In this document: positions 1 to 35,670 of the stretch, piece by piece
Position numbering within the stretch: position 1 is the stretch's first letter
Layout: each line of letters begins with the position of its first letter
Assembly (NCBI GenBank): GCA_019746425.1
Contig: JAIERY010000440.1
Span: forward strand, 1 to 35,670
Reading direction: 5' to 3'
Source: Cytophagaceae bacterium
GTDB taxonomy: Bacteria; Bacteroidota; Bacteroidia; Cytophagales; Cytophagaceae
Length of the DNA: 35,670 nucleotides
Position numbers and translations under genes: made by a program
Notes under the pieces: model-generated
Told to the model about the DNA's origin: nothing
Seen by the model: only the letters and a program-made list of their open reading frames with translations
The model's database searches: none

Positions 1-573
1 AATGGAGGGATGGGAAGCAACGGCTTAACATCGGCAAGACACGATGTGTTCTCTTCCATTTTCAGCTCCAGGTATCCTGAAAGCTTTGATCCTTCTGTTC
101 CAAAGCACCTGGTTTATATGGGAAAATATAAGCTGACAGATACCTACGACAAACTGCCTGTCAATGCCGGAAAATTAGTATTATCTCCTACACGCACTTA
201 TGCCCCGATTGTAAAAGCAATACTGAAGGAATTCAGAAAAAATATTCATGGTATTATACATTGCAGTGGCGGCGGACAAACCAAGGTCCTTCACTTTGCA
301 GATAACATTCATATCATAAAAGACAATCTTTTTGAAACACCTCCATTATTCAAATTGATTCAGGAAGAAAGTAAAACGGAATGGAAAGAAATGTATAAAG
401 TTTTCAATATGGGCCACCGCCTGGAAATTTATACAGATGAAAAATCAGCACATGAAATGATCGCTATATCCAAATCATTCAATATTGATGCGAAGATTAT
501 CGGGAGGACTGAAGCATACTCAGGAAAAAAGCTTACAATTAAAGCCAATCAAAACACGTATTTATACGAGTAA
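1..573 (+). CDS. purM: Phosphoribosylformylglycinamidine cyclo-ligase (AIR synthase), C-terminal part, 5' truncated
   Basis: The reading frame is open from base 1, so the gene begins outside the window; the ATG at 10 is probably internal, because the codons before it (N-G-G) continue a glycine-rich GGMGSNGLTSARH motif. About 190 residues of the C-terminal AIRS domain are visible. The motif GSNGLTSARHDVF, the stretch HCSGGGQTKVLHF and the ending MYKVFNMGHRLEIY are typical of the long Bacteroidota form of PurM. The enzyme closes the imidazole ring of 5-aminoimidazole ribonucleotide with ATP in de novo purine synthesis in the cytoplasm. No hairpin terminator is obvious in the 89 bases before the sigma factor. 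The identification is fairly secure from the FNMG motif; the start and the N-terminal ATP-binding half cannot be judged. Confidence 0.88.
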   Translation, partial: NGGMGSNGLTSARHDVFSSIFSSRYPESFDPSVPKHLVYMGKYKLTDTYDKLPVNAGKLVLSPTRTYAPIVKAILKEFRKNIHGIIHCSGGGQTKVLHFADNIHIIKDNLFETPPLFKLIQEESKTEWKEMYKVFNMGHRLEIYTDEKSAHEMIAISKSFNIDAKIIGRTEAYSGKKLTIKANQNTYLYE

Positions 574-662
574 AAGCGCTAAAATCTGCCCTCAGAGCTA
601 TTTCTTAACTTTTTTTATACAGTTTAAAATATTAGTATTTGTTGTTCGTCTTCCCATATAAG

Positions 663-1244
663 ATGAAGGACATAATTACCATAGAATCTTTAATGGCCGA
701 AAAAGAGGAAACTATCCGGAATACTTTTCAAAAAGAAAAGAAAAAACTTTTTCAGTTTATACGGAAACGTGTTCCTGCCAAAGAAGATGCAGAAGATATC
801 CTTCAGGATGTTTTTTATCAGCTGATCAAAAATTTTACTCCACTTGAACCAATGGAGCAAATAAGTTCCTGGCTTTTCAAAGTAGCGAGAAATAAAATAA
901 CGGATAAATACAGAAAGCAAAAACCGGAATCTTATGAGAAGTATGTTTCAGAAGATTCAGAAGGAGAAAATTATTTCCTTCAACGTTTTTTTGATCCTAA
1001 AAATAATCCTGAAGATGAATACTTCCGTTCTGTAATATGGGATGCATTGATTGAAGCATTGGAAGAATTGCCTGAAGAACAAAAAGAAGTATTTGTTCTC
1101 CATGAAATTGAAGAAAAGGATTTTAAAGAAATCTCTGAAATAATCGGTGTCTCAGTAAATACTTTATTATCCAGAAAACGATATGCTGTCCTTTATCTTA
1201 GAAAAAGATTAAATGAATTTTATAAAGAACTATTGAATTATTAA
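663..1244 (+). CDS. ECF-type RNA polymerase sigma factor
   Basis: This is a 193-residue sigma-70 family regulator. Region 2 is clear (DAEDILQDVFYQLIKN, then SSWLFKVARNKITDKYRK), followed by an acidic linker and region 4 (LEELPEEQKEVFVLHEIE, then FKEISEIIGVSVNTLLSRKRYA). There is no region 1 or 3, as expected for an extracytoplasmic-function factor. An upstream TTG at 639 would extend the frame by 8 residues but sits in an AT-rich leader, so the ATG at 663 is preferred; an in-frame ATG at 693 is also possible and leaves region 2 intact. The next gene starts 10 bases after the stop, so the two are likely co-transcribed. No classical anti-sigma factor is adjacent; the small Cys-rich membrane protein downstream occupies that place. 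The stimulus and target promoters are unknown. Confidence 0.93.
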   Translation: MKDIITIESLMAEKEETIRNTFQKEKKKLFQFIRKRVPAKEDAEDILQDVFYQLIKNFTPLEPMEQISSWLFKVARNKITDKYRKQKPESYEKYVSEDSEGENYFLQRFFDPKNNPEDEYFRSVIWDALIEALEELPEEQKEVFVLHEIEEKDFKEISEIIGVSVNTLLSRKRYAVLYLRKRLNEFYKELLNY

Positions 1245-1254
1245 AAATACATAT

Positions 1255-1629
1255 ATGAAAAAGTCATTCTTTATTCACGGGCTAAAAATATTTGTTTGCG
1301 TCATAGCATGCGGGCTGTTATTGGGTTCTGTCGTAATGTTATTATGGAACTGGATTATTCCTAACGTTTTTCAGGGAGCAAACGAAATTAATTTCCCTCA
1401 GGCACTTGGCCTATTTCTGCTGGGCAGAATTCTCATAGGGGGATTTAAAGGATGGAGAAGTTGCGGAAGCAATTGTGGTTGCGGCACTGGAGGTAGTTAT
1501 GGATATAAAGGTTATTGGAAAAAAAGATTTGAAGAAAAGCTTTCGTCTCTTTCTCCGGAAGAAAGAGAAAAACTAAAAGAGAAATATAAAAAATGCTGCG
1601 GATATGATGATGAGGAACAGAAGGGGTAA
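1255..1629 (+). CDS. Small two-helix membrane protein with Cys-rich tail; candidate partner of the sigma factor
   Basis: This is a 124-residue protein of unknown function. It has two hydrophobic segments (about residues 11-31 and 46-63) joined by a short loop with WNWIIPNVFQG. The second segment, FPQALGLFLLGRILIGGF, resembles a motif I have seen in short membrane proteins encoded beside sigma factors. A tail follows with Cys 70, 74, 76, 114 and 115, Gly/Tyr-rich sequence, and a charged helix beginning SPEEREKLKEKYKK. The positive-inside rule would put both the N-terminus and the Cys-rich tail in the cytoplasm, where the tail could contact the sigma factor or bind a metal; that is inference. 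It lies 10 bases after the sigma gene and is followed at once by a strong terminator, so the pair forms a two-gene unit. Cys 15 and 19 lie within the first helix. Confidence 0.85.
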   Translation: MKKSFFIHGLKIFVCVIACGLLLGSVVMLLWNWIIPNVFQGANEINFPQALGLFLLGRILIGGFKGWRSCGSNCGCGTGGSYGYKGYWKKRFEEKLSSLSPEEREKLKEKYKKCCGYDDEEQKG

Positions 1630-1633
1630 ATGC

Positions 1634-1664
1634 AAAAGCCTCTCCGTTTTGGAGAGGCTTTTTT
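1634..1664. terminator. Bidirectional rho-independent terminator
   Basis: A 12-bp perfect stem (1634-1645 pairs with 1651-1662) encloses a 5-base loop. It has a GC-rich core, A residues on the left side and T residues on the right, so it can end transcription from both sides. It closes the sigma factor operon. The stop codon of the convergent UbiA-like gene (1663-1665) overlaps its right edge. Confidence 0.9.
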
Positions 1665-2538
1665 ATATTATAATGATTTGGAAAAAGACAAGAAAGATAA
1701 AATGAATGATCATAATCCCATCAATGCAAAATAAATAATAAGACTCCCTTACTTTTTCATTGATTTTAAGAATTAATATAAAGGCTAGAACACTGGAGAC
1801 AATTCTTGACAGTGTAATAAAATCAAGACCATGTCTAAAAGTCGAAAGGCATATAAAAAATCCAAAAAATATACCCGACAATGTTTTAGACCATTGCACC
1901 CCGAATATGGTGGGAATTGTCAGTAATTTATTTTCTTTGTCGCTTCTATAATCTCTGATATCAAAAGGTATTGCAAGAGCAAGAATAAAGAAGAACCTCT
2001 CCAGAAAAAGCGAAAAGGAAGAAAAATCTGTTTCGCCCAATATCATACATGGAAAATACGCCGTCACTGAAGCCCATACATAGGCAAGCAGAAAAATTTT
2101 GGTCAGCGGTACTTTTCTTAACGAAAAGTTCAAGTCAATTTTATTAAATTTTAAAGGCACTACATACAAAATTGAAATGATTCCCAAATGAAATAAATAT
2201 AAAATTTCATATAACGAAAAAAAACGAAGGTAATACAATCCCATAGTCGCAGAGAAAACAATCAGGTATTTCATATTTTTTTCATTTTCCATTACCCATC
2301 TATCCCGACTTGTATTTCCGGCTATAGCTTTCTTTTGAAAAATATTGAGGTTGTAAATAAAGAAGGTGGAGCAAAATATAAACATGAATAAATGAGACGG
2401 GAATAAAGAAAGACTTTTTCCTAAAATTAAATAAGACGACACTGTCAAAGTTATCGCACTGAGGCTAATAAACAGATGACTAAAGAGAAGAGCTTCAAAA
2501 TGCAGTCTAAGAGAAGAATATGTATTAGTGGAATTCAT
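1663..2538 (-). CDS. UbiA prenyltransferase-like membrane protein with degenerate first Asp motif
   Basis: This is a multi-pass membrane protein of 291 residues with about eight or nine hydrophobic segments. The stretch FDIRDYRSDKENKLLTIP keeps the spacing D-x2-D-x3-D and the following residues of the second Asp-rich motif of UbiA-type prenyltransferases. The first motif, normally NDxxDxxxD, is replaced by YNLNIFQKKAIAG without any Asp. It may therefore have altered activity or another substrate. The longer frame would start at a TTG (2562) inside the loop of the terminator hairpin 2548-2577, so the ATG at 2538 is chosen; it lies just past the hairpin in the direction of transcription. No partner gene gives a pathway (quinone, heme and carotenoid are all possible). 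It runs convergent to the sigma factor unit. Confidence 0.72.
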   Translation of the reverse strand: MNSTNTYSSLRLHFEALLFSHLFISLSAITLTVSSYLILGKSLSLFPSHLFMFIFCSTFFIYNLNIFQKKAIAGNTSRDRWVMENEKNMKYLIVFSATMGLYYLRFFSLYEILYLFHLGIISILYVVPLKFNKIDLNFSLRKVPLTKIFLLAYVWASVTAYFPCMILGETDFSSFSLFLERFFFILALAIPFDIRDYRSDKENKLLTIPTIFGVQWSKTLSGIFFGFFICLSTFRHGLDFITLSRIVSSVLAFILILKINEKVRESYYLFCIDGIMIIHFIFLVFFQIIII

Positions 2539-2539
2539 A

Positions 2540-2577
2540 AAATGAAAAGGCTCATCTGTCAATTAACGGATGAGCCT
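2540..2577 (-). terminator. Rho-independent terminator of the atp operon
   Basis: A 9-bp perfect stem (2548-2556 with 2569-2577) and a 12-base loop lie 25 bases after the atpG stop codon. On the minus strand the stem is followed by a T-rich run ending near 2540. It separates the ATP synthase operon from the UbiA-like gene and rules out that gene's longer TTG start. The loop is rather long, so termination may be partial. Confidence 0.75.
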
Positions 2578-2602
2578 CTATTTTATTTAACAAGAATATT
2601 TA

Positions 2603-3511
2603 TTATCCATTAAGCGCTTCCGCACCGCCTACGATTTCCAGAATCTCTTTGGTAATAGCAGCTTGTCTGGTTCTGTTATACGTTAATCTCAATTCCTTTA
2701 ACAACTCTTTGGCATTATCAGTAGCTTTATCCATTGCTGTCATCCTTGCACCATGTTCGGAAGCATTAGATTCCAGTACGCCTTCATAAAATTGAATTTT
2801 TAAAGACTTAGGAATAAGGTCTGCCACTATATCTTTTTGAGAAGGCTCAAAAATATAATTGGTTTTATAACGACTAGGCTCCACTTTTACTTCTGCAGCT
2901 TTAGCTTTTGGAAGATCATCTTTTGTTATAGGCAGATACTGCTTTACTCTTACAATCTGAGTAGCAACATTTTTAAACTCATTGTAAATAATTTCTACTT
3001 TATCGTATTCTTTATTTACAAAAGCATTCATTACATACTCTGCAGCAGGTCTTACCTGATCAAAACTTAAGCTTTTAAAGAGGCCGACAAAATTGCCAAT
3101 TGTTTTTAAACCTTTCTTATTATAAAAGTCTAGTCCTTTTTTCCCGATGCAAAGAAAATGTACATTCCCTTGTGCCAATTGTGCACTGTATTTTGTATTA
3201 AGTAAATTTTGAGAAGCTTTAATCACATTTGAATTAAACGCTCCGGCCAAACCTCTGTCAGAAGTAATCAGGACTATAAGAATTTTTTCAGCTTTTCTTT
3301 CTGCTCCATATGGATTTTCGACATCACCATCGAGTGTTGCTGAAACATTTGCCAATATTCCATTAAGCTTCTGAACATAAGGTCTCAGTTTGATAATATT
3401 ATCCTGAGACTTACGAAGCTTGGCAGCAGCCACCATTTTCATAGCTTTGGTGATCTGCTGTGTAGAATTAACAGAAACTATTCGTCCTCTTACCTCTTTT
3501 AAACTTGCCAT
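2603..3511 (-). CDS. atpG: F1 ATP synthase gamma subunit
   Basis: A 302-residue central rotor stalk subunit. The N-terminal helix MASLKEVRGRIVSVNSTQQITKAMKMVAAAKL, here given only as its hallmark QQITKAMKMVAA, is the coiled-coil shaft. The middle holds SDRGLAGAFNSN, and the C-terminal helix has MDKATDNAKELL and ends NRTRQAAITKEILEIVGGAEAL. Gamma turns within the alpha3beta3 head and couples proton flow through the c-ring to ATP synthesis. The length is slightly above the usual 285-290, with extra residues in the middle domain as is common in Bacteroidota. It is the last gene of the operon, 9 bases after atpA, and a hairpin terminator follows. The ATG start fits the family N-terminus. Confidence 0.97.
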   Translation of the reverse strand: MASLKEVRGRIVSVNSTQQITKAMKMVAAAKLRKSQDNIIKLRPYVQKLNGILANVSATLDGDVENPYGAERKAEKILIVLITSDRGLAGAFNSNVIKASQNLLNTKYSAQLAQGNVHFLCIGKKGLDFYNKKGLKTIGNFVGLFKSLSFDQVRPAAEYVMNAFVNKEYDKVEIIYNEFKNVATQIVRVKQYLPITKDDLPKAKAAEVKVEPSRYKTNYIFEPSQKDIVADLIPKSLKIQFYEGVLESNASEHGARMTAMDKATDNAKELLKELRLTYNRTRQAAITKEILEIVGGAEALNG

Positions 3512-3520
3512 ATATATTTA

Positions 3521-5101
3521 TTAAGCAGAGAATTTACTTGCTAAATCTAAAGCAACTTTTTTCAGTACGCTTGTAACAGAGTCATCTATTTTACCGCTTC
3601 TGATGGCGTCTAAAGTATCTTTATGCTGAGCCTTCAATAATCCTGAAAACTCTGATTCGAAAGCTTTTACTTTATTTACAGCTACCTTATCCATAAACCC
3701 ATTTGTAGAAACATAGATAATAGCTACCTGCTGCTCTACTGTCACCGGACTGTATTGTGCCTGTTTTAATATCTCAAGGTTTCTTCTACCTCTTTCGATA
3801 GTAAGTTTAGTAGCAGGGTCAAGATCAGAACCGAATTTTGCAAAAGCTTCTAATTCTCTGAATTGTGCCTGATCAAGTTTTAATGTGCCGGCTACTTTTT
3901 TCATTGATTTAATCTGTGCATTTCCTCCCACCCTTGATACGGAAATACCTACGTTAATTGCAGGTCTGATACCTGAGTTGAATAAGTTTGTTTCAAGGAA
4001 TATCTGACCGTCGGTAATTGAAATTACGTTTGTTGGAATATAAGCTGAAACGTCTCCCGCCTGAGTTTCAATAATAGGAAGCGCTGTTAAAGATCCCCCT
4101 CCTTTTACTTTACCTTTTAAGGAATCAGGAAGGTCATTCATTTTTTGTGCAATAGCATCATTGTTGTTAATCTTAGCTGCTCTTTCCAGAAGACGGCTGT
4201 GAAGATAGAACACATCCCCGGGATAAGCTTCACGTCCAGGAGGTCTTCTCAGAAGAAGAGAAACTTCTCTGTAAGCAACTGCCTGTTTAGAAAGATCATC
4301 ATATATCACAAGCGCCGGTCTTCCTGTATCTCTGAAATATTCTCCGATAGCTGCACCTGTAAAAGGAGCGAAGAATTGCATAGGCGCAGGATCTGCAGCC
4401 GAAGCTGCAACAACTACAGTGTAATCCATAGCTTTTCCTTTTTCCAGTGCGTTTACCACCTGAGCTACTGTACTTGCTTTTTGTCCTACTGCAACGTAGA
4501 TACAAAATACCGGCTCTCCTTTTTCAAAAAACTCTCTCTGGTTGATGATTGTATCTATAGCAACTGCAGTTTTCCCTGTTTGTCTGTCACCGATGATCAA
4601 CTCTCTTTGTCCTCTTCCGATTGGGATCATTGAGTCGATGGCCTTAATACCTGTCTGAAGTGGCTCATTTACCGGCTGTCTGTAAATTACACCGGGAGCT
4701 TTTCTTTCCAAAGGCATATCGTAAAGATCTCCTTTGATAGGGCCTTTGCCATCGATTGGATTTCCAAGCGTATCTACTACTCTTCCCACCACACCGTCAC
4801 CTACTTTTACATAAGCAATCTGCTTTGTTCTTTTTACAGTTACGCCTTCTTTGATTTCGCTGTAGTCACCAAGCAATACGGCACCCACGTTATCTTCTTC
4901 AAGATTCAGCACTAATCCTCTCAGGCCATTCTCGAATTCGATCAGTTCTCCTGACTGTGCTTTTGTGAGTCCATAAATGCGGGCAACACCGTCTCCTACC
5001 TGGAGTACGGTACCTACCTCTTCTAGTTCAGCTTCTGTTCTGAAATTGGATAACTGCTCTCTTAATATCGCAGAAACCTCATCGGGTCTTACTTCTACCA
5101 T
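3521..5101 (-). CDS. atpA: F1 ATP synthase alpha subunit
   Basis: A 526-residue non-catalytic nucleotide-binding subunit of the F1 head. The N-terminal beta-barrel ([16 protein letters not shown], about residues 30-44) is followed by the P-loop GDRQTGKT at 171-178. [13 protein letters not shown] lies around 231-243, and ISVSRVGG provides Arg390, the equivalent of the arginine that reaches into the catalytic site on beta. The C-terminal helical domain is complete. Length and motif order match the family, so the gene looks intact. It starts 3 bases after the atpH stop and precedes atpG by 9 bases, which indicates co-translation within the operon. The partner beta subunit gene is not in this window. 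Confidence 0.98.
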
Positions 5102-5104
5102 AAA

Positions 5105-5662
5105 TTAATATTTTGATATATATGGATTATCTTTAAACTTGGTTCTTAATTTCTGTAATTTACTCTTCACTGATTCATCTATCTGCCTGTCGCCGATCTT
5201 TAAAATATATCCTCCGATAATTTCATCCTGGATTTTTTCGTGCAGATCAACTTTTTTGCCTGTAGCGCCTGCTACCAGATTTACAAAACTTGTTCTTTGG
5301 GCATCAGTGAGAGGGAAAGTGGTAGTAACCTCTGCTGTCTCTATATTATTTTTCTTTTTGTATAAAGAGATAAATTCTTTTGCAATAAAATACAGATATG
5401 GCTCTCTGTTTTTTCTTGAAATAATATCAAACATAGAGAAAGTAAGATCTGAAACTCTTCCTTTTAAAAGGCTGTTCAGAATTGCCAATTTCTTCTCATG
5501 TGTAATGATAGGGTTTTTAAATATTCTCACTAAGGCAGGGTTTTCTTCGCCGATTTTAGTAAACAAAACCATATCCTTATGAACCTGCTCTAACGCTCCT
5601 TTTTCATGAGCAAGCTCTAATAATGAATTAGCGTATCTCGAAGCAACCCTTGATTCGTGCAT
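5105..5662 (-). CDS. atpH: F1 ATP synthase delta subunit
   Basis: A 185-residue peripheral-stalk subunit (OSCP/delta family). The N-terminal RVASRYANSLLELAHEKG helix is typical, and the six-helix N-domain binds the top of alpha. The C-terminal part has the conserved TTTFPLTDAQ segment and IIGGYILKIGDRQIDESVKSKL, the family signature (I-G-G-x5-D-x3-D-x-S). It clamps F1 to the b subunits. It lies 7 bases after atpF and 3 bases before atpA. The length is usual and the ATG start gives the expected N-terminus. Confidence 0.96.
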   Translation of the reverse strand: MHESRVASRYANSLLELAHEKGALEQVHKDMVLFTKIGEENPALVRIFKNPIITHEKKLAILNSLLKGRVSDLTFSMFDIISRKNREPYLYFIAKEFISLYKKKNNIETAEVTTTFPLTDAQRTSFVNLVAGATGKKVDLHEKIQDEIIGGYILKIGDRQIDESVKSKLQKLRTKFKDNPYISKY

Positions 5663-5669
5663 TCCGGTA

Positions 5670-6179
5670 TTAGTTTAAGTTAGCTTCTTTAATGAATTCA
5701 TTAACCAGTTCTTTCTGTGCTTTCTCATCTGCCAACTCCCTCTTAAGAATTTTCTCAGCGATTTCCAGAGAAAGATTTGCCGCAAGATTTTTTACTTCCG
5801 TAAGCGCAGCCTGTTTCTCATTGTTAATCGCAGCCCTGGCATTTTCAATTAATCTTTGTCCTTCAGCAGTTGCTTTATCTTTTGCTTCAGATACTATATT
5901 GTTGGCTGCAGTCTGGGCTTCTCTCAGCATTTTATCTCTTTCCAGTCTTGCTTCCTGTAATAATTTATCATTATCAGCGTGAAGCTTCTGCATTTCTTCT
6001 TTTGCTTTCTTCGCAGCATTTAATGCTTCTTCAATGTTGGCTTCTCTTTCTTTTAAAGAAGTAAGGATTGGCTTCCATGCAAATTTCCCAAGTATAAATA
6101 ATATTACCAGGAAAATCATGAATTGCCAGAAAAGCAAACCAAATTCAGGAGTAATTAAGGAACCTGCCAGAAATATCAT
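5670..6179 (-). CDS. atpF: F0 ATP synthase b subunit
   Basis: A 169-residue stator subunit. One N-terminal membrane helix (LLFWQFMIFLVILFILGKFAW, about residues 15-34, given here as LLFWQFMIFLVIL) is followed by PILTSLKEREANIEEAL and then a long charged coiled coil rich in Ala, Lys and Glu. This is the standard layout of the dimeric peripheral stalk that links F0 to F1 through delta. Only one b-type gene is present, so a homodimer is expected. It is separated from atpE by a 97-base gap holding a long hairpin, the largest gap inside the operon, and is followed 7 bases later by atpH. Confidence 0.96.
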   Translation of the reverse strand: MIFLAGSLITPEFGLLFWQFMIFLVILFILGKFAWKPILTSLKEREANIEEALNAAKKAKEEMQKLHADNDKLLQEARLERDKMLREAQTAANNIVSEAKDKATAEGQRLIENARAAINNEKQAALTEVKNLAANLSLEIAEKILKRELADEKAQKELVNEFIKEANLN

Positions 6180-6229
6180 ATTCGTTTTTTTATCGTATTA
6201 TCTTATGAAAATTATAATTCTAAATTGTA

Positions 6230-6267
6230 AAGACTTCTGAAGAACCTATCGTTCATTCAGAAGTCTT
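6230..6267 (-). promoter_or_regulatory. Intercistronic hairpin between atpE and atpF
   Basis: A perfect 12-bp inverted repeat (6230-6241 with 6256-6267) starts 9 bases after the atpE stop codon. The inner bases 6242-6245 and 6251-6254 can add four more pairs, with a single bulged A, leaving a 5-base apex. On the transcribed strand no T-run follows, so a simple terminator is unlikely. A 3' stabilising or processing hairpin that protects the c-subunit message is a reasonable guess, because c is needed in many more copies than b. Confidence 0.6.
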
Positions 6268-6276
6268 ATGAGCTTA

Positions 6277-6525
6277 TTAAGCTTTTGTCCAGATCAACAG
6301 ACAAAGTACAATCGCAAACAGAGCAGCTCCTTCAATAAGAGCAGCTGCGATAAGCATCGCAGTCTGAATTCTACCTGTTTCCTGAGGTTGTCTTGCAATT
6401 GATTCTACTGCGCTACCGCCTATACGGCCGATTCCGACGCCTGCGCCTAATGCAGCAATTCCAGCACCGATTCCGGCTCCAAGCAGAGCATAGCCCATCT
6501 CAACTAAAAACATTACTCCTAACAT
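6277..6525 (-). CDS. atpE: F0 ATP synthase c subunit (proteolipid)
   Basis: An 82-residue rotor ring subunit with two membrane helices. Helix 1 carries the packed glycine pattern GAGIGAGIAALGAGVGIG. The polar loop follows with IGGSAVESIARQPQ, and helix 2 has AALIEGAALFAIV, whose Glu (residue 65 from this start) is the ion carrier. The residues after that Glu are G-A-A rather than the polar residues of sodium-binding rings, so proton coupling is expected. Three ATG codons are possible: 6561 (94 residues), 6525 and 6513 (78 residues). The one at 6525 gives a usual length and is preferred, but 6513 is equally plausible. It lies 60 bases after atpB and is followed by the intercistronic hairpin. 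Confidence 0.95.
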   Translation of the reverse strand: MLGVMFLVEMGYALLGAGIGAGIAALGAGVGIGRIGGSAVESIARQPQETGRIQTAMLIAAALIEGAALFAIVLCLLIWTKA

Positions 6526-6585
6526 AGATTTACAATTTATATAGTTAAACAAAAAACTCATTTTAAGACCATGATCTGCCGGATG

Positions 6586-7623
6586 TTATCCGGCTTCATG
6601 ATGCTCTTCTACTGCTGATCCAAAATACATAGCCGAAAGAAGGGTGAAAACATATGCCTGCAGCAACGCCACAAACAATTCCAGCACATTCATAAAGACT
6701 GCAAATGCAGCGCTTACAATTCCTACAGTTACACTTTTAAATAAAAAAGTAAAGCAAATTAAACTCAGAATAAGAATGTGACCGGCGGTGATGTTAGCAA
6801 AAAGACGTATCATCAGTGAAAATGGCTTGGTAAACATTCCAAGAATCTCAATAGGAAGAATAATAATTCTTAATGGCAAAGGCACGCCGGGTGTCCAGAA
6901 AATATGCCCCCAATAAGTTTTATTTCCACTGAAAGTAGTAATAAGAAAAGTAAACACTGCAAGCACTGCTGTTACTGCAATATTACCGGTGAGATTTGCT
7001 CCACCTGGAAGTAATCCTAAAAGATTGTTAAACCAAATGAAAAAGAAAACGGTAAGCAGGTAAGGCATAAATCTTTCGTATTTATGACCGATTACACTCT
7101 TGGCCACGTCATCTCTTATATATATTATAATAGGTTCGAAGAATGATTGTACACCTTTAGGAGCTGAACCAGGATTCTTCTTATATCTCCTGGCCATTCC
7201 AAGGAATATGAACAATAAAAGAATTACGCTTAACATTAGAGAAGCTACATTCTTTGTAATAGAGAGGTCAATGATTAGTTCTTTCCCCGACCCAGCAACT
7301 GTTTCAATTTTATTCTCTTCGTTTAGTATAAAACCATTATATGATGCATGACCATGCTCAAATCTTGAAGACATGAAAGCATCTAAACCAGCCTTGCCGT
7401 TTTCCTTAGATAATAAAATCACTGGAAGAGGTAATGACCAATGCGTACGCTCATCCCATGAAGCGAAATGCCAGTCATGAGAGTCTGCAATGTGATGCAT
7501 GATAGTAGGTGCAGGATTAAAAGGTTTATCGGCATTGTTTTCCTGATCATGACCAGCATAGGAAAACATAGCAATTGCCGAAAAAATAAGGGTGAAAAGT
7601 GTATTTTTTATGAAATTATCCAT
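6586..7623 (-). CDS. atpB: F0 ATP synthase a subunit with extended N-terminal domain
   Basis: A 345-residue stator channel subunit, longer than the roughly 270 residues of E. coli because of a Bacteroidota-type N-terminal extension. A probable signal peptide (MDNFIKNTLFTLIFSAIAMFSYA) precedes a His-rich region (MHHIADSHDWHF). The C-terminal membrane domain has NNLLGLLPGG and MIRLFANITAGH, whose Arg (about residue 273) is the essential arginine facing the c-ring Glu. A longer frame begins at a TTG (7671), but the ATG at 7623 gives a proper signal peptide and an 8-base overlap with the preceding gene, which suggests translational coupling. The protein ends with a His/Glu tail, VEEHHEAG. It is an inner-membrane protein. 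Confidence 0.96.
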   Translation of the reverse strand: MDNFIKNTLFTLIFSAIAMFSYAGHDQENNADKPFNPAPTIMHHIADSHDWHFASWDERTHWSLPLPVILLSKENGKAGLDAFMSSRFEHGHASYNGFILNEENKIETVAGSGKELIIDLSITKNVASLMLSVILLLFIFLGMARRYKKNPGSAPKGVQSFFEPIIIYIRDDVAKSVIGHKYERFMPYLLTVFFFIWFNNLLGLLPGGANLTGNIAVTAVLAVFTFLITTFSGNKTYWGHIFWTPGVPLPLRIIILPIEILGMFTKPFSLMIRLFANITAGHILILSLICFTFLFKSVTVGIVSAAFAVFMNVLELFVALLQAYVFTLLSAMYFGSAVEEHHEAG

Positions 7624-8011
7624 CTCGCTTAAAATCGGCTCGCAAGTTACGTAATAGAAAATAAATTTCAAACGATGTATATACTAAATAAAGTGCAAAA
7701 AAATTAACTACAAATGCCAGTAAATTGGAAGAAGAAGAATTAAGAATAATTATTACAAAAATTATACAAATAGGCAATCTGATCGCAACAGATAGAAAGA
7801 AAGAATTGTGGAAATCTTTTTTTTCTTTTAGTCCTTTAATCGAGATTAAATATGCTAATAAAGTAAGCAAAAAGAAGAAGCCAATAGTAATCCAGATCTG
7901 GTCATGGATAACAGAATTTTTAAGCATTTTCAGGGAAAACGCTAAGGCTGAAATTATTACAGTAATACCTGAAAGATTATAAAGGAATTTTACAAACAGC
8001 TTTTTGATCAT
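7616..8011 (-). CDS. Four-helix membrane protein in the AtpI position of the atp operon
   Basis: A 131-residue protein with four hydrophobic segments (about 13-30, 40-58, 70-89 and 96-119) and a basic C-terminus (RNLRADFKRDG). This topology and its place just before atpB match the AtpI accessory protein of other atp operons, although I see no diagnostic motif and sequence similarity is uncertain. AtpI-family proteins have been linked to c-ring assembly and, with AtpZ, to divalent cation transport. Its ATG overlaps the atpZ stop codon in an ATGA arrangement (8008-8011), and its end overlaps the atpB start by 8 bases. Translation of atpZ, this gene and atpB is therefore probably coupled. Confidence 0.75.
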   Translation of the reverse strand: MIKKLFVKFLYNLSGITVIISALAFSLKMLKNSVIHDQIWITIGFFFLLTLLAYLISIKGLKEKKDFHNSFFLSVAIRLPICIIFVIIILNSSSSNLLAFVVNFFALYLVYTSFEIYFLLRNLRADFKRDG

Positions 8012-8238
8012 TTCATTAAACTTCTAATTACATAGTAAATAGAAGCAATTACTGAAAATAATAAAAGGCCTATCGTAAAAAGATGGGATTTTACTTCAAA
8101 ATATTGATCGAGCTTTACTCCTGCAAATGCTCCTAAAGCAATGGTAGCAATCATTTGCATAACCATACTGGAGTATTTTACATAATTTTTAACAGGTTCC
8201 TTATTTGGCTCCGCCTGCTGCTCTGGTTTCTTCTCCAA
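8008..8238 (-). CDS. atpZ: AtpZ/AtpI-family accessory protein
   Basis: A 76-residue protein with a charged, proline-containing N-terminus and two membrane helices. The pattern YSSMVMQMIATIALGAFAGVKLDQYF, given here as the core MQMIATIALGAFAG plus KLDQYF, is typical of the small AtpZ/AtpI-related family (pfam AtpI-like, often called F0F1 ATPase subunit). The start is a TTG at 8238, within the last codons of the bactofilin gene (38-base overlap). The first ATG inside, at residue 25, would remove the conserved region before helix 1, so the TTG is preferred. The stop overlaps the next start (ATGA). It is likely an assembly factor or cation channel companion of the synthase rather than a structural subunit. 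Confidence 0.82.
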   Translation of the reverse strand: MEKKPEQQAEPNKEPVKNYVKYSSMVMQMIATIALGAFAGVKLDQYFEVKSHLFTIGLLLFSVIASIYYVIRSLMK

Positions 8239-8602
8239 GGTTGATTTCCTTTATGATAGCTCCCATTTTGCATAATCCATTGAAAGAAGCTCCGGGCTCT
8301 ACCACCAGCTTGTTGGTCACAATATCCCCATGAATAATACAGCTGCTCTTTAAAATCAGAAGGTCTGATACCTCTACAAGGCCTTTTACTTCACCTGCTA
8401 TTTCTGCATTCTGAGCTAAAATAGTACCGTCTATGGAAGCAGAATCTCCTATGGCCACTTTTGACTTGGATTTAATATTTCCAATTACTTTACCTTCAAT
8501 ACGGATATTTCCGAAAGTTTCGATATTTCCTTCCATTACCGAGCCTTTGCCCACGATGGTGCTCGAATTGCTCAGTTGTTCGATTTCTTTTGTTTTACTC
8601 AT
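8201..8602 (-). CDS. Bactofilin (polymer-forming cytoskeletal protein)
   Basis: A 133-residue protein of the bactofilin (DUF583) family. After a short disordered N-terminus, repeats of the form GxIxGxI build a right-handed beta-helix: SVMEGNIETFGNIRIEG, KVIGNIKSK, ASIDGTILAQNAEIAGEV and CIIHGDIVTNK. These subunits polymerise head to head without nucleotide and often bind the membrane or peptidoglycan enzymes. A second ATG lies two codons upstream (8608). It sits 26 bases (from 8602) after an M23-like gene, the same partnership seen for bactofilins that set cell shape in Helicobacter and Caulobacter relatives. Its 3' end overlaps atpZ, which ties it to the ATP synthase operon. The short basic tail is RAAGGAK. 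Confidence 0.93.
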   Translation of the reverse strand: MSKTKEIEQLSNSSTIVGKGSVMEGNIETFGNIRIEGKVIGNIKSKSKVAIGDSASIDGTILAQNAEIAGEVKGLVEVSDLLILKSSCIIHGDIVTNKLVVEPGASFNGLCKMGAIIKEINLGEETRAAGGAK

Positions 8603-8628
8603 AAACATATGTTGTAACTGGTTACTTT

Positions 8629-9483
8629 TCAGAAAGATATAAAATTTTCCGGATTTACCGAATTACCATCCTGCCAAATTTCGAAATGGAGACGGTATTT
8701 TTGGCCGGAATTATCCGTATTTCCCACAAGCCCTATCGGATCCCCTGCCTTCACATATTCTCCTGTCTGTTTCAGTAATACAGAATTATTCTTATAAAGA
8801 GAAATAAGGCCATTTTTATGCTGTATTGCCAGAATATAGCCTGTTTCGCCTGAATTTGAGAATATTACCATCCCATCCGCTATACTCTTAACAGTCTCTT
8901 TGGGCTTGGTAACAATATCTATCCCAAGAAAGTCCCTTTTATAGTCATATTTCTGCTCTAAAACTCCTTCAACAGGACGTATATAATAACTATTTTGATT
9001 ATTGCTGAAATCAGGGTTTATCGCAGCAATTACTCCATTTTCCTCTTCAATTTCCTTTCTCAGTTCTTTATCTACGGAAGATATATTGTCCAGGTTAAGG
9101 TCCTGCTTGGCTGTATTAGTATTATCAGTATTATTACTGGTATCTGAAATGAAATTTTCTCCTCTAAGAATCTTCATTAAATGCTTACTATATATATCCT
9201 TTCTTTGTCCGTCTTTTAAAAGAGAATCGACCTGAAATGATAATGAAATTATTTTTTTATCCTTCTCTAATTCCTGATATTCAGGGTTCAGCCATCGGAA
9301 TAAAGGACTATAAAGCAGGTAAAGACAGAAAAGAAAAACTGCAATAAAAAAAGTAAAGCCTAAAACGATTAATTTTGCATAATTAAAGCTAATAGTTCGT
9401 TTTTCAGCGAAATTTTCCTCATTACGAATAATTAATAAAAATCTATTCGTTAACCAGTTATATAATGTTTTTTTTATCTTCAA
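8629..9483 (-). CDS. Membrane-anchored LytM/M23-like protein, probably catalytically inactive
   Basis: A 284-residue protein: a basic N-terminus, one membrane helix (about 36-58), a coiled or charged linker with Asn/Asp/Thr-rich sequence (about 110-130), and a C-terminal LytM fold. Active M23 peptidases have HxGxD, YxH and HxH signatures. Here they read FLGID (Phe185, Asp189), YKN (Asn232) and RLH (Arg264, His266), so a metal ligand and catalytic histidines are missing. It probably acts as a scaffold or activator, as EnvC and Csd2 do. The start is a TTG at 9483 preceded by CAGGG; the ORF can be extended further upstream, but only into the divergent sprE gene. It heads the operon with bactofilin and the atp genes. 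Confidence 0.85.
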   Translation of the reverse strand: MKIKKTLYNWLTNRFLLIIRNEENFAEKRTISFNYAKLIVLGFTFFIAVFLFCLYLLYSPLFRWLNPEYQELEKDKKIISLSFQVDSLLKDGQRKDIYSKHLMKILRGENFISDTSNNTDNTNTAKQDLNLDNISSVDKELRKEIEEENGVIAAINPDFSNNQNSYYIRPVEGVLEQKYDYKRDFLGIDIVTKPKETVKSIADGMVIFSNSGETGYILAIQHKNGLISLYKNNSVLLKQTGEYVKAGDPIGLVGNTDNSGQKYRLHFEIWQDGNSVNPENFISF

Positions 9484-9577
9484 TGCCCTGAAAATATTGT
9501 TAAAAAGTTTTGAGACCTGGTTATTAACGCTGAAAAATATTAAAATTATTTTATATACCCCTTTAAAGCAAGGTTTT
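9484..9577. promoter_or_regulatory. Divergent intergenic region of the LytM-like gene and sprE
   Basis: These 94 AT-rich bases separate two TTG-started genes that run apart, so promoters for both the atp/bactofilin operon and the sprE-PBP-uvrC operon should lie here or just inside the genes. I found no exact TAnnTTTG box; the best is a 7-of-8 match, AAGTTTTG at 9506-9513 on the plus strand. A purine-rich stretch, AAGCAAGG, lies 4 bases before the sprE start and may serve as its ribosome binding site. Confidence 0.45.
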
Positions 9578-12157
9578 TTGAATATCAGAAATATAATCAT
9601 ATTAGTTTCATGTTGCTCCATGGGGCTTCTGTTATCGTGTTCCCAGGAAAAAAACACGTTTGTGAGCACTACCTTTCACAATACTACAGCCCATTACAAC
9701 GCTTATTTTCTCGCCAGGGAAAAAATGAAAGAAGTGGATGCCCAGATTATTACCTCCAATGTGGACGATTATAGTAAAATATTATCAGTTTATCCTTTAA
9801 TTACAACCGGCACACGAGGCACTATAAAACCAGGCCTGGAAGAAGTGATTAAAAAAGCCTCCCTGATCAATGAAAAGCATAAGAATAGCAAATGGCTCGA
9901 TGACAGTTATATCATTATAGGAAAATCATTTTATTATAAAAAAGAATATAAAACGGCATTAGCCTTTTTCAAATTTGTCAATTATAAAAGTCAGGATGCC
10001 AATGCAAGACATGCAGCTTTGATTTTGCTTATGCGCACTTATATTGATTCAGCAGATTATGCCAGTGCTAAAACTGTTTCAGACTACCTCAGCAAAAAAG
10101 GGACGGAAGGAGAAGTATTCTCTGAAGAGAATACCAAGAACTTTCATCTCACAAAGGCATATTATCATCAGCAGCTGGAAGAATACAAAGAGATGCTTTC
10201 CAACGTAGAGATTGCACTGCCTTTAATCAAAAAGAGACAGGAAAAGGGCAGAATTAATTTTATTGCCGGACAGCTCAATCAGATGTTTAATAAAGATTCG
10301 TCTGCATATGAAAATTACAGAGCTACAATTAAAACCAATCCACCTTACGATCTTTTATTTCACTCCAAACTTTATTTAACACAAGTATCACCTTCCACTA
10401 ATCAGTGGAGCAAAAAAAAGACACAGAAGTATTTCAATAAGCTGGCTAACGATAAAAAGAATACTGAGTACAAAGACAAAATATATTACGAACTGGGTTT
10501 GTATTATCTTAAACGAGGAGACGTAAAAGAATCCATCAGCAACCTTGAAAAGTCTCTCAGAGAAACCTCAAAAAATCCTAGCCAGAAAGGGCTCTCGTAT
10601 CTTAAACTGGGAGAAATTTATTATGACAATGAAAATTTTGAGTTATCAAAGCAATATTATGATAGCGCTGTAACGGCATGGGATAAGAATGATAAAAACT
10701 ACAAGCCCATTTCAACACGACAAAAAGTGCTGGAAGAATTTGTTCGCCACAAACAAACCGCAGAGCGGGAAGACAGCCTTCAGAGAATAGCAAAATTATC
10801 TAAAGATCAACTTGATAAATTAATTGATCAGATTATTGAAGATGAAAAAGAGAAAATAAAAAATGCTGAAAATCAGAAAAAGAAAAAATTTATTGAAAAT
10901 AACAATGTAGCAACCAACACAGATACGGATCCGGGTAATTTTGCACTTACCAACCCGGCAGCCATTGCTACAGGAAAAGTTGAATTTACAAAAGTATGGG
11001 GAACCAGAAAGCTGGAAGACAACTGGAGGAGATCCAATAAAGAAACTTCCTTTGACTTTGTGGAAGAAAAACAGAATAAAGTTGAAACTGATACTCTTAC
11101 GCAAGACAGTCTAAATGCAAAACCAAAAGAAATTGTAATCAATAGAGATCAGTTTTATAAAGACATTCCGTACACCCAGCAGCAGCTGGATACTTCCAAT
11201 AAAAAACTGGAAAACTCTTTATATAACATTGGTAAAATTTATAATCAAAAATTAAATGAGCCGGAAAATTCTATTAAAAGCTTTAATGAATTGTTAAAGA
11301 GGTTTCCTGAGTCGGAGTATAAAGCTGAAATATATTATTTCATATACCTGATTTATAAAAACAAAAACGACAACAGTAATTCGGAGGCATACAAAAATAA
11401 GCTATTTAATGAATTCCCAAATTCCCTTTATACCAAATTGCTTCGTAATCCTAATTATCTTCAGGACAACAAAGAAGCCAACCAGCAGGCACATTTGAAA
11501 TACAAAGAAGCTTTTGAATTATATAAATCAGGAGATTACAAAGCTGCTGATTCCTTAATAAAAGTCACAAGAATACAATTCCCTGATAACGATATTGATG
11601 ATAAGTTGAGCTTATTAAATATTTTAATCGTTGGGCAGACTGCCAATGCGGTAGTTTATAAAGAAAAGCTTCAGCAGTTTATAGATAATTATGGCAGCAG
11701 TCCTCTGCTTCCAAAAGCAAAGGAACTCCTTGCCGCAGCAGACACTTTTATGAATAAAAAAGCGGAAAAAGGTCAATCAGTAACTGCCGCAGATGTCAAA
11801 TACAGCACTGAATTAAATATGCCTCACCATTTTGTAGTAGTTTTACCTTCCAGTATTCCATCGAAGAAAGTGGTGAAGGAATTTAACTCTTACAATGATA
11901 ACTTTATTGAAAAATTTGAGCTAGGCACTGATATAACTGCGATTTCTGATACTACGTATATGGTAGTAGTAAGTGGCTTCCCGGAAAAATTCAATGCACA
12001 GGTGTATGCAAATAACCTTAAAAATGACAAATCTTTTTTCCAAAATAATGGTTATGTTAAATATCCGCTTTTTATTATCACAACTCATAATTTTCAATTA
12101 TTCCTGGAATCAAAAAATATCGAAGGGTATCTAAAATTCTATAAGGAAAAATATTAA
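9578..12157 (+). CDS. sprE: SprE/PorW-type TPR lipoprotein of type IX secretion and gliding
   Basis: An 859-residue outer-envelope lipoprotein. A TTG at 9578 gives a short signal peptide starting MNIRN with a lipobox LLLSC (Cys21). The following sequence STTFHNTTAHYNAYFLAREK is characteristic of SprE/PorW. Many tetratricopeptide-like helix pairs follow (for example YYELGLYYLKRGDVKESI and SLYNIGKIYNQKLNEPENSI), interrupted by a Lys/Glu/Asn-rich region near 440-540. The frame continues upstream to a TTG at 9497, but that extension destroys the signal peptide. In Flavobacterium and Porphyromonas this protein is needed for T9SS function and links the motor complex to the outer-membrane translocon. 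It is 8 bases from the PBP gene and in the same operon. Its location near gldKLMN and porP supports the assignment. Confidence 0.88.
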   Translation: MNIRNIIILVSCCSMGLLLSCSQEKNTFVSTTFHNTTAHYNAYFLAREKMKEVDAQIITSNVDDYSKILSVYPLITTGTRGTIKPGLEEVIKKASLINEKHKNSKWLDDSYIIIGKSFYYKKEYKTALAFFKFVNYKSQDANARHAALILLMRTYIDSADYASAKTVSDYLSKKGTEGEVFSEENTKNFHLTKAYYHQQLEEYKEMLSNVEIALPLIKKRQEKGRINFIAGQLNQMFNKDSSAYENYRATIKTNPPYDLLFHSKLYLTQVSPSTNQWSKKKTQKYFNKLANDKKNTEYKDKIYYELGLYYLKRGDVKESISNLEKSLRETSKNPSQKGLSYLKLGEIYYDNENFELSKQYYDSAVTAWDKNDKNYKPISTRQKVLEEFVRHKQTAEREDSLQRIAKLSKDQLDKLIDQIIEDEKEKIKNAENQKKKKFIENNNVATNTDTDPGNFALTNPAAIATGKVEFTKVWGTRKLEDNWRRSNKETSFDFVEEKQNKVETDTLTQDSLNAKPKEIVINRDQFYKDIPYTQQQLDTSNKKLENSLYNIGKIYNQKLNEPENSIKSFNELLKRFPESEYKAEIYYFIYLIYKNKNDNSNSEAYKNKLFNEFPNSLYTKLLRNPNYLQDNKEANQQAHLKYKEAFELYKSGDYKAADSLIKVTRIQFPDNDIDDKLSLLNILIVGQTANAVVYKEKLQQFIDNYGSSPLLPKAKELLAAADTFMNKKAEKGQSVTAADVKYSTELNMPHHFVVVLPSSIPSKKVVKEFNSYNDNFIEKFELGTDITAISDTTYMVVVSGFPEKFNAQVYANNLKNDKSFFQNNGYVKYPLFIITTHNFQLFLESKNIEGYLKFYKEKY

Positions 12158-12165
12158 AATAGTAA

Positions 12166-14469
12166 ATGGCAATCAGTAAAAAAATTTACAGCAGGCTCAC
12201 CGCCTTTTTCTGGATCAGCTTTGTTTGTGGCATTTCCTTCATAGCATTATGCATATATCTTGTTTCAATAAACTACAATAATCTTTTCGGTAAAATGCCC
12301 AGTCTGGAAAAACTGGAAAACCCAAAATCAGAAGTTGCTTCCGAACTTTATACTTCAGACAATGTGCTGCTTGGAAAATATTATCTGGAAAACAGATCAC
12401 CTGTAGAATATGAACAGATATCTCCTAATATGATCAATGCGCTAATAGCAACAGAAGATGCGCGCTTTGACGAACATTCTGGAATAGACCTGATAGGACT
12501 GTTCAGGGTTGCAATCAAGTCAGTGCTTCTACGGCAAGACAATGCGGGCGGAGGAAGTACCATATCCCAGCAGCTGGCAAAAAACTTATTTGAAACCCGC
12601 AGCACTTTATATGAAGGAGAATTAGCCAAAGACAACAAAATTTTCAGAGTAGTAATCAACAAAACAAAGGAGTGGATCACTGCTATAAATCTGGAAAGAG
12701 CCTATACCAAAAAAGAGATCATTACTATGTATTTAAATACAGTAGATTTTGGAAGTAATGCCTTTGGTATTAAAGTGGCTGCAAAAACTTTTTTCAATAC
12801 TACACCCGATAGCCTCACCATTCCCCAGGCTGCAGTCTTAGTAGGATTGCTGAAAGCACCGACCTTATATTCCCCGGTATTAAACCCGGAAAATTCTTTA
12901 GGGAGAAGGAATACTGTATTAGAACAGATGAATAAATATGGATTTCTATCCCAGAATAAATTTGACTCATTAAAACAATTACCTATTACTCTTAAATATA
13001 ATGTAGAGAATCATAATAAGGGACTGGCCACCTATTTCCGCGGAGCGATAACTGACTCTTTAAAAGTATGGTGTAAAAAAAGGGGTTATGATCTTTATTC
13101 CGATGGATTGAAAGTTTACTGCACCATTGATTCAAGGATGCAGAAGTATGCAGAAGAAGCTGTTACTGAACACATGAAGGATCAACAGAAAAAATTCTTC
13201 GCGCACTGGAAAGGTAAAAGCCCCTGGATAGATGAAGACAAAAGGGTAATCAAAGGATTTATAGAAAAAGCAGCTAAAACAACGCAGCGATACAGAGTTT
13301 TAAAGAAAAAGTTCGGGACTGATACGGTAAGTATATGGAAAGCGATGAACACAAAAGATACCATGAGAATTTTTACCTGGGATGGAGAAAAAGATACTAT
13401 CATGACTCCCATGGATTCCATAAGATATTACAAGCATTTTCTTCATACAGGTTTTATGGCAATGGATCCACATACCGGCCATATTAAAGCCTGGGTGGGA
13501 GGAATAAACTTCAAGCATTTTCAATATGACCATGTAATACAGGGAAAGAGGCAGCCTGGTTCTACATTTAAGCCAATAGTGTATGCTACAGCCATTAGCT
13601 TTGGTTATTCACCGTGTTATGAAGTTCCTGATCTCCCGGTGGCTTACCCAAGCGGTGATGAAAAAAACACTACTTGGGCACCAAAGAACAGTGATGGAAA
13701 ATTTTCCGGAGAAATATTCACTTTGCGCAGAGCCATGGCTAACTCAATTAATTCCATTACAGCCCATCTTATTCATAAAGTCACTCCCCAAAGAGTTGTG
13801 CAAATGGCAAGAGATCTGGGAATAAGAAGTCATCTTGATCCCGTATACGCTCTATGTCTTGGAGTGAGTGATGTCTCTGTATATGAATTAGTAGGAGCTT
13901 ATGCAGCATTTGCGAACAAAGGAGTTTATATTGAACCATTTTTCATTACACGAATAGAAGATAAAAATGGAAATGTACTGGAAGAATTCGTTCCTAAAAA
14001 AAATGAGGCTATGAGTGAAGAAGATGCCTATGCGATGGTCCATATGCTGAAAGGAGCAACGGAAGAAAAAGGAGGAACAGCACTTGGATTAAATAAGTGG
14101 GGCCTGCTCTGGAATGGAAATGAAATAGGTGCAAAGACAGGAACAACTCAAAATTATTCAGATGGATGGTTTATGGGAATTACTCCACTTCTTGCAGCAG
14201 GAGCATGGGTCGGAGGAGAGGATCGCTGTATACACTTTAATTATATGGACCTTGGACAAGGCGCCCGAACAGCGATGCCTATATGGGCCCTATTTATGAA
14301 AAAAGTCTATGGGGATACAACGCTGGGATATAAAAATGAAAAATTTCCGGAGCCGGAAAATCCATTGCATGTAGAAATTGACTGCAAAAAATATAAACAA
14401 GGTCTGGAATTCAGTTTTGATTCCCTCCCCGTCACAAACCAAAAACATGTCATTCCCAGTGAATGGTAA
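12166..14469 (+). CDS. Class A penicillin-binding protein (PBP1A-type)
   Basis: A 767-residue bifunctional peptidoglycan synthase anchored by an N-terminal membrane helix (about 11-34). The GT51 glycosyltransferase domain carries ATEDARFDEHSGID with catalytic Glu97 and GGGSTISQQLAKNLF. The transpeptidase domain carries PGSTFKP (Ser466, Lys469), NSIN (Ser527, Asn529) and AKTGTTQNYSDGWF (Lys657-Gly659), so all active-site motifs are intact. It polymerises lipid II and crosslinks stem peptides in the periplasm. It starts 8 bases after sprE and ends 6 bases before uvrC, so the three genes are probably one transcript. PBP1A versus PBP1C cannot be settled; the lack of a C-terminal PBP1C-type domain favours PBP1A. 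Confidence 0.94.
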   Translation: MAISKKIYSRLTAFFWISFVCGISFIALCIYLVSINYNNLFGKMPSLEKLENPKSEVASELYTSDNVLLGKYYLENRSPVEYEQISPNMINALIATEDARFDEHSGIDLIGLFRVAIKSVLLRQDNAGGGSTISQQLAKNLFETRSTLYEGELAKDNKIFRVVINKTKEWITAINLERAYTKKEIITMYLNTVDFGSNAFGIKVAAKTFFNTTPDSLTIPQAAVLVGLLKAPTLYSPVLNPENSLGRRNTVLEQMNKYGFLSQNKFDSLKQLPITLKYNVENHNKGLATYFRGAITDSLKVWCKKRGYDLYSDGLKVYCTIDSRMQKYAEEAVTEHMKDQQKKFFAHWKGKSPWIDEDKRVIKGFIEKAAKTTQRYRVLKKKFGTDTVSIWKAMNTKDTMRIFTWDGEKDTIMTPMDSIRYYKHFLHTGFMAMDPHTGHIKAWVGGINFKHFQYDHVIQGKRQPGSTFKPIVYATAISFGYSPCYEVPDLPVAYPSGDEKNTTWAPKNSDGKFSGEIFTLRRAMANSINSITAHLIHKVTPQRVVQMARDLGIRSHLDPVYALCLGVSDVSVYELVGAYAAFANKGVYIEPFFITRIEDKNGNVLEEFVPKKNEAMSEEDAYAMVHMLKGATEEKGGTALGLNKWGLLWNGNEIGAKTGTTQNYSDGWFMGITPLLAAGAWVGGEDRCIHFNYMDLGQGARTAMPIWALFMKKVYGDTTLGYKNEKFPEPENPLHVEIDCKKYKQGLEFSFDSLPVTNQKHVIPSEW

Positions 14470-14475
14470 TTCATC

Positions 14476-16257
14476 ATGGAATCCGCAAAAGATTTAATAC
14501 AGAATGTTCCTGACAAACCAGGGATTTATAAATTTTTTGATGAGACCGATACTCTTATATATGTAGGCAAGGCGAAAAATATAAAGAAAAGAGTAAGTAA
14601 TTATTTCAACAAGCTTTCTCATCTCGATGATAAAACCAGGAAATTGGTGAGCCAGATAAAGAAAATAGAGTATACTATTGTTAATACCGAATTTGACGCA
14701 CTTCTGCTTGAAAATAATTTAATTAAATCCCAACAACCAAAATATAATATCCTCTTAAAGGATGACAAAAGCTTTCCCTATATCTGTATTACCAATGAAA
14801 GATTTCCGAGGTTAATAAGCACCAGAAGATTTGATCCTTCTTCCGGAAATTATTTCGGTCCTTATACCAATGTCAAAGCCATGAATACTGTGATTGAGTT
14901 AATCAGAAAACTCTATTATCTCAGAACCTGCACGTATAATCTCAGTCAGAAAAATATTGAAGAAAAAAAATATAAGATATGCCTGGAGTTTCATATTGGT
15001 AATTGCAAAGGGCCCTGCGAAGGATTAGTTCCCGAAGAAGAATACAATGATAATATTCAGCAAATTAAAGCTATACTCAAAGGAGAAATTAATTATGCAA
15101 AAAATTTCTTCAGGGTTCAAATGTCTGAAGCTTCTCAAAAATTAGAATATGAGAAAGCTCAGGTATTTAAAAACAAATTAGATCTTCTGGAAAAATTTCA
15201 AAATTATTCCGTGATTGTTAATCCTAATATTACAGACCTTGAGGTTTTTTCTATTAATAGTAATGAAAATATTGCGGTAGTCAATTACCTTAAAATTGTA
15301 AATGGCACTATCAGCCAGACAAGAAATATTGAAATCAAAAAGAAATTGAATGAGAAAGATGAAGAAGTTCTTGTACATGCCATAATAAATATCCGAACGG
15401 AATTAAATAGTACTGAAAAGGAAATTCTTGCAAATATAAATATAGATATTCCCATAGATGGCGTGACCATTACTGTTCCACAAAAAGGTGACAAGAAAAA
15501 ATTACTGGATATTTCTTTAAAGAATATTCGTTACCATCTCGAAAAACTGGATGAAGGAAGTGAAGAGAAGGAAGAAAAGAAAAAGAGGGTTTTAATTACA
15601 CTTCAAAAAGATTTACAATTACCCGAATTGCCTGATCACATTGAATGTTTCGATAATTCAAATATTCAGGGCTTCAATCCTGTAGCTTCTATGGTATGTT
15701 TCCGAAACGGCAAACCTTTTAAAAAAGACTACAGGCATTACAATATAAAAACAGTATTAGGCCCCAATGATTTTGATTCTATGTACGAAATTGTTCATAG
15801 ACGATATAAAAGATGCATTGAAGAATCTTTATCCCTTCCCAAGCTTACAATTATTGACGGAGGGAAAGGTCAGCTAAGCGCTGCCATAAAAGCTTTACAG
15901 GATCTGGGCCTTTATGGAAAAATTCCAATTATAGGTTTAGCAAAAAAGCTTGAAGAAATTTACTATCCCGGGGATACGGATCCTCTTTTTATTGATAAAA
16001 AATCTGAATCGTTAAAACTTATTCAGCAAATAAGAAACGAAGCCCACCGCTTCGCCATTAATTTTCATAGAGATAAAAGAAGTAAAAGCAGCCTGGTATC
16101 CGGCCTGATAAAAATTCCTGGAATTGGAGAAAGTACATTTAAAAAGCTTATTACAAAATTTAAAACGATATCCAATATTAAAAATGCATCAGTAACTGAT
16201 TTAGCTGAAGTAATTGGATTGAAGAAAGCCCAAAAACTTAAAGATGATTTAAAATAA
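14476..16257 (+). CDS. uvrC: Excinuclease ABC subunit C
   Basis: A 593-residue DNA repair nuclease. The GIY-YIG domain opens the protein (PGIYKFF with Gly16-Tyr18, IYVGKAKNIKKRV with Arg39) and makes the 3' incision. The Cys-rich NCKGPCEG segment and a UVR helix pair (EKAQVFKNKLDLLEKF) that contacts UvrB follow. The RNase H-like half with ECFDNSNIQG, IIDGGKGQL and NEAHRFAINFHR makes the 5' incision. A helix-hairpin-helix pair ends the protein (KIPGIGESTFKKLI, EVIGLKKAQKL). Length is normal and no key residue appears lost. It begins 6 bases after the PBP stop and is closed by a terminator whose A-rich side overlaps the stop codon. Confidence 0.98.
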   Translation: MESAKDLIQNVPDKPGIYKFFDETDTLIYVGKAKNIKKRVSNYFNKLSHLDDKTRKLVSQIKKIEYTIVNTEFDALLLENNLIKSQQPKYNILLKDDKSFPYICITNERFPRLISTRRFDPSSGNYFGPYTNVKAMNTVIELIRKLYYLRTCTYNLSQKNIEEKKYKICLEFHIGNCKGPCEGLVPEEEYNDNIQQIKAILKGEINYAKNFFRVQMSEASQKLEYEKAQVFKNKLDLLEKFQNYSVIVNPNITDLEVFSINSNENIAVVNYLKIVNGTISQTRNIEIKKKLNEKDEEVLVHAIINIRTELNSTEKEILANINIDIPIDGVTITVPQKGDKKKLLDISLKNIRYHLEKLDEGSEEKEEKKKRVLITLQKDLQLPELPDHIECFDNSNIQGFNPVASMVCFRNGKPFKKDYRHYNIKTVLGPNDFDSMYEIVHRRYKRCIEESLSLPKLTIIDGGKGQLSAAIKALQDLGLYGKIPIIGLAKKLEEIYYPGDTDPLFIDKKSESLKLIQQIRNEAHRFAINFHRDKRSKSSLVSGLIKIPGIGESTFKKLITKFKTISNIKNASVTDLAEVIGLKKAQKLKDDLK

Positions 16258-16280
16258 AAAAGCCCCAATGGGGCTTTTTT
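16256..16280. terminator. Bidirectional terminator between uvrC and gldN
   Basis: An 11-bp stem (16256-16266 with 16270-16280) has a GCCCC/GGGGC core, a 3-base loop, A residues on the left and T residues on the right. It ends the sprE-PBP-uvrC transcript on the plus strand and the gldKLMN transcript on the minus strand, 24 bases past the gldN stop. Confidence 0.92.
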
Positions 16281-16304
16281 ATTTATGAAAAAATTAAGTC
16301 TTGA

Positions 16305-17207
16305 TTAAAATTCCCAAAGATTGTGTTCGTATTCCAATAATTCGAACGCAGCCCACTGAGAAGACATTATACCTTTTACCTGATCTCCGCCATAGATATC
16401 TACAAGATATGCATCATCGGGATTAGATACTTTGATGATATAAGAACTGAACAATCTCAATTCAACAGCATCTGCCAGAGACTTATGCTGCGCATCATTT
16501 TGTGGGTTATACCAGATAGCATTTGGATTATCCGTCAACACCTTTACAACATCTTTGTAAGCAAAGCTTGCTGCTGTTAATTCGATACCTTTAATGTTAG
16601 ATGGATGATCTGCAGGAACTAATATGGTAATAGCATGAACATCGTAATACATTCTGGATCTTTGTTTATCGAAGATTAAATCTTCTTTAATCTGCATCTG
16701 GTAAAGATCTCTCGGGAAGTAGTAGTTAGGCCCGCCCGCACCTGCCTGCATGAAAGACGAATCTCCATTTGCAAGCATGATGTCTTTTTCTTCCTGAGTC
16801 AACTCAGCCTGATCTGAAGGAACTTTAATGTTTTCTTTAAATTCCTCGATCGTCAACTGTCTTCCTTCTTCAAGTGAATCATTAGCATACGGCTTAAGAT
16901 CTCCTCTTTCAACGGCCTCGATCAACAGCTTGGTGATTTCTTTATTTTTCGAGAACAATGGTTTGTTTTGTTTCTCACGAAGATCGACCGCGCGGATGAT
17001 TGTCTTTTTAAACATAACATCTGATTCGTGCACTGGTCTTACCGAATACTTATTGAATCCACCCTGCATTACCGGATCTCCGGTAGTTGTGGTAGTAGTT
17101 GTTGTTGGCTCAGTCGGAGTATCTGTAGTAGTTGTTTCAGTTTCCTGAGCAAACACTACTGCAGTACTAAAAGTCAGGCCCAACAGAATAACACTTAATT
17201 TTTTCAT
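16305..17207 (-). CDS. gldN: Gliding motility / type IX secretion protein GldN (PorN)
   Basis: A 300-residue periplasmic protein with a signal peptide (MKKLSVILLGLTFSTAVVFA, cleaved before QET). Residues 22-43 form a Thr/Pro-rich low-complexity linker with an eight-threonine run, then the GldN domain follows with RPVHESDVMFKKTI, REKQNKPLF and AKG-less but typical DVHAITILVP and YKDVVKVL segments, ending ELLEYEHNLWEF. GldN and the lipoprotein GldK form the large periplasmic ring of the T9SS that contacts the GldL/GldM motor. It is the last gene of the gldKLMN operon, 28 bases after gldM and 24 bases before a terminator. The linker is unusually simple in sequence and its DNA could vary in length. 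Confidence 0.95.
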   Translation of the reverse strand: MKKLSVILLGLTFSTAVVFAQETETTTTDTPTEPTTTTTTTTGDPVMQGGFNKYSVRPVHESDVMFKKTIIRAVDLREKQNKPLFSKNKEITKLLIEAVERGDLKPYANDSLEEGRQLTIEEFKENIKVPSDQAELTQEEKDIMLANGDSSFMQAGAGGPNYYFPRDLYQMQIKEDLIFDKQRSRMYYDVHAITILVPADHPSNIKGIELTAASFAYKDVVKVLTDNPNAIWYNPQNDAQHKSLADAVELRLFSSYIIKVSNPDDAYLVDIYGGDQVKGIMSSQWAAFELLEYEHNLWEF

Positions 17208-17235
17208 AATATTCCTGTTTAAATATCTAAACGAA

Positions 17236-18858
17236 TTAGTGTAGAGGTATATTTTTAATAACTGTACCTAAGTTCACTTCTTCAACTTTATTCAAGAAGT
17301 TGGTTCTTGTAACTTTTTTCACCTCGATCAAAATCCTGTCGCCAGGTTGAGCCGCAGATGCAAAGTTCGAAAGGTTACCTACTTCTGTTTTGAAGTTGTT
17401 AGTAGCTACAGGTCTCTTTCCTCTTACAAGGATACAATCCCATTCTGACACTTTATAACGAGCATCTTTTGGCAAGAATGCTGCAAAACTTTCGTCAGGA
17501 ACTGCTTTCATTTGAAGGCTTCTTGGACCTGGAGCAGGCACCCCTGTTTTTTCGTTTACAGGCGTACGTCCGGCAAGACACTCAATAGTTGGTTTAGGGA
17601 TTAACCTAACTTTAAACTCCTGAGAACCGATAGCATTTCCGTTACTTGATACATATAAATTTACTTTAGCACCGGTTGGAATCACTGTTACAATTCCTTT
17701 TTGCCCGCCAGCGATAACACTGGCACCGTCAGCTCTGAAAGAAGGGCTATAAGTTGATCCCAATGCAGGAACCTGTACGTTTAATTCATTACCGCAGTTT
17801 TTGTAAAGCGCATTTACTGAAGCAGACTGTACCTGGATAACCGGTCTTGCTACGATATATTCTTCTTCTACAGGGAAGATGGTATCTTTTCCTCTGAAGT
17901 TGAATTTAATAGCGCCTTTCCATTTTTTCTTTGCATTACCGTCTTTATCATAGGCTCCAGGAGTTACAGTGAATTGCACTTTACCTCTTTTTGTTGAAGC
18001 ATCTACTACAAGGTCTCTGCCTTCGCAAGTCATTGTAGGAGTAATTGAACTGGCAGATGCGGTAAGGAATAATTCTGCTTCATATTTTGTACCGGCAGCA
18101 ACTACTTTAGAAGTTGGTCTCACCATCGCAGTTACCTGGTCAAATTTTAAGTCGGCAGCGCCTACTTCTTTTGCAAGAGCAGCCAATATTTCGCCTTCAT
18201 ACTTCAGAATTTCAGATTCCTGCTGTGCCATAACTGCAAGAGCCGCTACAAGAGGAGTGTTTGCAAAGTTAAGTTCTCCGAAATCCTTATTTCTCTGATC
18301 AGGATCATTCTTGAAAAGAGGGTGATCTTTCCCGTCAAAAGCAATCTGACCTGGAACCTCCACCTTGTTATTAGGATCTCTCATATTTTGTCCTGCCTGC
18401 TTAAGGAACGAAGCATACTCATTAAGATCTTTCTTAAGTGGATAAGCTTTCCCTTGTTTGGTAGGGCCAAGCATCATGATAGCAACTTTCTCTTCTTCTT
18501 TAGCGCCTTTATATGTTTTATGCCCTTCTTCTACATCATAACCCCCGGTTGCAACAATCATTTCCTCTCTGAGCTTGTTTATTTTACTAAGAATTTCTTC
18601 TGTCTTCTTATGAACAAGATCAGCTCTATCAACAACAGCTTTATCTTTGTTACCTTCATCGGCAACAGTTTTCTTAATTCTGTTGATTACAGCTACGTTT
18701 TCTTCGGTTGTTTGACGGTTAAGGTTCATCAAACTATTATCCAGCTGAATAAATTTCTGGATGATAGCAGAACTTACCTGGAGCGCAAGTAGCGCCGTTA
18801 ATACCAAGTACATCATACCGATCATTTTCTGTCTTGGGGTTTCTTTTCCTCCAGCCAT
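17236..18858 (-). CDS. gldM: Gliding motility / type IX secretion motor protein GldM (PorM)
   Basis: A 540-residue inner-membrane protein. The N-terminus MAGGKETPRQKMIGMMYLVLTALLALQVS holds Arg9 and the single membrane helix that packs inside the GldL pentamer, here shown by the core RQKMIGMMYLVLTALLAL. A large periplasmic region of helices followed by stacked beta domains spans toward the GldK/GldN ring; the last domain starts near PKPTIECLAGRTPV. GldM is the rotor-like shaft that transmits proton-motive force to the T9SS and to gliding adhesins. It lies between gldL (45 bases before) and gldN (28 bases after), and the length agrees with the family (about 515-540). Confidence 0.97.
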   Translation of the reverse strand: MAGGKETPRQKMIGMMYLVLTALLALQVSSAIIQKFIQLDNSLMNLNRQTTEENVAVINRIKKTVADEGNKDKAVVDRADLVHKKTEEILSKINKLREEMIVATGGYDVEEGHKTYKGAKEEEKVAIMMLGPTKQGKAYPLKKDLNEYASFLKQAGQNMRDPNNKVEVPGQIAFDGKDHPLFKNDPDQRNKDFGELNFANTPLVAALAVMAQQESEILKYEGEILAALAKEVGAADLKFDQVTAMVRPTSKVVAAGTKYEAELFLTASASSITPTMTCEGRDLVVDASTKRGKVQFTVTPGAYDKDGNAKKKWKGAIKFNFRGKDTIFPVEEEYIVARPVIQVQSASVNALYKNCGNELNVQVPALGSTYSPSFRADGASVIAGGQKGIVTVIPTGAKVNLYVSSNGNAIGSQEFKVRLIPKPTIECLAGRTPVNEKTGVPAPGPRSLQMKAVPDESFAAFLPKDARYKVSEWDCILVRGKRPVATNNFKTEVGNLSNFASAAQPGDRILIEVKKVTRTNFLNKVEEVNLGTVIKNIPLH

Positions 18859-18903
18859 ATTTTTAAAATAATTTTAAAGGTTTAATATATCAATAACAGA
18901 AAA

Positions 18904-19695
18904 TTAAGCTTTCATTGCAGCAAGCATGTTGCCGTATACATTATTCAATGTAGACAAGTTCTTTCCAAGTTTGGATAGTTCTTCTTTGAATTGAGAAGTT
19001 TCTTTGCTTGCCTCTGACATGTTTTCCATAGCAGAAGAAAGGTTTCCGTAAAACTTGTTCATTGCTCTTAAATGGTTATTAGCATCTTGTAATTCCATTT
19101 CGTATACAGCATTCAATGCACCAAGGTTTTTAGTGATGTTTTGAACTTGTGCATGGTATTCTCTTGCATCAGAAGTAGCGTTAGCCATTTCACCAACTGC
19201 TTCAACTGTTTTTGCATAAGATTTATTTACTTCAACGATTGATTTAGAAGCTGCTTTAACGTTTTCAGCATACTCGCTGGTAGCTACTGCTGCGTTAGAA
19301 AGAGTTCCCATGCTCTCAACATTTTGAGAAAGGTTTTGTAAACCTGTTCCTAGTTTGTTGATTACAGCCTGATCAATGTTTGCATCTGACATCATTTCGT
19401 CAAGTTTCTTTGTTACAGAAGCGCCTGTTGCTTCTCCACCCTCATTGTAGTAATCATCTGCTAACTGAGGATACACTCTTTCCCACTGTGGCTCTTTGTG
19501 AGTCGGTTGAAACGCAGAAAATGCGAAGATAAGAGCCTCTGTAGAGAGACCGACAATAAGCATCTCGTTAGCGCCTGGCCAGTGCATAATTTTAAACATC
19601 GCACCAACGATAACGACTGCCGCACCCAAGCCATATACAAGGGGCATTACTTTGTCAAAGAAATACTGTTTGAAACCACCATTATTTGTACTCAT
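18904..19695 (-). CDS. gldL: Gliding motility / type IX secretion motor protein GldL (PorL)
   Basis: A 263-residue inner-membrane protein with two membrane helices in the first 65 residues. They read VYGLGAAVVIVGAMFKIMHW and MLIVGLSTEALIFAFSAFQ, joined by a PGANE turn. Glu53 in the second helix is the likely membrane-buried acid that works with GldM Arg9. The remaining 200 residues are long charged and polar helices in the cytoplasm (repeated ENV, AASKS and SKLGKNLSTLNN-type stretches). GldL forms a pentamer around a GldM dimer and converts the proton gradient into motion. It is 110 bases after gldK, without a clear terminator in the gap, and 45 bases before gldM. Confidence 0.96.
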   Translation of the reverse strand: MSTNNGGFKQYFFDKVMPLVYGLGAAVVIVGAMFKIMHWPGANEMLIVGLSTEALIFAFSAFQPTHKEPQWERVYPQLADDYYNEGGEATGASVTKKLDEMMSDANIDQAVINKLGTGLQNLSQNVESMGTLSNAAVATSEYAENVKAASKSIVEVNKSYAKTVEAVGEMANATSDAREYHAQVQNITKNLGALNAVYEMELQDANNHLRAMNKFYGNLSSAMENMSEASKETSQFKEELSKLGKNLSTLNNVYGNMLAAMKA

Positions 19696-19805
19696 TGTTG
19701 TAAAATTTAGTTTATGTTTAACAATTAACTATATACTGTTTAAATGATCTTAAAGATGACTCTTTAGATGAAATAGAATTTTGAATTAATTAGATAAGTC
19801 TGGTA

Positions 19806-20834
19806 TTAAAACTCAAATCCTGAAGACCTTCCCAGGTATGTCATTACACATCTGAATCCTATATAAGATTTAGTTGTGTCCTGATATTCGAAGGCTCTGG
19901 TACCTGTTTCAAGGTAATAAGCAATATCTTTCCAGGAACCGCCACGAACAATTTTTCTAGGTTCGTTGTCATCGTAATAAGTTGGGTTAAGATCCCAAAC
20001 TACCGGAACAGCGGCATCAAAGTATGCATCTTCGCACCACTCTGAAATGTTTCCAGCCATATCGTAAAGACCAAAGTCATTAGAGAAATAAGAAGCAACT
20101 GGAGACGAGTACATGAAACCATCATCATAATAGTTTCCTCTTCCAGGCTTAAAGTTTGCAAGCATACAACCTTTAGCATTTCTTATGTAAGGGTTACCCC
20201 AAGGGTATTTAGCCATATCTCTTCCTCCTCTTGCGGCATATTCCCATTCAGCTTCTGAAGGCAATCTGAAGTTAGGCATTTTCCAAAGTCCCTGAGTAGC
20301 TCTCCAGTTGTTTAAGTGCTTGGTTCTCCATTCGCAGAAATATTTTGCTGCAAACCAATCCACTCCAACTATAGGGTATTCATCAAATGCAGGGTGAGCG
20401 TAATAGTATTCCATCATTGGATCTCCCATGTGGTGAGAGAAGTCACGAACCCAAACGGTAGTATCCGGATAAAGTTCGGTCATAATGTAGTCTTCACCTA
20501 AAACAGAAACGGAATCTTTTAGCATTACATCAATGAACTGTCTGTATTCATTGTTAGTAATTTCCGTTTCATCCATGTAAAAACCACCAATTGTGACCTG
20601 CTTGTTGAGGTTAATCTGCGAAGCAGGAACATCCTGGTCAGCTTGTCCCATATGGAAAGTACCAGACGGACAAACAACCATACCATAAGGAACAGTTTGT
20701 ACCCAACCTTCTCTGCCGGGAACTCCGATCAATTCGCCTCCTCCATCTTCTGAGTCAGCTCCACCTGATCTTCCTCCGCAGCTTTGAAGTAGAACAACTA
20801 CCCCTAAAGACATGAAGAACAATAGTTTTTTCAT
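19806..20834 (-). CDS. gldK: Gliding motility / type IX secretion ring lipoprotein GldK (PorK)
   Basis: A 342-residue lipoprotein of the formylglycine-generating-enzyme/sulfatase-modifying fold. The start at 20834 gives a signal peptide with lipobox LLQSC; an ATG six codons upstream (20852) is possible but gives a less typical N-terminus. The FGE-like domain shows CPSGTFHMGQ, DETEITNNEYRQFI, PVVWDL, LPSEAEWEYAARGG and IVRGGSWKD, but the catalytic cysteines of true FGE enzymes are not evident, as expected for a structural GldK. It makes the outer-membrane-attached periplasmic ring with GldN. It is the first gene of the gldKLMN unit and has a good promoter 53 bases upstream. Confidence 0.95.
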   Translation of the reverse strand: MKKLLFFMSLGVVVLLQSCGGRSGGADSEDGGGELIGVPGREGWVQTVPYGMVVCPSGTFHMGQADQDVPASQINLNKQVTIGGFYMDETEITNNEYRQFIDVMLKDSVSVLGEDYIMTELYPDTTVWVRDFSHHMGDPMMEYYYAHPAFDEYPIVGVDWFAAKYFCEWRTKHLNNWRATQGLWKMPNFRLPSEAEWEYAARGGRDMAKYPWGNPYIRNAKGCMLANFKPGRGNYYDDGFMYSSPVASYFSNDFGLYDMAGNISEWCEDAYFDAAVPVVWDLNPTYYDDNEPRKIVRGGSWKDIAYYLETGTRAFEYQDTTKSYIGFRCVMTYLGRSSGFEF

Positions 20835-20886
20835 AACACCTGATTTAATCATAATTCAAAATTTTAATTTCTTAATTTCTTTTATT

Positions 20887-20914
20887 CAAAATTAAAAATG
20901 CCAATATAAGTCAA
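20887..20914 (-). promoter_or_regulatory. Bacteroidota-type promoter upstream of gldK
   Basis: On the minus strand a TTG (20912-20914) is followed after 17 bases by TAATTTTG (20887-20894), an exact match to the TAnnTTTG -7 box with a -33-like TTG at suitable spacing. Transcription would start near 20880, leaving about 46 bases to the gldK start. This is the best promoter seen in the window and suggests gldKLMN can be transcribed apart from porP. Confidence 0.65.
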
Positions 20915-21057
20915 TAAAGTTAGTAAATTTTATTAAGTAACGCAACGCTTTAGATCTTATTATTAAAATCCAAAAAAACCTAATAAAACTCCTATACTAA
21001 ACGAAAAAGTCATACAAGTTGCAAAAAAATATTTAAATAACCAAACTTCAGAAGGGA

Positions 21058-22092
21058 TTAATTTTCCTCGTGTCTGTAACGTGGCGTCCTTACTTTTGGT
21101 TTCGGAAGAGCCCAAGGCGTTGGGGTCATGTAGGATACCATGATCTCATGGGAAGTACGTTTTTTAGCATTAACTCCACTTGTAACGAAGTCAAACGCAT
21201 ATCCTAATCTCAAGGCATCATTTCCTTGTTTATTTTTCAAAACGTTTATTCCTACATATAGAATAATATCATCATTACTTAGTGTTTTCCCCTTTTTGGC
21301 AGCTTCTCTTTCAGCAAATGATTGTCTGAAATTAAGTCCAGCCCATATTTTATTATTATATGTTGCCAAAGCTCCAAAAAGATAGGTTAACTCATTAAGA
21401 TCTGTCTGTATTAACGCCGACGGGGTGATTATAATATTAGTACCAAGGGTGAAATTATATCCTCCGGTAATATACATGTGGTTAATAAGCTTGGAGGCTA
21501 TAGAGTCTGAACCTAAACTATATTTTGCCTGTGGAATATGGGTAAAACTGATACCCCCGTAATATTTTTTGGTATTATACCATACGCCTCCCGTAAGATC
21601 GGCTTTAAGCTGGGAAACGCTGTTATTATTCTGAAAATACTGATAAATCGGATCAGAAGGGTCAACTACCCTATAAAAATCAGTATTAACTTTCTGTGAG
21701 TAAAAACCGCCACGTAAACCGATTCCTAAAGTACCGTCTTTTACCTTTAAATGATAAGAGTAGGATAACTGTACATCAAGGTTTCTTATTGGCCCAAGCC
21801 GGTCAAATAAAAAATATACTCCGGCTCCGCCGTAATTTTTGGGAAGTTTAGTGCTTCCGGTTAGGATCTGGCTATTAGGGGCAGTTCCCTTATATTCGGT
21901 GGGCTCATATCCGAGCCATTGTGTTCTGTGAATCAATGAAAATCTTGTTACTCCTTCTATCCCTGCATACCCTGGGTTTAAATATAGTCCGTTGAACATG
22001 TACTGACTAAATTGGGCATCTTGCTGACCAAAAACTGTATTGGAAACAAAAAATAGAGAAGGCAAAATAAGCAGCAATAATACTCTTTTCAT
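21058..22092 (-). CDS. PorP/SprF-family type IX secretion membrane protein
   Basis: A 344-residue outer-membrane beta-barrel. A signal peptide ending FVSNTVFG precedes QQDAQFSQYMFNGLYLNPGYAG, the hallmark start of the PorP/SprF family (seen as AQFSQYMFN and LNPGYAG). Further strands include HRTQWLGYEP, GGAGVYFLFDRLGP and LGIGLRGGFYS. Members anchor the motor to the outer membrane or guide specific cargo such as SprB. It lies 223 bases before gldK in the same direction, as in other gliding Bacteroidota. Several paralogs usually occur per genome, so whether this is the core PorP or a cargo-specific SprF is not decided. The C-terminus is a basic Lys/Arg/Pro-rich tail. Confidence 0.93.
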   Translation of the reverse strand: MKRVLLLLILPSLFFVSNTVFGQQDAQFSQYMFNGLYLNPGYAGIEGVTRFSLIHRTQWLGYEPTEYKGTAPNSQILTGSTKLPKNYGGAGVYFLFDRLGPIRNLDVQLSYSYHLKVKDGTLGIGLRGGFYSQKVNTDFYRVVDPSDPIYQYFQNNNSVSQLKADLTGGVWYNTKKYYGGISFTHIPQAKYSLGSDSIASKLINHMYITGGYNFTLGTNIIITPSALIQTDLNELTYLFGALATYNNKIWAGLNFRQSFAEREAAKKGKTLSNDDIILYVGINVLKNKQGNDALRLGYAFDFVTSGVNAKKRTSHEIMVSYMTPTPWALPKPKVRTPRYRHEEN

Positions 22093-22145
22093 ATACCGGT
22101 TTTGAATATAAAATGCCTTAAAATTTAAAAATTTAGGGCCTAAAA

Positions 22146-22179
22146 CTATATAATTTAATTGAATATTAAAATTATATAG
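22146..22179. repeat. AT-rich 11-bp inverted repeat upstream of porP
   Basis: Bases 22146-22156 and 22169-22179 form a perfect inverted repeat with a 12-base spacer, 54 bases before the porP start. It is purely AT-rich apart from the outer C/G pair. It has no T-run on the transcribed strand, so a terminator is unlikely; it could be an operator or a chance product of base composition. The rest of the 177-base gap holds nothing else I recognise. Confidence 0.4.
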
Positions 22180-22269
22180 AATTAATTTTTTTTTGTAATT
22201 TCTTTATAAAGACCTGTGATTTCCCGCATTTTAGGGTGGCAAATACATTAGCTCTTTATACGGGACTGC

Positions 22270-23061
22270 TTATTTTATGTTATTGGCTTTTTTAATATAT
22301 AATTCCAGCGCTCCTGTCATGGAAGGAGCATTGGGCAGGGGAGCTTCTATATCCAAAATCAATCCTGCATCTTTTACTGCTTTAGCCGTAGTTGGACCAA
22401 AAGCTGCAATTCTTGTCTTATTTTGCTTGAATTTGGGAAAATTAGTAAAAAGAGAGTGAACTCCAGAGGGACTAAAAAATGCAATAACGTCATAATTTAC
22501 TTCCGCAAGATCAGAAAGATCACTTGCGACAGTATTATAGATTACCGCTTCACTGAATTTATAATCATTCTCTTTTAAAAAAATTGGTATATCATCTTTT
22601 CTGATATCCGAACAAGGATAAAGGAAAGTCTCGCTTTTATGTTTTTTGATTATCTCACAAAGATCGCTTGCTGTCTTCTGCCCTACGAATATTTTTCGTT
22701 TTCTTATGACAATGTATTTCTGAAGGTAATTAGCCGTTTGCTCTGAAACACAAAAATATTTCATCTCGGCAGGCACTTCTATTTTAGACTCCGCGCATAT
22801 TCTGAAATAATTATCAACAGCGTTCCTGCTTGTAAAAATTACTGCCGTATGAGCTAGGATGTCTATTTTTTGTTTTTTGAATTCTTTTAAATCGACACCA
22901 ACTACTTCGATAAAGGGACGAAAGTCTACCTTTATTCCATATTTCTTTGCAAGTATATAATAGGGAGATTTTTCATCTGTCGGAGCTGGTTGTGTAACTA
23001 GTATACTCGATACTTTTGTACATCTGTTATCTTTTAACTCTTTGGTTTTAGTATCGCTCAT
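22270..23061 (-). CDS. hemD: Uroporphyrinogen-III synthase-like protein (HemD family)
   Basis: A 263-residue protein with the two-lobed HemD fold. Lobe 1 opens with SSILVTQPAPTDEKSPYYILAKKYG, seen by the VTQPAPTDEKSPY core, and contains AVIFTSRNAVDNYF. Lobe 2 holds YDVIAFFSPSGVHSLF and RIAAFGPTTAKAVKDAG, the last being the best-conserved HemD signature. The enzyme closes hydroxymethylbilane with ring D inversion to uroporphyrinogen III in heme biosynthesis. It lies 10 bases after the DUF4271 gene. No other tetrapyrrole gene is near except hemW, across the divergent junction at 27 kb. HemD sequences diverge strongly, and a non-enzymatic role linked to its neighbours cannot be excluded. Confidence 0.85.
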   Translation of the reverse strand: MSDTKTKELKDNRCTKVSSILVTQPAPTDEKSPYYILAKKYGIKVDFRPFIEVVGVDLKEFKKQKIDILAHTAVIFTSRNAVDNYFRICAESKIEVPAEMKYFCVSEQTANYLQKYIVIRKRKIFVGQKTASDLCEIIKKHKSETFLYPCSDIRKDDIPIFLKENDYKFSEAVIYNTVASDLSDLAEVNYDVIAFFSPSGVHSLFTNFPKFKQNKTRIAAFGPTTAKAVKDAGLILDIEAPLPNAPSMTGALELYIKKANNIK

Positions 23062-23071
23062 TATTCCGAGT

Positions 23072-24229
23072 TTAGAACAGTATTAGTTTTACTATAATTA
23101 TTAAAGGCAATATTTCGGTGGTGCAAAGATAAGAAAATAAATATACATTTCTAAATCCACTCAATCTAAAGGTAAGATAACCAACCCTTAACAGCACGAT
23201 GGTAAGAGCAAGGAGCAAAACATAAATAAACCAGTTGAGATCAAGATTATAATCAAAATAGCCGGAAAAATTCATTATCAGGGCAAGAGCTAAAAGCAAG
23301 AGATTTAATTTTAATGTTACTCTGAGCAACTCAAAAAACTGCACCTTCACAAAGTCATTAATATTATAAATCCAGCCTATGAACTTCAGGTAAATATATT
23401 TTAAAATGAAAATAAGAAAAAAGAAACCCGTCATGATCAGAATACCGATAACAGGCTTTTCATAAAATATGTTTAAAAAAACACTTTCACTCGGGGGTTT
23501 GTTGTCCTTTATGAGAAACAAAATTAATGAAGCAGCCAGGGTGTTAATGAATACAAACAGTATAATCGGTATGCTCAAAAAATCAAAGACAATATTTTCT
23601 TCCAATGCTGGTATTATATTTGAAAAACCTGAGAACTCATAAAACTTTTTGGGATACCTGTTCTTAATAAAGGCGAATAAGGAAAGTATTAAAATAAAAT
23701 ATATTACAAAAAGACTCTTGCCTCCATCCAGGTATCGGGGAAGTATCACCGCAAAATTTCCAGCGGCAGTATTCACAGTGCGCGTAGCATTAATGCCTAC
23801 AAAAATATTTTCAACCGGCAGCTGACCTTTTGAATGATAAAAAGTGATCACTTGTTTCCCTCCTGAGAAATCAGAAGCTATCAGCTTTTTGATATTCAAT
23901 GTGACATTGGCAATATTGTCTGACGTATTCTTATAAAAGATTTTCTGATCAACAAAAAATGAAAGGCCGGGTGCCGCTTTAAAGTTAAGGTTATAATACT
24001 GATACTTATTTAAATCGATCAGAATGCTCAGAGACTTCGCATTTTCATCCGAGTTTTTAAAATAAGGAAAATAAGTTTTGTATTCTTTATTATATACAAG
24101 CCACTCGCTGGAAAGATCTTTCACTACAGTATTGTCCAGAGAGTCACCTGCTTTTATCTGTGAACAGCAAACGAAAATTATAAGAATGAAAAGCAAACAG
24201 GATTTGCTCTTTTGGTATAAAAAAATCAT
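23072..24229 (-). CDS. DUF4271 multi-pass membrane protein
   Basis: A 385-residue protein of unknown function. The N-terminus is a probable signal sequence (SCLLFILIIFVCCSQIKA), then about 140 residues that look extracytoplasmic and beta-rich. From about residue 160 at least six hydrophobic segments follow, and the ending YLFSYLCTTEILPLIIIVKL is the recognisable DUF4271 C-terminus. Its start overlaps the stop of the WecA-like gene (ATGA at 24226-24229), and hemD follows after 10 bases. In my knowledge the DUF4271-hemD pairing recurs in Bacteroidota, which suggests a shared process, but the function is not known. It may act in heme handling or in envelope biogenesis with the Omp85 protein of the same cluster. 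Confidence 0.8.
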   Translation of the reverse strand: MIFLYQKSKSCLLFILIIFVCCSQIKAGDSLDNTVVKDLSSEWLVYNKEYKTYFPYFKNSDENAKSLSILIDLNKYQYYNLNFKAAPGLSFFVDQKIFYKNTSDNIANVTLNIKKLIASDFSGGKQVITFYHSKGQLPVENIFVGINATRTVNTAAGNFAVILPRYLDGGKSLFVIYFILILSLFAFIKNRYPKKFYEFSGFSNIIPALEENIVFDFLSIPIILFVFINTLAASLILFLIKDNKPPSESVFLNIFYEKPVIGILIMTGFFFLIFILKYIYLKFIGWIYNINDFVKVQFFELLRVTLKLNLLLLALALIMNFSGYFDYNLDLNWFIYVLLLALTIVLLRVGYLTFRLSGFRNVYLFSYLCTTEILPLIIIVKLILF

Positions 24230-25266
24230 TTTTTTGTTTTCCTTTTAAGAATCTCAATTAGAATACTGAAAACAAAGGCAAATGTTAATACAATGAAAAG
24301 AACTTTATTGTTACCCAGATAAGAAAAGTGCACGGCGAGCGCGATGGCTACAATATTGATGGCTGCCAGCATAAAGACCGTTGAGAGCTGAGAGAATCCA
24401 AGTTCAATTAATCTATGGTGTATATGATTTTTATCTGCAGAGAATGGCGAAACTCCAACTAGTATTCTCAATAAAAAAACTCTCAGCGTATCCATTATCG
24501 GAATAATCAGTATAGCTATTCCTATGGGAGCTCCTACAGGACCTATTGCTTTCATCTCTACGAATTGTACAGCCAGAATGGAAACAACAAAGCCACAGAC
24601 CAGAGAGCCTGTATCTCCCATAAATATAATAGCCTTATTAAGGTTATATCTTAAAAAGCCAACGATACTTCCCAGGAGGCAAAATGCCAGATCAGCATAA
24701 GGCGAATAATAATCTCCCCCATACCTGAAAAAATAAAATCCAAAGGTTGCAGTTGCAATCATGATAATAGTTCCTGCCAGACCATCGAGGCCATCAATAA
24801 GGTTAATGGCATTGGTGATTCCTATTATCACAAGAAATGTAAAGGCATAACTGATACCATCATCGAGCTGGTAGATACCTAATAAGCCCTGAAAGTTACG
24901 GATCCTTACATCAGCCATAAACATCACTATTCCTGTTGCCAGCACCTGGACAAAGAATTTTTTAAATGCTGAAACCGAAACAATATCATCTTTTAAGCCT
25001 ATAAAAAAAATAATGATAGAGCCCGCCAATATTTCTTTCACACCATTGTCCAACTGGCCAAAAATAGTAAGGGAGGACATAAAGCCAGCAAAAATTGCCA
25101 GTCCGCCCAATCTGGGAGTTAAAGATTCATGTACTGTACGAAGGTTGGGTTCATCCAGCAGATTTTTCACGTGGGCCACATATATAATAGAAGGGATCGC
25201 AAATACTGAAATGAGAAAAGCCCAGGAAAAAGATAGTACGTTATAATATAACTGCGAATCGAGCAT
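24226..25266 (-). CDS. Undecaprenyl-phosphate glycosyl-1-phosphate transferase (MraY/WecA/TagO family)
   Basis: A 346-residue integral membrane enzyme with about ten or eleven helices. Family motifs are in order: RTVHESLTPRLGGLAIF (usual H..PTPRxGGxxI), FIGLKDD for the first acidic pair, NAINLIDGLDGLAG, FMGDTGSL and KNHIHHRLIELG. All known metal- and substrate-binding acids appear kept. It moves a sugar-1-phosphate, often GlcNAc-1-P, from a UDP-sugar to undecaprenyl phosphate on the inner face of the membrane and starts O-antigen or exopolysaccharide synthesis. The HIHHRL motif points to the WecA/TagO branch rather than MraY. It may supply the first step for the polysaccharide exported by the wza-wzc locus 3.5 kb away. 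It overlaps DUF4271 by 4 bases. Confidence 0.93.
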   Translation of the reverse strand: MLDSQLYYNVLSFSWAFLISVFAIPSIIYVAHVKNLLDEPNLRTVHESLTPRLGGLAIFAGFMSSLTIFGQLDNGVKEILAGSIIIFFIGLKDDIVSVSAFKKFFVQVLATGIVMFMADVRIRNFQGLLGIYQLDDGISYAFTFLVIIGITNAINLIDGLDGLAGTIIMIATATFGFYFFRYGGDYYSPYADLAFCLLGSIVGFLRYNLNKAIIFMGDTGSLVCGFVVSILAVQFVEMKAIGPVGAPIGIAILIIPIMDTLRVFLLRILVGVSPFSADKNHIHHRLIELGFSQLSTVFMLAAINIVAIALAVHFSYLGNNKVLFIVLTFAFVFSILIEILKRKTKK

Positions 25267-25304
25267 GGCTGAGTATCTGCGGCAAATTTAATTTATAATT
25301 ACGA

Positions 25305-27047
25305 TTAAAACCTACTGATAATCCCAAAATGTATTTTAGACAAGTTCAGGCTTAATGGTTGTGACTTTGCCTGACCTAGTGAATATACAAAGTTAAATAT
25401 TCCGACATTGGTAGTAAAGCTCACACCTGCTCCAAATCCGAAAGGGAAATCTTCAGGCAATGCTTTATTTAATTTATTTTGTACATATCCCTGATCATAA
25501 AAAAGAAAAAGATAGGAAGTCTCATCTGTAAAGAAACGATATTCTAAAGTGGCTACTGCAAAAGTCATAGCATAAAAATTATTTTCATTAAATCCCCTTA
25601 AGGACTTCAACCCTCCTACCCGGAACATATCATTGAAAAAAATATTTTTTTCATTGTTAAAAATAGTTCCTGCTTCTCCTTTTCCAAGCAATACTGATCT
25701 CTTTCCTAGAGAAAAATACTTTTCAAGCATCATGTTTACATTAAGTTGTACGGATCTCAACTGAACCTTGTTATATAGACTGTCATTAAAGCCACTGCTT
25801 TTCAGAATATTTTTATTGCCCACCAGCATTCTAGAAGAAATAAACCAACCTTTATGAGGATAAAAAGGATCATCAAGATTGTTCCAGTCATAGCCCAGCC
25901 CATAGGTTAAAAAATCATAATTGGAAAAGACAGGCAGGACTGATTTGTCGGCAAGCTCATTGCTCAGCAATTCTCTTGATGTTCTTATCCCTCCATATAA
26001 ATTTACTTTACCATACCTGCCTGTCCTTTGAGAAAGCGTAAGCAAGCGCGAAATATTCAGGAAAGAGCTGTCTTGTTTTAATAAGTTAAAGTCTATTTTA
26101 ACGTCAATGTTGGAAGACAGTAATTTTGGATGGTAGTATGCCAGATCAAGTGTCTGAGAAGAGAGGTTAAATTTTTTCCATTGCGCACTGAGTGTCTTGC
26201 CCGTACCAAAGAGGTTCTTCAGGTTGAGGTTTAATTCCCCTGTGACCAGTAATTTTTTCTTCGAAGTTTCATTGGGTAAAAATCCAACGATACCATCTAT
26301 CTGATTGGATCTTTTATCTTCCAGGAACAATTGTAAAATAGCTTTGTTATTCTGGAATATTAATGTGTATGGCCTGGTCTGTTTTAAATATGGGAGATCT
26401 TTAAGTAATCTATTGATATTGTTTAATTTCTCCTGACTAAATGGCTCATTCGGAAAAATTCTAAGGTAACGTATGAGGAACTTATTTTTGGTTTTGGTTT
26501 TTCCAAGGATTACAATAGAGTCGAAAGTTATTAACGGACCGGCCTGATAATTTAATGCACCATAAAAATTATTTTCTTCCAGGTTTAGTGAGTCAAGAGA
26601 CACTGATGCAAAAGGATATCCATGGTTTTCTGAATATTTCAGAATATTTTCTTCCAGTGTTTGTAATTGTGTAATTCTGAAAGGAGTATTCCGGAAGAAT
26701 TTTTCTTTATATCCTGATTTATTAAGTAATAATTCATTTAAATTACCTTTTGATAAATGGTACCAGTTAAATGATTCCCCGCCTTTAAAGCCGGCAACCA
26801 GAGTATCTTTCGACTTATAAACCGTATCAATGCCAGCCGTAAGGTATGATTCTTTATGAAATCTCAGCAGCAACTGTTTAAGTTCGGCAAGCACAGACAG
26901 CGAATCCTGATGAAATGTTTTATAGGTGAAAAGTTCTTTCTGGCTTTTATTTAATGGTGAGACCGGATATACCCTCAGATATACTCTTTGAGAAAAAGAA
27001 GCAGAAAAAATAAAAATGGCAGCAAATAAAAGGGTATATTTTTTCAT
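25305..27047 (-). CDS. Omp85-family outer-membrane protein (TamA/BamA-like)
   Basis: A 580-residue outer-membrane protein. A signal peptide ends SASFSQ. The periplasmic part has POTRA-like modules, such as ENILKYSENHGYPFASV, GPLITFDSIVILGKTK and EKLNNINRLLKDLPYL. The C-terminal barrel holds YDWNNLDDPFYPHKGWF and MFRVGGLKSLRGFNEN, the RGF motif of the Omp85 loop 6, and ends with aromatic Phe after FGIISR. It is shorter than BamA (about 800 residues), so a TamA-like or Bacteroidota-specific Omp85 role in inserting proteins or lipids in the outer membrane is likelier. It is 38 bases before the WecA-like gene and may lead the four-gene minus operon. Its start lies 62 bases from divergent hemW. 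Confidence 0.87.
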   Translation of the reverse strand: MKKYTLLFAAIFIFSASFSQRVYLRVYPVSPLNKSQKELFTYKTFHQDSLSVLAELKQLLLRFHKESYLTAGIDTVYKSKDTLVAGFKGGESFNWYHLSKGNLNELLLNKSGYKEKFFRNTPFRITQLQTLEENILKYSENHGYPFASVSLDSLNLEENNFYGALNYQAGPLITFDSIVILGKTKTKNKFLIRYLRIFPNEPFSQEKLNNINRLLKDLPYLKQTRPYTLIFQNNKAILQLFLEDKRSNQIDGIVGFLPNETSKKKLLVTGELNLNLKNLFGTGKTLSAQWKKFNLSSQTLDLAYYHPKLLSSNIDVKIDFNLLKQDSSFLNISRLLTLSQRTGRYGKVNLYGGIRTSRELLSNELADKSVLPVFSNYDFLTYGLGYDWNNLDDPFYPHKGWFISSRMLVGNKNILKSSGFNDSLYNKVQLRSVQLNVNMMLEKYFSLGKRSVLLGKGEAGTIFNNEKNIFFNDMFRVGGLKSLRGFNENNFYAMTFAVATLEYRFFTDETSYLFLFYDQGYVQNKLNKALPEDFPFGFGAGVSFTTNVGIFNFVYSLGQAKSQPLSLNLSKIHFGIISRF

Positions 27048-27077
27048 TACAGGAATAACGGAAATCTAGTTAAAAAA

Positions 27078-27087
27078 ATGATATCAT
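27078..27087. promoter_or_regulatory. 10-bp palindrome between divergent hemW and Omp85 genes
   Basis: The perfect palindrome ATGATATCAT sits near the middle of the 62-base gap between two divergent genes, where one site could control both. A partial -7 box, TATCTTTA, lies at 27096-27103 toward hemW. Its short length means it could also be chance. Confidence 0.3.
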
Positions 27088-27109
27088 ATATTTATTATCT
27101 TTAAATAAC

Positions 27110-28240
27110 ATGCAAGGGCTATACATACATATTCCATTTTGCTCAGTAGCGTGCCATTACTGCGACTTTCATTTTTCCACGAATTTAAGAACCCGTGAAG
27201 AAATGGTTGATATGATCGTGCGGGAAATTGAGTTGCGCAAAGATTATCTGAAGAATAAAAAACTTGATACTATCTATTTCGGAGGGGGTACTCCTTCCCT
27301 GCTTCATGCTTCTGACATTGATAAAATATTAAACCAGGCGAATAAAATATTTACGTTAAGTCCGGAAACCGAAGTTACGCTGGAAGCAAACCCGGATGAT
27401 CTCACGAAGGAGAAGGTTATTGAATTAAAATCTTTATCAGTCAACAGACTAAGCATAGGAATACAATCATTTAATGACAGGGTATTAAAATATATAAACA
27501 GGGCTCATTCTTCCATACAGGCCAAAAACTCTATCAATTTTGCAAAAGATGCAGGCTTGGATATTTCCATCGATTTGATTTATGGCATCCCAGAATCCTC
27601 AAATGAAATATGGCAAGAGGATATCAGCACTGTATTGTCTTTTGATGTACCGCATATTTCTTCCTATGGCCTTACGATAGAACCTAAAACTGTATTCGGG
27701 AAGTGGCTGGAGAAAAAGCAAATGAAACCTGTCGATGAAGAAACCGCTGCGCAGCAATTTGAAATGCTTATGTCTATAATGGAAGCGAATGCCTATGAGC
27801 ATTATGAAATTTCCAATTTTTGCAAAAGGGGAAAAGAGGCAAAACACAACAGCAGTTACTGGCTTGGCGGATTATACCTGGGTGTAGGTCCTTCTGCTCA
27901 TTCCTATAATGGGAGCTCAAGACAATTCAATGCATATAATAATTCAGAATATGTCAATGCTTTGAAAAAAAATGAGCTGCCCTATACTAAAGAACTACTG
28001 TCTAAAAAAGATATAATTAATGAAAAAATATTAACTGGATTAAGGACCAAATGGGGTTTAAATATTCAAAAGCTAAAAGATGAGTTTGGCTTTGATTTTG
28101 GTGTAATGGATAAAACGGTCGATCAATATTTAAATGATGGATACTTGGATATGGTTAGTGGCATTATAATTTTGACAAAAAAAGGAAAAATGATTGCCGA
28201 TAAAATCACATTTGATCTTTTTTTAACTGAGGATATTTAA
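27110..28240 (+). CDS. hemW: Radical SAM protein HemW (coproporphyrinogen III oxidase-like)
   Basis: A 376-residue radical S-adenosylmethionine protein. YIHIPFCSVACHYCDF provides Cys11, Cys15 and Cys18 for the 4Fe-4S cluster; the residue two after Cys18 is Phe, not the extra Cys of HemN, which favours HemW. IYFGGGTPSLL binds SAM, and VTLEANPDDL, LSIGIQSF and IDLIYGIPESS follow. The HemW-type C-terminal domain has HNSSYWLGGLYLGVGPSAHSY and a winged-helix tail. HemW binds heme and inserts it into target enzymes; it does not oxidise coproporphyrinogen. The ATG at 27110 gives the family N-terminus exactly. It runs divergent from the operon that contains hemD. Confidence 0.94.
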   Translation: MQGLYIHIPFCSVACHYCDFHFSTNLRTREEMVDMIVREIELRKDYLKNKKLDTIYFGGGTPSLLHASDIDKILNQANKIFTLSPETEVTLEANPDDLTKEKVIELKSLSVNRLSIGIQSFNDRVLKYINRAHSSIQAKNSINFAKDAGLDISIDLIYGIPESSNEIWQEDISTVLSFDVPHISSYGLTIEPKTVFGKWLEKKQMKPVDEETAAQQFEMLMSIMEANAYEHYEISNFCKRGKEAKHNSSYWLGGLYLGVGPSAHSYNGSSRQFNAYNNSEYVNALKKNELPYTKELLSKKDIINEKILTGLRTKWGLNIQKLKDEFGFDFGVMDKTVDQYLNDGYLDMVSGIIILTKKGKMIADKITFDLFLTEDI

Positions 28241-28278
28241 TTCGCCGCCCATTTTAAACAAAAAGATAAATATAATAT

Positions 28279-28286
28279 TATATTTG
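28279..28286 (+). promoter_or_regulatory. -7 box upstream of the 121-residue protein gene
   Basis: TATATTTG matches the Bacteroidota TAnnTTTG consensus exactly. No TTG lies 17-23 bases further upstream, so the -33 part is weak. Transcription would begin near 28292, which excludes the in-frame GTG at 28286 as start codon and favours the ATG at 28307 with a very short leader. Confidence 0.5.
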
Positions 28287-28306
28287 TGGAATTCAGAGGC
28301 CCAAAA

Positions 28307-28672
28307 ATGACCAGCGATCAAAAAAAAGCGTTGTTACTTCTTCATTCGGTAATTTTTAATTATCACGGACTGGATAAGGAAGAGCAAAAAATCCTTGATG
28401 AAACTACCCGGGAACTTGAAGCCGATCAAGAGCTTGAATGGGTACAGAACTTTGTACGGGAAGATTTTCCTACACTTTTTGACAGAGCCCGTGAATTTTT
28501 TAAAAATACTATAGTGCCTGCCGATAAAAATCTGAGAGTTAGTTTTCTTAATAAAGTATGGGATGCCACTAACAAAAAAGGGCATATCACTGAAATGGAA
28601 GCCATGGGCATCCTGAGACTGGCAAAAGACTGGGGGGTGGAAAGGGATTTTTTGGCATTAATCAGAAACTAG
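28307..28672 (+). CDS. Small conserved cytoplasmic protein of unknown function
   Basis: A 121-residue, mostly alpha-helical, acidic protein without signal peptide or membrane segment. Notable stretches are FNYHGLDKEEQKILDE, WVQNFVREDFPTLFDRARE, FLNKVWDATNKKGHITEMEA and ILRLAKDWGVERDFLALI. The general pattern of paired acidic helices recalls TerB-like domains, but I do not see the full metal-site signature, so the resemblance is only suggestive. The frame can be extended to a GTG at 28286, but that base triplet overlaps a -7 promoter box, so the ATG is chosen. It sits 66 bases after hemW and 119 bases before wza, without terminators on either side, and appears to be its own transcription unit. 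Confidence 0.75.
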   Translation: MTSDQKKALLLLHSVIFNYHGLDKEEQKILDETTRELEADQELEWVQNFVREDFPTLFDRAREFFKNTIVPADKNLRVSFLNKVWDATNKKGHITEMEAMGILRLAKDWGVERDFLALIRN

Positions 28673-28713
28673 CACACCATTTTCCAATTTTTCTTATTTT
28701 AACTTTAATATAC

Positions 28714-28735
28714 ATATACTTTGTAAGTATATTTG
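28714..28735 (+). promoter_or_regulatory. -7 box overlapped by a 19-bp palindrome upstream of wza
   Basis: An exact -7 box TATATTTG lies at 28728-28735. A perfect inverted repeat, ATATACTT (28714-28721) and AAGTATAT (28725-28732) with a 3-base spacer, overlaps its first five bases. A dyad of this size at a promoter is the classic layout of a repressor site. The leader to the wza start is about 50 bases. No -33 TTG is seen at usual spacing. Confidence 0.5.
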
Positions 28736-28791
28736 TTCGTTTTTTGAAATCAAACACCATTTCGCTCTATACTTAACTTACCTCATTTCAA

Positions 28792-29538
28792 ATGAAATAT
28801 ATTTTAATAGGGTCGTTATTTTTTATTTCAATTTCCTGCATACCGCATAAAAAACTACTCTACTTAAAACCAGGAGAAAATACTGAAGCCGGCGTCGAAA
28901 CATTTAAGAATAATTTCCCTCAATATAGAGTCCAGCCCGGAGATATTCTGGACGTTGAAATTTCCAGTACAACTGCCACACCGATAGAGGTTTTTAACAA
29001 AAAATTTGAAGGTAAATCAGAAGAAACTGGAATAAGCGGATACAAAATAAATAGTGATGGGAATATTGATCTTCCTTTAGTCGGTACAATTCACGTAGAC
29101 GATTTAACCATCGAGCAGATTAACGATACTTTAAAAACCAAATTGGCAGAGTATATAGATTTCGCTTATGTAAAAACAAGACTTACAAATTTCAATATTA
29201 CCATTCTGGGAGAAGTACGTAATCCCGGGACAAAACTAATAACTAATGATAATATAAATATTTTACAGGCTCTAGGTTTGGCGGGTGACGCTTTGGAAAC
29301 AGCGAATAAAAAGAAGATTAAGATTGTAAGAAAAAATAAGGGGGAAACAAAAATTATAACGCTTAACGTCTCTCAAAAAGAAATTGTGTCTTCTCCCTAC
29401 TATTATCTTATGCCTAATGATATAGTTTACGTTGAACCTTTAAAAGTAAAAATGATAAAGATGAACGCTGCAACAGTATCGCTTATAATATCGGCAGCGA
29501 GTTTATTTTTCCTAATATTAAGATATAGCAAATTGTAA
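28792..29538 (+). CDS. wza: Polysaccharide export outer-membrane lipoprotein (Wza/OPX family)
   Basis: A 248-residue lipoprotein with signal peptide and lipobox SISC (Cys16). The poly-export domain YRVQPGDILDVEISST begins near residue 45 and continues to VDGNI-like DGNIDLPLVGTIHVDDLTIE, followed by an SLBB module (NITILGEVRNPGTKLI, INILQALGLAGDAL) and MPNDIVYVEPL. The end is a hydrophobic helix (about 222-244, VSLIISAASLFFLIL), as in many Bacteroidota members. It forms the periplasm-spanning channel for exopolysaccharide or capsule export. It is 4 bases from wzc, with which it works as a co-polymerase/export pair. It is shorter than E. coli Wza (379), so it belongs to the small OPX class. A dyad-marked promoter lies upstream. 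Confidence 0.93.
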   Translation: MKYILIGSLFFISISCIPHKKLLYLKPGENTEAGVETFKNNFPQYRVQPGDILDVEISSTTATPIEVFNKKFEGKSEETGISGYKINSDGNIDLPLVGTIHVDDLTIEQINDTLKTKLAEYIDFAYVKTRLTNFNITILGEVRNPGTKLITNDNINILQALGLAGDALETANKKKIKIVRKNKGETKIITLNVSQKEIVSSPYYYLMPNDIVYVEPLKVKMIKMNAATVSLIISAASLFFLILRYSKL

Positions 29539-29542
29539 TAAT

Positions 29543-31963
29543 TTGGAACCGCAAAATCAAAATAACCAATCTCTAAATCTGGAGCCTAAACGAGTTTTTT
29601 ATCAAGCTCTCAAGTACTGGTATTTGTTTGTTATTTCTTTCATTATTTCCATAACTATTGCAAATTTATACATAAGGTATGCAGAACCTATCTATAGCGC
29701 AAAATCTACGCTTTTAATAAAGGATGATAAGAAAAAGCTGGGACCTGAAAGTTTTCTTGAGGGATTTTCGCTATTGGCGTCTTCAAGAAATATCTCGAAT
29801 GAAATAGAAATCATAAAATCCTATGATTTAATCCACAAAACCATTGAGTCTTTGGATTTTAAAATATCCTATTTTGTAGAAGGAGATATTAAAAAAGGCG
29901 AACTATATAAAAACTCTCCTTTTTATATTCATCTGGATACTTCTTCTCATCAAACTACCGGAATTCCTTTTTATTTTAAATTTATTTCCGACTCAACTTA
30001 TAAGATTTTTATAAAGCCTAAAAATAAAAACTCCTTTCTGACTTTATTGAATACAGATGATGCTTTGTATGATTTTGAAATCATAGGAAAATTCGGGTAT
30101 CCTTGTCAATCCAAGCATTTTAATATTACCGTATTAAAAACTTCTTTCGCAAAACCGTCATATCCGGACGGCACAAATTTCTATTTTACAATTAATGACT
30201 TCGCATCTCTCGCAAACTCATACGTATCAAAATTAAACATAGAAGTTGCCAGCAAATATTCCACCATTCTAGAACTATCGATAAATGGCACTGTGGCTGA
30301 AAAGGAGATTGACTTTCTAAATCAGCTTTGCAAAGAATATATTCAAAAGGGGCTGGAAGAGAAAAATCAAATTGTAATCAACACGATTAATTTTATCGAT
30401 GAACAACTTTTAGGTGTTTCAGACTCATTGCACGGGGCCGAAGTTCAATTGGAAAATTTTAAAAGGACGCAACGGCTGGCAACAGATATCTCCGATATGG
30501 CCAAGGAAAGTTTTGACCATGTGAGAAAATTAGAGGAAGAGCGTGCTATACTAATTTTAAAAGACAAATATTATCACTACTTATACGACTATTTAAGCAA
30601 CAATCAGGACATTAGACAACTATCCGCTCCCTCTGCTGTCGGCATCGGCGACCCTCTGTTGACAAAATTAATTGATGAATTATATATTTTGCATTCCGAA
30701 CAAATATCGCTTGGATTTTCAGCCAAAGAAAAAAATCCTACTTACCATATACTGGAACTAAAAATACAAAACACAAAAAAGGCTATTCTTGAAAATGTAA
30801 AAAGCCTGTTGGAGGCTTCCAAAATTAACCTCAAAGATAACACTGAAAGATTGGAGAATGCGGAAGCGCTGTTAAATGAATTACCTAGCAAAGAAAAGAA
30901 TCTTATTAAAATAAAAAGGAAATATAATCTTAACGACAATATTTATAATTACTTACTTGAAAAGAGAACGGAAGCCAGTATCGCAAAAGCAGCCAATACT
31001 CCTGACAATAAAGTAGTCAATAGGGCTATGGTTACAGGAACCATATTTCCTAATGTTAAAAAAATAAAAAATATAGCCTACATTTTAGCTTTCGTTATCC
31101 CTATCGTTTTTGTATTCTTAACTCTCTATCTCAACAACAATGTATATAATAGAGAGATTATTGAGAAGAAATCGCTGGTACCAATAATCGGAACCATCGG
31201 ACACTATACAGGCAACTCGCCCATTCCGATAATTGAATCACCCAAATCTCTGGTATCGGAATCTTTAAGATCCTTGCGCGTCAATCTTCAGTATCTTGCT
31301 TCTGATAAAAGCAATAAAATAATAGGCATTACTTCCTCTGTGAGCGGAGAGGGGAAAAGTTTTTTCGCCTTAAATTTAGGTGCTTCCATCGCGCTCTCCG
31401 GAGCAAAAGTTATCCTGATTGGAGGTGACTTGAGAAAACCGAAATTACACCTTAATTTGGGTATTACAAATGATGTAGGATTAAGTACCTTCTTAATCAA
31501 CAAGTCAAACATTGAAGATATTATCAAAAAAACCAATGTAGAGAATCTTGATATAATTCCCGCCGGCCCCGTACCTCCTAATCCGACAGAATTGTTAGAA
31601 AATAAAAAAACGGAAGAATTATTTAGTGTACTTACCCAAAAGTACGAATATATAATTATAGACGCTCCTCCAATTGGATTGGTTGCCGACTATTATATCC
31701 TGTCAAAATACGTGCATGCCAACCTATTTATGATACGACAGCACTATACCAAACTTGATCTTCTATCTGATCTGAATGCGATTTATAAGGAGAAAAAATT
31801 AAATAACCTCTTTATCGTATTTAATGATGCAAAGGGAATCTTTGGCAGCAGATACGGGTATGGATATGGATACGGCTACGGATATGGATATGGATACTAT
31901 GAAGAGAAAAAACGAACCAAATTCATTAAAATAAGGGGTTTTATAAAAAAGCTACTCAAATAA
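29543..31963 (+). CDS. wzc: Wzc-type polysaccharide co-polymerase and bacterial tyrosine kinase
   Basis: An 806-residue inner-membrane protein starting at a TTG 4 bases after wza; no nearby ATG exists. It has a Wzz domain with membrane helices at about 25-46 and 510-530 and a long periplasmic coiled-coil part between. The cytoplasmic BY-kinase follows: Walker A SGEGKSFFALN (Lys605), Walker A' ILIGGDLRKPKLH (Asp629), and Walker B YIIIDAPPIG (Asp707). The first Asp of the usual Walker A' (DxD) is Gly627, a change I recall in Bacteroidota homologs. The tail is (GY)7 plus flanking tyrosines, residues 771-786, the autophosphorylation cluster, then a basic end. Kinase cycling controls chain length and export through Wza. 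No Wzb-type phosphatase is in view. Confidence 0.94.
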   Translation: MEPQNQNNQSLNLEPKRVFYQALKYWYLFVISFIISITIANLYIRYAEPIYSAKSTLLIKDDKKKLGPESFLEGFSLLASSRNISNEIEIIKSYDLIHKTIESLDFKISYFVEGDIKKGELYKNSPFYIHLDTSSHQTTGIPFYFKFISDSTYKIFIKPKNKNSFLTLLNTDDALYDFEIIGKFGYPCQSKHFNITVLKTSFAKPSYPDGTNFYFTINDFASLANSYVSKLNIEVASKYSTILELSINGTVAEKEIDFLNQLCKEYIQKGLEEKNQIVINTINFIDEQLLGVSDSLHGAEVQLENFKRTQRLATDISDMAKESFDHVRKLEEERAILILKDKYYHYLYDYLSNNQDIRQLSAPSAVGIGDPLLTKLIDELYILHSEQISLGFSAKEKNPTYHILELKIQNTKKAILENVKSLLEASKINLKDNTERLENAEALLNELPSKEKNLIKIKRKYNLNDNIYNYLLEKRTEASIAKAANTPDNKVVNRAMVTGTIFPNVKKIKNIAYILAFVIPIVFVFLTLYLNNNVYNREIIEKKSLVPIIGTIGHYTGNSPIPIIESPKSLVSESLRSLRVNLQYLASDKSNKIIGITSSVSGEGKSFFALNLGASIALSGAKVILIGGDLRKPKLHLNLGITNDVGLSTFLINKSNIEDIIKKTNVENLDIIPAGPVPPNPTELLENKKTEELFSVLTQKYEYIIIDAPPIGLVADYYILSKYVHANLFMIRQHYTKLDLLSDLNAIYKEKKLNNLFIVFNDAKGIFGSRYGYGYGYGYGYGYGYYEEKKRTKFIKIRGFIKKLLK
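31853..31900 (+). repeat. Hexanucleotide tandem repeat encoding the Wzc tyrosine tail
   Basis: Seven consecutive copies of the 6-base unit GGNTAY (31856-31897), with TAC before and TAT after, encode Y-(GY)7-Y. Third-base changes between copies show that it is not a fresh slippage product, but copy changes would stay in frame. Nine tyrosines result, more than the six or so of E. coli Wzc. Confidence 0.8.
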
Positions 31964-32221
31964 TATTAATCCATATTAAATATATCTCTTCCAACAAAAT
32001 ATAGTCTCTGGAGTTTACTTTTTTCTCTGGAATAGTATAAAAATATGAGACAAATAGAAGATTTTGATTAAAAAACCTCTTTAATCATTTTACGTATAAT
32101 ATTTGCCTATTCACATTCATATAAAAAATGCCTTAAAATGCCATATATTTTATAAATTTGTTGATTAAGGCGATGTGTAATATCAATTTTTTAACACATG
32201 ATCAGCTATTAATTTGAGTTT
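31964..32221 (+). promoter_or_regulatory. Intergenic region with direct repeat and -7 box upstream of the T9SS cargo gene
   Basis: This 258-base AT-rich gap holds no gene. An exact -7 box TAAATTTG lies at 32153-32160, 61 bases before the start codon. Two copies of AAAATGCC (32125-32132 and 32135-32142) repeat at 10-base spacing, one helical turn, just upstream of it, in the place an activator would bind. No clear terminator for wzc is seen. Confidence 0.45.
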
Positions 32222-35194
32222 ATGAGAAAGATAATATCAATATTCACATTTTTAATCATCTGCTCCACATATGTATCTGCAGCAGATTTTATAGCAAGCC
32301 AATCGGGTAATTGGACATCAGGGACGACTTGGGGTGGCGGGTGCGCTGCCGGATGCGTAGCCGGTGTGGACTATCCAACTGCAGGCGATAATGTTTATAC
32401 AAATGGCTTTCTTATAGTAGCAAATGCAAACCTATCATGCGATAATCTATTCATAGAATATAATGTTGCTAATGGAATAAGATTTTCAAATGCCGCATTT
32501 TCTCTAACGGTCAGAGGAACGTTAACGGGATGGAATAGCGGTACTGCCTTACCTGCTACTCCTACCGTCGATATTGTATCTAACACAACCCCAGGAATAT
32601 TTATTTTTACTGGAGCAGCAGTAGCTGCTCCCTACAGCCCTTATGTACTATATGAATGGAGCCACTCTACGGTAGATGTCAGAAACATGTATTTTAATTT
32701 GGGCGCCGGCAATACCTTTAGCATGCTTCGAGGTATTAAAACAAATGCCGGATTGATCCGAGTACAAACCGGGACACTTACTGCAGATCCTGGAGCCGAA
32801 ATTGTAGGGTTATTAGGGGCACAGTTTATCATTGATGCGAACAGTACTTTTGATACGCAGGCACCTATTTCAGGGGGAACTACTGTCACCACCTATCGGA
32901 GCGTTACTGTTAATGGAAAACTTGTAACTACAAGTTATGTCAATGCCTCAACATTGGTAGTAGGAGCCACTGGAACACTCGAATCAAAATTCAATGGCGC
33001 TAATCAGACTCAAGGTTGGTGGTATCAAAATATTACAGCAACTACCTTAACGCTAAGTGTTTCAAGTACAGTTAAATTTACCGCTAATGCCGATCAGAAT
33101 ATCCCGGATCTTTCTTATGGTAATCTTTTTTTAGATGCCACTGTCGCATGCACTAAAACGTTAATTGGAACAAGTTCCGCGATTACCAATGGCACCCTAA
33201 CTATAAATTCATCCAACGTTACATTTACGTCTTCCAATACAGCAGCTCTTCAAATAAAAAGACACGTAGTAAACAATGGAACATGGACTACGAGCGCGAG
33301 CCAAACTATAAATTTTAATGGAACCTCTCCCCAGACCATTAGCGGTACAAATGATATCACTTTTAATGGCAATGTATTACTTACCAATACTAGTATTACG
33401 TTTACAAGAAATATTACTTTTGCAGCAACTACTACTGCTTCTACCGGCACAGTTACATTTTCGCGTAACTTTACAAATAACGGAACTTTCAATCATAATA
33501 ATGGTACTCTTTTATTCAGCGGAAGCACTCCTTCTGTTATTGGAGGCAGTTCCATTACCGACTTTTATAATATCACCATTACTAAAAATGCACTTGCAAA
33601 CAATGTAAGTCTGAGCAGTGCTGCCAGATTGAAAGGCGCCCTCAGTCTTACCAATAACACAAGCGCATTTGCCACAAACGGCAATACATTTACACTTGTT
33701 TCCGATGCTTCTTCAACAGCAAGAATTGCCACTGTTCCTACATTGGCCACTATTACCGGAAATATTACCGTACAGAGATATATCGCCGCTACAAATGGCA
33801 GATATTGGTACCATCTGGCAGCACCGGTATCAAATGCTCCAGTATGGCAATGGCAGACAGGAGCTCCTACGACAGGTATATATATTACAGGTGGTTTTCA
33901 GGGAAGAAGTACTCCTTCTCCATTAAATGGAATCAATCCTTTTGGAACTTCCATGTATATCTGGGATGCTTCTACAGGAACCTATACTCAATATCCGGTC
34001 GCTACTTCCAATGAATTATTACAGCCTAGAGTGGGCTACAGGGCGTTTGTAAGAGACGGAGGAGCAGCCCAAGCACCCACTACTGTAGCAAAAACAATCT
34101 CCGTAACAGGTCCTATTGTCAAAGGAAACCAAACATTTACACTTCAATACAGCGCGACGGGAGGAGGGGGTGCCGCTCCAGACGGCTGGAATCTTTTAGG
34201 TAATCCATATGCTTCAGATATCAGCGCCGATGTAACCAGCGCAGGATGGACAAGTACTACAGAACTTGCTGAAAATACAGTATATATCTGGGATTCTGAT
34301 GCAAGCGCTTATGTTACATGTGTGGCAGGGGTAGGAAATTGTGTGATTCCATCCGGACAAGGATTTTGGGTGAGATCGCTTCCTGGCGGAGGATCAATTG
34401 TTCTTAACGAAAATGCTAAAATCGCGGCACCTGGTATATCCATTTACCGAAAAGCAACTTTAGATTATCTCACGATCGGCCTTAAAAGCGGAAAAACAGG
34501 AGCTCATAATAAAACCTATATTCGATATGAAGAGGGTATGACAAACGGATATGATAAGGGATATGATGCTGCTTATCCGGATTTTGAAAATGAAACAGAT
34601 CCTGATAACCCATATGCTCCGCTTGATAAGGTATCCATTACTACTTTGAATGGATCAGATAAGTATTTAATTAATGCAAAACCGCTTTTTGAAAATGGAG
34701 ACACTCTATCTCTTCATGTGATAGTTCCGGAAGGAATAAATACGCTGGATTTCTCCGAAGCCCAAAATTTAGATTCAGATGTAAATATTTTGCTTATTGA
34801 TTCTTATAAGGGTACTGTTTCAGATATGGGTTCAAATCCGATTTATACATTTGAAACTACAGGTGATACGACTACTCAATATTCAAGATTTAAAGTTGTA
34901 TATTACAGAAACTCTAATTCCGCTCCTCAAATTACTAACGGCGCAAATTTAGTGGTATATCCTAATCCTTCGGAAAACAATCAGGTAAATGTGATACTTG
35001 AGAATCATAATTCCGATATAGTGGATGTTGAAATTTCAGATTTGATAGGGAAAACAGTTTTCACCACTTCATTAAAGACGATAGGAGGAACAGCTAATGG
35101 ATATCTGAACTTAGAAAGTCTAACCCCGGGAGTGTACACACTTAATTGTAAATCCTCCGGGGAAATTTTCACTAAAAAATTAGTTATTAAATAA
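32222..35194 (+). CDS. Large secreted beta-rich protein with type IX (type A) C-terminal sorting domain
   Basis: A 990-residue exported protein. The signal peptide (residues 1-20, ending TYVSA) is followed by ASQSGNWTSGTTWGGG with GCAAGCVAG, and then Asn/Thr/Gly-rich repeats (TINFNGTSPQTISG, NNGTFNHNNGTLLFSG) that look like a right-handed beta-helix, about residues 20-520. A distinct domain follows with ITVQRYIAATNGRYWYHL and GWNLLGNPYASDI. The last 80 residues (from LVVYPNPSENN to GEIFTKKLVIK) are a type A T9SS sorting domain, removed during export while the protein is attached to the cell surface or released. Its function is unknown; an adhesin or matrix protein is likely. It stands between wzc and a PIDGG mini-protein, so it may be tied to the polysaccharide layer. 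Confidence 0.9.
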   Translation: MRKIISIFTFLIICSTYVSAADFIASQSGNWTSGTTWGGGCAAGCVAGVDYPTAGDNVYTNGFLIVANANLSCDNLFIEYNVANGIRFSNAAFSLTVRGTLTGWNSGTALPATPTVDIVSNTTPGIFIFTGAAVAAPYSPYVLYEWSHSTVDVRNMYFNLGAGNTFSMLRGIKTNAGLIRVQTGTLTADPGAEIVGLLGAQFIIDANSTFDTQAPISGGTTVTTYRSVTVNGKLVTTSYVNASTLVVGATGTLESKFNGANQTQGWWYQNITATTLTLSVSSTVKFTANADQNIPDLSYGNLFLDATVACTKTLIGTSSAITNGTLTINSSNVTFTSSNTAALQIKRHVVNNGTWTTSASQTINFNGTSPQTISGTNDITFNGNVLLTNTSITFTRNITFAATTTASTGTVTFSRNFTNNGTFNHNNGTLLFSGSTPSVIGGSSITDFYNITITKNALANNVSLSSAARLKGALSLTNNTSAFATNGNTFTLVSDASSTARIATVPTLATITGNITVQRYIAATNGRYWYHLAAPVSNAPVWQWQTGAPTTGIYITGGFQGRSTPSPLNGINPFGTSMYIWDASTGTYTQYPVATSNELLQPRVGYRAFVRDGGAAQAPTTVAKTISVTGPIVKGNQTFTLQYSATGGGGAAPDGWNLLGNPYASDISADVTSAGWTSTTELAENTVYIWDSDASAYVTCVAGVGNCVIPSGQGFWVRSLPGGGSIVLNENAKIAAPGISIYRKATLDYLTIGLKSGKTGAHNKTYIRYEEGMTNGYDKGYDAAYPDFENETDPDNPYAPLDKVSITTLNGSDKYLINAKPLFENGDTLSLHVIVPEGINTLDFSEAQNLDSDVNILLIDSYKGTVSDMGSNPIYTFETTGDTTTQYSRFKVVYYRNSNSAPQITNGANLVVYPNPSENNQVNVILENHNSDIVDVEISDLIGKTVFTTSLKTIGGTANGYLNLESLTPGVYTLNCKSSGEIFTKKLVIK

Positions 35195-35226
35195 CCAGAA
35201 CGAATAATAAAGCTTGCATTATTAAT

Positions 35227-35433
35227 ATGATCAAAAATATTATTTTATTTTTTTCGTTTATTCTTGCGATTTCAATAACAACTATATCCCTGGCGCAGCC
35301 TCCGGATGGAGGAGGTATGGATGAAGATCCGGATACAGGTATCCCTATTGATGGTGGAGTAGGCCTTTTGGCAGCGGCAGGAATTGCTTATGGAGGCAAA
35401 AAGATTTATGACCTCCGAAAAAACAGGAAGTAA
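35227..35433 (+). CDS. 68-residue exported mini-protein with PIDGG C-terminal sorting-like signal
   Basis: The protein is almost only targeting signals: a signal peptide (1-23, ending ISLA), a 15-residue acidic Pro/Asp/Gly linker (QPPDGGGMDEDPDTG), the motif IPIDGG at 39-44, a short hydrophobic helix (GLLAAAGIAYG) and a basic tail (KKIYDLRKNRK). This motif-helix-basic-tail plan is that of proteins cut by exosortase- or sortase-type transpeptidases, and it resembles a family I know as PID-CTERM; no search was possible. Its start lies 32 bases after the T9SS cargo stop, so the two are probably one transcript, closed by the hairpin 35463-35512. The mature product would be a very short acidic peptide. 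Its function is unknown. Confidence 0.8.
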   Translation: MIKNIILFFSFILAISITTISLAQPPDGGGMDEDPDTGIPIDGGVGLLAAAGIAYGGKKIYDLRKNRK

Positions 35434-35462
35434 TTTTCTAAGAGACACTATAATTGTTTCAT

Positions 35463-35512
35463 AAAATACAATAGAAAACCTTCGGGTTGCCGAAGGTTTT
35501 CTATTGTATTTT
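35463..35512. terminator. Very long perfect hairpin terminator before the exporter permease gene
   Basis: A perfect 23-bp stem (35463-35485 with 35490-35512) has a 4-base loop, a CCTTCGG/CCGAAGG core, A residues on the left and T residues on the right. It lies 29 bases after the mini-protein stop and only 18 bases before the next start codon. Its symmetry allows termination in both directions. Confidence 0.9.
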
Positions 35513-35530
35513 AATTTGTAATTTAATTCA

Positions 35531-35670
35531 ATGAGCAAAGTTTTTGAAAAAGAAGAAAATTGGGACTGGGAGATAAAAAGTACTTCCCGACTCTGGGATC
35601 TTAAATTGAAGGAGATATGGAAGTATAGGGATTTACTTTTTTTATTCGTAAGAAGAGATATTGTAGCCGT
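35531..35670 (+). CDS. ABC-2 polysaccharide exporter permease (Wzm-like), N-terminal fragment
   Basis: The gene starts at ATG 35531 and runs off the window, so only 46 residues are visible. They are a Glu/Trp-rich leader (EKEENWDWEIKS, then LWDLKLKEIWKYRDLL) followed by FLFVRRDIVAV. This is the usual N-terminus of Wzm/TagG/RfbA-type permeases, where RRDI precedes the first membrane helix. The permease works with a Wzt-like ATPase to export a finished polysaccharide or O-antigen across the inner membrane; the ATPase gene is expected just downstream. The hairpin 18 bases upstream leaves almost no room for a separate promoter. The fragment is short, so the family call rests on a few motifs. Confidence 0.8.
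   Translation, partial: MSKVFEKEENWDWEIKSTSRLWDLKLKEIWKYRDLLFLFVRRDIVA

Follow-up and report, generated by a model that had tools for sequence, protein, structure and literature searches.

The window, i.e. the whole stretch of 35,670 nucleotides under study, carries on its reverse strand the gene of an LmdC-like bitopic protein whose M23/LytM domain has lost the residues of its active site, and this gene is followed by that of a bactofilin. We consider that this protein is probably a catalytically inactive relative of the LmdC-type bactofilin partners, kept for its membrane-anchoring half, which would bind the bactofilin. The protein of 284 amino acids (positions 8629..9483, coding part 8632-9483) begins with a TTG codon, a start that is frequent among its orthologs. 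Its N-terminal cytoplasmic tail (residues 1-36; 9376..9483, reverse strand as for all the segments of the protein) contains the motif RNEENFAEK, invariant in an alignment of 74 close orthologs, and the residue R20 is invariant in every alignment. A predicted transmembrane helix (residues 37-58 approximately; 9310..9375), recognized as a hydrophobic segment and modelled by AlphaFold as a helix from residue 35 to 58, is followed by a long helix predicted to be a periplasmic coiled coil from the alignment and the AlphaFold model (residues 60-106; 9166..9306), where Asp86, Ser87 and Leu88 are conserved. The degenerate LytM domain occupies the residues 166-284 (8632..8988). The Pfam family Peptidase_M23 (PF01551) matches the residues 187-278 with 79.7 bits for a cut-off of 28.7 (E = 1.9e-22). 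The AlphaFold model has a mean pLDDT of 70.5, with values of about 61 to 89 per ten-residue block in the LytM part, and the retention of the LytM fold is partly built in, since the alignment used for the model is made of active homologs. The best fold matches of the model are the LytM domain of EnvC (4bh5, E = 6.3e-9; also 8c0j), Csd1-Csd2 and DipM. The tail, strongly conserved in sequence, was modelled in two AlphaFold runs as a helix (residues 7-27) with a modest pLDDT. A beta-hairpin such as that reported for the tail of LmdC appeared in neither run.

The three motifs of the active site are all altered. The motif HxGxD has become FLGID (residues 185-189, 8917..8931; H185F, Asp189 kept), the motif YxH has become YKN (residues 230-232, 8788..8796; H232N) and the motif HxH has become RLH (residues 264-266, 8686..8694; H264R, His266 kept). 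According to the convention of the Staphylococcus aureus LytM, which we take to apply here, the losses concern one zinc ligand (the first His of HxxxD) and both catalytic histidines. One of the three zinc ligands (H185F) and the two catalytic histidines (H232N, H264R) are thus absent. An active M23 peptidase displays a complete HxxxD, the catalytic His of YxH and a complete HxH, where the window protein has Phe185, Asn232 and Arg264. The positions 185, 189, 232, 264 and 266 were scored across the window protein and 116 full-length orthologs aligned with it, and the residues H/D/H/H/H are found there in 108 of the 117 rows, which indicates that the loss is real and is not the norm of the family. 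No His is located within five residues of position 185 or 232 of the window protein, and His266 is the only one near position 264; histidines shifted to neighbouring positions are thus ruled out. The non-catalytic His222 (in IQH) is invariant in all 117 rows, dead and active proteins alike. By its sequence, the peptidase of the window protein is catalytically dead. The preliminary description had listed exactly these three motifs with Asp189 and His266 remaining, and its opinion that zinc hydrolysis is very unlikely is borne out; the alignment with relatives that it had proposed, with scoring of the zinc and catalytic positions, upholds the loss.

Nineteen genomes of the window's family were searched (genomes, loci, genera and families are designated hereafter by working labels). 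The N-terminal half of the protein was found in 11 of them and a bactofilin related to that of the window in the same 11, the eight others having neither; all 11 genomes with the bactofilin have the N-terminal half and all eight without it lack it, and the two are unrelated to each other in sequence. None of the 11 copies possesses an intact LytM site: eight are altered, one is altered and frameshifted in a homopolymer, and two have no domain. The residues at the five positions are FDNRH in the window protein, LRNVS in G004, SGKNY in G005, G011 and G015, MFGVK in G002, SSSKH in G006 and QTQKI in G008. The former active-site surface is therefore wholly different among relatives. The frameshifted copy (G018, also SGKNY) differs by one added A in a run of A, and PorW is also in three pieces in this genome, so that we take this case as a probable assembly error and not as decay. 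In G009 and G013, about 112 N-terminal residues are left, and the bactofilin frame opens 65 and 13 bp further on. The sister genus g10 has deleted the entire LytM domain and kept the remainder. If the family is a natural group, the simplest reading of these sequences would be one inactivation in its ancestor, followed by divergence and by one deletion.

The distribution of constraint along the protein differs between active and dead homologs. Among active homologs, the mean identity is 0.59 in the LytM domain vs 0.30 in the N-terminal part, whereas between the window protein and its nearest relatives the identity is 0.51-0.58 over the 105 N-terminal residues and 0.38 in LytM. The ratio of dN/dS in LytM to dN/dS in the N-terminal half is comprised between 0.05 and 0.84 in 28 close pairs of active homologs and between 2.1 and 4.2 in three pairs of dead homologs from the genus g6. 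In this genus, the dN/dS is 0.065-0.10 for the dead LytM domain and 0.02-0.04 for the N-terminal half. The dead domain is thus constrained rather than drifting, and being under purifying selection where this is measurable, it does something in those species. A pseudogene is ruled out in g6 by these values, which also agree with the earlier statement that the gene is intact and selected. For the window protein itself, selection may be assumed by analogy with g6, the genus of all the dead pairs compared. Judged from these comparisons, the window's family has seen the constraint move away from LytM and onto the cytoplasmic tail, the transmembrane helix and the coiled coil. Concerning decay of close homologs into pseudogenes, which the preliminary description had named as evidence against itself, close relatives have indeed lost the domain, but through replacement and clean deletion and not through pseudogene formation; the partner half is retained.

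The bactofilin (135 amino acids; 8201..8608, reverse strand) was identified with the Pfam family Bactofilin (PF04519; 91.2 bits for a cut-off of 27.9, 5.2e-26). It starts about 20 bp past the stop codon of the M23 gene and is the only one found by a search of the window's genome. On the same strand, the order is M23, bactofilin, AtpI-like, Hyp131 and atpBEFHAG. The frame 8008..8166 (start uncertain) encodes a small membrane protein that is presumably AtpI-like, a name given from its position. Hyp131, a conserved membrane protein of 131 amino acids to which no function has been assigned (7616..8011), lies between it and the ATP synthase subunit a (AtpB; 6586..7671), the first recognisable gene of the atp cluster; all three are on the reverse strand. 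The divergent neighbour on the forward strand is PorW/SprE, a type IX secretion lipoprotein (9497..12157; NCBIfam NF052312, E = 6e-196). Nearly every long locus of the order, also where the active site is intact, keeps the arrangement of uvrC-PBP1A-porW divergent from M23-bactofilin-Hyp131-atpB. The placing of the M23 gene ahead of the atp genes is thus an ancestral trait of the order, without connection to the loss of activity. The M23 gene lies apart from the atp genes in other lineages, and the proposal that its expression is tied to energy metabolism through the atp operon is not supported. In the family f2, no bactofilin is present within about 3 kb at most loci, and in the family f26 neither bactofilin nor PorW is near the M23 gene; the gene arrangement is therefore dispensable. 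A Bacteroidota-type promoter motif is not above chance in the window (3 sites vs 2.64 expected), and none of the sites is in the M23-bactofilin operon.

Other features of the region can be mentioned. PorW/SprE is followed by PBP1A, UvrC, then GldN-, GldM-, GldL-, GldK- and PorP/SprF-like genes (9497-22092; all names except PorW were given by inspection). The frame 29543-31963 of the forward strand encodes, by inspection, a Wzc-like polysaccharide co-polymerase/kinase with C-terminal Gly-Tyr repeats (YGYGYGYGYGY). A gene like Hyp131 stays with the short partner gene in relatives from f24 where no atp gene was matched (the loci relevant to Hyp131 are L326, L312 and L323).

The link between the M23 gene and the bactofilin, already put forward in the preliminary description, is supported by the adjoining genes, whose adjacency is conserved in most families of the order, and by co-occurrence. 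Of the 243 genomes of the order, 131 contain both the N-terminal half and the bactofilin, one contains the N-terminal half only, seven the bactofilin only and 104 neither, these counts depending on the sensitivity of the profiles. Several genomes, mostly from f9, have a bactofilin and no detectable N-terminal partner gene, and no M23 gene of the window protein's family is present in the stretches around the bactofilins of L301 (G060), L302 (G073) and L303 (G130). The association is looser in the wider class, where five genomes have the N-terminal half and no detectable bactofilin: G370 and G393 with an N-terminal-only protein, and G420, G469 and G477 with a longer version. These are the main exceptions to the reading of the protein as a bactofilin partner. 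The N-terminal-only proteins that persist in two of them (L315 in G370, L323 in G393) could have a different partner. The short gene of G393 is followed by a gene similar to Hyp131 and by no bactofilin.

Death and deletion of the M23 domain, as read from sequence comparison, recur elsewhere in the phylum. Outside the window's family, 122 loci of the order were detected: 109 have all five active-site residues, seven are altered and six have no LytM domain. The altered or deleted loci belong to the families f6, f15, f16, f20 and f21; some of these genomes are drafts, and single cases may thus be assembly errors. In G067 (f20), 114 residues are kept with the bactofilin 4 bp away, and in three more f20 genomes the short form is distant from the bactofilin, which is nevertheless present elsewhere in the genome. 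An N-terminal profile search of 297 genomes of the phylum gave 60 matches. Among the matches listed, those from f24 are all short frames (129-145 amino acids), and of the eight f24 loci fetched, six have the bactofilin alongside and seven face PorW. Most genera of f26 have an intact LytM (HDHHH). In two species of the genus g113 of this family, the domain is full-length but dead (FKNTR), with the motifs FLA-I/V and YKN much like those of the window protein, and in the other species fetched it is deleted. The dead LytM proteins L339 (G527) and L340 (G329) of f26 carry the same replacements of His by Phe at position 185 and of His by Asn at position 232 as the window protein. The family f26 thus presents the intact, dead and deleted states together, resembling the dead and deleted series of the window's family.

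A role of receptor or adaptor agrees best with the conserved tail, the linkage with the bactofilin and the persistence of anchor-only forms. At the inner membrane, the short cytoplasmic tail (RNEENFAEK) would bind polymers of the bactofilin, whose position would be relayed into the periplasm by the transmembrane helix and the coiled coil; the protein may in this way affect cell shape. Instead of being an endopeptidase, it would serve as membrane receptor for the bactofilin polymer or stabilise it, and perhaps also be an adaptor for other wall proteins; the dead LytM domain would represent a dispensable structural or binding appendage, deleted in sister lineages. The bactofilin BacA of Hyphomonas neptunium and Rhodospirillum rubrum is bound directly by the N-terminal cytoplasmic tail of LmdC, a binding that BacA needs for its normal placement (PMC10945521). 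Moreover, a client protein can replace the membrane anchor of a bactofilin (PMC12448750). Several points speak against this role: the tail is modelled as a helix, there are exceptions without bactofilin, the dead LytM domain is still selected, and the N-terminus of the window's bactofilin (MFMSKTKE) resembles the membrane-targeting sequence published in PMC12448750. With what is apparently a membrane-targeting sequence of its own, this bactofilin would not strictly need an anchor protein.

A dead LytM domain could also be a hydrolase activator of the EnvC, NlpD or DipM type, binding amidases or other autolysins and switching them on where the bactofilin places it. The EnvC domain is the best fold match, although such a likeness is common to all M23 domains; the genome contains two Amidase_3 proteins, purifying selection acts on the dead domain and, according to PMC10336132, one dead LytM domain of DipM interacts with several autolysins. 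However, the former active-site surface, used by EnvC for activation (PMC5053510), changes from one sister genus to another, and g10 has deleted the domain. With the EnvC equivalog NF008644, the window protein reaches 56.7 bits for a cut-off of 270. The window's genome also encodes a second degenerate LytM protein (L006, G000:C365:221-496) of about 436 amino acids, EnvC-like by its size and its lost motifs, and at least four further M23 proteins whose motifs are complete. Together with the two amidases, these proteins indicate that hydrolase partners exist, yet that an activator is not obviously missing, and we regard an activator function as unlikely. The M23 proteins with complete motifs could alternatively provide the active half of a dimer, positioned or regulated by the window protein beside the bactofilin. 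This is the situation of Csd2, which likewise lacks the first His of HxxxD and HxH (PMC5053510), and Csd1-Csd2 structures are among the fold matches. But the Csd1-Csd2 dimer uses a helical domain formed by helices before and after LytM (PMC5053510), whereas the window protein ends directly after LytM; the locus contains no second, active M23 gene, and relatives that have deleted the domain make an essential LytM dimer less likely. Such a partnership therefore appears improbable.

Deletion in g10 would be expected if the loss of the peptidase had relaxed selection and the protein were slowly eroding with little function left, and the accelerated divergence of LytM in the entire family and the loss of both gene and bactofilin in eight of 19 family genomes point in the same direction. 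We give little credence to this explanation: the frames are open in eight of the nine family copies that bear the domain, the sole frameshift being that of G018, the dN/dS values given above are low in both parts of the protein, and the co-occurrence with the bactofilin is near-perfect in the order. The pair Asp189/His266, kept in the window protein, might finally support a weak or altered activity or a binding to peptidoglycan. The protein lacks both catalytic histidines and one zinc ligand, relatives have lost Asp189 and His266 too, and SpoIIQ, devoid of the equivalent His ligand and of the catalytic His, binds no metal (PMC5053510), which makes this residual function very improbable. As to the non-enzymatic wall or shape scaffold like EnvC or Csd2 of the preliminary description, its non-enzymatic, selected and bactofilin-linked character stands. 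The part that depends on the dead LytM domain is not supported in detail, given the variable surface, the N-terminal shift of constraint, the deletion in the sister genus and the separate EnvC-like protein.

The role of bactofilin partner that we favour may extend beyond the window's family. Tentatively, the ancestral and indispensable role of the bactofilin-M23 partner across Bacteroidota could be to act as a transmembrane receptor for bactofilin, while the peptidase would be optional and would have been independently inactivated, then deleted, in several lineages; this generalization is possible but somewhat doubtful. The lineages concerned would be the window's family, f20, f24, the genus g113 (f26) and some members of f15 and f21. 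In work on bactofilin-M23 pairs, the M23 protein is regarded as the enzyme through which the cytoskeleton acts. The present cases constitute a natural separation experiment, where the enzyme has been lost several times and the half with membrane helix and tail has been kept, almost always in genomes that encode a bactofilin; this predicts a non-enzymatic, receptor-like function of the tail. The proteins of the G009/G013 type (about 112 amino acids) are minimal proteins for testing such a function. The anchor-only proteins (about 110-165 residues; no Pfam match in the two that were scanned) make up an unannotated family of short proteins, which can now be flagged as what is left of a wall enzyme. 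Both degenerate LytM proteins and bactofilin-M23 pairs have been described before. The novelty seems to lie in the peptidase having been inactivated and deleted repeatedly within a conserved Bacteroidota module whose membrane half is kept. A literature search, covering sources outside most subscription journals, returned no description of this repeated loss, and no paper dealing with a Flavobacterium bactofilin or linking bactofilin to gliding in Bacteroidota.

Among the known systems, the closest to the window pair is LmdC-BacA of H. neptunium and R. rubrum (PMC10945521), where the genes are also adjacent and the partner is also a bactofilin. LmdC and the window protein are both bitopic M23 proteins with a short cytoplasmic tail, a transmembrane helix, a coiled coil and a C-terminal LytM domain, a layout predicted for the latter from its sequence and the AlphaFold model. 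However, LmdC is an active DD-endopeptidase and its tail is a beta-hairpin that binds the bactofilin (PMC10945521), whereas the window protein is a dead peptidase with the tail motif RNEENFAEK modelled as a helix, and the window pair is located, unlike LmdC-BacA, between porW and the atp genes. Because of the lost active-site residues, we do not file the window protein as an LmdC-type enzyme. Csd2 of Helicobacter pylori (PMC5053510) is also a degenerate LytM protein encoded near a bactofilin (CcmA), in which HxxxD and HxH have likewise each lost their first His; its locus contains the active partner Csd1 and it has a helical dimerisation domain, whereas the window has one M23 gene only and the helical domain is absent. 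EnvC and DipM (PMC10336132, PMC5053510) share the dead LytM fold and include the closest structural match. They differ in being division factors that are not known to have a bactofilin partner, and EnvC depends on the residues around the degenerate site (PMC5053510), which differ between genera in the relatives of the window protein. Finally, SpoIIQ is similarly a membrane protein with a degenerate LytM domain, without the His of HxxxD and the catalytic His, that is used structurally; it is a component of the sporulation channel of Firmicutes with SpoIIIAH as partner, whereas the partner of the window protein would be the bactofilin.
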